A stretch of DNA of 64,000 nucleotides from assembly GCF_000472965.1 (NCBI RefSeq), contig NZ_AXAU01000002.1, positions 602,751 to 666,750 of the forward strand, in the 5' to 3' direction. Below the pieces are notes generated by a model. That model made no database searches. It worked only from the letters and a program-made list of their open reading frames with translations, and was not told the DNA's origin. The position numbers were made by a program, and so were the translations under genes. This document shows positions 1 through 64,000 of this stretch, piece after piece; the stretch's first letter is position 1; the number at the start of each line of letters is the position of its first letter. The stretch is from Bradyrhizobium murdochi (GTDB lineage Bacteria; Pseudomonadota; Alphaproteobacteria; Rhizobiales; Xanthobacteraceae).

Positions 1-457
1 CGTTCGCCATGATCTCTCGCAATGAATCACGCGTAGGCCGGCGAGCGATCGAATCCAGCGCTTGTGCAACCTTTGGCGCGTGCACTGTTTCGGATATCGC
101 CAGCCGGAACACAGCAACGACGACCGGATCGGTCGTTTCCGTCAAAAGCCTTGTACCAAAGGTGGCAAGCACGTTGGCCAGGGTTTCCCTGTCACGCAAC
201 TCAGGCAGATCGGCCGGTGCTTTCAACCGCCGGGCGCGCTCGGTGATGCAGGCGACCAGCATCGCTTCCTTGTTGCCGAAAAGCGAATAAAGCTCGCGTT
301 TTGACACGCGTGCGCGTGTCGCAATCTCCAGCGTGCTGGTCTGCGCATAGCCGCCCTCCATGAATGCCGAAAGGGCCGCACCGAGAATCCGCTTCCGGAC
401 TGCGGCGCCATCGATTTCTTCCTCGCGCGGCTTCATTTTCGGACTCATCGATGTCAT
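1..457 (-). CDS. TetR/AcrR family transcriptional regulator (partial, C-terminus off the left edge)
   Basis: Reading the reverse strand from the ATG at 457 gives an open frame to the window edge with no stop (about 152 residues visible). The N-terminal helix-turn-helix is clear: an ATRARVSKRELYSLFGNKEA segment follows a FMEGGYAQTSTLEI helix, as in TetR/AcrR repressors. GAGGGA lies immediately upstream; a second ATG at 448 is also possible. The ligand-binding domain is only partly present, so the inducer class cannot be guessed. It is divergent from the epoxide hydrolase and MATE exporter genes, and the gap between them holds a phased set of GGTACC half-sites, so it probably represses those two genes and itself (inference). 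Confidence 0.88.
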   Translation of the reverse strand, partial: MTSMSPKMKPREEEIDGAAVRKRILGAALSAFMEGGYAQTSTLEIATRARVSKRELYSLFGNKEAMLVACITERARRLKAPADLPELRDRETLANVLATFGTRLLTETTDPVVVAVFRLAISETVHAPKVAQALDSIARRPTRDSLREIMAN

Positions 458-471
458 TTCCCTCTTGACTC

Positions 472-518
472 GGTACCAAGTGGTACCATACATCGCTCAT
501 TGGGTACCAGACAGTACC
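472..518. promoter_or_regulatory. Candidate TetR operator: four 10-bp-phased GGTACC-type half-sites
   Basis: GGTACC occurs at 472-477, 482-487 and 503-508, and AGTACC at 513-518. Within each pair the sites are 10 bp apart, and the pairs start 31 bp apart, so all lie on one DNA face. They sit in the divergent gap between the TetR gene and the epoxide hydrolase gene. A TTGACT hexamer at 465-470 may be a -35 box, but no good -10 is evident. Confidence 0.6.
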
Positions 519-596
519 AAAACTGGTTGTGACGGTAAAGATCGGCGGCGTTCACCTACTCGCTGTGAGTACGCCGGCTTAACCTGAGGAAAGACC

Positions 597-1709
597 ATGA
601 ACAGACGCCAGCTATTGGCTGCGGCATTGGCACCGCTCGCATTGCGAATTGCGCCAGGCGCGATCTCGTCAAACGCATCAGCAGCAACTTCGGAGCGGGA
701 TGGAAAAATGAGCAAGACCACGCAACGGATCATCGAATGCAACGGCATCCGCATCAACATCGCCGAACAGGGCGAGGGACCGCTGGTGCTGCTGGTGCAC
801 GGCTTTCCCGAATCCTGGTTCTCCTGGCGGCATCAGATCGATGCGCTTGCCGCCGCCGGCTTCCGTGTCGTCGCTCCGGACCTGCGTGGTTATGGCAAGA
901 GCGACGCGCCGCAAGCGATCGATCAGTACACGATCCTGCATCTCGTAGGCGACATGGTGGGCATCCTTGATGCCTTGGGCGCGGCGACCGCCGTTATCGC
1001 CGGTCATGATTGGGGCGCCAGCATTGCCTGGCAGGCAGCTCTCATGCGGCCCGACCGCTTCCGGGCGGTCGCAGCCCTCAGCGTCCCGTTCCGCCCGCGC
1101 GGCAAAGTGGTGCCGACCAGTCTCATGCCGCGCACGGAGACGGCGCAATTCTATCAACTCTATTTCATGGAGCCCGAACCGGCCGAGGCGGAGTTGGGGC
1201 GCGATCCGCGCGCGACCATTCGCAACATGCTATTCGGGGCGTCCGGCGATGGCGTAGCCGCGGCCCGCGCGGCCGTCGCTGCGGGCGGGCCCGCGCCGAA
1301 CCTTGGCATGGTGCCGAAGGGCGGCGGATTTCTGCAAGGACCCGGCGCCCCCAGAATCCTGCCATCCTGGATCAGCGAAAGCGACATCGACTTTTACGGC
1401 GAGGAGTTCAAGCGAACCGGCTTCCGGGGCGCGCTCAACTACTACCGCAACATCGATCGCAACTGGGAAATCACGGGGGCTGTGGCCGGCATGCAAGTAT
1501 CTATACCGGCGCTCTATATCGCGGGCGATCGTGACTTCCTGCTCTCGTTTCCCGGAACGGACCAGTTGCTCGCCAACCAGAAGAACTTCGTTCCCGGCCT
1601 GCGCAAGATTCAGATGCTGCCCGGCTGTGGCCACTGGACCCAGCAGGAGCGGCCGAACGAGGTCAGCACCGCGCTGGTGGAATTTATTCGAGACCTGCCG
1701 AGCCGATGA
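597..1709 (+). CDS. Epoxide hydrolase, alpha/beta-hydrolase fold, with exported-type N-terminus
   Basis: Predicted to hydrolyse epoxides to diols. Epoxide hydrolase signatures are visible: the oxyanion-hole motif HGFPES near residue 68, the nucleophile Asp138 in GHDWGAS, an acidic residue in GDRDFL, and the catalytic His346 in GCGHWTQQERP. The first 30 residues begin MNRRQLLAAALAPLAL, a twin-arginine-like leader with an Ala-rich stretch, so the protein may be exported. An inner ATG at 708 (MSKTTQ) would give a cytosolic form of normal family length. A TGAGGAAAG ribosome site precedes 597, favouring the long form. Its stop overlaps the MATE start by 4 bp, so the two are probably co-transcribed under the divergent TetR. 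Confidence 0.88.
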   Translation: MNRRQLLAAALAPLALRIAPGAISSNASAATSERDGKMSKTTQRIIECNGIRINIAEQGEGPLVLLVHGFPESWFSWRHQIDALAAAGFRVVAPDLRGYGKSDAPQAIDQYTILHLVGDMVGILDALGAATAVIAGHDWGASIAWQAALMRPDRFRAVAALSVPFRPRGKVVPTSLMPRTETAQFYQLYFMEPEPAEAELGRDPRATIRNMLFGASGDGVAAARAAVAAGGPAPNLGMVPKGGGFLQGPGAPRILPSWISESDIDFYGEEFKRTGFRGALNYYRNIDRNWEITGAVAGMQVSIPALYIAGDRDFLLSFPGTDQLLANQKNFVPGLRKIQMLPGCGHWTQQERPNEVSTALVEFIRDLPSR

Positions 1710-3136
1710 TGACAACCCTGACGCCGCAACAACCGTCCTTGCCGCGACCGGTGGCCGTGGCCGGCAGCCGGGAAGAGAACAAGGCAGCAAAGGTCAAGCA
1801 GCGGTCGATGCTTGAGGGCCCTGTGCTGCCGACGCTTCTGAAGCTTGCTCTGCCGACGCTCGTGGTCATGATCGTGCAAACCCTGGTCGGGGTCGCGGAG
1901 ACCTATTTCGTCAGCTTCCTCGGGACGGAAGCGCTGGCGGGCGTCAGCCTGGTGTTTCCCATCTTTATGCTGATGCAGATGATGTCGAACGGCGGCATCG
2001 GTGGTGGTGTCGCATCGGCAATCGCGCGTGCGATCGGCGCCGGCAAAGTGGCGGAAGCCGAGGCGCTGGCGCTCAACGCACTCGTTCTCGCCATGGCTTT
2101 CGGAGTGATCTTTGCCGCCGCCGAATGGCTGTTCGGCGAGGCTGTCTACCGCTTGCTCGGCGGTCAGGCGGGAGCCCTCGGCGCAGCTCTCGAATATGGC
2201 CACGTTATCTTCTTCGGAGCGATCTTTGTCTGGATCGTCAGCCTTCTGGCGGCGGCTCTTCGTGGCGCAGGCAACACCGTCGCGCCGGCGGCCGTCATTC
2301 TGCTGGGCGTGTTCGTGCTGCTTCCGCTTTCACCCGCCTTGATCTTCGGCTGGGGACCCTTTCCGCAATTCGGCGTAGCGGGAGCCGGCGTTGCCGTCGT
2401 CGTCTACTATCTCGTCGGTGCGCTCGTGTTGATCGTCTACATGCGCTCCGCCCGCGCCTCGTTGCGTCTGCCGTTCGACGTGCGCCTCATCAAGTGGCGG
2501 CAGCTTGGCGATATTCTTGGCGTCGGCGGGTTGTCGGCCATCGGCACCATTCAGTCCAATCTGACGGTCGTCCTGGTCACCGGCGCCGTCGGGCTGTTCG
2601 GCACTGACGCCATCGCAGGCTACGGAATTGCATCGCGCCTCGATTACATCCAGATTCCGCTGCTCTTCGCGCTTGGCAGCGCGGCGCTCACGATGGTCGG
2701 GGTCAACATCGGCGCGGGCCAGATCAAGAGGGCGGAGCGCATCGCCTGGGTTGCCGCATTTTTTGCGGCCGGTGTCACCGAACTCCTCGGACTTGTCGTG
2801 ACGATATTCCCACACGCCTGGCTGACGCTGTTCAGCACGGAGCCCGAGGTTCTTGCCGCCGGCTCGATCTATTTCCGCACCGTTGCGCCCTTCTACGGCG
2901 TGGCGGGTCTCGGCATGCTGCTCTATTTCGCAGGCCAAGGCGCCGGCCGCGTGATGTGGCCGGTTTTCGGGGGAACCGTCCGGCTGCTCGTCGCGGCGGG
3001 AATTGGCTGGCTCGTCGTTGCCTATCTTGGCGGCGGATTGAGGGAGCTCTTCATTACCGTTGTCGCGGGCTCGATCGTTTCCGGGGGCATCGTCGCATCT
3101 GCGCTTTGGCTACGTGGCTGGGGGCGGGCCGGCTAG
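1706..3136 (+). CDS. MATE family efflux transporter
   Basis: A 476-residue integral membrane protein with about twelve hydrophobic segments. It starts with a short basic tail and the stretch LLKLALPTLVVMIVQTLVGV, followed by TYFVSFLGTEALAGVSLVFP, the usual first two helices of MATE (NorM/DinF) Na+ or H+ driven exporters. The length fits the family, and the second half repeats the first (LGVGGLSAIGTIQSN opens the C-lobe). It overlaps the upstream epoxide hydrolase in an ATGA junction, which suggests translational coupling. A plausible role is export of the TetR ligand or of the diol produced by the hydrolase (inference). Confidence 0.92.
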   Translation: MMTTLTPQQPSLPRPVAVAGSREENKAAKVKQRSMLEGPVLPTLLKLALPTLVVMIVQTLVGVAETYFVSFLGTEALAGVSLVFPIFMLMQMMSNGGIGGGVASAIARAIGAGKVAEAEALALNALVLAMAFGVIFAAAEWLFGEAVYRLLGGQAGALGAALEYGHVIFFGAIFVWIVSLLAAALRGAGNTVAPAAVILLGVFVLLPLSPALIFGWGPFPQFGVAGAGVAVVVYYLVGALVLIVYMRSARASLRLPFDVRLIKWRQLGDILGVGGLSAIGTIQSNLTVVLVTGAVGLFGTDAIAGYGIASRLDYIQIPLLFALGSAALTMVGVNIGAGQIKRAERIAWVAAFFAAGVTELLGLVVTIFPHAWLTLFSTEPEVLAAGSIYFRTVAPFYGVAGLGMLLYFAGQGAGRVMWPVFGGTVRLLVAAGIGWLVVAYLGGGLRELFITVVAGSIVSGGIVASALWLRGWGRAG

Positions 3137-3336
3137 GCTTCGCCAGCCTCGGCATCTCGTCGCGGCGCAGCATGCAAAATGAGACTACCGGTCAAGTTGC
3201 AGCGGGCGAAGCTGCACGCGCCGCCCCAGTCATCGGCTAGTTTTTCGCTCGGCGGTCCCGGTCGCAATGCACTGTGAAGGGCATGACGATTTCGGAACGA
3301 CCTATAGAAAAACTGGCGATACATGGGAGGGGTTCG

Positions 3337-4587
3337 ATGTTTAGAAGCTGTGCGGGACTTATCGCGCTGAGCAGCCTGTTGCTTTCCGGCGCCGCCTTAG
3401 CTCAAGAGAAGATCAAGGTCGGCGTCACCGCGACCCTCGAAGGCACCTATACGGTGCTCGGCGAGGACGGAATCCGCGGGCACCAGACGGCGATCAACAC
3501 ACTCGGCAAGAAGGTCGGCGACAAGGAAATCGAATTCATCATTGCCTCCACGGATGCCACGCCCGACTCCGCGGTTCGTGCCGTGCGCAAGCTGATCGAG
3601 CAGGACAAGGTCCAGATCCTGCTTTCGCCCTTGTCCGGTGACGAAGGCATTGCGGTCAAGAACTTTGCCAAGACGCGTCCGGAATTGACCTTTGTGAACG
3701 CTGCTTCCGGCGCGCAGGAAACCACTTATGTCGATCCGGCGCCGAACTTCTTCCGCTACAACATGGACGGCGCCCAGTGGCAGGTGGGCCTCGGCAAATA
3801 CGCTTACGACACCAAGGGTTACCGAAAGATCGCGACGGTGGGCGAAGACTATTCGTTCATCTACACCCAGGTTTTCGGGCTTGTGCTCGAGTTCTGCGGC
3901 GCCGGAGGACAAGTCACCAACCGGCAATGGGTGCCGCTCGGCACCAAGGACTTTGCCTCTGTCATCGCCGCCCTGCCCGACGACGTCGACGCGATCTATC
4001 TCGGCCTTGGCGGTGCCGATGCCGTCAATTTCCTGAACCAATATCAGCAGGCCGGCGGCAAGGCGCATCTGATGGGCGGCTCGATCATGGTCGACCAGAC
4101 CATCCTCTCCGCCAAGGGCAACGCCAAGAATGCGCTGCTCGGCACCATTGCCGCGAGCGGCCAGGCCGATACCTGGGAGGATGCGGGCTGGCAGAAATTC
4201 GTGAAGGCTTATCAGGACGCCTTCCCGCCGAACAAGCGGTTCCCCAGCCCGTCACTGCTCGCCACCAACTATTACAACTCGACGATGGCGCTCATCCTGG
4301 CGCTGCGTCAGGTCAATGGCGACCTCAGCAACAACCAGGCCAAGCTCAAGGAAGCCCTCGCCAAGATCGAGCTCGATGCGCCCAACGGCAAGATCAAGCT
4401 CGACTCCAACCGCCAGGCGATCGGAACCAACTTCGTCACCGAAGTGGTGGATGACGGCAAGGGCGCCCTCTTCAGCAAGGTCGTGAAGGTCATTCCGAAC
4501 GTGAACCAGACGCTCGGCTACGACCCGGCAGTGTTCTCCAAGATCGGGCTGCCGAGCCGGACGGTTCCGGAGTGCAAGAAGTACTGA
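3337..4587 (+). CDS. ABC transporter periplasmic binding protein, branched-chain amino acid/amide type
   Basis: A 416-residue type-I periplasmic binding protein. The chosen ATG has GGGAGGGG 6 bp upstream and starts a Sec signal (MFRSCAGLIALSSLLLSGAALAQ); an upstream in-frame ATG at 3274 would bury that signal. Mature sequence IKVGVTATLEGTYTVLGEDG is the LivJ/AmiC-like ligand entry strand, with a second lobe beginning near the IATVGEDYSFIYTQ segment. Cognate permeases and ATPases lie at 5683-10779. The real substrate is unknown; the downstream catabolic genes suggest an aromatic or heterocyclic acid rather than an amino acid (inference). Confidence 0.92.
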   Translation: MFRSCAGLIALSSLLLSGAALAQEKIKVGVTATLEGTYTVLGEDGIRGHQTAINTLGKKVGDKEIEFIIASTDATPDSAVRAVRKLIEQDKVQILLSPLSGDEGIAVKNFAKTRPELTFVNAASGAQETTYVDPAPNFFRYNMDGAQWQVGLGKYAYDTKGYRKIATVGEDYSFIYTQVFGLVLEFCGAGGQVTNRQWVPLGTKDFASVIAALPDDVDAIYLGLGGADAVNFLNQYQQAGGKAHLMGGSIMVDQTILSAKGNAKNALLGTIAASGQADTWEDAGWQKFVKAYQDAFPPNKRFPSPSLLATNYYNSTMALILALRQVNGDLSNNQAKLKEALAKIELDAPNGKIKLDSNRQAIGTNFVTEVVDDGKGALFSKVVKVIPNVNQTLGYDPAVFSKIGLPSRTVPECKKY

Positions 4588-4605
4588 CCTCTTCGCATTT
4601 GCGAA

Positions 4606-4630
4606 CGGGCCCCGGTCATGCCGGGGCCCG
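4606..4630 (+). terminator. Perfect 10-bp GC hairpin after the binding-protein gene
   Basis: CGGGCCCCGG (4606-4615), a five-base loop TCATG, then CCGGGGCCCG (4621-4630), starting 18 bp after the stop codon. No U-tract follows. It may act as a partial terminator or as an mRNA-stabilising stem that lets the binding protein exceed its downstream genes. Confidence 0.55.
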
Positions 4631-4640
4631 GGCTGGACGT

Positions 4641-4662
4641 GATCTTCCCTTGATCTTCCCTT
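4641..4662. repeat. Tandem 11-bp direct repeat upstream of the AraC gene
   Basis: GATCTTCCCTT occurs twice head to tail (4641-4651, 4652-4662), one helical turn apart and about 65 bp before the AraC-type regulator start. Direct repeats are typical of AraC-family binding sites, so autoregulation is possible. Confidence 0.5.
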
Positions 4663-4726
4663 GCATTCTCGCGGCGGATGTTGAACGCTGGTTGAAAAGA
4701 CAAGAACATCCCGCGGGAGGGAAGGC

Positions 4727-5554
4727 ATGAGCAAGGCTCTCGCCGTCTTCCACGGCCGGTTCGGTCGCGCGACGGTCTATCAGTTGAACCGCCCCTTCAA
4801 CATGCACGCGCATCGCGAAGGGCACCTGATTTTTCATGTCGGTGGAACGCCAGCCCGCATTGATGTGTGCGACGAGCGATGGCTGCTTGCCGAAGACTCC
4901 ATTATTGCCGTCAACCCCTGGGAACCACACAATTTTGTCCCGACGGACATGGAGAACGGGGCGATCTTCTTCGTGCTTTACGTCAACGCCGAATGGTTCG
5001 CCCCCGACGCGGCCCGCGTCCATAGCCTGCGGTTCGGCCGCACCTGCTTCAAGCGTACGGCCACGCTCGACAGGCACATTCGCCGCTCTGCCGCGCTGGT
5101 GTGCGGCGCACCTTCGCTGAGCAGCCTCGACTGCGAACTCAGGCAATTGATCGACAGTTGTTATGACGAAAGCTGGCAGACGTCCGAGCCGGTGCAGGAG
5201 ACGCGCACCGCCACCGCCGTCACCGACTTTCGCGTCCGCAAATCCATCAAGCTGATGTCCGAAAGCCCGGGCGCCGAGATCGAGCTGGATTCGATCGCGC
5301 GGGCCTCCGGGCTGTCGCGCCCACACTTCTACCGGCTGTTCCGCACCCAGACCGGCGTGACGCCAAACCTCTATCTCAATACACTGATCATGGAACAAGC
5401 GCTGGACGCCCTGGTCGCGACCGAGGTGCCGATCGCCGATATCGGCTTCGATCTCGGCTTCTCCTCCCAGAGCGGTTTCACCCGCTTCTTCGCGGCCAAT
5501 GTCGGGATGGCGCCGACTGAATACCGCCGCGCCGCCAAAGTCTTGCGCCCCTGA
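4727..5554 (+). CDS. AraC family transcriptional regulator
   Basis: A 275-residue protein with an N-terminal cupin-like sensing half (NMHAHREGHLIFHVGG, a cupin beta-barrel pattern) and a C-terminal AraC double helix-turn-helix from about residue 170. The first helix-turn-helix is around IARASGLSRPHFYRLFRTQT and the second around IADIGFDLGFSSQSGFTRFF, followed by the usual P-x-x-Y-R end. It sits inside the importer operon, between the binding protein and the permeases, and probably activates the whole downstream block in response to the imported compound (inference). The start is supported by GGGAGGG upstream. Confidence 0.92.
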   Translation: MSKALAVFHGRFGRATVYQLNRPFNMHAHREGHLIFHVGGTPARIDVCDERWLLAEDSIIAVNPWEPHNFVPTDMENGAIFFVLYVNAEWFAPDAARVHSLRFGRTCFKRTATLDRHIRRSAALVCGAPSLSSLDCELRQLIDSCYDESWQTSEPVQETRTATAVTDFRVRKSIKLMSESPGAEIELDSIARASGLSRPHFYRLFRTQTGVTPNLYLNTLIMEQALDALVATEVPIADIGFDLGFSSQSGFTRFFAANVGMAPTEYRRAAKVLRP

Positions 5555-5659
5555 GCGCACTTGGTGCGAAAAGATACTGACAATCAAGTGCAAGGTTCGC
5601 GACGCCGTTAGGATGCCCAAAACGCGAGCCGAAACGGCCGCGGCGTCTGGGAGGACGGT

Positions 5660-5686
5660 ATGGCGACGGCCGGGCTACTGCCGTGA
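5660..5686 (+). CDS. Possible 8-codon leader peptide coupled to the permease start
   Basis: ATG at 5660 is preceded by GGGAGGA and reads MATAGLLP, then TGA at 5684-5686, which overlaps the GTG start (5683) of the permease in a GTGA junction. The permease GTG itself has no clear ribosome site, so translation may be delivered by this mini-cistron. It could equally be chance. Confidence 0.4.
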   Translation: MATAGLLP

Positions 5687-6693
5687 CACGATTCATCGAG
5701 CGCCATCCGGCATGGGCGCTGATCGCACTGGTCGCGATCGCGCTGCTGCTGTGGCTGATCCTCGCCGTCTGGCCGCCCGGCCTTGAAGAGACAATCGGCA
5801 GAAAGCGGGTCTTTCTCAATGCCGTCTTCAACGGCATCACGCTCGGCAGCCTCTACTTTCTGGTGGCAAGCGGCTTCACCCTGATCTTCGGCCTGATGCG
5901 CAACGTCAATCTGGCGCATGGCTCGCTTTATCTGTTCGGCGGCTACATCGGTTACGCCATCAGCGCCTGGACCGGTTCCTGGATCCTCGGCTTCATCATC
6001 GCATTTTTCGGTGTGGCGCTGGTCGGCATCGTCCTGCAGATCGTCGTCTTTCGCCGCATGGAAGGGCAGGATCTGCGCCAGACCATGGTCACGATCGGTC
6101 TCTCGATCGTGTTTGCCGATCTGATGCTGTGGGCCTTCGGTGGTGACTTCTATCAGATCCAGACGCCGAGCTGGCTGGTCGGCCCGATCGAATTGCCGCT
6201 GGTCACCGCGGTCAGATCGTCGGGTGAGGCGGTCTATTTGCGTTATCCGCTGGTGCGGCTCGTGATCCTGGTCGCGGCGATCGTGATCGGCATCGCGATG
6301 TGGCTGGCGCTCAACCGAACCCGCGTCGGCATGATGGTGCGCGCCGGCGTCGATGACCGCGACATGCTGGCAGCGACCGGCGTGCCGATCCAGCTCGTCT
6401 TCGTTGCCGTGTTCGCGCTTGGCGCCGGCCTCGCCGGCATCGCGGGCGTCGTCGGCGGAACCTTTCAGTCGCTTTCGCCCGGCGAAGATACCCGCTTTCT
6501 GCTGGCTTCCCTCGTCGTCGTCATTGTCGGCGGTATGGGATCGATCCCGGGCGCGGCGCTGGGCGCCGTCATCATCGGCCTCGCCGAGCAGCTCGGCTCC
6601 GTCTACATCCCGACTTATGCAATCGTCGTGACCTTCCTGATCATGGTGCTGGTGCTGGCGCTGCGGCCGCAGGGCCTCCTTGCGAGGCGCTGA
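5683..6693 (+). CDS. ABC transporter permease, LivH type
   Basis: A 336-residue inner-membrane permease. Hydrophobic helices begin at WALIALVAIALLLWLILAV. The LivH-family stretch LGSLYFLVASGFTLIFGLMR followed by NLAHGSLYLFGGYIGY is clear, and the EAA-like loop lies around GMMVRAGVDDRDMLAATGVP. The start is a GTG; the frame has no better start upstream. It carries one N-terminal helix more than minimal LivH proteins. It partners the LivM-like permease 1 bp downstream, the two ATPases and the binding protein at 3337-4587 for import of an unidentified compound. Confidence 0.9.
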   Translation: MTRFIERHPAWALIALVAIALLLWLILAVWPPGLEETIGRKRVFLNAVFNGITLGSLYFLVASGFTLIFGLMRNVNLAHGSLYLFGGYIGYAISAWTGSWILGFIIAFFGVALVGIVLQIVVFRRMEGQDLRQTMVTIGLSIVFADLMLWAFGGDFYQIQTPSWLVGPIELPLVTAVRSSGEAVYLRYPLVRLVILVAAIVIGIAMWLALNRTRVGMMVRAGVDDRDMLAATGVPIQLVFVAVFALGAGLAGIAGVVGGTFQSLSPGEDTRFLLASLVVVIVGGMGSIPGAALGAVIIGLAEQLGSVYIPTYAIVVTFLIMVLVLALRPQGLLARR

Positions 6694-6694
6694 C

Positions 6695-7777
6695 ATGTCG
6701 CTGCTCCAGGGCGCCCATCCTCAGACCAGTCAGCCGGCAGAAGCGCGCGCGGCGTTGTTGGCATGGCCGGAATTCAACAAGCCGGCTGTCTGGCTGGTGG
6801 CCGTGATCCTCTTGATCATGCCGTTCATCGCCAACGGCTTCTTCCTCATCGAGATCTTTGCCACGACGCTGATCCTCGGGACCGTCGCACTCAGCCTGAT
6901 GTTCCTGGCGGGCTATGGCGGCATGGTCAGCCTGATGCAACTCACCGTCGCCGGCTTTGCCGCTTACATGGTCGCGGTGTTCGGCATGAGCGCCAACACC
7001 AATATCAGCCTCGGCTGGCCGTGGTGGCTCGCTACGCCGATGGCGCTCATTCTAGCCACGGTCTTCGGCACGCTCGGTGGCGCGCTCGCGGTGCGCACCG
7101 AGGGCATCTACACCATCATGATCACGCTCGCGATCGGCGCGGCCTTCTACTATTTCACCAATCAGAACTGGCCGATCTTCGGCGGCCACACCGGGATCAA
7201 CACCATCGCCACGCCGCGTTTCTGGGGCATCGACTGGCGCTCCGATATTCCCTTCTATTACGTCACGCTGGGCGTCGCGGCATTCTGCTACTTCGCCGTT
7301 CAATATGTCTCGCGCGCGCCGTTCGGCCTCGCGCTGCAGGGCGTGCGCGACAATCCCCGCCGCATGGCCGCACTCGGCTTCAACGTCAACGCGCACCGCG
7401 TGGCAGCCTACGCCTTCGCGGCCTTCATCGCTGCACTCGGCGGCGTGTTGCAGGTCTGGAACTACCGGCAGATTTCGCCCGGCTCGGTCAGCGTCGGCGC
7501 CTGCATCGACATCCTGATCATCGCCGTGGTCGGTGGCATCACCCGCCCCATCGGGCCCTTCATCGGCGCCTTCATCTTCGTCATCCTGCGGACCTTCGCG
7601 CTCGATCTATTGGTCAAGCTCGGGCTCGACGGCAACCGCTTCCGGCTGCTGATCGGCCTCGGCTTCCTCGCCATCGTGTTCTGGTCGTCGGATGGCGTGA
7701 TCGGTCTCTGGGAGCGGTGGCGCCGCGGCGCGGCGGCCGTCGATAAACGCGCGGGCGGAGGCCACGGCCATGGATAG
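6695..7777 (+). CDS. ABC transporter permease, LivM type
   Basis: A 360-residue inner-membrane permease beginning MSLLQGAHPQ, one base after the LivH stop. It contains the LivM-typical segment SLMFLAGYGGMVSLMQLTVAG and the cytoplasmic coupling loop GLALQGVRDNPRRMAALGFN, then VVGGITRPIGPFIGAFIF near the end. The C-terminal tail is Gly- and His-rich. It overlaps the LivG-like ATPase by 8 bp, so the pair is coupled. Together with 5683-6693 it should form the transmembrane channel of the importer. Confidence 0.92.
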   Translation: MSLLQGAHPQTSQPAEARAALLAWPEFNKPAVWLVAVILLIMPFIANGFFLIEIFATTLILGTVALSLMFLAGYGGMVSLMQLTVAGFAAYMVAVFGMSANTNISLGWPWWLATPMALILATVFGTLGGALAVRTEGIYTIMITLAIGAAFYYFTNQNWPIFGGHTGINTIATPRFWGIDWRSDIPFYYVTLGVAAFCYFAVQYVSRAPFGLALQGVRDNPRRMAALGFNVNAHRVAAYAFAAFIAALGGVLQVWNYRQISPGSVSVGACIDILIIAVVGGITRPIGPFIGAFIFVILRTFALDLLVKLGLDGNRFRLLIGLGFLAIVFWSSDGVIGLWERWRRGAAAVDKRAGGGHGHG

Positions 7778-8552
7778 CACCGCGCCACGCTTTTCGGCTG
7801 TCGGCGCCGGCGCCGCGCTGGAACTGCGCGGCGTGACGCGGCTGTTCGGCGCGCTCGCGGCGCTGACCGACGTCACCATTACCGTTCGTCCGGGCGAACG
7901 CCGCGCCGTGCTCGGCTCCAACGGCGCCGGCAAAACGACACTGTTCAATTGCGTGACCGGGGACTTTCCGCCGTCCTCCGGCACCATCCGCTTCTTCGGC
8001 GAGGACATTACCCACTTCCCGCCTTACGAGCGTATCAGGCGCGGCTTGCGCCGCACGTACCAGATATCGGCGCTGTTCCCCGGCCTTACGGTGAGGGACA
8101 ACATCTATCTCGCCTGCCGCGGCGTTTCTCGCGGACGGTTTTCTCCGCTGCGCCCGGGGGCGAACGATGCCCTCATGCATGCGACAGAGGCGCTGATCCA
8201 GGCGGTGCACCTGACACCCCTGAGGGAGCAGCGCGTCGCGGAACTCGCGCATGGCCAGCAGCGGCAGCTCGAGATCGCACTCGCGCTCGCCGGCGCGCCG
8301 CGCTTCATCCTGTTCGACGAACCGGCCGCGGGCCTGTCACCCACCGAGCGGCGCGAACTGATCGATATCCTGACGTCGCTACCCGCCCATATCGGCTACA
8401 TCATCATCGAGCACGACATGGATGTCGCGCTTCGCGTCGTCGAGAGCGTCACGATGATGCACAACGGCCGTGTCTTCAAGGAAGGCCTGCCGCACGAGAT
8501 CGAAGCCGACCCGGAGGTGCAGGAACTCTATCTGGGGGCCGGCCATGAGTGA
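7770..8552 (+). CDS. ABC transporter ATP-binding protein, LivG type
   Basis: A 260-residue ATPase. Walker [11 protein letters not shown]-loop region [14 protein letters not shown], a signature variant [12 protein letters not shown] and Walker [14 protein letters not shown] are all present, with H-loop IEHDMD. The histidine-containing signature resembles urea/amide-type LivG relatives rather than classic LSYGEQ. It overlaps both neighbours by 8 bp. It powers import with the LivF domain encoded next. Confidence 0.93.
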
Positions 8553-10779
8553 TTTCAGCCGTTCAGCACCTGCCCTCGAAGTCCGGGGCCTCGACGTTTA
8601 CTACGGCCACTCCCATGCGCTGCAGGGCGTCGAGCTGACGCTGGATTCCGGCGTGTTCTCGGTGGTCGGCCGCAACGGCATGGGCAAGACCACGCTGTGC
8701 AAGACCATCATGGGCTTGCTGCGGGCGAGCGGCGGTTCGGTGCGCGTCCGCGGCGAGGACATCACCCGCCTCAGCCCGGCCCGGATCGCGCAAGCAGGCG
8801 TCGGCTACGTTCCGCAAGGGCGACGGCTGTGGCGCTCGCTCAGCGTGGACGAACATCTGCGGCTGGCGGCCGGGATGCGGCGCGGCGTCTGGACCATCGA
8901 TCGCATCTACGAGACGTTTCCCCGCCTTGCCGAACGCAGGGATCACGGTGGCGGTCAGCTCTCCGGCGGCGAACAGCAGATGCTGGCGATCTCGCGCGCG
9001 CTTCTGACCAATCCGCATCTCCTCATCATGGACGAGCCGACCGAAGGCCTCGCCCCTGTCATCGTCGCCCAGGTCGAGGAAATGCTGGTGCGGCTTGCCG
9101 AAGACGGCGAGATGTCGGTGCTGGTGATCGAGCAGAATATCGGCGTCGCCACGGCGATTTCGAAGAACGTCGCGATCATGGTCAATGGCCGCATCAATCG
9201 CATCATCGATTCCGCGCGCCTTGCCGCCGACCGCGAGTTGCAGCAACGGCTGCTTGGTGTTGGTGTCGTTGGTGTTCACGCCGAGCTGGAAACGGATATC
9301 GAAGCTATCGATGCGAGCGCGGAGAAGACGCGTCCCTCCCCGCCGCGCGCCCCGAGCACGGCACCAATCCGGATCTATATCTCCAATCCCACGCTGCCGA
9401 CGCGCTGGTCGCAGCCGGCACCGATTGCGCGCATCGAGGCCGCCGCGCGGACGCTTTCGACGGGCATTCCCCGGATCGAAGACGTCGCACGGCAGAAACG
9501 CCAAGCCGGTGCCGTCGCTCAAACCGCGTCCGGGCCACCGGTCGTGCTCGTCGTCGGCACCCTCGATACCAAGGGCGAGGAGCTGCGCTTCATCCGCGAC
9601 GTAATCGCCGGTCATGATTTGCGGACGCGCCTGGTCGACGTGTCCACCAGCGGCAAGCTCTCCACCTGCGACGTCTCCGCCCAGGAGATCGCGCTCAACC
9701 ATGGGCGCGGCGGTTCGAGCGTGTTCGGCTCCGATCGCGGCGCCTCGGTGACGGCGATGGCCGATGCCTTCGCCAATTGGCTGCGCCGTCAAGGCAATGT
9801 CGCAGGCATTATTTCAGCCGGCGGCTCCGGCGGCGCCTCGCTGGTTGCGCCGGGCATGCGTAGCCTTCCTGTTGGCGTACCGAAACTCATCATCTCATCC
9901 GTCGCATCGGGAGATGTCGGCCCTTATGTCGGACCTGCCGATATCGCGATGATGTATTCGGTCACCGACGTGCAGGGGCTTAACTCGATCTCGCGTGCCG
10001 TGCTCGCCAATGGCGCCAACGCCATCGCCGGCATGGTGAAGGCGCGTCTCGACAATCAAAGTGCGGCCGAGCGTAATGCACGGGTTGCGTTGCCCGCTGT
10101 CGGCATCACCATGTTCGGCGTGACGACACCGGCCGTGCAGAAGATCGCGGCCGATCTGCGCAGCGATTTCGAATGCCTCGTCTTCCATGCTACCGGCGTC
10201 GGTGGCCGCTCCATGGAAAAGCTGGTCGATTCCGGAATGCTCGCAGCCGTCGTCGATCTCACGACGACGGAAGTCTGCGATCTCCTGATGGGCGGCGTAT
10301 TCCCGGCAACCGACGACCGCTTTGGCGCGATCATCCGCAGCCGCGTCCCCTTCATCGGCTCGGTCGGCGCGCTCGACATGGTCAATTTCGGCGCGCCCGA
10401 CAGCATTCCCGAACGCTACCGCCAGCGCAAATTCCACGTTCACAATCCGCAGGTGACCTTGATGCGCACCACGCCGGAAGAGAACGACCGCATCGGCCGC
10501 TGGATCGGCGAAAGACTCAACCGGATGGACGGGTCGGTGCGCTTCTTCCTGCCGGAAGGCGGTGTCTCCGCGCTCGATGCGCCGGGTCAGCCGTTCTGGG
10601 ATCCGGAAGCCGACGCGGCGCTGTTTACAGCGCTGGAACGCAGCGTGCGCCAGACCGGCAACCGCCAGCTCATCCGCATCAGGCGCCACATCAACGAACC
10701 CGAATTTGCATCCGCCATCGTCAACGCGCTCCGTCCTCTGGTCGGACGCCCGGGGACACGTCGGAAAGTCGCGAGGTGA
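8545..10779 (+). CDS. Fusion: LivF-type ABC ATPase + Tm-1-like (UPF0261) domain
   Basis: A 744-residue two-part protein. Residues about 8-240 are a LivF ATPase (Walker [10 protein letters not shown] near 42, signature LSGGEQQM, Walker [14 protein letters not shown]). Residues about 250-330 form a Pro/Arg/Ala-rich linker. From residue 332 ([15 protein letters not shown]) to the end lies a UPF0261/Tm-1-like ATP-binding domain, with motifs such as [27 protein letters not shown]-like strands and [14 protein letters not shown]. LivF proteins normally end near 240 residues, so this is a genuine fusion in one unbroken frame. The next gene, 2 bp downstream, is the TIM-barrel partner found fused to UPF0261 in plant Tm-1 proteins. 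The role of the Tm-1-like half is unknown. Confidence 0.9.
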
Positions 10780-10781
10780 CC

Positions 10782-11615
10782 ATGGCGAAGTTCGAACGTT
10801 CAGCCATTCTGAAGAAGTTTCGCAACATGGCCGCCAAGGGCGAGCCGATCGTCGGCGGCGGCGCGGGCACCGGCCTATCGGCCAAATGCGAGGAAGCCGG
10901 CGGCGTCGACCTGATCGTGATCTACAATTCCGGCCGCTACCGCATGGCCGGCCGCGGCTCTCTCGCCGGCCTGATGCCCTATGGTGACGCCAACGCGATC
11001 GTGTTGGAGATGGCCGGCGAAGTGCTCCCCGTCGTCACCCGGACGCCGGTACTGGCCGGCGTCAACGGCACCGACCCGTTCCGCGACATGGACAGTTTTC
11101 TCGATCAGTTGAAGGCGCTGGGCTTTGCCGGCGTGCAGAATTTTCCGACCGTCGGCCTGATCGACGGCGTATTCCGTGCCAATCTCGAGGAAACCGGAAT
11201 GTCCTATGCGCTGGAGATCGACATGATCGCCAAGGCGCGCGACAAGGACATGCTGACGACGCCCTATGTGTTCAGCGAAAGCGAAGCCGCGGCAATGGCG
11301 ATCGCGGGTGCCGACATCATCGTCTGCCATCTCGGCCTGACCACCGGCGGCGCGATCGGTGCGCATACTGCGCCGAAGCTCGAAGACTGTCCGGAACAGA
11401 TCGACACCTGGGCGGCAGCCGCCCTCAGCGTCAATCCGGACATCTTGGTCCTGGCCCATGGCGGCCCGATCGCCGAGCCCGCCGACGCCGACTTCATCAT
11501 GAAACACACGCGCAAGTGCCACGGCTTCTACGGCGCCTCCTCGATGGAGCGCCTGCCGGTGGAGCGGGCGCTGACGGAACAGGTTCGCAAATTCAAGGCG
11601 ATCGGCGCGCGGTAA
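10782..11615 (+). CDS. TIM-barrel protein of the phosphoenolpyruvate hydrolase-like family (Tm-1 C-terminal half)
   Basis: A 277-residue single-domain TIM barrel. Barrel strands with Gly-rich phosphate-type loops are visible at [47 protein letters not shown] and [13 protein letters not shown], and the C-terminus has [14 protein letters not shown]. This is the family attached C-terminally to UPF0261 in Tm-1 proteins. Here it is a separate gene 2 bp after the UPF0261-bearing fusion, so the two products very likely work together. The enzymatic reaction is unproven despite the family name. Confidence 0.85.
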
Positions 11616-11638
11616 CGCCGAGACCAAGGGAGGAAGAG

Positions 11639-14548
11639 ATGTCGGGGACTCTGGTTGGCGAATTGATCCTCTGGCTGATCGTCGCGATCGTCGTGATCGC
11701 CGTCGTCGTCTATGTCGTGAACTGGCTCTACCACCGATCGTCGAAGGAAGTCTCCTTCGTCCGCACCGGTCTCTTGGGCGAGCGCGTGGTGATCAATGGC
11801 GGTGCCTTCGTGCTGCCGTTCATTCACGACTACACGCCCGTCAACATGAACGTGCTGCCGATGGGCATCGTGCGGGCCAAGCATGACGCGGTGATTACCC
11901 GCGACCGCATGCGGATCGACATCGAGGCCGATTTTTACGTCCGCGTGCAGCCGACCCGTGAAGCCGTCGCGATCGCCGCTGCTACGCTCGGGCGGCGCAC
12001 GCTCGAGCCGGGGCAGTTGCACGCCCTGCTTTCCGGCAAGTTTGTTTCCGCCATACGGTCAGTGGCCGCCGAAATGACAATGGAGCAGATGCACGAGCAG
12101 CGCGGCGAGTATGTCGCCCGCGTCAAGGCCGCCGCCGCCGAAGCGCTGGCCCAGAACGGGCTTGAGCTCGAATCGGTCGCCATCACCGATCTCGACCAGA
12201 CCGACCTCGAATATTTCAATCCGTCGAACCGCTTCGACGCCGAGGGCCTCACCCGGCTGATGGAGGACATCGAAGCCAAGCGCAAGCTGCGCAACGATAT
12301 CGAGCAGGATTCGATGATCAAGATCCGCGCTCGCAACCTCGATGCCGAGCGGCAGGCATTGGAGATCGAGCGCGAGAGCGAGACCGCCCGCCTCGAACAA
12401 GAACGCGACATCGAGATGCGCCGGGCGCTGCAGCGCACCGAGGTGGCGCGCGAGCGCGCGTTGCGCGAGACCGAGGCCGAGCAGGCGCAGATCGCCGCCC
12501 GCGAGGCAATCGAAAAGGCACGTATCGCCAATGAGCTCGCCATCGCCGAAGCCCGCATCGCCTCCGAGCGCGAAACAAGGCACCGCGAGATCGAGCGCAC
12601 GCGAGCGGTCGAGGAAAAGGAATTGCTGGCGCGCGAGGAAATCGAAAAGGCCAAGATCGCCAATCAACGCGCGGTCGATACCGCCCGCATTGCTTCCGAG
12701 CGGGAGGTGCGGCAGCGCGACATCGAGCGCACACGGTCCGTCGAGGAAGCCGAGATCACGGCACGCGAAGCGATCGAGAAGGCGCGCATCCAGCAGGACC
12801 GCGCCGTCACCGACGCGCGGATCGCCAACGAGGAAGAAACCCGAAGGCGCGAAATCGAGCGCACCCGCGCGGTCGAAGAAGCCGAGATCGCGGCGCGCGA
12901 GGCAACCGAAAAGGCCCGCATCGCCCAGACCACGATCGTCAACCTCGAACGCATTGCGTCTGACGAACGCACCCGCGCGCTGGAGATTGCGCAGATTCGT
13001 ACCATCCAGGAGGCTGAGATCGAGGCGCAAAAGGCCGTGGAAGCCGCGCGGATCGCCCGCGAGCGTACCCTGGCCGCCGAGCGGATCAGCTCCGAGCACG
13101 CCACGCGCAAGCTCGAAATCGAGCGCAACCAGGCGCTGGAAGTCGCAGGTATCTCGGCGCGAGAGGCAACCGAAGCCTCGCGCATCGCGCAGGAGGAGCG
13201 CGTTCGCTCGCTCGAAATTGCGCGCAACCGCGCCGTCGAGGAGGCCGATATCGCCTCGCGCGAAGCGATCGAGGCCGCCCGCATCTCCCAGGAGAAGGTC
13301 GTCGCCGCGCAGCGTATTCGGGCCGAACGAGAAACAAGGGGTCTCGAGATCGAGCGTACCGAAGCCATCGAAGCTGCCGAACTCAAGCGGCGTGACGTCA
13401 TCGAGCGGCGCCGCGTCGAGGTCGAGCTGGCGCTCGAAGCCGAACGTATCGCTTCGTCCAGGACCCGAGAGGTGCTCAATATCGATCAGAAGAAGGCAGT
13501 CGAGATTGCCGACGAGGAGCGCGTGATTGCGCTGGCCGCCAAGCGCTCCGAGCGCATCGACGCTGATCGCCAGGTCAAGCAGGCCGAGATCAACGCGCGC
13601 AAGGAAGTCGAGACCACCGACGTCTCGCGTGAACAGGCGCTGGAGGCCGCCCGGCTCGCTCGCCGGCGCGCGATCGAGCAGCTCGAAGTCGGCCGTGTCC
13701 AGGCGCTGCAGGAAGCCGAGATTGCTTCCCGCGAGGAAGTCGAGCGGGCGCGCATCGCCGCCGACCGCGGCCTCGATGAAGCCCGTATCGGCCGCGAGCG
13801 GGACTTGCGGAAACTCGAGGTCAACCGCGAGAAGGACGTCGAAACGGCGCTGATGGAAAAGGCGATCGCCCTTTATCAGAAATCGCTGGAAGAATCCGCC
13901 GCCAAGGTGGCTGCCGAGGATGCGCGGGTACGCGCGACCGAAGCGGCCGAGCGCGTCGTCACCGCCCGCGAAAGCGAGATCGCCAAACGACAAAAGACCG
14001 TCGAGGTGCTGCTGGCGGAGAAGCGGGCGGAGGAGACCCGTATCGCCGCCGACGCCGAGCGCGTGCGCGCCGCGGTCGAAGCCGAGGCGCAGCGGTTGCT
14101 CAACGAAGCGGAGAACGTGCTCACCGACCAGGCGCGTTACTCGCTGTTCCGCCGCAAGCTGCTCGACCGGATCGAGGGCATCGTGCGCGAGAGCGTCAAG
14201 CCGATGGAGAAGATCGAGGGTATCCGCATCCTTCAGGTGGACGGCCTCAATGGCGCCGGCGGCGGCAATGGTGCCGGCCGCAGCGCCACCGACGAGGTGA
14301 TCGACTCGGCGCTGCGCTACCGCGTGCAGGCGCCGCTGATCGACTCGATCCTTTCCGACATCGGTGTCGAGGGCGGCAGCCTCGCCAGGATGCCAGGCCT
14401 GATCCGCGAGGCGCGCGACATGCAGGGCATCAGGGATTCCGCGCGTAAAGGCGGCCAAGGGAAGCTTGAAGGCAAGCCCGACGCACCGCCTGCGGTCCCC
14501 GGCCCCGGCGAACCCGCTCCTGAACGCGGACCACGCAAGAAAGGGTGA
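11639..14548 (+). CDS. Large SPFH/flotillin-like membrane protein with hendecad coiled-coil repeats
   Basis: A 969-residue protein starting at the ATG after GGGAGGAAGAG. Residues about 8-30 are one transmembrane helix (ILWLIVAIVVIAVVVYVV). Residues about 36-215 are an SPFH domain (VRTGLLGERVVINGGAFVLP, then DFYVRVQPTREAV). Residues 273 to about 730 are a very charged coiled coil with 44-residue repeats, typically EIERTRAVEEAEI then AREAIEKARIA. A C-terminal globular part follows (LDRIEGIVRESVKPMEKIEG, as in flotillin ends), then a Pro/Gly/Lys tail. Flotillins are about 430-700 residues, so the coil is greatly expanded. It probably oligomerises as a membrane scaffold. Its position between transporter and molybdenum hydroxylase genes suggests it organises that enzyme at the membrane (inference). 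Confidence 0.88.
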   Translation: MSGTLVGELILWLIVAIVVIAVVVYVVNWLYHRSSKEVSFVRTGLLGERVVINGGAFVLPFIHDYTPVNMNVLPMGIVRAKHDAVITRDRMRIDIEADFYVRVQPTREAVAIAAATLGRRTLEPGQLHALLSGKFVSAIRSVAAEMTMEQMHEQRGEYVARVKAAAAEALAQNGLELESVAITDLDQTDLEYFNPSNRFDAEGLTRLMEDIEAKRKLRNDIEQDSMIKIRARNLDAERQALEIERESETARLEQERDIEMRRALQRTEVARERALRETEAEQAQIAAREAIEKARIANELAIAEARIASERETRHREIERTRAVEEKELLAREEIEKAKIANQRAVDTARIASEREVRQRDIERTRSVEEAEITAREAIEKARIQQDRAVTDARIANEEETRRREIERTRAVEEAEIAAREATEKARIAQTTIVNLERIASDERTRALEIAQIRTIQEAEIEAQKAVEAARIARERTLAAERISSEHATRKLEIERNQALEVAGISAREATEASRIAQEERVRSLEIARNRAVEEADIASREAIEAARISQEKVVAAQRIRAERETRGLEIERTEAIEAAELKRRDVIERRRVEVELALEAERIASSRTREVLNIDQKKAVEIADEERVIALAAKRSERIDADRQVKQAEINARKEVETTDVSREQALEAARLARRRAIEQLEVGRVQALQEAEIASREEVERARIAADRGLDEARIGRERDLRKLEVNREKDVETALMEKAIALYQKSLEESAAKVAAEDARVRATEAAERVVTARESEIAKRQKTVEVLLAEKRAEETRIAADAERVRAAVEAEAQRLLNEAENVLTDQARYSLFRRKLLDRIEGIVRESVKPMEKIEGIRILQVDGLNGAGGGNGAGRSATDEVIDSALRYRVQAPLIDSILSDIGVEGGSLARMPGLIREARDMQGIRDSARKGGQGKLEGKPDAPPAVPGPGEPAPERGPRKKG
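12455..13480 (+). repeat. 132-bp coding repeats (44 residues = four 11-residue hendecads)
   Basis: In-frame units begin at codons 12455, 12587, 12719 and 12851 (residues 273, 317, 361, 405), exactly 132 bp apart. They continue to residue 449, and then through a 33-residue unit (493) to 526 and 570. Each unit opens with an EIER-type sequence and ends in a basic ERETR-type sequence. A multiple of 11 residues indicates a hendecad coil rather than a heptad coil. Confidence 0.8.
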
Positions 14549-14557
14549 GAGCACGCC

Positions 14558-14995
14558 ATGGCCCGCGTCTACGTCTCCACTGTCGTCAACGCCCGCAACG
14601 ACCGCGTCTGGGCGCGGGTGCGCGACTTCAACGGGTTGCCGAACTGGCATCCTGCGATTGCGGAAAGCCGCATCGAGGGCGGCGAGCCCGCGGACAAGAT
14701 CGGATGCGTGCGGGATTTTCGCCTGCGCAACGGCGATCGTATCCGCGAAAAACTGCTCGGGCTCTCCGACTACGACATGTTCTGCACCTACTCCATCCTG
14801 GAGTCCCCGATGGGCGTGGAGAACTACGTTGCAACGCTGCGGCTGACGCCCGTGACCGACGGCGACCAGACTTTTCTGGAATGGACTGCCGAGTTCGACT
14901 GCGCGCCCGAGCGTGAGAACGAGCTCGTCAGCAACATCGGCGGAGGTGTGTTCCAGGGCGGATTCGACGCGCTCAAGCGCGCCTTCGGAGGCTAG
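14558..14995 (+). CDS. SRPBCC family protein, CoxG-like (first of a tandem pair)
   Basis: A 145-residue single-domain SRPBCC (START-like) protein: VYVSTVVNARNDRVWARVRD, then NWHPAI and a KIGCVRDFRL strand, ending in a long C-terminal helix (GGFDALKRAFGG). It is related to the next gene, sharing the DFNG...WHP, ADKIGCVR and PVTDGD positions. SRPBCC proteins bind hydrophobic ligands; CoxG, a family member in CO dehydrogenase clusters, links the enzyme to the membrane. Unlike CoxG it has no C-terminal membrane helix, so membrane contact might come from the SPFH protein encoded just upstream (inference). Confidence 0.85.
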   Translation: MARVYVSTVVNARNDRVWARVRDFNGLPNWHPAIAESRIEGGEPADKIGCVRDFRLRNGDRIREKLLGLSDYDMFCTYSILESPMGVENYVATLRLTPVTDGDQTFLEWTAEFDCAPERENELVSNIGGGVFQGGFDALKRAFGG

Positions 14996-14996
14996 C

Positions 14997-15440
14997 GTGC
15001 CGCATATCGTCAAAAGCACGATCCTCGACGCGCCGACAACCGCGGTCTGGAATGTGCTGCGCGATTTCAACGGCCACGACCGCTGGCATCCTGAGGTCGC
15101 CACCAGCACGATCGAGCGCGCACAGGCCGCTGACAAGATCGGCTGCGTGCGCCGCTTCAAGCTGCAGGACGGCTCGGAGCTGCGCGAACAGTTGCTCGCT
15201 TTGTCCGACCTCGAACAGACCTTCAGCTATTGCCTGCTCGATACGCCGATCCCGATGTTCAACTATGTCGCCCATGTCCGCCTGCTGCCCGTCACCGACG
15301 GCGACCGCACCTTCTGGCATTGGGAATCCAGGTTCACCACGCGGCCTGCCGATGCCGAGCGGCTGACGCAAATGGTCGCGGAACAGATCTATCAAGCCGG
15401 CTTCGACGCCATTCGAAGGCACCTGAAGGAGGCCGCATGA
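14997..15440 (+). CDS. SRPBCC family protein, CoxG-like (second of the tandem pair)
   Basis: A 147-residue paralogue of the preceding protein, starting at a GTG one base after that gene's stop (PHIVKSTILDAPTTAVWNVL). Shared landmarks are RDFNGHDRWHPEV, ADKIGCVRRF, PVTDGDRTFW and a closing amphipathic helix. The upstream in-frame extension to 14913 would run through the neighbour's coding end and is not used. Duplication of SRPBCC genes beside a molybdenum hydroxylase may reflect a heterodimeric hydrophobic carrier, for example for a quinone electron acceptor (inference). Confidence 0.85.
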   Translation: MPHIVKSTILDAPTTAVWNVLRDFNGHDRWHPEVATSTIERAQAADKIGCVRRFKLQDGSELREQLLALSDLEQTFSYCLLDTPIPMFNYVAHVRLLPVTDGDRTFWHWESRFTTRPADAERLTQMVAEQIYQAGFDAIRRHLKEAA

Positions 15441-15456
15441 AAGCAGAGGCGAAGTC

Positions 15457-16275
15457 ATGCCCGTCACGGTGAAGACATTTGCGAATTTTGGCGAGGCGGC
15501 GTCGGCGTTATCGTCGGACCGTAGCGCGCGCTATCTCGGCGGCGGCACGCTCGTCATGCGCGCCCTCAACGAGGGCGATGTCTCGATCTCCACCGTCGTG
15601 CGCGCGAACGACCTGGCGCTAACTCGCATCGACGTCGCAAGCTCGCGCGTCACGATCGGCGCCGGCGTCACCTTTGGGAGAATTCTGGCCGAGCGCGACC
15701 TCGCCTTTCTGCACGCGCCGGCGCGCTCGATCGGCGGGCCGGCCGTGCGCAACATGGGTACGGTGGGCGGCAATCTGTTCGCGCCCAGCCCCTACGGAGA
15801 CTTCACCGTCGCCCTGCTGGCGCTCGACGCGACAGTCTCCGTCCAGGGCGGTCTTGGCGCCCGCGACATGCCAATCGAGGAGTTCCTGCAATCTCGCGAA
15901 CGGCAGAGCGGCGCGCTGGTGCTGGCGGTCGCGTGTCAGCGGCCTGCAAGTGCCGACGCCTTCCGCTATCGCAAGATCGCCCGCATCAAGCCGAAGGGCG
16001 GTTCGGTGATCACGCTGGCGGCGCACCTGCCTTCGAGCGGTGGCCGCATTTCTGGTGCGCGCATCGCGCTCGGCTCGATGGCCGCGACGCAAATTCGTGC
16101 AAGGGCCGCCGAGCGGGCGCTGGAGGGACGCGCGCTTGACGATGCGGCGATCAACGCTGCTGCGGCGGTAGCCGCCGAAGGCGTGTCACCCACAGATAAT
16201 GCCCTTGGCAGCGCCTGGTATCGCCGCGAGATCGTCGGCGTTCATCTTCGCCGCCTGCTGTCCGGCCTGGAGTAA
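15457..16275 (+). CDS. Molybdenum hydroxylase FAD-binding (medium) subunit, CoxM-like
   Basis: A 272-residue flavoprotein of the xanthine dehydrogenase FAD family. The FAD-binding signatures YLGGGTLVMRALN and GPAVRNMGTVGGNLF followed by APSPYGDFTVALLAL are clear, and the C-terminal CO_deh_flav_C-type domain follows FRYRKIARIKPKGGSVITLA. It transfers electrons from the 2Fe-2S subunit to FAD and then an acceptor. FAD, 2Fe-2S and Mo subunit genes follow one another in the cox order M-S-L with gaps of 6-11 bp. Confidence 0.92.
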   Translation: MPVTVKTFANFGEAASALSSDRSARYLGGGTLVMRALNEGDVSISTVVRANDLALTRIDVASSRVTIGAGVTFGRILAERDLAFLHAPARSIGGPAVRNMGTVGGNLFAPSPYGDFTVALLALDATVSVQGGLGARDMPIEEFLQSRERQSGALVLAVACQRPASADAFRYRKIARIKPKGGSVITLAAHLPSSGGRISGARIALGSMAATQIRARAAERALEGRALDDAAINAAAAVAAEGVSPTDNALGSAWYRREIVGVHLRRLLSGLE

Positions 16276-16281
16276 GCCTTC

Positions 16282-16761
16282 ATGACTAAGACCCCACTCC
16301 AGTTTCGCCACAACGGCCGCGATGTCGCGGTGTTCGTCGATGGCGGCGTCAATCTCTTGGTCGCGCTTCGCGAACTGATCGGCGACATGACGCCAAAATT
16401 CGGCTGCGGCCAGGGCGGCTGCGGCGCCTGCAGCGTGCTGATTGACGGCGAGTTGCATCTCTCCTGCCTGACGCTGGCGGAAGCCGTGAACGGCCGCGCC
16501 GTCGAAACGCTCGACGGGCTAAAGGACGGGCCCAACCTTCATCCGCTGCAGCGCGCCTTCATGGAGCAGTTCGCAGCCCAGTGCGGCTACTGCACGCCGG
16601 GCATGCTGATGGCCGCCAAGTCGCTGCTCGATCGCAATCCGTCGCCGAGCCGCGCTGAGGTCATCGAGGCGATCTCCGGCAATATCTGCCGCTGCACCGG
16701 CTACGAGCCGATCATTAACGCCGTGCTCGCCGCCGCATCGAGCGGGCGGGCCCGCGCCTAA
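16282..16761 (+). CDS. Molybdenum hydroxylase 2Fe-2S (small) subunit, CoxS-like
   Basis: A 159-residue protein with both 2Fe-2S motifs of the family: the plant-ferredoxin-type FGCGQGGCGACSVLIDGE and the C-terminal four-helix cluster QCGYCTPGMLMAAKSLL with NICRCTGYEPI. All eight cysteines expected from this family are present. It relays electrons between the Mo-pterin site and the FAD subunit. The start ATG lies 6 bp after the FAD-subunit stop. Confidence 0.95.
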   Translation: MTKTPLQFRHNGRDVAVFVDGGVNLLVALRELIGDMTPKFGCGQGGCGACSVLIDGELHLSCLTLAEAVNGRAVETLDGLKDGPNLHPLQRAFMEQFAAQCGYCTPGMLMAAKSLLDRNPSPSRAEVIEAISGNICRCTGYEPIINAVLAAASSGRARA

Positions 16762-16772
16762 AGGAAACCACC

Positions 16773-18350
16773 ATGCTGGAACTGCGCAAGGACATCTTCG
16801 CCGACGAGCGCGACGATAATTTGAAAGAGATCGGGAAAGGCACCCAGCGCCAGGACATGCTCGGCCATGTCACGGGCACTTCGACCTATTTCGACGACCA
16901 TAAGCTGCAGGGCATGCTGCATCTGAAAGTGCTGCGCAGCCCGCACGCCCATGCCCGCTTACGCCGTATCGATACGATGGAAGCGGAACGTTCGCCCGGC
17001 GTTCGCCGCATCATCCGCGGGGCCGACGTGCCGCGCAATCTCAATACGCTGCTCAGCCTGATCAATTTCGGCAAGGACGACGAGCCGTCGCTCGCGGTCG
17101 ACAAGGTGCGCTACAAGGGCGAGCCGATCGTCGCCATTGTCGCCGACAGCCCGCGCGAAGCCTACGAGGCAATGGCGAAAGTGCGCGTCGACTACGAGCC
17201 GCTGCCGGCGGTGTTCGACGTCGAGGAGGCGCTGAAGCCGGGTGCGCTCGTCGTCAACGAGACCTATCCCAAGAACACCTTCATCTATCACGACGTCTAC
17301 GATCACCAAAAGCTGCGCTTCGGCGACGTCGAGCGCGGCTTTGCCGAGGCCGATCATGTGCTCGAACAGCGCTACCAGATGTCGCCGATCGAGCATGCGC
17401 CGACCGAGACCAACGGCTCGATCGCAGCTCCCGACACCAACGGCCGCTATGTCGTCTACACCTCAACGCAGGCGCTGTTCTTCTCGCTCGACACCTGCGC
17501 CAAAATCCTCGACGTACCCTCCAACACGTTCCACTTCATCGGCGGCACCGTCGGCGGCGGATTCGGCGGCAAGGTGGATACGCTGACCGAGCCGCTCGCC
17601 ATTCTCGGCGCGATGCTGACAGGGCGGCCGGTACGCTATCAGCTCGGCCGCGAAGAGGAGATGCAATTCGGCTCGCCGCGCGGCGCCGAACGCATCTACA
17701 TCAAGGACGGCGTGATGCGCGACGGCCGCATCGTCGCGCGCAAGATCCGCGCCTATTTCGACAGCGGCGCCTATACAAGGCTTTCGAGCTACGCCGTCGT
17801 CAAATGCGTGGCCCACCTGCCCGGCCCTTACACGATCCCGAACGTCCACGGTGACGTGTATTGCGTATTCACCAACCGGACGCCTGCTACCGCCATGCGC
17901 GGTTTCGGCGTCACGGCAATGGACTTTGCGCTCGAATGCCAGATGGACAAGCTCGCACATCTTGTCGGCATCGACCCGATGGAGTTCCGCATCCTCAACG
18001 CCTATCGCGACGGCGACATGAAGGCGCACCGGCGCGAGGCCAAGAACACCGCACTGATCGAATGCGCCCAGGTCGCCGCCGAGAAAGCAAAATGGCCGCT
18101 GCGCGAAGAGGTCAAGCGGATGTCCTCGCGCAAGGATGGCGGCGGCAGCCGGGCGGCAATATCGCCGACGCCGATCGAGCCTGCCCCACAACGTGCTGCG
18201 GTCTCACAGCAGCGGACCACATACGATCGCGCGCCTCCTGCACCGATCCACGAACCGCCGCCTCCCGCACCGCCCCCTCCTCCAAGGCCGCAGTCGCCGT
18301 CACACGGCGCGACCCGCTTCTCCTCCGTCTTCGGCACCAGGAGGCGCTGA
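16773..18350 (+). CDS. Molybdenum hydroxylase Mo-binding subunit, N-terminal half with proline-rich tail
   Basis: A 525-residue protein corresponding to the first part of a CoxL/XdhA large subunit: hammerhead domain (RQDMLGHVTGTSTYFDDH), then Mo-pterin domain 1 with GGTVGGGFGGKVDTL near residue 258 and the TPATAMRGFG loop. Family homology ends near residue 449. Residues 450-525 are low-complexity and Pro-rich (PPPPAPPPPPRP around 498). The active-site Glu region is missing here and is encoded by the next gene, so neither half can be complete alone. The loop is not the AYRCSFR of CO dehydrogenase, so this is another hydroxylase. Confidence 0.88.
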   Translation: MLELRKDIFADERDDNLKEIGKGTQRQDMLGHVTGTSTYFDDHKLQGMLHLKVLRSPHAHARLRRIDTMEAERSPGVRRIIRGADVPRNLNTLLSLINFGKDDEPSLAVDKVRYKGEPIVAIVADSPREAYEAMAKVRVDYEPLPAVFDVEEALKPGALVVNETYPKNTFIYHDVYDHQKLRFGDVERGFAEADHVLEQRYQMSPIEHAPTETNGSIAAPDTNGRYVVYTSTQALFFSLDTCAKILDVPSNTFHFIGGTVGGGFGGKVDTLTEPLAILGAMLTGRPVRYQLGREEEMQFGSPRGAERIYIKDGVMRDGRIVARKIRAYFDSGAYTRLSSYAVVKCVAHLPGPYTIPNVHGDVYCVFTNRTPATAMRGFGVTAMDFALECQMDKLAHLVGIDPMEFRILNAYRDGDMKAHRREAKNTALIECAQVAAEKAKWPLREEVKRMSSRKDGGGSRAAISPTPIEPAPQRAAVSQQRTTYDRAPPAPIHEPPPPAPPPPPRPQSPSHGATRFSSVFGTRRR

Positions 18351-18352
18351 CC

Positions 18353-19375
18353 ATGGCAAAACATCGCGGACGCGGCATCGCTTCGATCAACTATCCGATC
18401 GGCATGAACCTTGGCGGAGACCCCAGCCAGGCGCTGGTGCATTCCAACCCCAGCGGCAAGTTCACGGTGTCGCTGTCATCAATCGACCTCGGCCAGGGCA
18501 TGAAATCGGTGACGCGGCAGATCTGCGCGGAGACGCTCGGCGTGCCGGTCGAGGACGTCTATGTCGATACCGCGGACTCCGACACCGGACCGCACTGCAT
18601 GGGCTCGTTCGCCTCGCGCGGCACGCATCGGGTCGGCAATGCGGTGATGGCGGCGGCGAAAGAGGCGCGCGGCGTCATGATGGAAGCCGCTGCGGAGGAA
18701 TTGGAGGTCAATGCCGCCGATCTCGAGACCGACGGGCGCGGCAACATCCACGTCAAGGGTGCGCCGCACCGCTCGATCTCCACCAAGGATGTCGCGATTG
18801 CCGCGCAGTTCAAGCAAGGCAAGACGATCTCAGGCCGCGGCATCTTTCTGGTGCCGCTGTCGGAGGTGAACCCTGAGACCGGCGAGATGTCGCCTGCGAC
18901 TTGCTATGCGCACGCCTGCCTGGTCGCGGAGGTTGAGGTTGACGACGAGACCGGCGAGGTCGCGATGGTGCGCATGGACAGTGCATACGAGCTCGGCCGC
19001 GCGCTCAATCCACGGCTGGTGGAGCAGCAGCTCGTCGGCGGCGCGTGGATGGGGATCAGCCACGCGCTGTTTGAAACACCCGAACCCTATTATCCCGACC
19101 CGACGCATGGTCCGCGCGATTTCGTTGAATATCTGATGCCCGGCCCCGGCGACACCTGTCCGCACGATATCGCGGTGCTGGAACGCCCTGCGGCCGACGG
19201 GCCGTTCGGCGCCAAGGGTCCCGGCGAGATGTGCGCCAACCCGGTGCTGCCCGCGGTCGCCAACGCCATCTTCAACGCGGTCGGCGTGCGGATGGATGAA
19301 CTGCCGATCACACCGGAGAAAGTCTTGCGGGCGATCAAGGCGCAGGGCGGTGCGCGGCCGCAAGCGAGGCGCTGA
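18353..19375 (+). CDS. Molybdenum hydroxylase Mo-binding subunit, C-terminal half
   Basis: A 340-residue protein covering Mo-pterin domain 2: KHRGRGIASINYPIG, SSIDLGQGMKSVTRQICAET, GSFASRGTHRVGNAV and the active-site strand AKGPGEMCANPVLPAVANAI with the expected catalytic Glu. It has its own ATG with CAGGAGG upstream, 2 bp after the N-half stop and in a different frame. Nicotinate dehydrogenase of Eubacterium barkeri has the same two-piece Mo subunit (NdhL/NdhM), so a heterodimeric subunit is plausible. Substrate unknown; N-heterocycles or aromatic aldehydes are typical for the family. Confidence 0.9.
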   Translation: MAKHRGRGIASINYPIGMNLGGDPSQALVHSNPSGKFTVSLSSIDLGQGMKSVTRQICAETLGVPVEDVYVDTADSDTGPHCMGSFASRGTHRVGNAVMAAAKEARGVMMEAAAEELEVNAADLETDGRGNIHVKGAPHRSISTKDVAIAAQFKQGKTISGRGIFLVPLSEVNPETGEMSPATCYAHACLVAEVEVDDETGEVAMVRMDSAYELGRALNPRLVEQQLVGGAWMGISHALFETPEPYYPDPTHGPRDFVEYLMPGPGDTCPHDIAVLERPAADGPFGAKGPGEMCANPVLPAVANAIFNAVGVRMDELPITPEKVLRAIKAQGGARPQARR

Positions 19376-19384
19376 GGTCTTTCC

Positions 19385-20266
19385 ATGACGGTCCGCTCAA
19401 ACATCGTCGGCATCGACAGCCCGGAGGCGCTCGAAAGGGCGCTGCGGACGGCGTACTACCTCGCCGACGAGGGCCTGGCGACGGCGGCCTATCTTGCGCT
19501 CGCGCTCGGCAAGCCGTTGCTGCTCGAAGGCGCGCCGGGTGTCGGCAAGACCGAAGCTGCAAAAGCCATCGCCGCCGTGCTCGGCCGCCGCCTGATCCGC
19601 CTGCAATGCTATGAGGGCATCGACGCGTCAGCCTCGCTCTACGAGTGGAACTACCCGCGCCAGATGCTCGCGATCCGCCAGGCCGGCGAAGAGAGCATCG
19701 ACATCTATGGCGAGACGTTCCTGATCGAGCGGCCGATGCTGGCCGCCTTGCGCGCGCCCGACTCTACCGTCCTGCTGATCGACGAAATCGACCGCGCCGA
19801 CCAGGAGTTCGAGGCGTTTCTGCTGGAATTCCTCTCCGACTTCCAGATTTCGATTCCCGAGCGCGGCACTGTCCGTGCCGCGGAGCGCCCTGTCGTCGTG
19901 CTGACCTCAAACCGCACCCGCGATCTGCATGAAGCGTTGCGCCGGCGCTGCGTCTATCACTGGATCGATTATCCCACCGCCGAGCGCGAGGCGCGTATCG
20001 TCATGATGCGGGCGTCGAGCGTTGCCGAAGCGACCGCGCGTGCCGTGGTTGCCGCCGTCGGCAAACTCCGGCGCGAGCCGCTCAGTAAGGCTCCGGGCAT
20101 CGCCGAGGCGGTGGATTGGGCTGAAGCGGCCACGTTGTTGCACGCGCGCGGCGCCCGCTGGCCAGACGCGTTCAAGCGCTCGATCGGGGTTGCGCTGAAG
20201 GACGAGGAGGATCTCACCTTCATCTCCGGCCGGCTCGACGCCCTCATTGCGGAGGCTGCCGCGTGA
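19385..20266 (+). CDS. MoxR-family AAA+ ATPase, CoxD-like
   Basis: A 293-residue AAA+ protein: Walker A EGAPGVGKTEAAKAIA, Walker B VLLIDEIDRAD with the MoxR-typical EFEAFLLEFLSDFQISIPE following, and sensor TSNRTRDLHEALRRRC. CoxD-like ATPases assist maturation of the Mo active site in this enzyme class, always with a VWA partner. Here the VWA gene starts in a GTGA overlap with the stop. It probably remodels or activates the split hydroxylase. Confidence 0.92.
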   Translation: MTVRSNIVGIDSPEALERALRTAYYLADEGLATAAYLALALGKPLLLEGAPGVGKTEAAKAIAAVLGRRLIRLQCYEGIDASASLYEWNYPRQMLAIRQAGEESIDIYGETFLIERPMLAALRAPDSTVLLIDEIDRADQEFEAFLLEFLSDFQISIPERGTVRAAERPVVVLTSNRTRDLHEALRRRCVYHWIDYPTAEREARIVMMRASSVAEATARAVVAAVGKLRREPLSKAPGIAEAVDWAEAATLLHARGARWPDAFKRSIGVALKDEEDLTFISGRLDALIAEAAA

Positions 20267-21381
20267 GCGACGAACTTCGACTGCCACGTGCTGCCGGCGT
20301 CTTCGTGTCCTTTGTCGCTCTATTGCGCGCCAACGGTTTTGCCGTGGCGCCGGAACAGACGACTACATTCCTGGCTGCCATCGAGTTGCTGGGTCCGCGC
20401 AGCCTCGAAGCCATTCGGCAGGCCGGATTGGCAACGCTCGCGCCGCCGCCCGAGCGGCGCGCGACCTACGATCGGCTGTTCGATATCCATTTCCTCGGCA
20501 GCGAAGCGGTCGACCATGCCGGCGCCGAAGATGAGGAAGTGGTTCGCCTGCAGGAGGAAGGTCGCGGCGAGGATGAAACACTGCTCGCCGATGAAGCCAA
20601 CGAGTCGGGGCTTGCCGCGGCCCGCGCGGAGGCGCTGGTCGAACGCCGCTTCGCGCCGAGCGCGACCGGCGATGTCTTGCGAAGACTGTCACGCGAAGCC
20701 CCTGCCCGATTACCGCGACGCCGCGGCCACCGGCGCAGGCGCGCCCGCCGCGGGCCGTGGGCGGATCTTCGCCGTACCTTGCGCGACAGCGTGCGCAACG
20801 ATGGCGAGGTGCTGCGGCTCGGACGGCTGAAGCGGCGCACCCGTCCGCGCAAGGTGCTGCTCTTGATCGACGTCTCGGGTTCGATGAAAGGGCGCACGGA
20901 CGACAATATGAAGCTCGCCCATGCCGTGGTGCATGCGGCTCCCAACGTCGAGGTATTCACTTTCGGCACAAGGCTTACCCGCGTGACGCGCGCGCTCCGT
21001 CTCAAGCGCCGCGAGCAGGCGCTGTTCGCCGCAGCGCATCTGGTCAGCGATTGGGACGGCGGCACCCGCATCGGCGATGCGCTGCAGGCGTTCCTGGCGG
21101 TACCGCGGTTCGGCAGCTATGCGCGTGGCTCCGCCGTCGTCATCCTCTCCGACGGCCTCGAACGTGGCGATCCCTCGGCGCTACGCGACGCGGTGGCAAA
21201 GCTATCGCGGCGCGCCTGGCGCCTGAGCTGGCTGACGCCGCTGGCGTCAGGCCCCGGCTTTCAGCCGCAGACCGAAGCGCTGATCGCGATCCGCCGTTTC
21301 GTGGATGATCTGGCCGATGGCGGATCCACGGCTGCGATCGTTTCGCATGTACTCTCGCTTGGACAAAGGAAGGCAGCGTGA
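20263..21381 (+). CDS. VWA domain protein, CoxE-like
   Basis: A 372-residue protein with a C-terminal von Willebrand factor A domain. The MIDAS motif is in LLLIDVSGSMKG and the later metal-coordinating segments are WDGGTRIGDAL and VILSDGLERGD. The N-terminal half is charged and ends in a strongly basic RLPRRRGHRRRRARRG-type stretch. GTG start overlaps the MoxR stop. MoxR/VWA pairs act as metal-insertion or chaperone modules. Its own stop overlaps the next gene in another GTGA junction. Confidence 0.9.
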   Translation: MSDELRLPRAAGVFVSFVALLRANGFAVAPEQTTTFLAAIELLGPRSLEAIRQAGLATLAPPPERRATYDRLFDIHFLGSEAVDHAGAEDEEVVRLQEEGRGEDETLLADEANESGLAAARAEALVERRFAPSATGDVLRRLSREAPARLPRRRGHRRRRARRGPWADLRRTLRDSVRNDGEVLRLGRLKRRTRPRKVLLLIDVSGSMKGRTDDNMKLAHAVVHAAPNVEVFTFGTRLTRVTRALRLKRREQALFAAAHLVSDWDGGTRIGDALQAFLAVPRFGSYARGSAVVILSDGLERGDPSALRDAVAKLSRRAWRLSWLTPLASGPGFQPQTEALIAIRRFVDDLADGGSTAAIVSHVLSLGQRKAA

Positions 21382-22268
21382 CCGAAATCGTCGATGCCCA
21401 TCACCACATCTGGCGTCAGGCCGACCTGCCCTGGCTCATCGGCCCGATGCAGCCGCGGATCTTCGGCCCCTACGAGCCGATCAGGCGCGACTATCCGATC
21501 CAGGAATATCTCGCTGACCTCGCAGGTTCCGGCGTAACGCGTTCCGTCTATGTGCAGACCAATTGGGCCAACGATCGCTTCGAGGACGAAACCGCCTGGG
21601 TGCAGCAGACGGCGAAGGACCATGGCTGGCCACACGCCATCGTCTCCTATGCCGATTTCAACGTCGATGACGTCCGTCCGCAACTTGATCGTCTCGCGCG
21701 CTATCCCCTTGTGCGGGGCGTGCGCATGCAACTGCACTGGCACGACAACCCCCTCTATCGTTTTGCGGCGCGGCCCGACCTCTGCGCCGATCCCAAGATC
21801 CGGCGCAACATCGCGCGGCTCGCCGACTACGCCTTCAGCTTCGATCTGCAGGTGTTTGCGCCGCAGATGGCCGGTGCCGCGGAGCTCGCCGAAGCGTGCC
21901 CTGATGTGACCTTCATCCTGCAGCACGCCGGCATGCTGGAAGACCTCTCGCCGCAAGGCCGATCCGCCTGGCGCACTGGGATGACCCGCCTCGCAGCCTG
22001 TCCGAACATCGTCTCAAAGCTTTCCGGGCTCGGCACCTTCATCCATCGCAACGACCCGTCGCATATCGCCGAAGTCCTCACAGAGACGGTCGCAATCTTC
22101 GGTGCCGACCGCTGCCTGTTCGGCTCCAATTTTCCGATTGAGAAACTTTGGACGACTTATCGCGAACTGATCGACGCCTATCTCGCCGCAACGGCCTCGC
22201 TTCGCGCCGATCAACGCGATGCCATTCTGAGAACGACGGCCGCGCGCGTCTATCGGCTGGGAGCGTGA
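21378..22268 (+). CDS. Amidohydrolase-2 family metal-dependent hydrolase (lactonase-like)
   Basis: A 296-residue TIM-barrel hydrolase of the COG3618 type. The N-terminal metal motif VDAHHHIWR is followed by LPWLIGPM; further ligands are expected at RMQLHWH, FILQHAG and FGSNFPIEKL. The family includes 2-pyrone-4,6-dicarboxylate hydrolase (LigI) and sugar-acid lactonases, so ring-opening of a lactone is the likeliest chemistry. GTG start is coupled to the VWA gene. It belongs to a run of three different predicted ring- or amide-cleaving hydrolases after the hydroxylase. Confidence 0.87.
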   Translation: MTEIVDAHHHIWRQADLPWLIGPMQPRIFGPYEPIRRDYPIQEYLADLAGSGVTRSVYVQTNWANDRFEDETAWVQQTAKDHGWPHAIVSYADFNVDDVRPQLDRLARYPLVRGVRMQLHWHDNPLYRFAARPDLCADPKIRRNIARLADYAFSFDLQVFAPQMAGAAELAEACPDVTFILQHAGMLEDLSPQGRSAWRTGMTRLAACPNIVSKLSGLGTFIHRNDPSHIAEVLTETVAIFGADRCLFGSNFPIEKLWTTYRELIDAYLAATASLRADQRDAILRTTAARVYRLGA

Positions 22269-22321
22269 GCGATGACGGTGCACGCGCAGACCGCCAATTA
22301 AAAGAATGTAGGAGGGAACAT

Positions 22322-23170
22322 ATGCCGCTTGAAATCAAAATCCTCGACTATGGGGATATCGAACTGGAATCGAGCTTTCTCGTGCTCGGCCGCGACTGCG
22401 GCCGTACCCGCCGTGTCCTGACGCTCGGCTTCCTGATCGTCGGCGGGCCCTATCCGGTGGTGATCGACACCGGCTACCGCTCCAACCAGATCATGGAAAC
22501 GCTGGGCATGCGCGGTCTGCAATACCACGAGAACATGATCGAGAATCAGCTCGCGCGCCACGGCGTGCGCATGGGAGACGTCCGCTTCGTCTGCCACACC
22601 CATCTGCACATCGATCATGCCGGCAAGGACGATCTGTTTCCGATGAACACCACCGTCGTGCTCAACCGCAAGGAGCTGGAATATTCCGTCTCGGGATTGA
22701 TGCATCCGCAATATCCGGCGCCCGACATCAAGCACCTGATCGACCGCCTGCACACCAAGAGCGCGCTGCGTTTCCTCGATCTCGAGGTGACCGGGCCGAT
22801 CGAACTGATGCCAGGCGTCTATTGCGATGCGGCCAACGCCCACACCGAAGGCTCGATGAACATCCACGTTCACACCGCCGACGGCATCGCCACCATCTGC
22901 GGCGATGTGATCTACGACTTCAACGACCAAATCGTGAACCCCTTCAACGAAATTCACGATTGGGAACCGCGCACGACGGGCAATCACGGCACCAGCAAGC
23001 GGGCCGAGAAGGCCGCCATCAAAAAGCTCCTGAGCAATTCGCGCTACCTGCTCCCGGTCCACGACCGGCCGGCCAAGATCGAAGGCGGCATGGTGGTTGG
23101 CCGGCTGCATGACCAGGTGCCTGGGCCGGTGGTGCAGAGCCTGCCGCAGCGCAATTGGTTCCCGGCCTGA
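22322..23170 (+). CDS. Metallo-beta-lactamase-fold hydrolase, N-acyl homoserine lactonase-like
   Basis: A 282-residue MBL-fold protein. The zinc motif HTHLHIDHAGKDD is canonical; further His/Asp ligands fit AHTEGSMNIHV and ICGDVIYDF. The start ATG has TAGGAGGGA 6 bp upstream; the open frame continues to 22148 over the previous gene's coding end, which is not used. In this operon it more probably opens a catabolic lactone than a quorum signal (inference). The 53-bp gap before it holds nothing else recognisable. Confidence 0.88.
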   Translation: MPLEIKILDYGDIELESSFLVLGRDCGRTRRVLTLGFLIVGGPYPVVIDTGYRSNQIMETLGMRGLQYHENMIENQLARHGVRMGDVRFVCHTHLHIDHAGKDDLFPMNTTVVLNRKELEYSVSGLMHPQYPAPDIKHLIDRLHTKSALRFLDLEVTGPIELMPGVYCDAANAHTEGSMNIHVHTADGIATICGDVIYDFNDQIVNPFNEIHDWEPRTTGNHGTSKRAEKAAIKKLLSNSRYLLPVHDRPAKIEGGMVVGRLHDQVPGPVVQSLPQRNWFPA

Positions 23171-23189
23171 GCGCTGAAAGGACGGACCG

Positions 23190-24767
23190 ATGACGCACGT
23201 CACGCTGCGCCCGGAATTCGAAACGTTGATCGACCCCTATGCGCCGGTCGGCCAGGTCGGCACCGGTTTCGAATTCACGGAAGGGCCGATCTGGCATCCG
23301 GTTCATCAGTATCTGCTGTTTTCGGACATGCCGGCCGACGTGCGCCGGCGATGGGATACCAAGCGCGGCGTCGTCGAGGTCAAGCGTCCCTCGAACAAAT
23401 GCAACGGCATGACCTATGACGCCGGGCTCAATTTGATCGTTTGCGAGCACGCCACCTCGTCATTGATCCGCGAACGCCCGGACGGAAGATGCGAGGTGAT
23501 TGCCTCGCATTTCGAGAATCAGGAACTCAACAGTCCGAACGACGTCTGCGTGCATTCGAGCGGCGCGATCTATTTTTCAGATCCCTGGTACGGCCGCATG
23601 CCGGTCTATGGCGTCGAGCGGCCGCGCCAGCTCGGCTTCCAGGGCGTTTTTCGCGTGCCGCCCGGTGGGGGGCCACCGAAACTCGTAGTCGATCGGCACA
23701 TGTTCGATCAGCCGAACGGCCTTTGTTTCTCGCCCGACGAGCGCCTGCTTTACGTCAACGACACCACGCAGGCGCTGATCCGCGTCTTCGACGTCGAGGC
23801 CGATGGCTCGCTCGCCAACGCGCGCGTCTTCGCCAGCGGCATTCGTTCCGAGCTCGAGCCCGGCCTGCCCGACGGCATGAAATGCGACCAGCGCGGCAAT
23901 GTCTGGGTCACGGCGCCCGGCGGTGTCTGGGTCTATTCGCCATCAGGCGAGTTGCTCGGCAAGGTGCGCGTTCCCGAACTCGTCGCCAACCTCACCTGGG
24001 GCGGACCTGATTTTCGCACGCTCTATCTCACAGCCACGCATTCGGTCTATGCGATTCCGGTCAAGGCCGGACCGCGCCACGAGCCCTATATGAGCAGCCG
24101 GGCTTCAACGGGTCCCGACACTGCTTCCGCCGCGCCTGCGTCACCTCAATTGGCCGGCGGCGACATGCAGCTCGATCCGCGCCGCTGCGCCATGATCATT
24201 CAGGACTTGCAGAACGATGTGATCATGGAGGGCGGCGCGTTCGCCGCATCCGGCTCCCCCGTCCATGCGCGCCAGCAGCGGGTGGTCGACAATGTCCGCC
24301 GCCTTGCCGAGGCCGCGCGGGCCCGCGGCGTCGTCATCATCCATGTCTGGTTCATCGTCGAACCTGGCGCGCCCGGCGTCACGCTCAATGCTCCCTTGTT
24401 CGAAGGGCTGGTCGATAGCGGCGCGATGGTGCGCGGAAGCTGGGGTGCCGCCCCGGTGCCGGGGCTTGAGCCGCGCGCCGGCGATTTCGTGGTCGAGAAG
24501 ATGCGCATGAGCGCCTGGGAGGGCACGCGGCTGGAGACCATCCTGAAGGCAACCGGCCGCGACATGATCATCAACACCGGCGCATGGACCAACATGTCGA
24601 TCGAACACACCGCCCGTACTGGCGCCGACAAGGGCTACTTCATGATCGTGCCGGAAGACTGCTGCTCGACCATGAACGCTGACTGGCACAACGCCTCCAT
24701 CAATTTTGCCATGCAGAACGTCGCCGTCGTCACCAACGCCGATGCGGTTATCAGGGGATTAGGATGA
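23190..24767 (+). CDS. Fusion: SMP-30/gluconolactonase-like + isochorismatase-like hydrolase
   Basis: A 525-residue two-domain protein. Residues about 1-300 are an SMP-30/gluconolactonase beta-propeller (FEFTEGPIWHP, NSPNDVCVHSSG, DQPNGLCFSPDER, LPDGMKCDQRGNVWV). After a Ser/Ala/Pro linker (about 303-320), residues 325-525 are an isochorismatase-like fold, with Asp339 in IIQDLQND and Lys437 in VEKMRMSAWEG. The catalytic cysteine of cysteine-hydrolase members is a serine here (Ser470, in TNMSIEHTAR). It may couple lactone opening to amide or enol-ether cleavage. AAAGGACGG precedes the ATG. Confidence 0.88.
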   Translation: MTHVTLRPEFETLIDPYAPVGQVGTGFEFTEGPIWHPVHQYLLFSDMPADVRRRWDTKRGVVEVKRPSNKCNGMTYDAGLNLIVCEHATSSLIRERPDGRCEVIASHFENQELNSPNDVCVHSSGAIYFSDPWYGRMPVYGVERPRQLGFQGVFRVPPGGGPPKLVVDRHMFDQPNGLCFSPDERLLYVNDTTQALIRVFDVEADGSLANARVFASGIRSELEPGLPDGMKCDQRGNVWVTAPGGVWVYSPSGELLGKVRVPELVANLTWGGPDFRTLYLTATHSVYAIPVKAGPRHEPYMSSRASTGPDTASAAPASPQLAGGDMQLDPRRCAMIIQDLQNDVIMEGGAFAASGSPVHARQQRVVDNVRRLAEAARARGVVIIHVWFIVEPGAPGVTLNAPLFEGLVDSGAMVRGSWGAAPVPGLEPRAGDFVVEKMRMSAWEGTRLETILKATGRDMIINTGAWTNMSIEHTARTGADKGYFMIVPEDCCSTMNADWHNASINFAMQNVAVVTNADAVIRGLG

Positions 24768-24780
24768 CCAGAGCGCGGCC

Positions 24781-25407
24781 ATGCCAAAACTCTTTCACCT
24801 GAGCTGCTCGCCGCGCGCGGACTCGGAATCTTCGGCCGGCGCGCGCATCTTTATCGACCGCTTCAGCCAGGCGAGGCCGGACTGGGACATCGACGTGATG
24901 AACCTGTGGCGGGATCACCTGCCGGAATTCGAAGGCTATGTACTGGAGGCCAAATATGCCCGCATCAATGGGCGGGCCTTCACCGATTCACAGCGCGACG
25001 CCTTTGCGGTCGCCGAGCGCATCGCAATCCGCTTTGCACTCGCCGACCGCGTGCTGATTTCGACGCCAATGTGGAATTTTGGCATTCCCTATAAGCTGAA
25101 ACAATGGATCGACGTGATCACGCAGCCCGGGTTGGCGTTCCGCTTCGACCCGGCGCAAGGCTATTTGCCTATGTTCAAGGACCGGCCGACAATCGTCATT
25201 CTCGCAAGCGGCAGCGACTTCGTTACCGGCATGAACCGCGGCCGCATCGACATGGCGACGCCTTACCTGCGCGAGGCGCTGCGGTTCATCGGCGTCAGCG
25301 ATGTGCGTTTCGTGCCGATCGGACCGACGACCGGGCCGCTCGAACCGATCCGGGCGGCTCGCGAAGGCGCGCATCGGCGGCTGGCCGAGATGGCTGCGCG
25401 ATTCTAG
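24781..25407 (+). CDS. FMN-dependent NADH-azoreductase-like flavodoxin-fold protein
   Basis: A 208-residue flavodoxin-fold protein: LFHLSCSPRADSES is the FMN phosphate loop and PMWNFGIPYKLKQWIDVI the AzoR/AcpD flavin-ring segment. Typical length is about 200 residues. Such enzymes reduce quinones, azo or nitro compounds with NAD(P)H. It lies 13 bp after the SMP-30 fusion gene and could recycle a quinone formed in the pathway (inference). Confidence 0.85.
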   Translation: MPKLFHLSCSPRADSESSAGARIFIDRFSQARPDWDIDVMNLWRDHLPEFEGYVLEAKYARINGRAFTDSQRDAFAVAERIAIRFALADRVLISTPMWNFGIPYKLKQWIDVITQPGLAFRFDPAQGYLPMFKDRPTIVILASGSDFVTGMNRGRIDMATPYLREALRFIGVSDVRFVPIGPTTGPLEPIRAAREGAHRRLAEMAARF

Positions 25408-25480
25408 CTCGCAAGGTTGGCGGAACCGGAATATTTGCGGCAGTATAGCGCTCACCAGACAGCGTCGAAGGAGACTTCCG

Positions 25481-26494
25481 TTGAAATGTTACGAGCTGCA
25501 GGGACCGAGCGGAATCGATGGGCTTGCCCTCGTGGACAAGCCCGTGCCGGAGCCCGGCGACGGCCAGGTGCTGGTTCGGCTCAGGGCGGCAACGCTGAAT
25601 TATCGCGATCTCATCGCCATCAAGGGCGGCTACGGCTCGCGTCAGAAATTTCCGCTCGTGCCAGTTTCGGATGGCGCGGGCGTGGTCGAGCGGGTCGGCC
25701 CAGGCGTGCGGGAATTCGCAGCCGGCGACCGCGTCATCGGCAGCTTCTTCGAAAGCTGGATCGGCGGCGAACCGAGCGAAGCAAAAATGCGCTCAGCCCT
25801 CGGCGGCGCGGTCGACGGTGTCCTTAGCGAGTATCGGATTTTTCCGAAGCACGCGCTGGTCCGAACGCCGGAGCATCTCAGCGACATCGAAGCCGCCGCG
25901 CTTCCCTGCGCCGGGCTCACGGCCTGGAGCGCGATCGTCAAGCTCGGCGGCGTGAAGCCCGGTCAGATCGTTCTGACGCAGGGGACCGGGGGCGTGTCCC
26001 TGTTCGCAGTTCAGTTCGCCAAAATGTGCGGCGCGCGCGTCATCGCGACCTCATCCAGCGACGCGAAGATCGAACGCCTCATGCAGCTCGGTGTCGACTT
26101 TACCTTGAACTACAGGACGACACCCGACTGGGGGAAGAGAGCCCGCGAATGGAGCGGTCACGGCGTCGATCTGGTCGTGGAGGTTGGCGGGGTCGGCACG
26201 CTGAATGAATCGATCCGGGCGACCAGGATCGGCGGCACGATCGCGTTTATCGGCGTACTTGCCGGGCCGCCGCCGTCCGACCTGCGGCTTCCCTTGATGG
26301 TCATGCAGCAGCAGCGGCTGCAGGGCGTCACCGTCGGATCGGTCGAGGATCTCCAGGCGATGGTTGATGCGATCACCACCAATGGCATGAAGCCAGTGAT
26401 CGACAGAGTGTTCCGTTTCGATCAGGTCAGAGACGCTTTTGCGCACATGGAAAGCGGCGCGCATTTCGGCAAAGTGGCGATCGAGATCGGGTGA
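25481..26494 (+). CDS. Zinc-type/quinone-oxidoreductase MDR family dehydrogenase
   Basis: A 337-residue medium-chain dehydrogenase/reductase. Motifs are NYRDLIAIKGGYGS, VPVSDGAGVVERVGPGVREF and the NAD(P) loop VLTQGTGGVSLFAVQFAKMCGA. It lacks the structural-zinc cysteine cluster, as in quinone or enoyl reductases. The start is chosen as TTG at 25481 because AAGGAGA sits 7 bp upstream and KCYELQGPSG is the family N-terminus; no ATG is available there. It is the last gene of the long same-strand block, which ends at a dispersed repeat. Confidence 0.85.
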   Translation: MKCYELQGPSGIDGLALVDKPVPEPGDGQVLVRLRAATLNYRDLIAIKGGYGSRQKFPLVPVSDGAGVVERVGPGVREFAAGDRVIGSFFESWIGGEPSEAKMRSALGGAVDGVLSEYRIFPKHALVRTPEHLSDIEAAALPCAGLTAWSAIVKLGGVKPGQIVLTQGTGGVSLFAVQFAKMCGARVIATSSSDAKIERLMQLGVDFTLNYRTTPDWGKRAREWSGHGVDLVVEVGGVGTLNESIRATRIGGTIAFIGVLAGPPPSDLRLPLMVMQQQRLQGVTVGSVEDLQAMVDAITTNGMKPVIDRVFRFDQVRDAFAHMESGAHFGKVAIEIG

Positions 26495-26508
26495 GCGCGA
26501 TCCCGCTG

Positions 26509-26657
26509 GTTCTACTGCGTCACGACAGCTCAAACACCTCATCCTGAGGAGCCCGCGAGAAGCGGGCGTCTCGAAGGATGTAGGCCACAGACCGGGCCTC
26601 ATGGTTCGAGACGCGCTTCGCGCTCCTCACCATGAGGGGCATGGGCCGCAGTAGAAC
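26509..26657. repeat. Dispersed inverted-repeat element A (11-bp terminal inverted repeats, two hairpins)
   Basis: GTTCTACTGCG (26509-26519) is the exact reverse complement of 26647-26657. Inside, CCTCATCCTGAGGAG (from 26537) starts one stem-loop. CCTCATGGT (26597-26605) and ACCATGAGG (26629-26637) bound a second. It lies between the ends of converging genes and may terminate both. Its make-up resembles short repeats scattered in Bradyrhizobium genomes (recollection, not searched). Confidence 0.75.
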
Positions 26658-26676
26658 TAACCCGCGGCCCGTTCCG

Positions 26677-27546
26677 TCAGCGTCGCACGCGGCCGCCTGG
26701 ATCGCCGTTGTCTGACAAAATCTGGGCCGCGCCGCCGACGCCACGCCGGAAAGCCTCATCGAAAGTCACGCCGCGGATTTGCCAACGGCGCGTCCGGCCT
26801 TGCCAGTCCATTCGCCAACGCGTGACCCACCCAAGCTCGCGATCACTCCAGACCAGATGTCCGACCAACGCGAGTTCCCCACCCTGCTCGGTCGCGAGCG
26901 GTGCCAGAGTCGACGATGGCACAGTCTCGAGCTTCGCGCCTTCGAGGCCTGATTTCGCCAGCGCAGCCATGCTGGGCAGCACGATGTTCATCCCGCGCCT
27001 GTCGGCGGCTGCGAGCAACGCGTCGCGCTGCAAATCGGACTGAGCTCCATCCGCCGTGACGATAAAGGCCCTCGGGCCGTTCTCCATCCCGACAAAGACG
27101 GCAAGGCGCGGGCGATGTGAAACCCACGGCTTCAGACCAAGCGCCTTGAGAATGTCGTCGATTTTCTTTTCCTCGAAGTCGACCGTCAGGTCGTAGGGCC
27201 GATCACGGGTGCCCTGCTCGTCACGAATGGGCTTACCCAAAAACTGGTCGCGATAACTGAATGCCCTGACGAAGCTTCTCGCGTTCGATTTGTACGCCGC
27301 CAAGCGACGGTCGCCTGCAAGTTTCTGTGCGCCGGATACCTTGATCAGGACGTCCTCCAGACCGGAGGCAAAGCCGATGATGCGGTTGGCCTCGCCCTGC
27401 CCCGTGACGACGGTCTGCGCCCGATACAGATCAGCTCCCGCCGCCGCCATCGCGCTCGCGCACCAAACCAGGGCTACTGCAAGGAGTATCCTGACGATGG
27501 TGCTGATAGCACCAAGCCACATGAAAACAGGCTGGCGTCTCGTCAT
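26677..27546 (-). CDS. DUF2066 domain protein, exported
   Basis: A 289-residue protein starting MTRRQPVFMWLG with a Sec-type signal (IVRILLAVALVWCASAMAAA). The mature part, beginning LYRAQTVVTGQGEANRIIGF and LEDVLIKVSGAQKLAG, matches the DUF2066 pattern, which continues as RPRLAVFVGMENGPR and RRGMNIVLPSMAAL. The frame stays open upstream to 27699, but the signal peptide fixes the start. Function unknown for the family; it is conserved in proteobacteria as a periplasmic protein. It stands alone, converging on the long operon. Confidence 0.75.
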   Translation of the reverse strand: MTRRQPVFMWLGAISTIVRILLAVALVWCASAMAAAGADLYRAQTVVTGQGEANRIIGFASGLEDVLIKVSGAQKLAGDRRLAAYKSNARSFVRAFSYRDQFLGKPIRDEQGTRDRPYDLTVDFEEKKIDDILKALGLKPWVSHRPRLAVFVGMENGPRAFIVTADGAQSDLQRDALLAAADRRGMNIVLPSMAALAKSGLEGAKLETVPSSTLAPLATEQGGELALVGHLVWSDRELGWVTRWRMDWQGRTRRWQIRGVTFDEAFRRGVGGAAQILSDNGDPGGRVRR

Positions 27547-28092
27547 AGGCAGATCAACCACGATGAGGCTTCCGCGATTCCTCAAGCTCTTGTCTTGGAA
27601 CATTTGTAAATGCCAGCACCAGAAATATGGTCTTAAGAAAGCCCTCCCCGCTGGTGGGCTCTCAACCCTAGCATTATGTATCTTTGCACCGAAAATCATA
27701 CGCGCGGGTCCAGTGACAGGGTTCCGACTGCAAGATTTTGCCGGGTTTTGAGGTCATTTCAGGATCATAGGCGTCTACGCAGGGATCCGCGATGCTGACG
27801 GCCTGGCAATTGGCGGCGCGACGAATACAACTCTTGCTGGTTCCAAGAATTGCTTCTATCGCCATTAGGCTTTAGATTTCCGCAACTCGCTCGTCGAAAA
27901 ACGGGCGCCGCCTGGCGCGCGCGAGAGCTGAACGTGATCTACAACCGAGCTGGGGTCGCCGCCTCACGAAAAAGCTGAGGGCTCGACCGCTGCTATGGCG
28001 AGACGTGCAGATCGGCTGTAAGAGAGACCGCCCGCGCGAGGACGACGTCGCCCGCGCGGAAGCTGCAGCGAGCAGCCGGATGGAAATGAACG
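27547..28092. other. 546-bp intergenic region between divergent DUF2066 and export-adaptor genes
   Basis: This is a lower-GC gap upstream of both flanking genes, so it should carry their promoters. Only short unsupported frames were found (for example 27674-27865 on the minus strand, with no family resemblance). No strong inverted repeat or consensus promoter was recognised. Confidence 0.5.
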
Positions 28093-29166
28093 ATGCGCGA
28101 AGACAAGAGCAAATTGCTGAGATCGCTGACCATCGATCGCAGCGCCAGCAAGGTGGAACGACCGAAGAGCCGCTGGCTGCCGATCTCGGCGGCCGTTGCC
28201 GCCTGCGTCGTCGTCGCGTTTGCCGCCTTTGCCGCCTTCGAATTGCGCAGGCAGGACCAGCCCAAAGAGACGACATCGCAAGCCGCACCGCAGCCGGCCT
28301 CACAGCCGCAAGCGCAGCAGCAGCCTCAGCAGCCCGCAACGAATGGCAAGGCGGCCGGCAGCCTGGCGGCCTCCGGCTATGTGGTGGCGCGCCGCAAGGC
28401 AACCGTTGCGGCCGAGATCACGGGCAAGGTGGTCGAGGTCTTCACCGACGAAGGCAGGACGGTGACCGAAGGGCAAGTCGTCGCGCGGCTCGACAGCGTG
28501 TTGGCTGAAAGAGACTATGAACTGGCGCGCTCGCGTGTTGAGACCGCCGACGCCGCCGTGGCCGCGATCAGCGCCGATCTTGAGGATGCGACCCGGATCA
28601 TGTCGCGGGTACAGACCTTGTCGCAGAAGAACTTTGCCACCGAGGCCGATCTGACCAAAGCGCAAGCCCGCGTCGGTGTGCTCAGCGCGCAATTGCGCCA
28701 GGCGCAGTCGCAACTCGAGACCGCCAAGATCGACGCCAAGCGCAGCGGCTCGATGCTCGACAAGCACCAAATCCGCGCACCGTTTGCTGGCGTCGTCATC
28801 GACCGCAGCGCCCAACCCGGCGAGATGATTTCACCGATGTCGGTCGGCGGCTACACCCGCACCGGCATCTGCACCATCGTCGACATGGATTCGATCGAAA
28901 TCGAGGTCGACGTCAACGAGGCCTTCATCGGCCGCGTCACCCCCGGCGGTCCCGTGAATGCGGTGCTGGATGCCTATCCGGACTGGACGATTCCCGCCTC
29001 CGTCATCGCGATCGTGCCGACTGCAAACCGCGAGAAGGCCACGGTGAAGGTCCGCATTCGCTTCGAAAAGAAGGACCCGCGCATCCTGCCCGACATGGCG
29101 GTGAAGGTGAACTTTATGCGCGAAGCCAAGGCGAACGGCTCCGCCGACGCCAGCGCCGCGAACTAG
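28093..29166 (+). CDS. Efflux periplasmic adaptor, HlyD/MacA-like
   Basis: A 357-residue membrane-fusion protein. An N-terminal cytosolic stub is followed by one transmembrane helix (about residues 31-50, AAVAACVVVAFAAFAAF) and a Gln/Pro/Ala-rich linker. The biotinyl-lipoyl half-motifs are SGYVVARRKATVAAEITGKV and KHQIRAPFAGVVIDRSAQPG. Between them a coiled-coil hairpin spans about residues 135-220. It should bridge the inner-membrane permeases at 29891-32244 to an outer-membrane channel, which is not encoded here. ABC partners of this type (DevBCA or MacAB) export lipids, peptides or glycolipids. Confidence 0.9.
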   Translation: MREDKSKLLRSLTIDRSASKVERPKSRWLPISAAVAACVVVAFAAFAAFELRRQDQPKETTSQAAPQPASQPQAQQQPQQPATNGKAAGSLAASGYVVARRKATVAAEITGKVVEVFTDEGRTVTEGQVVARLDSVLAERDYELARSRVETADAAVAAISADLEDATRIMSRVQTLSQKNFATEADLTKAQARVGVLSAQLRQAQSQLETAKIDAKRSGSMLDKHQIRAPFAGVVIDRSAQPGEMISPMSVGGYTRTGICTIVDMDSIEIEVDVNEAFIGRVTPGGPVNAVLDAYPDWTIPASVIAIVPTANREKATVKVRIRFEKKDPRILPDMAVKVNFMREAKANGSADASAAN

Positions 29167-29195
29167 CTCCCGACCGATTCAAAGAGGAGACAAAC

Positions 29196-29894
29196 GTGAC
29201 AGCCGAACACCCGATGGTCCGCCTTACCGGCGTAAGCAAGCGCTTCACCAAGGGCAAGGAGACCATCTCGATTTTCGACCATCTCGACCTTGCGATTCCC
29301 CGCGGCGATTTCGTCGCCATGATGGGACCATCGGGTTCGGGCAAGACGACGCTACTTAACCTGCTGGGCGGCATCGATCGCGTCGACGCGGGCGAGATTG
29401 CGGTGGCGGACCATCGCATCGACGGTCTCTCCGAGGGCGAACTGGCGGCCTGGCGGGCCGCCAATATCGGCTTCATTTTCCAGTTCTATAATCTGATGCC
29501 GATGCTGACCGCCGCGCAGAATGTCGAACTGCCGCTGTTGCTCACCAAATTGCGCAGCAAAGAGCGCGCCGAGCGTGTTCACACCGCGCTTTCCGTGGTC
29601 GGGCTTGCCGATCGCGTCAAGCACCGTCCGCGCGAAATGTCGGGCGGCCAGCAGCAGCGCGTGGCGATTGCGCGCGCCATCGTCTCGGACCCGAACCTGT
29701 TGCTGTGCGACGAACCGACCGGCGATCTCGACCGTCAATCCGCCGATGAGATCTTATCGATCCTGCAACTGCTCAACGGCGAGCTCGGCAAGACCATCGT
29801 GATGGTTACCCACGATCCCGCGGCGGCAAACTATGCCAAGCGCGTCTTGCATCTCGACAAGGGCCGCTTCGTCGAACGGGAGCTTGCCGCGTGA
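29196..29894 (+). CDS. ABC transporter ATP-binding protein, MacB/LolD type
   Basis: A 232-residue ATPase with Walker [14 protein letters not shown], the LolD/MacB-typical [21 protein letters not shown], signature [14 protein letters not shown] and Walker [13 protein letters not shown]-loop VTHD. It starts at a GTG with AAAGAGGAGA 6-7 bp upstream. Its stop overlaps the first permease in a GTGA junction. Together with the two FtsX-type permeases it forms a mechanotransmission-type ABC exporter. Confidence 0.93.
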
Positions 29895-31051
29895 ACGACT
29901 TCGATCTGGTCCGGAAAAACCTGTTCCGCCGCAAATTGCGCGCGAGCCTGATGATCGTGTCGATCTTGATCGCCTTCATGATCTTCGGCGTGCTCGCCGG
30001 ATTCTACCGTGCCTTCACCGCCGGCGAGGATGCCGCCGCCGCTGATCGGATGATCACGGTCAACAAGATCAACTTCACCCAGCCGATGCCGATCGCCTAT
30101 TTCAACCGCGTAAAGGCGGTGGAAGGGGTGCGGCAGGTGACCTTTGCCAACTGGTTCGGCGGTTACTATCAGGACCCCAAGAACTTCATCATGGCGCTCG
30201 CGATCGAGCCAAACACCTATTTCGACGTCTATCGCAGCGAAATCGACGTTCCTCCCGAGCAGCTTCAGGCCTTCATACGCGACCGCGGCAGCGCGGTGGT
30301 CGGTGAAACGCTGGCGCAGAAGTGGGGCTGGAAGATCGGCGATCGGATTCCTCTCAATAGCAACATCTTCAGCCAGAAGAGCGGTGGTCATACCTGGGAT
30401 CTCACCATTGTCGGTATCGCCAAGGGCAAGGCCCAGCACGTCGATACCAACTTCCTCCTGTTCCAGTATCCCTATTTCGACGAGACCCGCAGCTTCGGAA
30501 AGGACACCATCGGCTGGATGATCCTGCAGACCACCTCGCCCGAAAACAACGACCGCGTGGCCAAGACCATCGACGCGATGTTCGCCAACTCCACCGCCGA
30601 GACCTCGACCGACACCGAAAAAGCATTCGGCAAGGCGTTCGCGGCGCAGTTCGGCAATATCGCCCTGATCGTGCTATTGGTGGTCGGCGCGGCCTTCGTC
30701 ACTATCCTGATGATCGTCGGCAATACCATGGCGCTCTCGATCCGGGAGCGCACCCGCGAGATCGGCGTGCTGAAGACGCTCGGCTTCTCAGGTCCGCGGA
30801 TCCTGACGATGGTGCTCGGCGAATCCGTGCTGCTGGCGCTGCTCGGCGGAATTCCCGGACTGGCGATCGCGGCGCTGATCGCCATGGCGCTGCGCACCAG
30901 CCTCGCCAACATCGCGCCCGCATTTGCAGTATCGCCGACGATAGCGCTGCAGGGATTGGCGCTTATGATCGCGCTTGGATTGATCACGGGTATCATCCCG
31001 GCGCTCAACGCCATGCGGCTCAAAATTGCAACCGCGCTCGGACGGGGATAG
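29891..31051 (+). CDS. ABC transporter permease, FtsX/MacB type (first)
   Basis: A 386-residue permease. Helix 1 is near residues 15-40 (LMIVSILIAFMIFGVLAGFY). A large periplasmic MacB-PCD domain spans about residues 50-250. Three C-terminal helices include the conserved coupling segment LSIRERTREIGVLKTLGFSG. The GTG start is coupled to the ATPase stop. It is one of two non-identical permeases, so the membrane unit is probably a heterodimer. Confidence 0.9.
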   Translation: MNDFDLVRKNLFRRKLRASLMIVSILIAFMIFGVLAGFYRAFTAGEDAAAADRMITVNKINFTQPMPIAYFNRVKAVEGVRQVTFANWFGGYYQDPKNFIMALAIEPNTYFDVYRSEIDVPPEQLQAFIRDRGSAVVGETLAQKWGWKIGDRIPLNSNIFSQKSGGHTWDLTIVGIAKGKAQHVDTNFLLFQYPYFDETRSFGKDTIGWMILQTTSPENNDRVAKTIDAMFANSTAETSTDTEKAFGKAFAAQFGNIALIVLLVVGAAFVTILMIVGNTMALSIRERTREIGVLKTLGFSGPRILTMVLGESVLLALLGGIPGLAIAALIAMALRTSLANIAPAFAVSPTIALQGLALMIALGLITGIIPALNAMRLKIATALGRG

Positions 31052-31053
31052 GC

Positions 31054-32244
31054 ATGCGTTCGCTTTGGCTTCAAGTGGCGGCGGTCACCGCCATCAATCT
31101 CAAGAGCATCTCGCAGCGCCGCTGGCTCTCGCTCTCGACCGTGATCGCAATCGCACTGGTAGTGATCGTGTTGCTCGCATTCCTGGCGATGGCCAACGGC
31201 TTCCAGCGCACCATTGCGGGATCCGGCGCCGACGACATTGCCATCGTGCTGCGGGCCGGCTCGCAGGCCGAGATCAACAGCACCGTGAGCCGCGACCAGG
31301 TGCGGGTGATCGAGGATGGACCCGGGATTGCGCGCGGCAGCGACGGCAAGCCGCTGATCTCGCCGGAACTCTATCTTGTGGTCGACGGTATCAAACGGAC
31401 CACCAAGACCAAGGCCAATCTGCCGCTGCGCGGGATCGGCGAACAGGGCTCCGAGTTGCGCAAGGACGTTCGCATCACCGCAGGCCGCATGTTCAATCGC
31501 GGCAGCAACGAAGTGGTGGTCGGCAAGGCATTGCTGCGGGAATTCGAAGGGCTGGACCTCGGCTCTACCGTATCGTTCGGCGCGACGCGCTGGACCGTCG
31601 TTGGCGTGTTCGAGGCCGGCGGCAGCGTGTTCGAATCCGAGATCTGGGCTGATCTCAACGTGGTCCAGAGCCTGTTCAATCGCAACAACATCGTCCAGAC
31701 CGTGCGCGCGCGGCTCACCGGACCGGCCGCACTGAATGAGCTGAAAAGCTACAGCGACAACGATCCGCGGCTGAAGCTCGACGTCAAATCCGAAGCGAGT
31801 TACTTTGCCGAACAGGCCTCGCAAACCTCCGACCTGATTCAGAAACTCGGCTGGCCGCTGGCGATCGCGATGGCGCTCGGAGCTGTCGCCGGAGCGCTCA
31901 ACACCATGTATTCGTCGGTCGCCGCGCGCGCGACGGAAATCGCAACGCTACGCGCCATCGGCTTCGGCGGCTTCCCGGCGTTTGTCGGAACACTGGCCGA
32001 ATCGCTGTTGCTCGCCGTCATCGGCGGATTGTTAGGAGCCGCCGCCACCTTTCTGATTTTCGATGGCGTCACGGCTTCGACGCTTGGCGGCAACTTCACC
32101 CAGGTGGTGTTCGACTTCAAGCTGAGTCCGTGGCTGATTGCCGAGGGCGTGATGCTCGCGCTGATCGTGGGCCTGATCGGCGGGCTGTTCCCGGCGCTAC
32201 GCGCCGCGCGATTGCCGATCGTCGAAGGCCTGTACGCGAACTGA
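31054..32244 (+). CDS. ABC transporter permease, FtsX/MacB type (second)
   Basis: A 396-residue permease, 2 bp after its partner. It has an N-terminal helix (LSLSTVIAIALVVIVLLAF), a periplasmic MacB-PCD domain and C-terminal helices with the VAARATEIATLRAIGFGG coupling loop, then GLFPALRAARLPIVEGLY at the end. It forms the exporter with 28093-31051. It converges on the Bug binding-protein gene with only 8 bp between the stops. Confidence 0.9.
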   Translation: MRSLWLQVAAVTAINLKSISQRRWLSLSTVIAIALVVIVLLAFLAMANGFQRTIAGSGADDIAIVLRAGSQAEINSTVSRDQVRVIEDGPGIARGSDGKPLISPELYLVVDGIKRTTKTKANLPLRGIGEQGSELRKDVRITAGRMFNRGSNEVVVGKALLREFEGLDLGSTVSFGATRWTVVGVFEAGGSVFESEIWADLNVVQSLFNRNNIVQTVRARLTGPAALNELKSYSDNDPRLKLDVKSEASYFAEQASQTSDLIQKLGWPLAIAMALGAVAGALNTMYSSVAARATEIATLRAIGFGGFPAFVGTLAESLLLAVIGGLLGAAATFLIFDGVTASTLGGNFTQVVFDFKLSPWLIAEGVMLALIVGLIGGLFPALRAARLPIVEGLYAN

Positions 32245-32252
32245 GCGCCCTC

Positions 32253-33230
32253 CTATTCGCCCTTGAGGCCTGCCACGCGGATCACCTCGCTCCATTTCCG
32301 TGTCTCGTCGTCGATGAACTTGCCGAATTCGGCGGCCGAGCCGGCGCGTGTTTCCAGCCCCTGGGCGAGCAGCTTCTGTTTCACCTCGGGGTCAGCGAGC
32401 GCGCGATTGATCTCTTGCTGCATCCGCTCGACGATCGGCTGCGGCGTCCCTGCCGGCGCCATGAAGCCGAACCATCCCGACGCCACGACGTTAGGAAAGC
32501 CCTGCTCGTGCAAGGTCGGAGCCTGCGGGTAGATCGCGCTGCGCTCGGCGGAGGCGACGCCGAGCACGCGGAAATCGCCGTTCCGGATGTGCGGTAACGC
32601 CGTGCTGATCGCGGTCAAGGTGGCATCGACGCGGCCGGCGAGCAGTTCCGTATAGGCCATCGCATCGCCGCGGTACTGCACGTTGAGGCCCTTGTCGCCA
32701 GCGTCTCTCAGCAGCAACTCGGCCGCCAGATGCGGTTGAGAGCCCGCGCCCGGTGAGGCGAAGGTCAGGCCGTCCGGCTGCGATTTGCCGTGGGCGATCA
32801 TCTCCTGCAAATTCTTGAAGCTCGCCTTGGCGTTGACGATCAGGAACAGCGGCGCCATGACAGTCATCGCCACCGGCTGCAGATCCTTGCGCTCGTACTT
32901 CAGTTTACCGAACAGCGCTTCGGCGGTGGCATAGGGCGCGGCTGCATAGAGGAAGGTGTATCCGTCTGCCGCGGCGCGCGCGACCAGCTCGTTGGCAATG
33001 CGCGTGCCCGCCCCCGGCTTGTTCTCGACGATGAACTGCTGGTTAAGGCTGCGCCCGAACTGCTCGGCCAGAATGCGTAGCGAGATGTCGTTGGCCCCGC
33101 CGGCGCCGTACGGCGACACCAGCCGCACCAGCCGTGACGGCCAATCGCCTTGGGCAAATGCCTCGAAGACGGGGCTTGCCGAGAGGCAGACAGCGATGCT
33201 CCCCAGCAGCGTTCGACGCGTGACGTTCAT
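32253..33230 (-). CDS. Bug family periplasmic binding protein (tripartite tricarboxylate transporter type), orphan
   Basis: A 325-residue secreted binding protein. The ATG at 33230 opens a signal peptide (TRRTLLGSIAVCLSASPVFEAFAQ). WPSRLVRLVSPYGAGGANDI, VENKPGAGTRIANELVARA and DGYTFLYA are the Bug family signature strands. No TctA/TctB membrane genes are nearby, which is usual for Bug proteins in this group. It is divergent from a LysR gene, which may control it. The ligand is probably an organic acid or aromatic carboxylate (family knowledge). Confidence 0.92.
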   Translation of the reverse strand: MNVTRRTLLGSIAVCLSASPVFEAFAQGDWPSRLVRLVSPYGAGGANDISLRILAEQFGRSLNQQFIVENKPGAGTRIANELVARAAADGYTFLYAAAPYATAEALFGKLKYERKDLQPVAMTVMAPLFLIVNAKASFKNLQEMIAHGKSQPDGLTFASPGAGSQPHLAAELLLRDAGDKGLNVQYRGDAMAYTELLAGRVDATLTAISTALPHIRNGDFRVLGVASAERSAIYPQAPTLHEQGFPNVVASGWFGFMAPAGTPQPIVERMQQEINRALADPEVKQKLLAQGLETRAGSAAEFGKFIDDETRKWSEVIRVAGLKGE

Positions 33231-33380
33231 CAGTGCCTCTCTTGGGGGCGGCCCGGTGCAGCCCCGTCGCATTTCATCCCATTTATTCGAGCCGCCTTGA
33301 CGCAATCGCATCGTTGCGATCGCCGGGGCCTTTGTCCTGCAACGATAGATACGCGCCTTCTATCGAACAATGTGTATTTT

Positions 33381-33409
33381 TTGACTAATTGATAAGCTCG
33401 TCCTATGAA
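33381..33409 (+). promoter_or_regulatory. Sigma-70-type promoter for the LysR gene
   Basis: TTGACT (33381-33386), a 17-bp spacer, then TATGAA (33404-33409), about 30 bp before the LysR start. The same AT-rich gap must also hold the promoter of the divergent Bug gene. Confidence 0.5.
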
Positions 33410-33439
33410 TACAGAACGGCGATGCTTGGGGGACGCGAC

Positions 33440-34384
33440 ATGGCGATGGACGTGACAGTGCGGCAATTGCGCGCGTACGTGGCCGTGCTGGAGACCGCGA
33501 GCTTCTCGGAAGCCGCCAAGGCCATGCACTTGTCGCAGGCGGCGCTGTCGGGCCTGATCAAGGAGCTCGAGAGCCGCGTCGGCGTCCGCCTCCTCGACCG
33601 CACCACCCGCAAGGTTTCTGCGTCCAGCGTCGGCGAGACCTTCGCCCCGATGGCGCGGCGCGTGCTGTCGAATCTCGACGAGGCGCTGGAGAGCCTGACC
33701 AACCTGAAGGAACTCCGCCGCGGGTTGGTGCGCGTAGCCGGGCCCGAGACCTTATCGTGCACGCTGCTGCCGGAGCTGATCGCCGAATACACCAATAGCC
33801 ATCCCGGCGTGGACGTGCGCTTTGACGACGTGCCGATTCAGGAGGTGCTGGCGGGCCTGCAGAACGGCTCTACCGACATCGGCTTCGGGCCGGCCGGCGT
33901 CGTTCCCGATCGATCGGTCGAGGTGCACATGATTTGCGCCGACCCGCTCTGGGTGGCGCTGCGCAGCGATGATCCGCTGGCAAAGGGCGAGTCGGTCAGT
34001 TGGAAGGATCTCCGCGAGCGACCCCTGCTCAACTACATGCCCAACATCGCCGTCAATGTGTTGAGCAACGTGCCGCCTAGGCATCACCCGAAGGAGTTGG
34101 TGCCCGTGCACCGGGTGAACACCGCGCTATCGATGCTGCGGGTGAGACAAGGCGCCGTGATCTGCCCCTCGATGGCGGAGCCGCTGGTGCACGGCTTCGG
34201 ACTGGCATTCCTGCCGCTCACGCAACCCACGGTCAAATGGAAGATCGCGATGTTCGTACGGAACAGCGCATCGCTCTCACCCGCCGTGGAAAGTTTTCGC
34301 GACTTCACGCTGGATTTCAGTCCGAATTGGGCGACCGGCGGAATGGAGCGCCGCCGCACGAATGAGCGACGCAAGCGCGTTTAG
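33440..34384 (+). CDS. LysR family transcriptional regulator
   Basis: A 314-residue regulator beginning MAMDVTVRQLRAYVAVLETA. The winged helix-turn-helix is EAAKAMHLSQAALSGLIKEL followed by RTTRKVSASSVGE; the substrate-binding half starts near RGLVRVAGPETLSCTLLPEL. It ends in a basic tail. The ATG at 33440 is used rather than 33389 because the promoter region overlaps the latter. It is divergent from the Bug binding-protein gene, the classical arrangement for control of an adjacent uptake gene. Confidence 0.9.
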   Translation: MAMDVTVRQLRAYVAVLETASFSEAAKAMHLSQAALSGLIKELESRVGVRLLDRTTRKVSASSVGETFAPMARRVLSNLDEALESLTNLKELRRGLVRVAGPETLSCTLLPELIAEYTNSHPGVDVRFDDVPIQEVLAGLQNGSTDIGFGPAGVVPDRSVEVHMICADPLWVALRSDDPLAKGESVSWKDLRERPLLNYMPNIAVNVLSNVPPRHHPKELVPVHRVNTALSMLRVRQGAVICPSMAEPLVHGFGLAFLPLTQPTVKWKIAMFVRNSASLSPAVESFRDFTLDFSPNWATGGMERRRTNERRKRV

Positions 34385-34414
34385 CGTAGCGAACAAGCGC
34401 GCAGCACACTCGTC

Positions 34415-34531
34415 GTCGTCCCTGCGAACGCAGGGACCCATAACCACCGGCGGACGTTTTGCGAAAGACGTCTGCCACGCTGCCTTATCGAGAGATCACG
34501 CGGTATGGGTCCCTGCGTTCGCAGGGACGAC
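34415..34531. repeat. Dispersed inverted-repeat element B (28-bp perfect inverted repeats)
   Basis: The 28 bp at 34415-34442 are the exact reverse complement of 34504-34531. Each arm is itself a hairpin (GTCCCTGCG-AA-CGCAGGGAC). It lies in the 354-bp gap 34385-34738. The rest of that gap, 34532-34738, shows no gene and no clear promoter. Confidence 0.8.
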
Positions 34532-34738
34532 ATCGGGGATGCAGTCCGGTAGGAGATGTAGACCGAGAAGCGTTGCGGTTAAGTCGCTGCTGCTCGCGGA
34601 GAAATTCGCGAAATCGCAGACTCAGAGGCGGTGCAGCGCGCGTCTGCAGCAAACACTCAGCGATTGCATATGTCCTGATGACAAACTGAACACGCGGCAG
34701 TAGCCTTCTCCCAACTATAAACATACGGGAGGAGTGGC

Positions 34739-37417
34739 ATGCCAGACGCAGCGGTCGCAGCACGTTCTTCTGAAACGACAAACAGCGATACGACCCAACA
34801 GGTCGATGTCGCCGTGGTCGGCGCCGGCTTTGCCGGCCTCTATCTCCTGCATCGCTTGCGCAAGGCCGGCTTCTCGGCGATCGTGATCGAGGAGGCCGGC
34901 GATGTCGGCGGCACCTGGTACTGGAACCGTTATCCCGGCGCGCGCTGCGACATCCAGACCATCGACTACAGCTACACCTTCGATCCCGAGCTGGAGAGCG
35001 CGTGGCAATGGTCGGAGAAATACGCAACGCAACCCGAGATCCTGCGCTATCTCGGTTTCGTCGCCGATCGATACGATCTGCGGCGCGACATCCGGTTCGG
35101 CACCAAGGTCACGGCGGCAAATTGGGATGAGGCGGCCGAACGCTGGCGGCTCACGACCAGCAATGGCACTGAAATTTCCTGTCGCCATTACATCATGGCG
35201 ACCGGCTGCCTCTCAGCGCCCAAGCCGCCGGAGATCGACGGCGTCAAGGATTTTAAGGGCGAGGTCTATTTCACCGGCCGCTGGCCGCACGAAGAGGTCA
35301 AGCTCGCGGGCAAGCGCATCGCCGTCATCGGCACGGGATCATCGGGCATCCAGTCGATCCCGCTGTTCGCCGAGCAGGCCGCGCATCTCACCGTTTTCCA
35401 GCGCACGCCGAATTTCGCCCTTCCCGCCCACAACGGTTCGGCACCGGCAGACCGCCTCGCACTGCTGGAGGGCGACCGCGCCGGCTATCGCGAGCAGGCG
35501 CGGTGGTCGCTCGCGGGCGTCCCCTATCCGCAGCAGATGGCGGTGAGCTGGCAGTTGAGCGATGCCGAGCGCCGCGAGCGCTTCGAGAAGGCCTGGGCCG
35601 CCGGCGATCTCGTCTACATCCTGACCCAGCTCTGGGCCGACCAGGGCGTCGACGTCGACGGCAACGCGCTGCTCGCCGACCTGATCCGCGAGAAGATCCG
35701 CGAGATCGTCAAGGACCCGGAGACGGCGGATACATTGACCCCGCGCGACCATCCGTTCGGCGCCAAGCGCCCCTGCCTCGATACTAATTACTACACTACG
35801 TTCAACCGCCCCAACGTCACGCTGGTCAATCTGCGAAAGGAGCCGATCACAGAGATCACGGCCTCCGGCATCACGACCGACAAGCGCACGTTCGACGTCG
35901 ATGTGATCGTGTTTGCCACTGGTTTTGACGCCATGACCGGCGCCATCAAGGCGGTTCATCCGATCACAGGCCGCGATGGCAAATCGCTGTCCGACGTCTG
36001 GGCCAACGGTCCGCAGACCTATCTCGGGCTCACGGTCTCAGGCTTCCCCAATCTGTTCCTGATCACGGGCCCGGGCAGCCCATCGGTGCTGTCGAACATG
36101 GCAGTCTCGATCGAGCAGCATGTCGATTGGGTGGTCGACCGGCTGGCGGCGATGCGCGAGGCCGGCTTCACGACCATCGACGCGACCGAGACAGCGCAGG
36201 CCGGCTGGGCGCAGCACATGGCCGACTGTTCGACGCTGACGCTGCATCGGCTCGCCAACACCTGGTACACGGGCGCCAACGTTCCCGGCAAGGCGCAGGG
36301 CGTGATGCCCTATACCGGCGGCGTTGGCCCCTATCGCAGCATCTGCAACGAGGTGGTCGCCCGCGGCATGCTCGGCTTCCGGCTGACCGGCCCGAACGTT
36401 TCGCAGCAATGCAACGACGGCCAAGTCGTGCGCCTGCAGCCGGACGTGCGGCTGGTGCTGGGCATGCTGGCGGAGATGAACCTGCCGGCGATCGAGTCGC
36501 TCGGCGCCCAGGGCGCGCGCGACTTCCTTACCGAATTCAACAAGGGACGTCCTGCCGGGCGGCCGGTCGGCGAGGTCGGCGACGGCGTGCTGCACGGCGC
36601 CGATGGCCTGCTGCAGTATCGCCTCTATCGGCCGGCAACGCCGGGGCCGCATCCGATCGTGGTCTATTTCCACGGCGGCGGCTGGGTCTTGGGCGATGAG
36701 CAATCCGACGATCCGTTCTGCCGCGACATCTGTCGCCGCAGCGGGATGATCGTCGTCAGCGTCGGCTATCGCCATGCGCCCGAGCATCGCTTCCCCGCCG
36801 CGGCCGAGGATGGCTATGCGGCAACGCGCTGGATCGTCGAGCATGCCACCGAACTCGGCGGCAGAGCGGGACCGGTGCTGGTCGCGGGCTGGAGCGCCGG
36901 CGCCAATATAGCCGCCGTCACCTGCCAGCTCGCACGCGACCGCGGCGGGCCAGAGATCGCAGGCCAGCTCCTGGTGTGTCCGGCCACCGATTGCAGGTTC
37001 GACCGTCCATCCTACACCGACAATGCGATCGGCTATTTCCTGACGCGCGCGCTGATGTTCTGGTTCTGGGATATCTATTGTTCGCCCGCTGACCGCACCG
37101 ACCCGCGCGCCTCGCCGCTGCGCGGCAATCTGGCGAACCTGCCTCCGGCGTTCGTGGCGACCTGCGAGTTCGATCCGCTGCGTGACGAAGGGATCGAATA
37201 TGCCGAGGCGATGGCGGCCGCAGGCGTGCCGGTCGAGCAACTGCAGGCGCGCGGCCACATCCACTCGTCCCTGATGATGGTGGATGTGGTGATCACCGGC
37301 GTCAGCGCGCGCGCCAGGATGGCGGAAGCGTTACGCGGTTTTGCGGGATTGCCGCGAAAGTTGGAAGAGAGCGGCGAGGACGCTGCACCGGTCGAGGTCA
37401 ACGCGGCTGCGGGATAG
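34739..37417 (+). CDS. Fusion: Baeyer-Villiger monooxygenase + HSL-type alpha/beta esterase
   Basis: An 892-residue bifunctional protein. Residues about 20-560 are a type-I flavin monooxygenase: FAD loop [14 protein letters not shown], the [15 protein letters not shown] segment and NADPH loop [11 protein letters not shown]. The Baeyer-Villiger fingerprint reads [12 protein letters not shown], with Phe178 where the family has His. Residues about 600-870 are an HSL-family hydrolase: oxyanion motif HGGGW at 645, Ser719 in GWSAG, Asp812 in FDPLRDEG, His840 in GHIH. The natural logic is ketone to ester, then ester hydrolysis to acid and alcohol in one polypeptide. GGGAGGAG precedes the ATG. Confidence 0.9.
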
Positions 37418-37429
37418 GCACGAGGCAAC

Positions 37430-37459
37430 GGCCGCTCGGCTTCATCCGAGCGGCCAAAA
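37430..37459 (+). terminator. Rho-independent terminator after the BVMO-esterase fusion
   Basis: GGCCGCTCGG (37430-37439), loop CTTCAT, CCGAGCGGCC (37446-37455), then AAAAGATTTG. Perfect 10-bp stem starting 12 bp after the stop. The run following the stem on the plus strand is A-rich rather than T-rich, so termination strength is uncertain. Confidence 0.55.
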
Positions 37460-37613
37460 GATTTGAACCGCCTACGACGGGCGTTTGCGCGGCCTTGGCG
37501 CTTTGCGCGTCATGCATCAGATTTTCTAAGTCAATCGTTCAATTTATCTCGGTTGCGCTCGCCTCGCCGGCAGCAATATCTCGCTGAAGGTCGGGAAACA
37601 AAAGGATCCTGCG

Positions 37614-38114
37614 ATGAACGTGCTCGACGATTATATGGTCGATCCCCGCCTGTCGCTGTTGGACAAAACGCGGATCCAGGCGCAGGTGCTGGTGCCGATG
37701 CTGCGGGCGCTGCGCGCGGAACTGGGCCAGGAAAAGGCTGACGCGATTGCGCGACAAGCCTTGCGCGACTGGTCGAAGGCGCTGTTCGCCGCCATCGGCG
37801 AGAACGTCGAGGGCAGCGCGCGGCGCAAATGGGCGACCATGCATACCGCGCTCGCTGAAGTCACCGAGCGGGAAGTAACGGTCGAGATGCGCCGCCACGA
37901 TGAGGCGGCGCTGGAATTCGACGTCACGAATTGCCGGTTCGCGGAATTCTTCCGCGCGCTCGGCGAGCCGGAACTCGGCGCGCTGCTGGTCTGCGCCACC
38001 GATTTCGATATCGTTGCCGCCGGCGGCAACGAGGTCAGCCTCAGGCGCGACCAGACCCTGATGCAGGGCGCACCGAGCTGCACGTTCCGCTACGCATTTG
38101 CACCGCGATCATGA
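37614..38114 (+). CDS. L-2-amino-thiazoline-4-carboxylic acid hydrolase family protein
   Basis: A 166-residue helical protein. The C-terminal pattern FDVTNCRFAEFFRALGEPEL, then LLVCATDFDIV and QTLMQGAPSCTFRYAF, matches the ATC hydrolase family, with conserved Cys residues in NCRF, LLVCATD and PSCTF. Family members open thiazoline rings or act as small ligand-binding proteins; the substrate here is not deducible. It has GGATCCTG-type spacing but a weak ribosome site. It lies between the BVMO-esterase and the PhyH dioxygenase genes. Confidence 0.75.
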   Translation: MNVLDDYMVDPRLSLLDKTRIQAQVLVPMLRALRAELGQEKADAIARQALRDWSKALFAAIGENVEGSARRKWATMHTALAEVTEREVTVEMRRHDEAALEFDVTNCRFAEFFRALGEPELGALLVCATDFDIVAAGGNEVSLRRDQTLMQGAPSCTFRYAFAPRS

Positions 38115-38219
38115 TTTGCGCCACCGTCGACGCTGCAGAAATCTCGTGAAAACCGCCCGTAGTTGCGTATGATATGCGCAAGAGGCCTGGCTTGACCGGG
38201 CTCACGAGGGAGAGCGCAG

Positions 38220-39071
38220 ATGGTAGCGACAGCGGAGCAGGTTTTGCCCTGGCTCGGGGCACGCTCATTCGCCTCCTTAAAGGAAGAGTTCGACCGCAGC
38301 GGTTACCTGATCTTCGAACGCGTTCTTGCGCCCGACCGCGTCGCCGAAGTCCGCGCGGCGGTGGCGCCACATCTGGCGCGCGATCTGTTCGGCCGCAACG
38401 ATTTCGAAGGTACCAGAACCAACCGCGTGTATGCTCTGCTGGCAAAATCGCCTGTCTTCGCCGAGCTCGCGATCCATCCGCTCGCGATGGCCTTTGTGGA
38501 AGCCGAACTCGGCGAGAGCTGCCTGTTGTCTGCTCTGCTCGCGATCAATCTCCATCCCGGCGAGACCGTCCAGCCCTGGCATTTCGACGACAGCGGCGTG
38601 AAGATTCCGCGCCCCCGCCCCGCCCTTGGCATCAGCACGTTCTGGGCGATCGATGATACGACCGAGCAAAATGGCGCCACCGAAATCATTCCTGGAAGCC
38701 ATCTGTGGGACGGGCAATATATCGAGGGCGCGGTGAAGCCAACCCATTTCACTAACGAAGCCGGTCACGAGGAAGGCGACAGGCCTGACGCCGTGAAGCT
38801 GATCATGCCATCCGGATCCCTGGCCATCACCAAGGGAACGCTATGGCACCGTGGCGGCGCCAACCGGTCGAACCAGCCGCGCCTGATCATCACGCCGCAA
38901 TATTGCGTGGGCTGGGTGCGGCAACTCGAGAACATGGCGCTCGCCGTCCCCGCCGAGGTCGCCAGCAAATTGCCCGAGCGCGCCCGCGAGCTGATCGGCT
39001 ATTCGATCCATCCGCCGTTCATGGGCTATGTCGATGGCGTTCATCCGAGACGCCTGCTGCGGACGCAGTGA
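38220..39071 (+). CDS. Phytanoyl-CoA dioxygenase (PhyH) family protein
   Basis: A 283-residue non-haem Fe(II)/2-oxoglutarate oxygenase of the PhyH family. The metal-binding H-x-D is in QPWHFDDSG, the distal His in GTLWHRGGANRS, and the 2-oxoglutarate Arg in QPRLIITPQYC. The double-stranded beta-helix is framed by FEDxxFxRSGYLIFERVLAP-like N-terminal sequence. GGGAGAGCG precedes the ATG. Possible role: hydroxylation of a side chain before or after Baeyer-Villiger oxidation (inference). Confidence 0.88.
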   Translation: MVATAEQVLPWLGARSFASLKEEFDRSGYLIFERVLAPDRVAEVRAAVAPHLARDLFGRNDFEGTRTNRVYALLAKSPVFAELAIHPLAMAFVEAELGESCLLSALLAINLHPGETVQPWHFDDSGVKIPRPRPALGISTFWAIDDTTEQNGATEIIPGSHLWDGQYIEGAVKPTHFTNEAGHEEGDRPDAVKLIMPSGSLAITKGTLWHRGGANRSNQPRLIITPQYCVGWVRQLENMALAVPAEVASKLPERARELIGYSIHPPFMGYVDGVHPRRLLRTQ

Positions 39072-39117
39072 CGTGATGCAAGCAAAGGCGCGAGCGCGAC
39101 GATCGAACTCGAACTCG

Positions 39118-39227
39118 TAGGATGGGTTGAGCTCTTTCGAAACCCATCGCCTTTCCAAAGACGATATGTTTCGCGGAGTCTATCACCGGGCCGGCCGAAG
39201 GCGGACCCGTAGGCTCAACCCATCCTA
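39118..39227. repeat. Dispersed inverted-repeat element C (15-bp perfect inverted repeats)
   Basis: TAGGATGGGTTGAGC (39118-39132) pairs exactly with 39213-39227. It fills the gap between the converging PhyH and BVMO genes and could terminate both. Confidence 0.75.
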
Positions 39228-39247
39228 GCTCAGCCTTTATGCGTATT

Positions 39248-40912
39248 TTACTCCGCGGCGGCCGCGGACCTCGCCGCTGCCTGTGCGCCCGTATCGAACA
39301 CGATTCCCTCATACCCCTTATCGGCAACTTCGGTGATCGCCGCGACATATTTCGGCGTGCCGCCATTGTACACGAGGTAGCGGGTCTTGCCGTGCTCGTG
39401 GCCGGGGATATTGGAATTGTAGCCGGTGAACCACGACTTGGCTTTGCGCATCAGCATGATGGCGTACATCTTGGTCACGTGCGCGGTCCAGCGCGCCTGC
39501 GCTTCGGCCGTTGGCTCGGCCCGCGTGTAGCCGCGGTCCCACATGTAGCCGAGCATGCCCATGCACCAGCCGACGCCGTTCTCGATGCCGCGCGGAAAAT
39601 TCGTCGAGGCTGAGCCGCTTTGCGGGCCGGTCGGCATCAGCAAGTTCGGAAAGCCATGCGCCATCATGCCGAGAAAGGTCGAGGGTCCGTCGCGCCATTT
39701 ATCGGCGAGCTTCACTCCGTCGACGCCGGTGATGTCGATCGCGTCGAATGCGCCGGTGATGGCATCGAAGCCGGTGGAGTAAACGATGATATCGAGCTCG
39801 TAATCGCGCGCGCTGGTGCGCAGGCCCATTTCGGTGACCCGCAGAATCGGCGTCTCGCTGATGTCGACGAGATGCACATTGTCACGGTTGTAGGCCTCGA
39901 GATAGTTGGTCTCCAGCGGCACCCGCTGCACGCCAAAGCCGTGATCCTTCGGAATCAGCTTTTCCGCCGTCACCGGGTCCTTCACGCGCCTTCGGATGCG
40001 ATCGGCGATGTAAGCGGAAAACTCGGCATTGGCCGCCTCGTCGGTAAAAATCTCGCGAAAATTGCTGAGCCAGATCCCGAAGCCGGGCTCGTCATAGAGC
40101 TTGTCCCACAGCGCGATCCGCTCCTCGCGGGTGGCTTCATAGAAGCCGCGCCTATCCGGCTCGTGCTCGAAACCGCCGGGCGTGCGCTTGCAGGCGGCAA
40201 AGATTTCATTGTAGCGCGAACGGATGTCGGCCATTTCCGCGTCCGAGATCGGGCCGTTGTTGAGCGGCGCGCTCCAGTTCGGACGCCGCTGAAACACCGT
40301 GAGTTCACCGACCTTGTCGGCGATCTCGCCGATCACCTGGATCGCGGTGGCGCCGGTGCCGATAATGCCGACCTTCTTGCCGGACAGTTCAACCGGCTCG
40401 TGCGGCCAATAAAACGTATGGAATGAACGCCCCTTGAACGTCTCCATGCCCTCAAGCCGCGGTAGCGTCGGTACCGAGAGCAACCCGACCGCAAGAATGA
40501 GGAATCGGCAGCTCAGTTCACGCCCATCGTCGAGCCGGAGCCGCCACAGATGACAGCCCTCGTCGAACGCCGCCGCTTTCACCTTGCGGTTGAACCGCAT
40601 GTATTGGCGCAAATCGAACTTGTCGGCGACATAGTTGAGGTAGCGAAGATTCTCCGGCTGGCTCGAAAACCGCTCCTGCCAGTGCCATTCGTTGAGCAGC
40701 TCTTTCGAGAAGGAATAGCCGTAGGTGTAGCTCTCGGAATCGAATCGCGCGCCGGGATAGCGGTTCCAGTACCAGGTTCCCCCGAGATCGGGGGCGGCAT
40801 CGAGCACGAGGGCATCCACGTCGAGATCGGCCAGCCGCTTGATCTGGTAAATGCCCGACACGCCCGCACCGACAACAACGACCTCGTAGTGCGACTTGAT
40901 CTCCCCAGTCAT
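39248..40912 (-). CDS. Baeyer-Villiger monooxygenase, stand-alone
   Basis: A 554-residue type-I flavin monooxygenase starting MTGEIKSHYEVVVVGAGVSG (GGAGAGGG upstream supports the ATG at 40912; an in-frame GTG lies at 40927). It has the FAD loop, the [15 protein letters not shown] segment, an intact Baeyer-Villiger fingerprint FKGRSFHTFYWP with the expected His, and the NADPH loop IIGTGATAIQV. Predicted to convert ketones to esters or lactones with NADPH and O2. It provides an internal contrast to the fused enzyme at 34739-37417, whose fingerprint His is lost. Confidence 0.93.
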   Translation of the reverse strand: MTGEIKSHYEVVVVGAGVSGIYQIKRLADLDVDALVLDAAPDLGGTWYWNRYPGARFDSESYTYGYSFSKELLNEWHWQERFSSQPENLRYLNYVADKFDLRQYMRFNRKVKAAAFDEGCHLWRLRLDDGRELSCRFLILAVGLLSVPTLPRLEGMETFKGRSFHTFYWPHEPVELSGKKVGIIGTGATAIQVIGEIADKVGELTVFQRRPNWSAPLNNGPISDAEMADIRSRYNEIFAACKRTPGGFEHEPDRRGFYEATREERIALWDKLYDEPGFGIWLSNFREIFTDEAANAEFSAYIADRIRRRVKDPVTAEKLIPKDHGFGVQRVPLETNYLEAYNRDNVHLVDISETPILRVTEMGLRTSARDYELDIIVYSTGFDAITGAFDAIDITGVDGVKLADKWRDGPSTFLGMMAHGFPNLLMPTGPQSGSASTNFPRGIENGVGWCMGMLGYMWDRGYTRAEPTAEAQARWTAHVTKMYAIMLMRKAKSWFTGYNSNIPGHEHGKTRYLVYNGGTPKYVAAITEVADKGYEGIVFDTGAQAAARSAAAAE

Positions 40913-41081
40913 GCGCACCCTCTCCACTAATTATTTCGGCGTCGATCGTCTTCGCGCGGCGGCTCTTATGATGCCAACTATCCGCGTCCTGCACTTGCGT
41001 CAGGATGCCGGATTGTGCGGCAAAATCAGCCTAAAACATTGTTTGAAAATAGACGCGGCAGGCCGCCGTGAGGTGACCGCC

Positions 41082-41843
41082 TCAAGCCCCGGGAGCGCCG
41101 CCGATCTGCGCATGCAACTGCGCGACATACGGATCCTCGATCTCCAATGCCTGCAACTGCGTCGCCAATTGCACGAGGTATTCGCGGTTAGTACCGAGAA
41201 CGCCCTTCCCGCTCGCGATCATCGCGGCGGTCTCGGCGAGCGGCAGTTCGCCGACATAACTCGGGTGCGAGCGGTTGGAGGTGAAGGCGAGTGCGGTAAT
41301 TGGTCCCTGCGGCGTCGTCATCGGCATCATCGCTGGCGCGTAGCCGCCGCGCAGCATTTCGCGGCGCCACAGGATCGCGGTCTCGGCATGGACGGAATCG
41401 GCCGCAATGCGGAACGCCAGCCCGCGGCAACATCCCAATTTCGGCTCCAGCGAGAGCATCAGCGCCGGATAGTCGTGCGATCCCCGGCCGAGATTGATCT
41501 TCAGCGTGAAGCGGCGCTGATAATTTTCGACGTCGGCGAGCCGGACTTCGGCAAAGTGAAAACCGGGGTCCCACATCAGCGAACCGTAGGAGTAGATCCA
41601 GAGGTCGTCGCCATCAGGGTGATTGCCGAGCACCGCAAGCCGCGACGCCTCGATCACTTCGTCCGAGAGCCGCCAGCCTGCCGGCCATCCCGCGGCCCGC
41701 GCCCGCTGCTCCCACATCGCAAACATCTCCGGCGTCAGGCGCAGTAGCGATTTTTCCGGGTGCGTTACCCGGGCTCGCAGGTCCGGCAGATGAATGAATG
41801 CGTCGGCGGTCAAGTCAGTATGCTCCTTTGTGGATACGGCCAT
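41082..41843 (-). CDS. chaC: ChaC-like gamma-glutamylcyclotransferase
   Basis: A 253-residue protein with the ChaC signature YGSLMWDPGF, followed by a RRFTLKINLGRG-type strand and ILWRREM, where the catalytic Glu is expected (ETAILW). ChaC enzymes cleave glutathione to 5-oxoproline and Cys-Gly in the cytosol. ATG at 41843 is used; a TTG nine bases upstream is possible. Divergent from gamma-glutamyltransferase at 42017, the other glutathione-degrading enzyme, with a shared 173-bp gap. Confidence 0.88.
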   Translation of the reverse strand: MAVSTKEHTDLTADAFIHLPDLRARVTHPEKSLLRLTPEMFAMWEQRARAAGWPAGWRLSDEVIEASRLAVLGNHPDGDDLWIYSYGSLMWDPGFHFAEVRLADVENYQRRFTLKINLGRGSHDYPALMLSLEPKLGCCRGLAFRIAADSVHAETAILWRREMLRGGYAPAMMPMTTPQGPITALAFTSNRSHPSYVGELPLAETAAMIASGKGVLGTNREYLVQLATQLQALEIEDPYVAQLHAQIGGAPGA

Positions 41844-42016
41844 CGTTCGCAATGTGCCATTGTCGGACGCAAGACGCCAACACGAAGGCGGGCGATGCGA
41901 ATTCCCAGCATGTTATTCTGTCATGGCTGGCCTGAGATTTTTAGGGTGTAATGACGTCAGCGAAATTTTCCGCCCGACCGGCAACCACACACGTTACAGG
42001 GATCAAAGGCAATCCG

Positions 42017-43609
42017 ATGCACGACCAGTTCTCCAATACCCAAGCGATACGCAAGCCGGCCGTCACTTCCAAAGGCGGCATCGTTGCCGCGCAATCAAGC
42101 AGGGCGGCACAGGTGGGAGCCGAGGTGCTGGCTGCGGGCGGCGACTGCGTCGATGCCGTGATCGCGACGACGTTTGCGCTTGGCGTTCTGGAGCCCTGGA
42201 TGAGCGGGGTCGGCGGCGGCGGCGCGATGGTGCTCTATCGGGCGCGCGAGAACCGCTATGAAGTGATCGACTACGGCATGCGGGCGCCGCTCAGCCTGCG
42301 GGTGGAAGATTATCCGCTGACCGGCGGTGGCGCGGCTTCCGACATCTTCCCCTGGCCGCGGGTAAAGGACGACCGCAACATTCACGGGCCCGGCTCGATC
42401 GCCGTGCCCGGCGTGGTCGCCGGCATGGAAGAGGCACACCGCCGCTACGCCAAGCTGCCGTGGAAGGAGTTGCTGGCGCCGAGCATCTCGCTCGCCGGCG
42501 AAGGGCTTGCGGTCGACTGGTGGACCACGGTGATGATTTCGAGCGCCGCAGCAGACTTGCGGCGTTACCCCGCGAGCGCCGCCGCCTATCTCCAGGACGG
42601 CCTGCCGCCGAACCCGCAATGGGGCATCAGGTCCAAAGTCCGCATGCCGCAGGATCGGCTCAAGGCCACGATGGCGCAACTCGCCGGCGCCGGCCCGCGC
42701 GACTTCTATGAAGGCGATCTGGCGCAAAGCCTCGCCGCCGACATTCAGGCGGCCGGCGGCGCGCTGTCGGTCGAGGATCTCAAGCCATTTCGCGGCATTG
42801 TGCGCGAGCCGCTGGCAATCCCCTATCGCGGCGGCAAGGTGTTCGCGACGCCCGAACTCACCGCCGGGCCGACGCTGGCGCGCACGCTTCGTCTGCTGCA
42901 GGAAAATCTCGAGCCTGCGCGCGGCGGACCGGACGCGGCGGCCTACATCGCCTATGCATCGGCGCTGCAAAAAGCGTATCGCGAACGCCTCAAGGACATG
43001 GGCGATGAAGACGGCAGGCGCGCGCTCGGAGCCGAGGCGTTGGCGCCGGCCTGCACCACGCATTTTTCCGCCGTCGACCGCGACGGCAACATGGCCGCGG
43101 TGACGCAAACCTTGCTGTCCACCTTCGGCTCCAAATTCGTAACGAACCAGACCGGCATCACCATGAACAACGGCATCATGTGGTTCGACCCGACCCCAGG
43201 CACGCCGAATTCGCTGGCGCCGGGCAAACGCTGCCTTACCAACTACACGCCCGTGCTGGCGCAGGCGGCGGACGGAAGGCGCATCGCGGTCGGCGCTTCG
43301 GGCGGTCGGCGCATTCTGCCGGCGGTAAGTCAGCTTCTGTCCTTCGTGATGGATTACGGCATGGATCTCGATGCCGCAATCCATCAGCCGCGCATCGACG
43401 CCAGCGAAGGCGCGATCGTGATCGGCGACGTCCGCCTGCCGCAGGCCGCGCGCGAAGCGCTGGGCTCGCGTTTCGATTACGAGGAGGCCCGCATCCAGAA
43501 CCTGCCGATGAAGTTCGCCTGCCCCAGCGCGGTGCTGCGCGACGGCGAAACCAACAGCGGTGCGACCGAGCCGTTCCACGCCTGGAGCGAGACAGTGGCG
43601 GAGGGGTGA
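42017..43609 (+). CDS. ggt: Gamma-glutamyltransferase family protein
   Basis: A 530-residue Ntn hydrolase. GGIVAAQSSRAAQVGAEVLA and GVLEPWMSGVGGGGAMVLY are the large-subunit N-terminus. The small subunit should begin at Thr in ACTTHFSAVDRDGNMAA after autocleavage, with NNGIMWFDPTPGTPNS following. No signal peptide is visible at the ATG used (42017) nor at the upstream start 41951, so it may be cytosolic. Members include glutathione hydrolase and cephalosporin acylase-like enzymes; the gene pairing with chaC supports glutathione turnover. Confidence 0.88.
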   Translation: MHDQFSNTQAIRKPAVTSKGGIVAAQSSRAAQVGAEVLAAGGDCVDAVIATTFALGVLEPWMSGVGGGGAMVLYRARENRYEVIDYGMRAPLSLRVEDYPLTGGGAASDIFPWPRVKDDRNIHGPGSIAVPGVVAGMEEAHRRYAKLPWKELLAPSISLAGEGLAVDWWTTVMISSAAADLRRYPASAAAYLQDGLPPNPQWGIRSKVRMPQDRLKATMAQLAGAGPRDFYEGDLAQSLAADIQAAGGALSVEDLKPFRGIVREPLAIPYRGGKVFATPELTAGPTLARTLRLLQENLEPARGGPDAAAYIAYASALQKAYRERLKDMGDEDGRRALGAEALAPACTTHFSAVDRDGNMAAVTQTLLSTFGSKFVTNQTGITMNNGIMWFDPTPGTPNSLAPGKRCLTNYTPVLAQAADGRRIAVGASGGRRILPAVSQLLSFVMDYGMDLDAAIHQPRIDASEGAIVIGDVRLPQAAREALGSRFDYEEARIQNLPMKFACPSAVLRDGETNSGATEPFHAWSETVAEG

Positions 43610-43650
43610 GGCAGGAAGCATAGCTGCGCCCTTACCCGCCGCCCCAAACC

Positions 43651-43747
43651 TCGTAGGGTGGGCAAAGCGTAGCGTGCCCACCATTTCTATCTGTGGTCTC
43701 GGAGCGATGGTGGGCACGGCGCAAGAGCGCCTTTGCCCACCCTACGA
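43651..43747. repeat. Dispersed inverted-repeat element D (nested 17-bp and 12-bp perfect inverted repeats)
   Basis: TCGTAGGGTGGGCAAAG (43651-43667) pairs exactly with 43731-43747. Inside, CGTGCCCACCAT (43673-43684) pairs with 43707-43718. It is placed between the converging gamma-glutamyltransferase and DUF1236 genes. Confidence 0.8.
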
Positions 43748-43817
43748 TAGCCGCTGGACAAAAAAGTGCGGCAACCATGTGCCGCACTCTTCGATCTCAG
43801 TGATCCTCCAGCGGTCC

Positions 43818-45035
43818 TTACCGCGTCTGCGGTTCGATCGTGACCGTGCACTCGCCGCCTTGCATGGCGACCACGATCTGTCCTTCCGAGGCGCCCAGTG
43901 CAATCGGGTTCGTCGATCCACCGCCGCCCGGCGCACGAACGCTGACGCTGATCGAATCCTGCGGTGCGGTCGAACCAACCGTCGTAGGCGACTCTTCGGT
44001 AACATTGCCCGCGGTATCCCGGCGCATGATACGGCAGGGCGCACCGCCGGCCTGAGCCATCGCGTCGGCCGCACGCCCACCGCCGGCGGTCTCGCCGCCT
44101 GCGGCGGCGCGAATGCGCGACGCGTCACGCGGGATATGGCTCACGATCCGCTGCGTGCGGGGTTCGACGATCACGATTTCCTCCTCGGTTGTGAAGTAAT
44201 CGTAACCGCGGTACTGCGGCTCGATCGAGACGATCGTGGCCGGCAGCCGTTGCACCCGGACATGGCGCGGGAGCCGCTCGCCTACCCGGATCGAGATGTT
44301 GAGATTGCGCTGCGGCGGCGCGAGACGCTCGCGGGTCAGCGTCTCGGAGATGCGCACCTGCTTCTCGGTCGAGATCTGCTGGCGGTCCTGCGTCTGGGTG
44401 GTCTGGGTCTGCGTGCGCGTGGTTTCAGTCGCGGTCGCCGGCCGGTCCTTGCTCTGCTCAGCCGCATCCTTCGAGGTTCTGCCCTGTTGATCGCGGCTCG
44501 GCTCCTTCTGCGTGGTGGTTGTGCCCTCGCGCTCCTTCTGGGATGTCGTTGTTCCGCTCTTGGTCTTTTCTGACTCGGCGGTGCCCTTGGTTCTGTCTTT
44601 GGCACTGTCCTTAGCGCTCTCCTTGGCATCGCGGCCGCGATCGGCCTCCCGATCGCCCGGGCGGGCGCCCTTGGTTTGCTCCGTGGCCCTCTTCGCGTCA
44701 TCGCCGCGGCCACGCTTGCTGTCTTCGCTCGCAGCCGTTGGACGCTCGGCCCCAGGTGCAGCCTTGCCCTTCTCGCCGGCCTGCCGGGAACCGGCTCCTC
44801 TTTCCTCACGACCCGGCGCGCCTTGAGCCTTCTGTTCCGTACCCTTCTCCGCGCCCTTGGCGCGTTCCTGCGCTCGCTCGGGGCCGCGTTCCTGCGATGC
44901 AGCACCCTTGCCACGATCGCTAGGCTGCATCTGTTTCGGTTCCTCGCTTCTTCCACCCGGGGCCTGGCCATACGATAGCCCCGGTGCCAGCATCAGGCAG
45001 ATAATCCCAGTCGATAACAATAGCTGCTTGCGCAT
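43818..45035 (-). CDS. DUF1236 domain protein, exported, with long low-complexity region
   Basis: A 405-residue protein. It has a signal peptide (QLLLSTGIICLMLAPGLSYG), then about 200 residues of Lys/Arg/Glu/Thr/Gln-rich disorder (residues about 25-230). Next comes a folded part, and the DUF1236 motif YFTTEEEIVIVEPRTQRIVS near residues 280-300. A C-terminal beta-rich tail contains two Cys residues. DUF1236 proteins are characteristic of Bradyrhizobium-type bacteria and are of unknown function, presumably periplasmic. GGAGGAGG lies 6 bp before the ATG. The disordered region varies widely in this family. Confidence 0.88.
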   Translation of the reverse strand: MRKQLLLSTGIICLMLAPGLSYGQAPGGRSEEPKQMQPSDRGKGAASQERGPERAQERAKGAEKGTEQKAQGAPGREERGAGSRQAGEKGKAAPGAERPTAASEDSKRGRGDDAKRATEQTKGARPGDREADRGRDAKESAKDSAKDRTKGTAESEKTKSGTTTSQKEREGTTTTQKEPSRDQQGRTSKDAAEQSKDRPATATETTRTQTQTTQTQDRQQISTEKQVRISETLTRERLAPPQRNLNISIRVGERLPRHVRVQRLPATIVSIEPQYRGYDYFTTEEEIVIVEPRTQRIVSHIPRDASRIRAAAGGETAGGGRAADAMAQAGGAPCRIMRRDTAGNVTEESPTTVGSTAPQDSISVSVRAPGGGGSTNPIALGASEGQIVVAMQGGECTVTIEPQTR

Positions 45036-45064
45036 CTAAACCTCCTCCAAACAGGCCCTGCGCA

Positions 45065-45078
45065 GGCGAACGTTCGCC
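45065..45078. promoter_or_regulatory. 14-bp perfect palindrome upstream of the DUF1236 gene
   Basis: GGCGAACGTTCGCC, 30 bp upstream of the DUF1236 start. Possible dimeric-regulator operator; no regulator gene adjoins it. Confidence 0.4.
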
Positions 45079-45150
45079 GGGCATGGAAGGTTCCGTCCGG
45101 GGGCGAGCGATGGTCGCTGGTAGCTGGTCGTAGGCTGCGCGACCGCGGCG

Positions 45151-46443
45151 TCACAGCCCCAGCCCGTCCCGCACCCTGCCCGCCAGCACCGCAGCTGTGA
45201 CACCGAGCGGCCAGAACGCGTGCATCGCCATCGGCTTGATGCCTGAAATCGGCATATCGATCACGGCATCTCTGCCTCCGACGAGACGGCGCGCAAGTTG
45301 CGCGCCCATCGCGGTCGAGAGCGCGACGCCGCGGCCGTTGCAGCCGAGCGAGATCAGAAGGTTCTCTGCCGGCTCATGCACGTGGGGATAGTGATCGGGC
45401 GTGATCGCGAGCCGGCTATTCCAGCCGTGCGTCCAGGTCACGCCTTTCAGCCGCGGCCACAGCCGTTCGGCATAGCGGATGAGATAGGCGACATCGCCAG
45501 GCTTGCTGATCCAGCGCATCGGCCCGCGTCCGCCCATCAACAAACGATTCTGCGCATCGATCCGGTAATACACCGTGATGTGGCCGCTCTCGTACAGCAC
45601 CGAGCGCGTCGGCATGATTTCGCGCGCGACCTCCTCGGATAACGGCGCGGTGGCCGCAATCGATGAAAACACCGGCACGATGGTGCGGCGCAGGCCCGGC
45701 CACAGATCGTCCGTGAATCCGTTGGTTGCCAGCAGCACTTTTTTGGCGCGCACGATCCCGCGCGGCGTCTCAACGCGCCAATGCGCGCCTTCACGCGACA
45801 AGGAGAGCACCGGCGTCTCGCCATGGACGGCTGCGCCGGCCGCGATCGCGGCGCGCGCCAACCCGCGCGCATAGCTCAGCGGATGCAGGTCGCCACCGCG
45901 ATTGTCCAGCATGGCGCAGAGATAGCGGTCGGTGCCGGTGGTCTCCCGCATCTGCTCGCGGTTCAAGAGCGTCACCGGCATGCCGCGCCGGATGCACTGC
46001 TTTGCCGTGGTTTCGATTTCCCCGGCGCTCGCCTCGTTATAGGCTGCGCGCAGCGTACCGTTCTGCCTTGCTTCGCAGGGAATCTGGTAGCGGCGGATCA
46101 GGTCGAACGTGTAGTTGGTGGTGCCGTAGGCGAACGCGATCATGCGGCCGCCGAGCTCGGCGCCGAAATCGGCCTCGATCTGGTCGGGGTCGTGCTTGAG
46201 GCCTGGATTGACCTGACCGCCATTGTTGCCCGAGGCGCCCCAGCCCGGCTGTTGCGCTTCCAGCACGATCGCATTCACGCCCCGCTCGGCCAGATGCAAT
46301 GCGGTGGACAGCCCGGTGAAACCGCCGCCGATGATTGCGACCGCAACGTCCTTGTCTCCATCGAGCGGCGGCGTCGGTGCCGGAGCGACCGCCGTATCGG
46401 CGTAGAGACTTGGCGGCAGCGGTAGTCGGATCGGCGCATTCAT
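45151..46443 (-). CDS. FAD-dependent amine/amino acid oxidoreductase (DAO family)
   Basis: A 430-residue glycine-oxidase/gamma-glutamylputrescine-oxidase-like protein. FAD loop VAIIGGGFTGLSTALHLAERG, then QQPGWGASGNNGGQVNPGLK, the typical PuuB/DadA-like active-site segment; the C-terminus has LISLGCNGRGVALSTAMGAQ. It starts 11 bp after the ABC ATPase stop, so it ends a four-gene operon: binding protein, permease, ATPase, oxidase. Import and oxidation of the same amine or amino acid is the obvious reading. Confidence 0.9.
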   Translation of the reverse strand: MNAPIRLPLPPSLYADTAVAPAPTPPLDGDKDVAVAIIGGGFTGLSTALHLAERGVNAIVLEAQQPGWGASGNNGGQVNPGLKHDPDQIEADFGAELGGRMIAFAYGTTNYTFDLIRRYQIPCEARQNGTLRAAYNEASAGEIETTAKQCIRRGMPVTLLNREQMRETTGTDRYLCAMLDNRGGDLHPLSYARGLARAAIAAGAAVHGETPVLSLSREGAHWRVETPRGIVRAKKVLLATNGFTDDLWPGLRRTIVPVFSSIAATAPLSEEVAREIMPTRSVLYESGHITVYYRIDAQNRLLMGGRGPMRWISKPGDVAYLIRYAERLWPRLKGVTWTHGWNSRLAITPDHYPHVHEPAENLLISLGCNGRGVALSTAMGAQLARRLVGGRDAVIDMPISGIKPMAMHAFWPLGVTAAVLAGRVRDGLGL

Positions 46444-46453
46444 GCTGGCGAAC

Positions 46454-47185
46454 TCAGAGCGGATGCAGCACGCGACGCAAAAAATCCTGCGTGCGCGCAT
46501 GCTGCGGTTGATTGAGCACGGACTTCGCAGGCCCCTGCTCGACGATCACGCCGCCATCGATGAACAGCACGCGGTCGGCGACATCCCCAGCAAACCCCAT
46601 CTCGTGGGTGACGACGACCATGGTCATGCCGTCGTCGGCAAGCCTGCGCATCACCGAGAGCACGTCGCCGACCAGTTCGGGATCGAGCGCCGAAGTCGGC
46701 TCGTCGAACAGGATCGCCTTCGGCTGCATCGCAAGCGCGCGGGCAATCGCGACGCGCTGCTGCTGGCCCCCCGAGAGTTGCGGCGGATAGCTGTCGGCCT
46801 TCTCGGCAAGCCCTACCTGCGCCAGTAGCGCGCGGCCGCGCTCCAGCGCTTCGGCGCGCGGCTCCTTCTTCACATAGACCGGCCCCTCGATGACGTTTTC
46901 GAGCGCGGTACGGTGCGGAAACAAATTGAAGCGCTGGAACACCATCGACACTTGCGTCCGGATCGCTACGATCGAGGGCGCGTTGCGGTCGACCCGCGCG
47001 CCTTCGACAAGGATGTCGCCGCTGTCATAGCTCTCCAGCCCGTTGATGCAGCGCAGGATGGTGGATTTCCCGGAGCCTGAGGGGCCGATGACGCAGACCA
47101 CCTCGCCCTTCTCAACGGAAGCCGTGATGCCCTTGAGCACCTCGACCTTGCCAAAACTCTTGTGAACGTTGGTGAGTTCGATCAT
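46454..47185 (-). CDS. Polar amino acid ABC transporter ATP-binding protein (GlnQ/HisP type)
   Basis: A 243-residue ATPase: Walker [20 protein letters not shown]-loop [17 protein letters not shown], signature [14 protein letters not shown], Walker [16 protein letters not shown]-loop VVVTHEM. These match the polar amino acid uptake family closely. Its ATG overlaps the permease stop by 4 bp. Confidence 0.95.
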
Positions 47186-47835
47186 TTGTGGCCCGCGCGC
47201 TTTTCGAAGTGACGAACCAGCAGAATGAGCGGGATGCTCATGGTGAGATACATCAACGCCACAAGCGTGAACACGCTGGTATTCTTGAAGGTGGAGGACG
47301 CGATCAGCTTGCCCTGCAGCGCGAGCTCGGCGACCGTGATGGTGGAAGCTTGCGACGAATCCTTCAGCATCATGATCATGATGTTACCGTAGGGCGGCAG
47401 CACGATCTTGATCGCTTGCGGCAACACCACGCGGCGCATGGTCTGCCACCAGCCCATCCCGATCGCCTGCGCCGCCTCGATCTGCCCCTTGTCGATCGCC
47501 TCGATGCCGGCGCGGAAATTCTCCGCCTGATAGGCCGAATAGGCGATGCCTAGCCCTAAGATCGCCGCCTCCAGCGCCGTCAGCGTGAGGCCGAGTTCGG
47601 GCATCACGAAGTAGAGATAGAACAGCATGACGATGATCGGGATGCCGCGGATCACGTTGATCAGCCCGGCGCTGAACCCTGAGAAAATGCCGATGCCGGA
47701 TACCCGCATCAAGGCCCAGACCAGGCCGAGCGCGGTCGACAGCAACAGCGAGCCGATGGTGACGATGACCGTCAGCGCCACGCCGCTCATCAGGATCGGC
47801 AGGAACTCGGTCGCGTCGCGCCAGAACGCCTGCAT
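47182..47835 (-). CDS. Polar amino acid ABC transporter permease
   Basis: A 217-residue permease starting [11 protein letters not shown]. The HisMQ-type motif [20 protein letters not shown] and the coupling loop [20 protein letters not shown] followed by [11 protein letters not shown] are clear. Its ATG shares one base with the binding-protein stop (TGATG). Only one permease is encoded, so it probably works as a homodimer. Confidence 0.95.
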
Positions 47836-48602
47836 CAGGCACCCTGCGCCTTGAGGCCCCATTTATCGAGGATCTTTTCGACCGTGCCGTTCGCCTTCAG
47901 TTTTGCAAGCGAAGCGTTGATCTTGGCGAGCAACTCGGTATCGCCCTTGCGGACGCCGATGCCGACAGAACCGACAGTCGCCGGCTTGTAGCTCTCGACA
48001 ATGCGCGCCTCGGGGAAGCCGCCTTGCTTCAGGTTATAGGCGAGGATCGGATAATCGGCGAAGCCGGCTTTGAGGCGGCCTGCATTCACGTCGCGCAGAA
48101 TATCGGGAATGGTGTCGTAGGCCTTGACCTCGCTGAACAAGCCCGACTTCTTCAGCGCATCGACGAACGCCGTGCCAACCTGCGCGCCGACCACTTCGCC
48201 TTTCAGATCGTCCTGCTTGGTGTAGGTCTTCGTGTCGCTCTTCGGCACCAGGAGGCCCTCGCCGTAGCTGTAGAACGGCTCGGAAAAATCGATCACTTCC
48301 TTACGCGCCGGGGTGACGAACATCGCCGCCGAGATGATGTCGATCTTGTTCGAGGTGAGCGAGGCAATCAGGGTCGAGAACTGCATCGGCTCGATCTGCA
48401 CCTGGAAGCCGGCGTCCTTGCCGATCTCGGTGATGAGATCGACCATGATGCCCTGAATGCTGTTGGTCTTGGTGTCGAGGAAGGTGAAGGGTACGCCGGT
48501 CGGCGTCGAGCCCACTTTCAGCACCTTTTGCGCGGATGCCGGCATTGCGGCTGTGAGAACCAAGGCCGCTACCGCGGCCTGAACGAGACGCTTCAGAGCC
48601 AT
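47835..48602 (-). CDS. Polar amino acid ABC transporter binding protein
   Basis: A 255-residue periplasmic binding protein. The ATG at 48602 has AGGAGGTGG upstream and opens a signal peptide (LKRLVQAAVAALVLTAAMPASAQ). SBP-bac-3 strands VGSTPTGVPFTFLDTKTNSI and VDLITEIGKDAGFQVQIEPM are followed by ISAAMFVTPARKEVIDFSEP. It is first in the operon and follows a gap with two matched inverted repeats, so it is probably controlled by the divergent XRE-cupin regulator. Confidence 0.94.
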   Translation of the reverse strand: MALKRLVQAAVAALVLTAAMPASAQKVLKVGSTPTGVPFTFLDTKTNSIQGIMVDLITEIGKDAGFQVQIEPMQFSTLIASLTSNKIDIISAAMFVTPARKEVIDFSEPFYSYGEGLLVPKSDTKTYTKQDDLKGEVVGAQVGTAFVDALKKSGLFSEVKAYDTIPDILRDVNAGRLKAGFADYPILAYNLKQGGFPEARIVESYKPATVGSVGIGVRKGDTELLAKINASLAKLKANGTVEKILDKWGLKAQGA

Positions 48603-48685
48603 CGAACCACCTCCTGAAACTGCACCCCCGCCCGGGCCCGCCCGCATCAGACCAAAGAGTTGCGGGCAACGCCATTCAGGCCTAT

Positions 48686-48751
48686 TTTCACCAATATGAA
48701 ATTGTGGCCACACTTCCATGCGGTTTGCAAGCGATTTTCATGCACATGAAG
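48686..48751. promoter_or_regulatory. Two TTTCA-N6-TGAA operators 50 bp apart
   Basis: TTTCACCAATATGAAA at 48686-48701 and TTTCATGCACATGAAG at 48736-48751 share TTTCA-N6-TGAA and start exactly 50 bp apart (five helical turns). They sit in the 162-bp divergent gap between the importer operon and the XRE-cupin regulator, so they are its likely operators. Confidence 0.65.
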
Positions 48752-48764
48752 GAAGCGGTCTGAC

Positions 48765-49448
48765 GTGAGCGGCGGCAAGCGAATAAAGAAACCGGCGTTC
48801 AAGGCCAAAGCAAGGGCCGCCGGAAAGGCGACGGCCAGGTCGAGGGCGAAGGCCAGCGCCAGGCCGGCCGAGCCGGCGATGGACCTTGCGGTCGGCCGCC
48901 GCATCCGCGACCTGCGCCGCGAACACAAGCTCTCGCTTGAGACGATTGCGGCGAAGACCGGTCTGTCGATCGGCTTTCTCAGCCAGATCGAGCGCGGGCT
49001 GTCGTCGCCTTCGCTCCGCGTGCTGGCAACGCTGGCCGACGTGCTTGGCGTCGGTATCGCCGCGCTGTTCGGCTCGCAGCCGAACGACGCGGCGGCATCC
49101 GGCGGCGTGGTGACGCGCGAAATGCAGCGCGCCGAACTCAAACTGTGGCGCACCGGCATTTCAAAACAATTGCTGAGCCCGGCCGGTACCGAAAACCGCC
49201 TCAATCTGTTTCTGGTGCACATGGATCCCGGCGGCAACACCGGCGACGAGCTTTACACCCATGATGGCGAGGAGGCGGGACTGGTGCTGGAAGGCGAGAT
49301 GACGCTGACGGTCGACGCCGAAACCTGGTCGCTCAAGCGGGGGGACAGTTTTCGCTTTGCCAGCCGCAGGCCGCACCGCTTCTCAAATCCCGCGAAAGAT
49401 GCGAAAGCGGTCGTGCTGTGGGTGAATTGCGTGACGCAGGCGTCATGA
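48765..49448 (+). CDS. XRE-cupin transcriptional regulator
   Basis: A 227-residue regulator. A basic Lys/Ala/Arg-rich N-terminal arm (about 35 residues, starting at a GTG) precedes an XRE helix-turn-helix (LSLETIAAKTGLSIGFLSQI ending in ERGLSSPS). A C-terminal cupin has MDPGGNTGDELYTHDGEEAG and SRRPHRFSNP. PuuR-like members sense amines or amino-acid metabolites. Divergent from the amino acid importer/oxidase operon and coupled by ATGA overlap to the molybdoenzyme gene. The long basic arm is unusual and may add DNA contacts. Confidence 0.9.
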   Translation: MSGGKRIKKPAFKAKARAAGKATARSRAKASARPAEPAMDLAVGRRIRDLRREHKLSLETIAAKTGLSIGFLSQIERGLSSPSLRVLATLADVLGVGIAALFGSQPNDAAASGGVVTREMQRAELKLWRTGISKQLLSPAGTENRLNLFLVHMDPGGNTGDELYTHDGEEAGLVLEGEMTLTVDAETWSLKRGDSFRFASRRPHRFSNPAKDAKAVVLWVNCVTQAS

Positions 49449-51763
49449 ACATTCTGGAACAACGGATGGATCAAGCCCGAGAGGATTGGAGCCCACACAG
49501 CGCGCATTGGGGCGCCTTCGCGGCGCGGTGGAACGGCGCGACGCTGGATATCAAGCCGTACGAGCACGATCCGGCGCCCTCCCCGATGTTGCAGAATTTC
49601 ACCACGGCGATGCGCCACAAGGCCCGCATCCTGCGGCCGATGGTGCGCAAGGCATGGTTGGAGCGAAGCGCACCCGCTCCGCGCACGTTCGACCAGAAAT
49701 TCGTCGCGTGCCCCTGGGACGAAGTGCTCGACCTGCTCGCAGGCGAACTGGCGCGGATCCGAACCGAACATGGCGCCGCCGCGGTCTATGGCGGCTCCTA
49801 TGGCTGGGCCAGCGCCGGACGTTTTCACCATGCGCAGAGCCAGGTTCATCGCTTCCTGAACACCGCGTTCGGCGGCTATGTGCGTTCGGTGAACAGCTAT
49901 AGCGCCGGTGCCTCGGCCGTGATCCTGCCGCACGTCCTCGGCGGCTTCGAAGGCATCTCGCGCCACAACGTGACGTGGGATCAGATCGCCGAGCACACCG
50001 ATACTGTGCTGGCCTTCGGCGGCATGGCGCTGAAAAACTCGGACGTCGCAAGCGGCGGCATCAGCCGGCACATCGAGCGCGACGCGATGCAAAGGGCCGC
50101 GCGCCGCGGCGCCGTCTTCTACGGCATCGCTCCCTTGCGCGACGACATGCCGGAAGCGGCCGGCGCCCGGTGGATGCCGATCAAGGTCGGCACCGACGTC
50201 GCACTGATGCTGGCGCTCGCGCACACGCTCCTCGTCGAGGATCTGTGGGACAGCGGCTTTGTCGCGCGCTATTGCACCGGCTTCGACATCTTCGAACGCT
50301 ATCTGCTCGGCCGCGACGACCATACGCCGAAGGACCCGGCATGGGCGGCCGACATTACCGGCGTTCCGGCCGGCACCATCGTCGACATCGCCCGCCGGCT
50401 GCCGCGCGGACGTACCTTGATCACGGTCTCGCATTCCCTGCAGCGGGCGCAATATGGCGAGCAGCCGGTGTGGATGGGCGCGGTGCTCGCGGCCATGCTG
50501 GGCCAGATCGGCCTGCCCGGCGGCGGATATAATTACGCGCTCGGTGCGCTCGGCCACACCGGCCGCCGTCTCAATGCGGTTCCAATCCCGACGTTGTCGC
50601 AAGGCAAGAACGGCACGGCCGAGTTCATCCCGGTCGCGCGTGTCGCCGACATGCTCCTCAATCCGGGACAACCGTTCGAATACAACGGCCGCACGATGCG
50701 GTATCCCGATATCAAGCTGGTCTACTGGGCGGGCGGCAACCCCTTCCATCATCACCAGGATATCAATCGGCTACGACGGGCCTTCAATGTCCCGCAAACC
50801 ATTGTCGTGCACGAGAGCGCCTGGACGCCGATGGCGAAGTTTGCCGACATCGTGCTGCCGGCGACCATGACGCTGGAGCGCGACGATATCGGCGCCGCCG
50901 GCACCGATCCAAGGCTGGTCGCGATGCGCAAGGCCGTGGACCCGATCGGCGAAGCACGCGACGATTTCGATATTTTTGCCGCGCTGTCGCGGCGATTGGG
51001 CGTCGAACAGGCCTTCACGGAAGGACGCGATACCAGGCAATGGCTGGCCCATCTTTACGAGCCGACGCGGCGGGCGCTTGCCGATGCCGGTTGGGATGCG
51101 CCTGACTTCGACGAATTCTGGCGGCGCGGCGAACTCGCGCTGCCACCGGCCCCCGATGATGGCGGCTTTCTGCGCGCCTTCCGCAACGATCCCGTCAAGA
51201 ACAAGCTGCCGACGCCAAGCGGCAAGATCGAGATCTATTCGAAAACCATCGCAGGCTTCGATTACGACGATTGCCCGCCCCACCCGGCATGGCTGCCGTC
51301 GACCGAACTGCCGGATCAGCGCCACCCGTTGACGATGATCGCCAACCAGCCGGCGACCCGGCTGCACAGCCAGCTCGACTTCGGTGCCTACAGCCAGTCC
51401 AAAAAAGTTGCCGGCCGGGAAGCCGTCCGTCTCAACCCCGTCGATGCGACGCGCCGCGGCATCGCCAATGGCGACATCGTCCGCCTGTTCAATGATCGGG
51501 GCGCGTGTCTGGCCGCCGCCGCCGTTTCAGACGACGTCATGCCCGGCGTGGCGCAATTGTCCACCGGCGCCTGGTACGACCCGCAAGCCGGCACAGCAGA
51601 ACATCCGCTCTGCGTTCACGGCAACCCGAACGTGCTCACCCGCGACATCGGCACATCACGGCTGGCGCAAGGTTGCTGCGGTCAGGTGACGGTGGTCGAG
51701 TGCGAGAAGTATTCGGGCACACTGCCTCCGATTCGCGCCTTTGATCCTCCCGAGAAGGATTGA
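49445..51763 (+). CDS. Bis-MGD molybdoenzyme, biotin sulfoxide/DMSO reductase type
   Basis: A 772-residue molybdopterin oxidoreductase of the BisC/TorA/DorA group. SYGW at about residue 118 carries the Tyr/Trp active-site pair of DMSO reductases, and NSYSAGAS has the Mo-ligand Ser expected near residue 153. Cofactor-binding strands include VYWAGGNPFHHHQDINRLRR and the C-terminal dinucleotide-binding domain (MIANQPATRLHSQLDFGAYS). There is no N-terminal Fe-S cluster and no Tat signal, so it is cytoplasmic like BisC. It may reduce methionine or biotin sulfoxides. It overlaps the regulator by 4 bp. Confidence 0.9.
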   Translation: MNILEQRMDQAREDWSPHSAHWGAFAARWNGATLDIKPYEHDPAPSPMLQNFTTAMRHKARILRPMVRKAWLERSAPAPRTFDQKFVACPWDEVLDLLAGELARIRTEHGAAAVYGGSYGWASAGRFHHAQSQVHRFLNTAFGGYVRSVNSYSAGASAVILPHVLGGFEGISRHNVTWDQIAEHTDTVLAFGGMALKNSDVASGGISRHIERDAMQRAARRGAVFYGIAPLRDDMPEAAGARWMPIKVGTDVALMLALAHTLLVEDLWDSGFVARYCTGFDIFERYLLGRDDHTPKDPAWAADITGVPAGTIVDIARRLPRGRTLITVSHSLQRAQYGEQPVWMGAVLAAMLGQIGLPGGGYNYALGALGHTGRRLNAVPIPTLSQGKNGTAEFIPVARVADMLLNPGQPFEYNGRTMRYPDIKLVYWAGGNPFHHHQDINRLRRAFNVPQTIVVHESAWTPMAKFADIVLPATMTLERDDIGAAGTDPRLVAMRKAVDPIGEARDDFDIFAALSRRLGVEQAFTEGRDTRQWLAHLYEPTRRALADAGWDAPDFDEFWRRGELALPPAPDDGGFLRAFRNDPVKNKLPTPSGKIEIYSKTIAGFDYDDCPPHPAWLPSTELPDQRHPLTMIANQPATRLHSQLDFGAYSQSKKVAGREAVRLNPVDATRRGIANGDIVRLFNDRGACLAAAAVSDDVMPGVAQLSTGAWYDPQAGTAEHPLCVHGNPNVLTRDIGTSRLAQGCCGQVTVVECEKYSGTLPPIRAFDPPEKD

Positions 51764-51792
51764 AGCGGACGGTAGCGGGGTGACGCGCCAGC

Positions 51793-51916
51793 GTCATTCC
51801 GGGGCAATGCGAAGCATCGAACTATGGTGCGCAATTGCGCACCTGAGAATCTCGAGATTCCCCGGTGCGCAATTGCGCACCTGAGGTCGGGTGCTTACGC
51901 ACCATCCCGGAATGAC
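51793..51916. repeat. Dispersed inverted-repeat element E (nested palindromes)
   Basis: GTCATTCCGGG (51793-51803) pairs with CCCGGAATGAC (51906-51916). Inside are two identical 22-bp copies (51826-51847, 51864-51885), each centred on the palindrome GGTGCGCAATTGCGCACC. They are separated by GAATCTCGAGATTC (51847-51860), itself a palindrome. It lies between converging genes. Confidence 0.78.
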
Positions 51917-51920
51917 AGTG

Positions 51921-53186
51921 CTAGCCAAATCTGTGATCGTACCGGCTCACGCTGAGCTCGCTCACGTCGATATCCGGCTTTCGTCCCGAGATCAGATCCG
52001 CCAGCACCCTCCCCGAGCCGCACGCCATGGTCCAGCCGAGCGTGCCGTGGCCGGTGTTGAGATGCAAATTGCCGTAGCGCGTCGCGCCGATCACCGGCGG
52101 TCCATCCGGCGTCATCGGGCGCAGGCCGCACCAGAAGCTCGCCTTGCTCAAATCGCCGCCGCGCGGAAACATGTCGGTCAGCGAGTGATCGAGCGTCGCC
52201 CGCCGCGCCGCATCGAGCGTATTCGAATAGCCGGAAATTTCCGCGGTGCCGCCGACGCGGATGCGGTCACCCAGCCGCGTGATCGCGACCTTGTAGCTCT
52301 CGTCCATCACGGTCGACACCGGCGCCCCGTCGGGATCGATAATGGGGACCGTGATCGAATAGCCCTTCACCGGATAGACCGGGACAAAAACACCCAGAGG
52401 TTTGAGCAACCGCGGCGACCAGCTTCCGAGCGCAGCGACATAGGCATCGGCCTGCAACAACCCCGCGCTGGTGACGACGCCGGTAATCTTGCCGCCTTCC
52501 GCGACCAGCCGCTCGATCGTGGTATTGAACTTGAACTGCACCCCGAGCTTTGCTGCTTCCCTGGCGAGCGCCTGCGTGAACATGTGGCAATCGCCGGTCT
52601 CGTCCTGCGGCAATCGTAACCCGCCGACGAATTTTTCCTTCACGGCCGCGAGCGCCGGTTCCGCACCGATGCAGCCGGTGCGATCCAAAAGCTCGTACGG
52701 CACGCCATATTGCTTGAGCACCGCGATGTCGTCGCCGGTCGAGTCGAGCTGCTTCTGCTTGCGGAAGAGCTGCAGCGTGCCGCGGCTGCGCTCGTCATAC
52801 GTGATGCCGATCTCGGCGCGCAGCGCGCGCAAGGAATCGCGGCTGTATTCGGCGATCGGGATCATCCGGCTCTTGTTGACCGCGTAGCGCTCTGCCGTGC
52901 AGTTGCGCAGCATCTTCAGCCCCCAGATCCACATGACAGGATCGAGCTTCGGCCAGATCACCAGCGGCCCGTGCCGCATCAATAGCCACTTGATCGCCTT
53001 CACCGGCACGCCGGGGCCGGCCCAGGGCGAGGAATAGCCGGGCGAGACCTCGCCGGCATTGGCAAAACTGGTTTCCTGTGCAGGCTCAGCCTGGCGGTCG
53101 ACGACGACGACTTCGTGGCCGGCGCGCGCCAGATAATAGGCTGTGGTGACGCCGATCACGCCACTGCCGAGAACGATGACTTTCAC
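51921..53186 (-). CDS. dadA: D-amino acid dehydrogenase small subunit
   Basis: A 421-residue FAD protein with the DadA N-terminus [20 protein letters not shown] and [20 protein letters not shown], then [20 protein letters not shown], and C-terminal [20 protein letters not shown]. It oxidises D-amino acids, typically D-alanine, to 2-oxo acids, delivering electrons to the respiratory chain. The length is standard. The next upstream gene on this strand is a class-III aminotransferase 64 bp away, so a two-gene unit is likely. Confidence 0.93.
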
Positions 53187-53250
53187 GATTCCTCACGCAT
53201 CTGCCGCGGCGTCGCACGCCGCGGCCGCTCTATATTCTTCAGAGCAAGGA

Positions 53251-54579
53251 TCAGGCCACACGCTTGATCGCGTCGCCCAGGATCGAAACCATGTCGTCGA
53301 TATGGCTCTTCTCGACGATCAGGGGCGGCGACATCGCAAAAGAATCGCCGCTCATGCGCAAATAAAGCCCGCGATTGAAGCAATCCACCATCACGTCATA
53401 GCCTCGCGCGCCGACGCCGTCGCTGCGCGGCGAAAGCTCGACCGCGCCCATCAGGCCGACATTTCGGATGTCGATCACATTGGGCAGGCCTTTGAGCGAG
53501 TGCAGCGCATCGCGCCAGTATTCGGCCAGCGACGCGCCGCGCGTCAACAGCCCCTCGTCCTTGTAGATGTCGAGCGTCGCCAAGCCAGCGGCGCAGGCGG
53601 TCGGGTGCGCCGAATAGGTGTAGCCGTGGAACAGCTCGATCGTGCCCTCGGGGCCGGTCATCAGCCCGTCGTGAATCTTGCGGCTGGCAAACACTGCACC
53701 GCAGGGCACGGTGCCGTTGGTGATGCCCTTGGCGGTCGTCATCATGTCAGGCGTGACGCCGAAATAATCAGCCGCAAACGGCGTGCCGAGGCGGCCGAAG
53801 CCGGTGATGACCTCATCGAAGATGAGCAGGATGCCGTGCTTGTCGGCGATCTCGCGCAGGCGCTTCAAATAGCCCTTCGGCGGCGGCAGCACGGCGGTCG
53901 AGCCCGGCACCGGCTCGACGATGACGGCGGCGATGGTGTCGGCGCCATGCAGCGCCACCATCCGCTCGAGATCGTCGGCGAGCTCGGCACCATGCTCCGG
54001 CTGATCCTTCGCAAAGGCGTTGCGGGCGAGATCGTGGGTGTGACGGATGTGATCGACGCCGGGCAGATGGGTGGCGAACGCGCGGCGGTTGGCCACCATG
54101 CCGCCGACCGACATGCCGCCGAAGCCGACGCCGTGATAGCCTCGCTCGCGGCCGATCAAGCGCGTCCGCGTGCCCTGCCCGATGGCGCGTTGATAGGCCA
54201 GCGCGATCTTCAGCGCGGTATCGACCGATTCCGAACCCGAATTGGTGAAGAAGACGCGATCCAGTCCCTTCGGCGCGATCTCGGTGAGCCGCTCGGCAAA
54301 GTCGAACGCCAGCGGATGGCCCATGTTGAACGAGGGCGCGAAGTCGAGGTTCATCAATTGCCGCTCGACGGCGGCGGCAATCTGGCGGCGGCCATGGCCG
54401 GCATTGACGCACCAGAGGCCGGCGGAGCCGTCGATCACCTTGCGGCCATCGACGGTGGTGTAATGCATGCCCTCGGCGGAGGCGAACAGGCGGGGCGTTT
54501 TCTTGAACTGCCGGTTGGCCGTGAAAGGCATCCAGAACGAGTCGGTCTGCAGGGTGTTCGGCTTCTGATGAAGGGTCAC
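53251..54579 (-). CDS. Class-III aminotransferase (omega-amino acid:pyruvate type)
   Basis: A 442-residue PLP enzyme. NSGSESVDTALKIALAYQRA is the phosphate-binding region, LLIFDEVITGFGRLGTPFAA the class-III signature with the PLP-ring Asp, and MMTTAKGITNGTVPCGAVF holds the Schiff-base Lys. The N-terminal SFWMPFTANRQFK is typical of beta-alanine/omega-amino acid:pyruvate aminotransferases. It is divergent from the XRE-cupin regulator at 54733, which probably controls it and the downstream dadA. Confidence 0.93.
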   Translation of the reverse strand: MTLHQKPNTLQTDSFWMPFTANRQFKKTPRLFASAEGMHYTTVDGRKVIDGSAGLWCVNAGHGRRQIAAAVERQLMNLDFAPSFNMGHPLAFDFAERLTEIAPKGLDRVFFTNSGSESVDTALKIALAYQRAIGQGTRTRLIGRERGYHGVGFGGMSVGGMVANRRAFATHLPGVDHIRHTHDLARNAFAKDQPEHGAELADDLERMVALHGADTIAAVIVEPVPGSTAVLPPPKGYLKRLREIADKHGILLIFDEVITGFGRLGTPFAADYFGVTPDMMTTAKGITNGTVPCGAVFASRKIHDGLMTGPEGTIELFHGYTYSAHPTACAAGLATLDIYKDEGLLTRGASLAEYWRDALHSLKGLPNVIDIRNVGLMGAVELSPRSDGVGARGYDVMVDCFNRGLYLRMSGDSFAMSPPLIVEKSHIDDMVSILGDAIKRVA

Positions 54580-54732
54580 GGTCTAGCTCCTTTGCTGGCA
54601 GCTCAAGGGAGCACCGGGCCACGCTCGGGAAGCCACAACAAGTCCTTTTCTGCACTCCTGCAACCCATTGATTTTGCTAGCCCGGTCAGGGCATATTTGT
54701 TCGATCCGAAACACCTGCAACAGGGATTTCCG

Positions 54733-55281
54733 ATGAGCGTCGATATCGGTGGGCGACTCCGTTTCGTCCGAGCCCGCCACAAGCTGTCGCAGCGCGAGCT
54801 GGCAAAACGCTCCGGCGTGACCAATTCGACGATCTCGCTGATCGAATCGAACCAGATGAACCCGTCCGTCGGCGCGCTGAAGCGCATCCTCGACGGCCTG
54901 CCGATGGGGCTTGCCGAATTCTTCGCGATCGAGCCGGAGCGGCCGCGCAAGGCGTTCTACCGCTCCGACGAGCTGACCGAAATCGGCAAGCAGCCGATCT
55001 CCTACCGCCAGGTCGGTGACAATCTGTTCGGCCGCGCGTTGCAGATCCTCAAAGAACGCTACGAGCCGGGCAGCGACACCGGCCGGGTACCGCTGACGCA
55101 TGACGGCGAGGAAGGCGGCATCGTCGTGAGCGGCCGGCTGGAGGTGACGGTCGACGACGAGCGCCGCATCCTCGATCCCGGCGATGCCTATTATTTCGAA
55201 AGCCGCCGGCCACACCGCTTCCGTTGTGTCGGAGGCAAACCGTGCGAGGTGATAAGCGCCTGCACGCCGCCGACGTTTTGA
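54733..55281 (+). CDS. XRE-cupin transcriptional regulator (PuuR-like)
   Basis: A 182-residue regulator: XRE helix-turn-helix LSQRELAKRSGVTNSTISLI ending ESNQMNPSVG, and a C-terminal cupin with LTHDGEEGGIVVSGRLEV and YYFESRRPHRFRC. The frame is open far upstream over the antisense aminotransferase, but CAGGGA before 54733 and the family N-terminus set the start. A weak promoter TTGATT (54668) with CATATT (54692) precedes it. Divergent from the aminotransferase/dadA unit, it probably senses an amino-acid or amine intermediate. Confidence 0.92.
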   Translation: MSVDIGGRLRFVRARHKLSQRELAKRSGVTNSTISLIESNQMNPSVGALKRILDGLPMGLAEFFAIEPERPRKAFYRSDELTEIGKQPISYRQVGDNLFGRALQILKERYEPGSDTGRVPLTHDGEEGGIVVSGRLEVTVDDERRILDPGDAYYFESRRPHRFRCVGGKPCEVISACTPPTF

Positions 55282-55379
55282 GAAGCCAAGGCTGCGCCCT
55301 CATCAATCCGCTACTTGCAACGATAGGCTTTGGCTTTCAATACTCGGACACAATTAGGTCTCGGCCCAAGGAGGGGTTC

Positions 55380-55820
55380 ATGGATGAGCCAGTGTTAAAC
55401 TTGGACGGCGTTGTCCTTTCACCTCAAAAAGAGCTGGTGCGCATATTCTACAAGGAGATGTGGGATCGTGCTGACAAAAGTCTAATCCCCTCCATTTTCC
55501 ATCCGAACTTCACGTTTCGTGGCTCTCTAGGTCCTTCGCTAGTCGGGCATGGCCAATTCGCCGAATACGTGGATTGGGTAACAACCGCCTTTGCCAACTA
55601 CACGACGGACATGCTGGTTCTGATTGAGGAAGGCAATCGCGTAAGCGGCAAGATGCGCTTTCACGGCTACCATCGTCAGGAGGTGTTCGGGGTGGCTCCG
55701 AGCGGCCGCCATGTATGGTGGACCGGTATGCCGATCTTCACATTCGACAGCGGCAAGGTTCGCGACCTCTACGTACTCGGAGATATCTACGGTCTGATTG
55801 AGCGAATGCGCTCGGCATAA
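55380..55820 (+). CDS. SnoaL-like/ester cyclase family protein
   Basis: A 146-residue single-domain protein with the cystatin-like alpha+beta barrel of SnoaL proteins: LVRIFYKEMWDRADKSLIPS, FHPNFTFRGSLG, FAEYVDWVTTAFANYTTDML and GYHRQEVFGVAPSGRHVWWT. AAGGAGGGG lies 3-4 bp before the ATG. Its codon use is visibly more AT-tolerant than that of its neighbours, which may mark recent acquisition. Members catalyse aldol cyclisations or hydrolyses, or simply bind small molecules; the role here is open. Confidence 0.82.
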   Translation: MDEPVLNLDGVVLSPQKELVRIFYKEMWDRADKSLIPSIFHPNFTFRGSLGPSLVGHGQFAEYVDWVTTAFANYTTDMLVLIEEGNRVSGKMRFHGYHRQEVFGVAPSGRHVWWTGMPIFTFDSGKVRDLYVLGDIYGLIERMRSA

Positions 55821-55972
55821 TATTCGTCACCGCATACGTCCGTGTCGGATCATTTGCAGGCATTCGCCAGAGCCCAAAGGTAGCGTCTGCCTGGCCTCAG
55901 AAATCGCACATCGCTCGTTTACGAGTACACGCCCTATAGATAGAAGAACTGGATCTTCAGGAGGGCGATACC

Positions 55973-56854
55973 GTGCGCAAAGTCTGGATCGAAGCGGCCC
56001 TGAACGGCTCGTGGGGCCGCGCGCTCCAACCCGGCATTCCTGATACCGTCGAGACCATCATCGCCGAGGGCGTCGCCTGCGCGCATGCCGGCGCTACCAT
56101 CGTTCACGTCCACGCCTATGATGGCGGCGGCCCGCAGACCTACGACTGGCAGGTCTATGCCCGCATCATTGAAGGCATTTGCAACCAGGTCGATGTGCCG
56201 GTCTACCCCTCCTATCCGGCCTTCATAACCACAGGCAGTGACGACAGCCCACTCGCCGACGCGGAGGACCGATTTGCCGACATCGAAGAGCTTGCCGCGC
56301 GCGGCCTCCTGGATTTTGCCGTCATCGACCCCGGCAGCGTCAATCTGAGCCTGACAAAAATCACGGCGGACACACAGCCTGGCGGCACCTACATGAATCC
56401 GGAATCCCAGATCCGGTATGCGCTCGATTTCGCAGCACGCCACGGCCTGCATACCGATTTTGCGATCTACGAGCCCGGCTTTTTGCGTGCCGGCGCAGCG
56501 CTCGCGCGCGCGGCCGGCGTCAAGGCGCCGATCTATCGCCTGATGTTCTGCGATCTGATCGCGGTCGGCCTTCCACCCAAGCCATATGCGCTTGCGGCCT
56601 ACCATGCGCTATTGGAGGAGGAAGCGCCCGGCGCGCCCTGGATGATTGCGGGCGTCAGCGCCGATCTGCGCCCGCTGTTCACCGATACGATCGCACGCGG
56701 CGGCCATATTCGCGTCGGCCTCGAAGATGCGCCGCTCGGCACCACCGTGAGCAATCTCGAACTGGTCGAAGAGGCCGTGCGCCTGGTGCGCGAGCACGGC
56801 GCGGAGCCGGCCACGCCTGCTGAGATGCGGCAGGCGCTGGCGGCATCCGCCTGA
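55973..56854 (+). CDS. BKACE family beta-keto acid cleavage enzyme (DUF849)
   Basis: A 293-residue TIM barrel of the BKACE family. EAALNGSWG carries the conserved Glu, IVHVHAYDGG the zinc-binding His-x-His, and GGHIRVGLEDAPLG the C-terminal substrate loop. These enzymes condense beta-keto acids with acetyl-CoA to give acetoacetate and a CoA ester. GTG start with CAGGAGGGCG upstream. The next gene, on the opposite strand, is a TetR regulator 21 bp from its stop. Confidence 0.9.
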   Translation: MRKVWIEAALNGSWGRALQPGIPDTVETIIAEGVACAHAGATIVHVHAYDGGGPQTYDWQVYARIIEGICNQVDVPVYPSYPAFITTGSDDSPLADAEDRFADIEELAARGLLDFAVIDPGSVNLSLTKITADTQPGGTYMNPESQIRYALDFAARHGLHTDFAIYEPGFLRAGAALARAAGVKAPIYRLMFCDLIAVGLPPKPYALAAYHALLEEEAPGAPWMIAGVSADLRPLFTDTIARGGHIRVGLEDAPLGTTVSNLELVEEAVRLVREHGAEPATPAEMRQALAASA

Positions 56855-56875
56855 GCTGCACCGCGCCGGTCTGCT

Positions 56876-57487
56876 TCACTTCCCCAGGGCGCTCGACAGC
56901 ACCAGCTCCAGCTCCTGCCTGACATCGTCCAGCGGCTGGGCGCTGCGCGCGGCGCGGCACATCGCGACCGTTCCCTCGGTCGAGGCGATGACGAGCGCGG
57001 CGAGCCGCCGGGCGCGCGCGGGCGCCACGCCCTCGCGGCGCAGCGCCGTGAACATGATGCGCTGCCAATCGGCAAATACGCCCTCGGCAAGGTCGAGCAG
57101 ATGCCGCTGCGCGGCTTCGTCCGGCGCGCCGTCCTTATCCGTCGCGTCATTGACATACTGCTCGACCGCGACGGCGAGCACCGGGCAGCCGGCCTGGAAT
57201 TTCGACTTCTCCAGGGTCTGACGCCACAGCGCGATGAAGGTACGCAGACCCGCAATCGCGCCGCGCGACTGCGTCAGGTGCTCCAGCGGCCTGCTGACCT
57301 GTTTGCCGGCAAAGACTACCGCGTCCTCGATCAGTTGCTGCTTGCCGCGCGGAAAATGATGGCCGATCGAGCCGCGCGGCGTGTCGGTGTGGCGGACCAC
57401 CTCGCGCATGCTGGTGGCGTTGACGCCGCGGCGGCTCATCAGGTCGGCGGCCCCTGCCACCATTTTTGTGCGGGTATCTGACGTCAT
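56876..57487 (-). CDS. TetR family transcriptional regulator
   Basis: A 203-residue repressor with helix-turn-helix TSMREVVRHTDTPRGSIGHH ending FPRGKQQL, the LmrA/YxaF subgroup of TetR, and a C-terminal ligand-binding half around LAALVIASTEGTVAMCRAAR. It is divergent from the tautomerase-like/crotonase pair. Two matching 18-bp inverted repeats in the 118-bp gap overlap a good promoter, so autoregulation and repression of those genes are likely. Confidence 0.92.
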   Translation of the reverse strand: MTSDTRTKMVAGAADLMSRRGVNATSMREVVRHTDTPRGSIGHHFPRGKQQLIEDAVVFAGKQVSRPLEHLTQSRGAIAGLRTFIALWRQTLEKSKFQAGCPVLAVAVEQYVNDATDKDGAPDEAAQRHLLDLAEGVFADWQRIMFTALRREGVAPARARRLAALVIASTEGTVAMCRAARSAQPLDDVRQELELVLSSALGK

Positions 57488-57522
57488 CGGAGATCCTCGT
57501 CGGCTGGACAGTTCATCCTAGA

Positions 57523-57573
57523 ATATGACACTTGACATAGCCAGCCCGATCTGAACTATGCCACGCGTCATAG
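57523..57573. promoter_or_regulatory. TetR operators overlapping a sigma-70 promoter
   Basis: Two 18-bp imperfect palindromes fit NTATGNCACNNGNCATAG: 57523-57540 and 57556-57573, starting 33 bp apart (three turns). TTGACA at 57532-57537 lies in the first and a -10-like AACTAT (57554-57559) in the second. Repressor binding would block RNA polymerase directly. Confidence 0.7.
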
Positions 57574-57605
57574 TCGGTAAAAGCCAAGGCAGAAGGAAGC
57601 GCGCG

Positions 57606-58094
57606 ATGACGTTTATCCATGTGATGACGCCGCAGGGACGGTTGAACGCCGATCAGCGGCGGGTGCTGGCCAAGACGCTGACGGACGCCGTCCTCGTGCC
57701 GGAGGTCGGCAAGCTGACGCCTGAAGCGCGCCGCGGCTATCAGGTCCATTTCGTCGAGCGCCCGCTCGACATGATCGCGCACGGCGGGGAATTGCTCTCG
57801 GACAAGCCCAGCGACGTGATGGTGCTCGACGTCGTGGTGATGGACTGCTGCTGGACGCGCGAGGATCGCGCCACCGTCATCCGCAACATCCATGCCGCGC
57901 TTGCGGACGCCTGTGGAATGAAGACACCCTCGCCAGGCTGGTGGATCAATTTCCGTATCATCGAGGAAGGAAGCTGGGGTTCGCGCGGCGGCGTGCTGTC
58001 GTTCCTCGACCTGCTCGAACATGGCGCATCGCATTTTTCACCGGAACGCGCCACGGCAATCCGCACTGCACTCGCCGTCAAATACGAGCGATAA
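57606..58094 (+). CDS. Tautomerase-superfamily-like protein (tentative)
   Basis: A 162-residue protein starting MTFIHVMTPQGRLNADQR, with AAGGAAG 7 bp upstream. Two beta-alpha-beta units resemble 4-oxalocrotonate tautomerase: the first 60 residues, and residues from VLDVVVMDCCWTREDRATVI. A tautomerase would carry Pro directly after Met; here it is Thr, so the usual catalytic base is missing. It lies 50 bp before the crotonase gene under the same TetR operators. It may be a non-catalytic or divergent member of the family. Confidence 0.6.
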   Translation: MTFIHVMTPQGRLNADQRRVLAKTLTDAVLVPEVGKLTPEARRGYQVHFVERPLDMIAHGGELLSDKPSDVMVLDVVVMDCCWTREDRATVIRNIHAALADACGMKTPSPGWWINFRIIEEGSWGSRGGVLSFLDLLEHGASHFSPERATAIRTALAVKYER

Positions 58095-58144
58095 ACACGC
58101 GCGCGTCGCACCGCATTTTGAGAGCAATCAGGATGGAGAAGACC

Positions 58145-58921
58145 ATGAGCGAAGGAACAATCCGCACCGAAATCCACGATCGCATCTTCAAGATCATCAT
58201 CGACAATCCCGCCAAGAAGAACGCGTTCTCGCCCGCGATGATGGAGCAATTGTCGGACGCGCTGACCGAGCTCCACAATAACGACAACTATTGGGTCGGC
58301 GTGATCTGCGCCGAAGGCAAGGATTTCACCGCCGGCCTCGACATGCCGAAATTCTTCGGCCCCAACGCCGAGAAGCGGAATTTTAGGGAGGGCAATGTCG
58401 ACGTCTTCGGCCTGCAGAAGCGCTGCAAGAAGCCGATCGTGTCAGCGGTGCAAGGCATCGTCTTCACCATCGGCATCGAGCTGATGCTGGCGGGCGACAT
58501 CGTCGTCGCCGCCGACGACGCCCGCTTCTGCCAGATGGAATCCAGGCGCGGCATCGCCCCGCTTGGAGGTGCGCATTTCCGCTTCCTGTCGCGCAGCGGC
58601 TGGGGCAACGCGATGTATCATTTGTTCCTGTGCGACGAATTCACCGCAACGCGCGCCCGTGAGATCGGGCTGGTCCAGGAGGTGGTGCCGGCCGGCCAGC
58701 AAATCGAGCGGGCGATGGCGCTCGCCAAGATCATTGCCGGCAATGCGCCGCTCGGCATTCAGGTCACCAAGGAAGCGGCCCTTCAATATGTCGAGCACGG
58801 CGAGGCGGCGGCCATCGCCTACATTCCAAAAATCCGCGAGCGCGTGCTCAACAGCTCCGATGCGCGCGAGGGCATTCAATCCTTCATCGAGCGTCGCGCT
58901 GCGGTGTTTCAGGGCAAGTAG
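58145..58921 (+). CDS. Enoyl-CoA hydratase/isomerase (crotonase) family protein
   Basis: A 258-residue crotonase-fold protein. The first oxyanion segment is CAEGKDFTAGLDMPKFF and the second KPIVSAVQGIVFTIGIELML. The usual catalytic Glu positions (ARFCQMESRRGIAPLGGAHF) are only partly matched, so hydratase activity is not certain; an isomerase or other crotonase reaction is possible. GGAGAAG precedes the ATG at 58145; an in-frame ATG at 58133 has no ribosome site. Likely co-transcribed with 57606-58094. Confidence 0.9.
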   Translation: MSEGTIRTEIHDRIFKIIIDNPAKKNAFSPAMMEQLSDALTELHNNDNYWVGVICAEGKDFTAGLDMPKFFGPNAEKRNFREGNVDVFGLQKRCKKPIVSAVQGIVFTIGIELMLAGDIVVAADDARFCQMESRRGIAPLGGAHFRFLSRSGWGNAMYHLFLCDEFTATRAREIGLVQEVVPAGQQIERAMALAKIIAGNAPLGIQVTKEAALQYVEHGEAAAIAYIPKIRERVLNSSDAREGIQSFIERRAAVFQGK

Positions 58922-58939
58922 GCGCGGGCTGCCCGCCTC

Positions 58940-59830
58940 TCATCCTGTCAGGATCGATTTCAACGAGTCGCGTTCTTCCACGATGAAGTCGAAGAACGCC
59001 GCGATGCGCGGGACGCGCCTGATATCCGGGTGGGCCAGGAGCCGCCAGCTTCGGGTCAATTCAGGGACGGGCCCGAGAACGCGGACCAGATCCGGCTCCG
59101 CATCGCCGAGCGCCGTCGGCAGCGGACCGAGGCCGACGCCGGATTTCACGGCCGAGACCAGCCCGAGCACGCTGTTGTTGCGCACCGGCATGGGGGCGCC
59201 GGGCGCCACTTCCTTGAGCCACTTGGCGGCGCGGTGGTTGGCGAGCGTCTCATCGAAACCGACGAGAAGGTGACGCGACAGATCCTCGGTTCGTTCGGGC
59301 TTGCCGTGGCGCTCAATGTATCCATGGCTGGCATACACCGCCCAGACCGAGTCGGCGATCTTGCGGCCCACCAGCTCATCGTCGGTATCGCCTGAGCGAA
59401 ACGCAACATCCACTTCGCCCCTCGACAAATCAAGATAGCGGTCGCTGGTGATAAACTCGACGCGAAGCTGCGGGTAACGGGCATGGAAACGGTCGATCAA
59501 CGTCGACTGGGTCATGCGATAGACGATCGGCTCGGGGCAGGTGACGCGGATCACGCCCTTTAGCTCCTGCTCGAGGTCGGTTGCCCGCCTTTGGAAATCA
59601 TCGACCGCCGCCTCGATGCGCTCGGCATATTTCAAGAGCGTGTTGCCGTATTCGGTCAGGCGATAGCCGGTGTTCTGCCGCGTCACCAGGGCCCGCCCCA
59701 GTCTGCGTTCGAGTTCTTCGAGGCGGCGATGCACCGTCGATTGGCTGGTGCCGAGCGCCTTGCCGGCCGCGATCGTGCTGCCGTGACGCGCCACCGCGAG
59801 AAAGTATTTCAGATCGTTCCAGTCGAACAT
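58940..59830 (-). CDS. LysR family transcriptional regulator
   Basis: A 296-residue regulator starting MFDWNDLKYFLAVARHGSTI. The helix-turn-helix is AAGKALGTSQSTVHRRLEEL, and the effector half starts at KGVIRVTCPEPIVYRM. The frame is open upstream to 60163, but the family N-terminus fixes the start. Divergent from the exported cupin gene at 59958 across 127 bp, which it may control. Confidence 0.92.
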   Translation of the reverse strand: MFDWNDLKYFLAVARHGSTIAAGKALGTSQSTVHRRLEELERRLGRALVTRQNTGYRLTEYGNTLLKYAERIEAAVDDFQRRATDLEQELKGVIRVTCPEPIVYRMTQSTLIDRFHARYPQLRVEFITSDRYLDLSRGEVDVAFRSGDTDDELVGRKIADSVWAVYASHGYIERHGKPERTEDLSRHLLVGFDETLANHRAAKWLKEVAPGAPMPVRNNSVLGLVSAVKSGVGLGPLPTALGDAEPDLVRVLGPVPELTRSWRLLAHPDIRRVPRIAAFFDFIVEERDSLKSILTG

Positions 59831-59957
59831 TCGCCCATTATGCACTTCTGCGGCGGGGTTTCGCAATCTTGCGGCTCCCGCGGCAAGGCAGCGGCCCGTA
59901 GGCTTCTTCGCGCCGAAAACACCCGCGCGGTCCCTGATCGACACAAGGAGCGAAAAC

Positions 59958-60395
59958 ATGCGCAGCCATTTCATCCCGGCATTTTTCCTTCTCACCGGCC
60001 TCGGCGCTGGCCTCGACAATCCCGCATCGGCGCAGCCGCAAGGAGCGCCCGCGCCGAGTATCGCCAAGCCGAATATGGTGCTGCAACAGGTCGTCGAGGG
60101 ATTGCCAAAGGATGACAAGCAAACCGTGCGGGTGATGACCGCAACGTTCAAGCCTGGCGACAAGACCGTGTATCACACCCATCGCTTTCCGGTGACGGTC
60201 TACGTCCTCGAAGGCGCCTTCACGCTCGAACTCGAAGGCCGTCCACCGCTTAACGTCAAGGCCGGCGAAGCGATGGTCGAACCGCCGAACGTGCCCATGA
60301 CCGGCTATAACCGCAGCTCCACCGAGCCGACCAAGGTGGTCATCTTCTATGTCAGCGCGAATGACACGCCGTTCCTGGACTTGCATTCGCACTAG
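59958..60395 (+). CDS. Exported cupin domain protein
   Basis: A 145-residue protein with a signal peptide (RSHFIPAFFLLTGLGAGLDN then PASAQ) and one cupin barrel: FKPGDKTVYHTHRFPVTVYV then LEGAFTLELEG with metal-type His/Glu ligands, and VKAGEAMVEPPNVPMTGYNR. The role is unknown; periplasmic cupins of this kind are often found near LysR genes. AAGGAG precedes the ATG. Confidence 0.88.
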   Translation: MRSHFIPAFFLLTGLGAGLDNPASAQPQGAPAPSIAKPNMVLQQVVEGLPKDDKQTVRVMTATFKPGDKTVYHTHRFPVTVYVLEGAFTLELEGRPPLNVKAGEAMVEPPNVPMTGYNRSSTEPTKVVIFYVSANDTPFLDLHSH

Positions 60396-60446
60396 GCGGC
60401 CTGCCATCGCGGCGACGACATTGCCTGGAGCAGGTCAGCAATAGAG

Positions 60447-60725
60447 CTAGCCGCGAAAATCGATGCTGCGCAGGATGATGCCGGGCGGGGTCCCCTCGAA
60501 CTCCCCCGCTTCGAACTTGCGCGACGCGCATTGTTCGATGCGGTCGCGCAGCCGAAGGAATTGTTCTTCGCGCTGGCTGGTCGCCGTGCGCGAGGCATGT
60601 TCCAGCTCATCCATCGCGGAGGCGCTGACCGCGCACGGTATTTCCCTCGGGCCGTCCATCATGGAAAACAGCAGCACCATGCGGTCGAACTCATAACCGC
60701 CAATGTTTCCGCGTGCGAGTGCCAT
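60447..60725 (-). CDS. DUF1488 family protein
   Basis: A 92-residue protein, MALARGNIGGYEFDRMVLLF then SMMDGPREIPCAVSASAMDE, matching the short DUF1488 pattern of a beta-strand pair plus a helix. The frame remains open to 60788, but the ATG at 60725 has CGGGAGGGACACC upstream and fits the family length. Function unknown. Confidence 0.72.
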   Translation of the reverse strand: MALARGNIGGYEFDRMVLLFSMMDGPREIPCAVSASAMDELEHASRTATSQREEQFLRLRDRIEQCASRKFEAGEFEGTPPGIILRSIDFRG

Positions 60726-60892
60726 CGGGTGTCCCTCCCGAGTGAAACGATAATTGAGAAACGATAACTGCCTTGGCTTGTTCCTCATCTTGCCTGACGC
60801 TTACGCGAATAGTACTTCCGCCCGCGTGCCGGCGGGTATAAATTTCCACTTGTCTGTACCGTGGCAAGCACCGCCAGTCCGAGGCATTTTAC

Positions 60893-61297
60893 ATGCGCGC
60901 TCTTGCTCTGGTTCTCGCATTCCTGATCGGGTTGGGCACCCCTGCCCTCGCCGACGACGTCGCTACTGCCCAGAGCGTGATCCGCGCGCAGGAGCAGGCG
61001 TTCATTCGCGACGACGCCGCGGCCGCCTATTCCCATGCCGCGCCCGAGATCAGGCAGATCTTTCCGCAAGCCGACATCTTCATGCAGATGGTCCGGCAAG
61101 GCTACGCGCCCGTCTATCGCCACAAGAGTTTCGAATTCGGCGAGGCGCGTTCAGCCAATGGCCGGATTGCGCAGCGCGTCCATATCGTCGACGACAAGGG
61201 CGAAGCCTGGGAAGCGATGTACACGCTGGAGCAGCAGCCGGACGGCAGCCTGAAGATTACCGGCTGCTCGCTGTTGAAGACCGGCCAGGCGGCATAA
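60893..61297 (+). CDS. DUF4864 family exported protein
   Basis: A 134-residue protein with a signal peptide (RALALVLAFLIGLGTPALAD) and a NTF2-like fold pattern: AQSVIRAQEQAFIRDDAAAA, then YSHAAPEIRQIFPQADIFMQ and VYRHKSFEFGEARSANGRIA. This is the DUF4864 family. No enzymatic residues are obvious. It stands between DUF1488 and the mercury-type cluster, on the strand opposite to merR. Confidence 0.8.
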   Translation: MRALALVLAFLIGLGTPALADDVATAQSVIRAQEQAFIRDDAAAAYSHAAPEIRQIFPQADIFMQMVRQGYAPVYRHKSFEFGEARSANGRIAQRVHIVDDKGEAWEAMYTLEQQPDGSLKITGCSLLKTGQAA

Positions 61298-61319
61298 GAC
61301 TCAAGCCACCGCCGAGCAC

Positions 61320-61751
61320 TTATCTGGAACGCTGGATATCGAGGATCTCCAATACCGGACACTTCGGCGCTGCGGTGCCGGTGCATTGGGCGACGGTTTT
61401 GGTCAGCAAGCGTTCCAGCTTGCGGAGGTCGGCGATCTTTGCGCGGATGTCATCGAGGTGATGGGCAGCGATCTCCCGGACTTCACGACACGAGGCTTTT
61501 TCAGGACCACCGAGGCGGAGCAAGGCGCGGACCTCGTCGAGCGAAAATCCCAACTCGCGAGAGCGCCGCACGAAAGCAAGAATGCGCCCTTCCATCGGGC
61601 CGTACACGCGACGCCCGTTTTCCGCGCGCGAGGGGACCGGAAGCACCTTGATTTTTTCATAGTAGCGGATGGTTTCGATGTTTACGCCGGTAAGCTGCGA
61701 CAGCTTGCCGATTGTTAGCTTTTCGGCTCGCGCAGCCGTGATCGCACTCAT
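61320..61751 (-). CDS. merR: MerR mercury-responsive regulator
   Basis: A 143-residue MerR protein. The DNA-binding helix-turn-helix is LTIGKLSQLTGVNIETIRYY, followed by the YYEKIKVLPVPSR wing. The effector helix carries Cys88 and the metal loop has Cys123 and Cys131 (QCTGTAAPKC). In MerR of Tn501 the equivalents are Cys82, Cys117 and Cys126. The 35-residue spacing between the first two is kept; the second interval is one residue shorter. The start at 61751 is fixed by the family N-terminus, although the frame stays open upstream. Divergent from merT across a 48-bp promoter region. Confidence 0.93.
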   Translation of the reverse strand: MSAITAARAEKLTIGKLSQLTGVNIETIRYYEKIKVLPVPSRAENGRRVYGPMEGRILAFVRRSRELGFSLDEVRALLRLGGPEKASCREVREIAAHHLDDIRAKIADLRKLERLLTKTVAQCTGTAAPKCPVLEILDIQRSR

Positions 61752-61761
61752 GGAAAACCCC

Positions 61762-61799
61762 TTGATCCTGTAGTCGCTACAGGATGTAGGCTTGTTAGC
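61762..61799 (+). promoter_or_regulatory. MerR-type promoter/operator with 19-bp spacer and leaderless merT
   Basis: TTGATC (61762-61767) and TAGGCT (61787-61792) are separated by 19 bp, the over-long spacer diagnostic of MerR-activated promoters. The operator ATCCTGTAG-TCG-CTACAGGAT (61765-61785) is a perfect 9-3-9 palindrome. Transcription would start at or next to 61800, the A of the merT ATG. Confidence 0.85.
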
Positions 61800-62186
61800 A
61801 TGAAGATCAAGGAAGAGCATATCGCCGCCGACCCAGGGCGCGGACAAGCGCTGATGGCCACAGGCGGTCTGCTGGGCGCGCTCGCCGCGTCGTCCTGTTG
61901 CATCCTGCCGATGGTTCTGTTCAGTCTCGGCGTCAGCGGTGCGTGGATCGGCAATTTCACACAGCTTGCGCCGTATCAACCCTACTTCCTCGCAGCGACA
62001 GTGCTCTTTCTCGGAACCGGCTATTGGCTGGTCCACCGCACCTCGAAACGTACCTGCGCCGAGGGCGAAGCCTGCGCCCGCCCCTTGCCAAACCAGCTGG
62101 TCAAGGCCGCGCTCGTGGTGGCGACGATCCTGGTCGTTGCTGCACTCGGCTTCGACCTCCTTGTGCCACCGCTTCTCAACGCATGA
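61800..62186 (+). CDS. merT: MerT mercuric ion transporter
   Basis: A 128-residue inner-membrane protein with three helices. The first helix carries the vicinal Cys33-Cys34 (SSCCILPMVL), and LGVSGAWIGNFTQLAPYQPY is the standard MerT sequence. A cytoplasmic loop holds Cys86 and Cys92 (TCAEGEACARP). These pass Hg(II) from MerP to the cytosolic reductase. It has a nine-residue N-terminal extension over Tn501 MerT and no ribosome-binding site, matching the leaderless prediction. Confidence 0.94.
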   Translation: MKIKEEHIAADPGRGQALMATGGLLGALAASSCCILPMVLFSLGVSGAWIGNFTQLAPYQPYFLAATVLFLGTGYWLVHRTSKRTCAEGEACARPLPNQLVKAALVVATILVVAALGFDLLVPPLLNA

Positions 62187-62200
62187 ATGGAAGGTCCTCA

Positions 62201-62482
62201 ATGAACAAACTCATATCCGCTGCATTCGTCTTCTGCCTGCTCGGATCGTCCACCGCGTTCGCTGCCGAGAGGACGGTCAGGCTTGCGGTCAAGAACATGT
62301 ATTGCGCGGCGTGTCCTCACACCGTCAAAGCAAGCCTTGCAGCGGTGCCGGGCGTGGCCAAGGTCGCCGTGTCCTACAAGGACAAGACGGCGATCGTCAC
62401 GTTCGACGATGCGAAGACCAGCGTGAATGCGCTGACCGCCGCCACCACAAATGCAGGCTATCCGTCCGCTCCCAAGGGATAG
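62201..62482 (+). CDS. merP: MerP periplasmic mercury-binding protein
   Basis: A 93-residue protein with a signal peptide (NKLISAAFVFCLLGSSTAFA) and a heavy-metal-associated domain. Its metal loop is NMYCAACPHTV (Cys35, Cys38), where classic MerP has GMTCxxC. It binds Hg(II) in the periplasm and hands it to MerT. GAAGGTC precedes the ATG, 14 bp after the merT stop. Confidence 0.93.
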   Translation: MNKLISAAFVFCLLGSSTAFAAERTVRLAVKNMYCAACPHTVKASLAAVPGVAKVAVSYKDKTAIVTFDDAKTSVNALTAATTNAGYPSAPKG

Positions 62483-62542
62483 GCGCGCGGTGCAAGCTAC
62501 CGCTCTCCTTATCACCAGCGGCGGATTCGCCAAGGGTGACGC

Positions 62543-63886
62543 ATGGGCTCCTATGATCTCATCGTCATTGGCACCGGAACGGCCGCACAGGTGGCGGCGC
62601 GTCGTGTCCGCAGAGCGGGACGCTCGGTGGCGGTGATCGATCATCGTCCGTTCGGCGGCACCTGCGCGCTGCGCGGCTGTGATCCCAAGAAGGTGCTAGT
62701 CAGCGGGGCTGAGGGGATCGATCTCGCGCGCCGGATGCGAAGTCACGGCGTCACTGGGGACCTGCGCATCGAATGGAAAGACCTCATCGCTTTCAAACGG
62801 ACCTTCACCGAACCCGTACCGAGAAGGCGCGAGGAGGATTTCGCCAAGCAGGGCATTGATGGGTTTCATGGCGTGGCTCGCTTCACCGGCCCCGATCGCG
62901 TCGCGGTGAATGATCATATTCTCCAAGGCCGTCATATCTTGATTGCAAGCGGCGCGCGGCCAGCCGTCCTCGGGTTCCCCGGCGCTGGACATCTCACGAC
63001 CAGCGACGCATTCATGGAGCTTGAGCATTTTCCCGGCCGGATCGTAATGGTCGGCGGCGGTTACATCGCCGCCGAATTCTCTCATATCGCGGCGCGTGCG
63101 GGCGCCAATGTGGCCGTCCTGCAGCGCTCGGCGCGAATGCTGCCGACCTTCGACGCCGAGGTAGTTGGTTGGCTGATGGATAAGTTTGCCGAAATCGGCG
63201 TGGACGTGCGAACCGGAAACGCGGTGACGGCGATAGAACGGACGGGCGATGAATACCGCGTGCATAAGCAGACACCGCACGGCGAAGCGGTTGCGAGCGC
63301 CGATCTCGTAGTACACGCCGCGGGGCGCGTGCCGGACATCGCAGCACTCAATCTGTCAGCCGCCAATGTCGCTGTCGCAGGTGGGCGACTTAAACTCAAC
63401 GATTTCCTGCAAAGCGTCTCCAACCCGATCGTCTATGCAGCGGGAGATGCCGCGGCGAAGGGGCCGCCGCTGACGCCGGTGTCGAGCCACGATGCCAAGG
63501 TCGTCGCTGACAATATTTTGGAAGGCACTCGCCACAAGGCGGACTATCGGGGCGTGCCGAGTGTTGCCTTCACGCTGCCGCCGATCGCCGCCGTGGGGCT
63601 TTCGGAAAGCGCCGCCCGCGCGCAAACCCCGAAACTGCGCATGAAGTCCGCGAAGGTGCCCGATTGGTACACAGCCCGTCGCATTGCCGAGTCCGTTTAC
63701 GGGTACAAGACGCTTGTCGATGAAGATAGCGGACACATTATCGGCGCGCACGTCGTCGGACCGCATGCGGACGAAGTCATTAATCTGTTTGCTCTAGCGA
63801 TCCGGCACAATCTCACCGCCGCTGATCTCAAATCGGCGATGTTCATCTATCCGACCGGAGCCTCGGATATCGGCTACATGCTTTAG
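62543..63886 (+). CDS. MerA-like flavin disulfide reductase lacking HMA domain and C-terminal Cys pair
   Basis: A 447-residue class-I pyridine nucleotide-disulfide oxidoreductase. It has FAD loop DLIVIGTGTAAQVAARRV, redox-active Cys41 and Cys46 (GGTCALRGCDPKK), NAD(P) loop IVMVGGGYIAAEFSHIAARA and VVHAAGRVPDIAALNL. MerA reads GGTCVNVGCVPSK at the active site, has an N-terminal HMA domain and ends in CysCys; all three differ here. The closing MFIYPTGASDIGYML also replaces the His-containing HPT motif of glutathione or lipoamide reductases by Tyr-Pro-Thr. The location after merP implies Hg(II) or disulfide reduction, but the mechanism must differ from MerA. Confidence 0.85.
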   Translation: MGSYDLIVIGTGTAAQVAARRVRRAGRSVAVIDHRPFGGTCALRGCDPKKVLVSGAEGIDLARRMRSHGVTGDLRIEWKDLIAFKRTFTEPVPRRREEDFAKQGIDGFHGVARFTGPDRVAVNDHILQGRHILIASGARPAVLGFPGAGHLTTSDAFMELEHFPGRIVMVGGGYIAAEFSHIAARAGANVAVLQRSARMLPTFDAEVVGWLMDKFAEIGVDVRTGNAVTAIERTGDEYRVHKQTPHGEAVASADLVVHAAGRVPDIAALNLSAANVAVAGGRLKLNDFLQSVSNPIVYAAGDAAAKGPPLTPVSSHDAKVVADNILEGTRHKADYRGVPSVAFTLPPIAAVGLSESAARAQTPKLRMKSAKVPDWYTARRIAESVYGYKTLVDEDSGHIIGAHVVGPHADEVINLFALAIRHNLTAADLKSAMFIYPTGASDIGYML

Positions 63887-63895
63887 GAACATGAT

Positions 63896-64000
63896 ATGAT
63901 CCTCGAATCCATTATCACTTGCCCGCACTGCGCGACCGCTAAATCGGAAGCTATGCCGACCGATGCCTGCCGGTTCTTTTATGAATGTACCGGCTGCGGG
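63896..64000 (+). CDS. GDCCVxC-type metal-resistance protein (partial, C-terminus off the right edge)
   Basis: The first 35 residues are visible, MILESIITCPHCATAKSEAM and on to CRFFYECTGCG. Cysteines at 9, 12, 25, 31 and 34 form two CxxC motifs and one single Cys. This matches the small GDCCVxC-domain proteins often found beside mer genes in alphaproteobacteria; the defining GDCCVxC motif would lie beyond the edge. TAGGAAC precedes the ATG. It is 9 bp after the reductase stop. Confidence 0.8.
   Translation, partial: MILESIITCPHCATAKSEAMPTDACRFFYECTGCG

Follow-up and report, generated by a model that had tools for sequence, protein, structure and literature searches.

In a 64,000-nucleotide stretch of DNA from Bradyrhizobium murdochi, hereafter the window, a gene encoding a giant flotillin-like protein is found between those of an importer and those of a molybdenum hydroxylase. 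The locus raises a twofold question, namely what sets the length of so long a coil and what a flotillin may be doing in a metabolic operon. Regarding the former, no account of what sets the height of a flotillin barrel was found in the literature consulted, some articles of which are cited in part, as marked below. As reported here, the length of the flotillin coil is quantised in steps of 11 residues, which provides a simple and testable principle for the height of SPFH cages, and the operon points to a definite pathway in which a bacterial flotillin may act.

Domain organisation of the giant flotillin

The gene occupies positions 11639..14548 of the forward strand (969 amino acids plus stop). 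From the N-terminus onwards, the product exhibits (i) a hydrophobic membrane helix (residues 1-34, 11639..11740), apparent from the sequence and modelled as a helix at residues 3-34 in both AlphaFold models, (ii) an SPFH/Band_7 head (residues 42-193, 11762..12217; Pfam PF01145, E 1.5e-17, 64.6 bits against a cut-off of 23.6), (iii) a long coil predicted to be helical by low-confidence AlphaFold models (residues ~208-827, 12260..14119), and (iv) the flotillin C-terminal domain, or cap (residues 793-910, 14015..14368; PF15975, E 7.3e-38, 129.9 bits against a cut-off of 27), all on the forward strand. Judging from its sequence, this SPFH2-type protein is a complete flotillin, with membrane helix, SPFH head, coil and C-terminal domain. 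An earlier note on the same DNA had overlooked the PF15975 domain.

An orthologue of giant size is present in 26 of 35 genomes of the same genus. The genome of the window itself has eight Band_7 places, the giant counted, among which one other is an ordinary flotillin of 589 amino acids (locus L127), of the YqiK type. This paralog resembles the giant in its head, its cap and its adherence to the modulo-11 rule described below, and differs from it in size, in the length of its coil and in its neighbours, namely YqiJ and a PspA-family gene.

The AlphaFold monomers of the giant are weak (mean pLDDT 64 and 62) and the helix is interrupted near residues 418-453. At low confidence, one model places helices at 208-417 and 447-827, and the other at 201-255, 266-430, 454-702 and 711-825; in the former model, the pLDDT is under 50 across much of the head. 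With a query of such low confidence, the structure search placed chains of solved flotillin complexes at ranks 1, 2, 5 and 6, the TM-scores being low (0.15 to the query). A search of PDB sequences with the giant returned just two weak coil matches, and a profile built from ordinary flotillins retrieved flotillin-1.

Periodicity of the coil

Over residues 241-790, the period of the residues A, I, L, V, M and F peaks at 3.66 (power 13.4; 0 of 1000 shuffles as strong), with a power of 0.5 at period 3.5 and 0.0 at 3.6, i.e., hydrophobic residues are spaced as in hendecads (11/3) and not as in heptads (7/2). Taken alone, residues 621-790 show no significant periodicity, as strong a signal being reached in 501 of 1000 shuffles. 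The self-identity of the coil (residues 241-790) at a shift of 44 residues amounts to 0.36, where 1000 shuffled sequences, each scored at its best shift between 5 and 250, did not exceed 0.206, and multiples of 11 account for all ten of the best self-match shifts as well as for 15 of the best 20. A heptad coil is ruled out by the peak at 3.66, the near absence of power at 3.5 and the predominance of shifts that are multiples of 11.

Tandem units of 44 residues (4 x 11) extend from residue 272 to ~612 (12452..13474, forward strand), as seen both from the self-match and from the 132-bp period reported by TRF. The best-matching units begin at residues 272, 316, 360, 404, 448, 525 and 569, the spacing being irregular once, with a step of 77 between 448 and 525. 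From residue 272 to 602, every best unit offset is divisible by 11, and between 638 and 693 division by 11 leaves 3, which corresponds to a single +3 slip of the hendecad phase at residues ~613-638 (13475..13552, forward strand); beyond this slip, a further 44-residue unit match occurs at residue 682. Within residues 261-622, Ile fills position 3 of the 11-mer in 28 of 33 cases, Val, Ile or Thr fill position 9 in as many (28 of 33), Ala is found at positions 1, 4 and 8 in 15-17 of 33, and positions 2, 6, 7 and 10 are mostly charged. The underlying 132-bp DNA array is a degenerate one, for which TRF reports 3.2 copies in 12489-12916 (69%) and 1.8 copies in 12715-12954 (76%).

On these points, the earlier note proved right about the open reading frame and its coordinates, about the SPFH membrane head (Band_7, residues 42-193, E 1.5e-17), about the 44-residue repeat and about hendecads in place of heptads, the heptad spacing that would have spoken against it not being observed. 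Its coil of about 450 residues stands as regards the hendecad basis, the length being in fact nearer 600 residues (helix 201-852 or 208-827, interrupted by gaps, in the low-confidence models).

Length of the coil among flotillins

To compare lengths, the span was defined as the number of residues between two anchors, one where the head ends and one at the cap, both outside the repeats and located by profile HMM. Two sets of spans were used, the first comprising 73 flotillin ORFs and the second the same 73 with a second anchor pair plus 20 more, i.e., 93. Part of the hits were fetched as regions, namely 12 chosen ones, 20 from a class search that hit 51 genomes, 40 from searches at order and phylum level that hit 61 and 18 genomes, and 20 from a PF15975 search that hit 29. 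All measured ORFs were retained in both sets; short loci duplicating genes already included were omitted (L131-L158, L179, L180 and L221-L224).

In the set of 93 (second anchor pair), spans range 2.5-fold, from 400 to 1008 residues, and fall almost entirely into two classes modulo 11, namely class 4 (47 spans) and class 7 (45 spans), with a single one in class 10, so that the top two classes hold 92 of 93. When the 27 distinct spans are considered, the top two classes hold 26 for modulus 11 versus 10 for modulus 7. Phylogenetic dependence was dealt with by pairing tips that differ in span and whose paths share no common branch, in a tree of head plus cap: in 18 of 20 such independent pairs the difference is divisible by 11, where 1.8 are expected (binomial p 2.9e-17), and the two exceptional pairs differ by 36 and 124 residues, i.e., by multiples of 11 plus 3. 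As just three of the 20 pairs differ by multiples of 44, the unit of length change is 11 residues.

Ordinary flotillins follow the same steps, with spans of 400, 411, 422, 433 and 444, and the rule is thus not special to the giant. Their mean hydrophobic spectrum (n 33) peaks weakly at 3.56 and lacks a sharp peak at 3.67; hendecad hydrophobic spacing alone therefore does not explain the rule in these proteins. With the first anchor pair, the span of the giant is 821, against 444 for its ordinary paralog.

Selection on the coil

The constraint on the coil was assessed in a Bradyrhizobium-type set, namely the best 80 of 272 confirmed loci, all but one of them titled Bradyrhizobium. Coding sequences were recovered from 77 of these best 80, four of which remained unmeasured owing to a varied anchor motif. 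The anchor distance is identical in 72 of the 73 measured loci, the remaining one having one more residue near the cap. Relative to the window gene (72 comparisons each), the median dN/dS is 0.090 for coil residues 241-620 and 0.094 for residues 621-790, as compared with 0.081 for the head and 0.046 for the cap part. As such, the coil is under purifying selection and not in neutral drift. The second outcome named by the earlier note as speaking against its view, a repeat number varying at random as in a neutral expansion, failed to appear as well: length differences come in steps of 11, with 18 of 20 independent pairs at exact multiples. The coil, with a dN/dS of about 0.09, keeps its span nearly everywhere in this set.

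Content and conservation of the operon

The genes of the operon share the strand of the giant, i.e., the forward strand, and are separated by gaps that are mostly short or absent. Ahead of the giant are found a periplasmic substrate-binding protein of a LIV-type ABC importer (3274..4587; Peripla_BP_6), an AraC-family regulator (4727..5554), two LIV-type permeases and an ABC ATPase (5683..8552), a second ABC ATPase fused to UPF0261 (8545..10779; ABC_tran, UPF0261 and UPF0261_C) and, directly upstream, a PF09370 "phosphoenolpyruvate hydrolase-like" protein (10776..11615; E 1e-130). Behind it come two SRPBCC proteins (14558..15440, at 14558-14995 and 14997-15440; Polyketide_cyc2, PF10604), the molybdenum hydroxylase block (15457..19375), a MoxR/CoxD-like AAA+ ATPase (19385-20266; AAA_5), a CoxE-like VWA protein (20263-21381; VWA_CoxE) and, by domain matches, an amidohydrolase, a metallo-beta-lactamase-fold protein and an SMP30-isochorismatase fusion (21378..24767). 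The hydroxylase is composed of an FAD subunit (15457-16275), a 2Fe-2S subunit (16282-16761) and a large subunit encoded by two genes (16773-18350 and 18353-19375), a split found in 42 of the 42 loci tested. A CO dehydrogenase operon was considered and rejected, the two halves of the large subunit scoring 165 and 111 bits against a TIGR02416 cut-off of 991.

The earlier view that the giant sits in a metabolic operon instead of an NfeD context was borne out, no NfeD/YqiJ partner gene being present among the operon genes scanned by Pfam, whereas the ordinary flotillin of the same genome has one. Such a partner is usual and not obligatory, 17 genomes having been reported with SPFH2 and without NfeD2 (PMC2636767, in part).

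Conservation was followed with 13 marker genes, namely seven core genes and six genes of the molybdenum hydroxylase, MoxR and CoxE, hereafter the module. All 13 are present in each of the 66 Bradyrhizobium loci that have both 10-kb flanks, among the best 80 of 272; contig ends truncate the remaining 14, of which 13 lack some marker. Among the 73 loci of the first span set, 37 have the module by a threshold of two genes (33 with six genes, three with five and one with two), and their spans (first anchor pair) are 744-1030. Five of them belong to the genus of the window and 32 do not, 25 of the latter holding all 13 markers. Another 27 of the 73 have core genes without the module, the spans being 433-725 in 25 of them (two or more core genes and not a single module gene), and nine are flotillins without the operon, with spans of 422-466. 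A long coil is found without module genes at locus L122 (span 953), where a 5.9-kb contig ends before the module position, and for locus L201, the one with a span of 725, the contig measures 7.5 kb and a module may lie further away. At locus L214, the span of 821 is kept after a real loss of the module, the best CoxL match elsewhere in that genome being 34% identical; the long coil is therefore not strictly tied to the enzyme, and a strict coupling of the two was rejected. In addition, all 37 module loci fall in one supported branch of 39 rows, along with L122 and L214, which is close to one evolutionary event and makes the association between span and module weak evidence. Across families, the gene order importer-UPF0261-PF09370-SPFH-SRPBCC is kept and the length of the coil varies.

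Relation to known systems

Giant SPFH2b proteins were the subject of a 2009 paper by Hinderhofer et al. Flotillin-like proteins of 800-1000 amino acids with a strongly expanded coiled coil were described there, a size and a coil shared by the present protein of 969 amino acids (PMC2636767, in part). The terms hendecad, heptad, molybd and carbon monoxide have no occurrence in the main text of that article, and the 11-residue length rule and the operon with importer and molybdenum hydroxylase are, within the literature searched, new here. More generally, among the matches listed in searches of open-licence full texts on SPFH proteins and flotillins, none had the terms hendecad or 11-residue, nor was a report of a UPF0261/PF09370/SPFH/SRPBCC/CoxE operon seen in the titles and abstracts listed from the same literature; in passages of PMC7159879, SPFH occurs just in a reference title and CoxD-CoxE just as a general MoxR-vWA pair. 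The giant is thus a known kind of protein, whose 11-residue rule and conserved operon context were not found in print.

The best structural match is the human flotillin-1/2 complex (9bq2, 9l3g), which shares the SPFH head, the long helix and the C-terminal cap, and whose wall is a right-handed, single-layered barrel of 44 side-by-side helices devoid of heptads (PMC11260169, in part). The human wall helix has 186 residues and its cage a height of 22 nm, whereas the helix of the giant would have ~600 (PMC11260169, in part). An analogy is also offered by HflK/HflC-FtsH, where SPFH cages enclose membrane AAA+ proteases (PMC11260169, in part), although HflK/HflC belong to the SPFH3 subfamily and face the periplasm (PMC2636767, in part). 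The cox cluster of Oligotropha carboxidovorans shares with the operon the subunits of a molybdenum hydroxylase, a CoxD-like AAA+ protein, a CoxE-like VWA protein and an SRPBCC-superfamily protein; there, CoxE is bound to the membrane, to which CoxG, a member of the SRPBCC superfamily, has been proposed to bring CO dehydrogenase (PMC4240915, in part). The present operon differs in its split large subunit, far under the CO dehydrogenase cut-off, and in its SPFH and importer genes.

A proposed barrel of adjustable height and its alternatives

The long helical stalk, the 11-residue steps and the conserved operon suggest a barrel of adjustable height that serves one metabolic pathway. On balance, we lean towards the giant flotillin forming a helical barrel seated on the membrane and delimiting a patch for the import and oxidation machinery of its operon. 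The SPFH heads would sit on the inner membrane, the straight coils would form the sides of a single-layered alpha-helical barrel with a slight right-handed course, and the flotillin C-terminal domain would close it. The large cage or palisade envisaged in the earlier note is, like this barrel, a prediction. Since 11 residues would make three helical turns (3.667 per turn), the same side faces would be presented all along a nearly straight helix; a gain or loss of 11 residues would then keep neighbouring helices in register, so that the height of the barrel could change only in steps of ~1.6 nm, which would be a direct reason for the length rule. With a rise of 0.15 nm per residue in an alpha-helix, the 377 residues by which the giant exceeds its ordinary paralog would add ~57 nm of helix. 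By analogy with HflK/C and CO dehydrogenase, the barrel would most probably set apart a membrane patch, together with the overlying space, where import and oxidation take place, the SRPBCC proteins, the molybdenum hydroxylase with its maturation pair and the importer being candidate occupants.

The steps of 11 may instead have a mutational origin, i.e., recombination between 33-bp or 132-bp DNA repeats in a coil acting as a tolerant spacer, which appears unlikely. The 132-bp DNA period of the giant coil is in line with such an origin and, with an exact repeat of up to 37 bp at a multiple of 33 bp in locus L120, repeat-driven length mutation is possible in some giants. In the window gene, however, the longest exact repeat at 33-bp multiples is 15 bp (13 bp at other shifts), and in seven ordinary-length flotillins these repeats measure 7-13 bp and exceed those at other shifts in just one; with exact repeats so short, repeat-driven mutation alone does not easily explain the rule. 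Moreover, ordinary flotillins also step by 11 although six of the seven lack longer 33-bp repeats, and the coil evolves under a constraint similar to that of the head and with a fixed span in 72 of the 73 loci measured among the best 80 of 272. Neutral repeat expansion is therefore discarded as the leading account in view of the 11-residue steps of ordinary flotillins, the dN/dS of about 0.09 and the short exact repeats.

Turning to function, the giant could be a general scaffold of membrane microdomains, co-transcribed by chance and neither surrounding nor binding the proteins of the operon. This is rather doubtful, for the order of importer, UPF0261, PF09370, SPFH and SRPBCC genes is maintained across families and an ordinary flotillin accompanied by YqiJ is encoded separately in the genome, even though further groups have the core operon without the module and with shorter coils, and L214 retains the giant alone of the two. 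Very unlikely, in our view, is a tether or ruler, where a few parallel helices would hold a C-terminal binding domain ~90 nm off the membrane without any barrel wall: a helix of ~600 residues, as in the low-confidence models, and a coil length differing between families would suit it, but the flotillin cap domain is conserved and, in the human complex, 44 helices make up a barrel (PMC11260169, in part).

Returning to the membrane-seated barrel, its boldest form would be a new bacterial compartment, namely a membrane-capped helical barrel ~80-100 nm tall, with height steps of 11 residues, enclosing a dedicated importer, the molybdenum hydroxylase and the AAA+/VWA maturation machine, which we hold to be quite unlikely. 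If the barrel and its register are right, an insertion of 11 residues should leave it intact and ~1.6 nm taller, and one of 4 to 7 residues should make it fail.

As for the neighbours of the giant, UPF0261 and PF09370 each resemble one half of the Tm-1 protein of tomato. In the module-less operons L163 and L207, the second SRPBCC protein is fused to a zinc alcohol dehydrogenase, and in L163 genes for an FAA hydrolase, an alpha/beta hydrolase and an amidohydrolase come after it.

Gene fusions and gene splits in the operon and related loci

Within the window operon, two genes are of composite nature, namely a fusion of a LIV-type ABC ATPase with UPF0261 (8545-10779) and a single ORF carrying both SMP30/gluconolactonase and isochorismatase domains (23190-24767). 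The molybdenum hydroxylase large subunit occurs in a two-gene form (16773-19375), i.e., a MoCoBD_1 part and a MoCoBD_2 part, which are found on separate ORFs in all loci tested (42/42) and are set about 1 kb apart in several relatives, e.g., at L187, L189, and L191.

In sister operons devoid of the Mo-hydroxylase module (L163, 4038-8512; L207, 5326-6840), SRPBCC is fused to a zinc alcohol dehydrogenase, and at L163 this fusion is followed downstream by genes for an FAA hydrolase, an alpha/beta hydrolase, and an amidohydrolase. At another relative's locus, L214 (9750-15952), the module has been lost and the span between the head and cap anchors of the flotillin is retained at 821 residues; this flotillin sits on a long branch in the tree, and ORF tiling of the UPF0261-SPFH interval revealed no gene of PF09370 size.

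Antisense frame and predicted helix break of the giant flotillin

Opposite the giant flotillin gene, a 1033-aa open frame runs on the minus strand (12059-15160); this frame is probably a shadow ORF produced by GC-rich codon usage. In both AlphaFold models of the giant, the helix is interrupted at residues about 418-453, where confidence is low, and this predicted break may correspond either to a hinge or to a modelling artefact.
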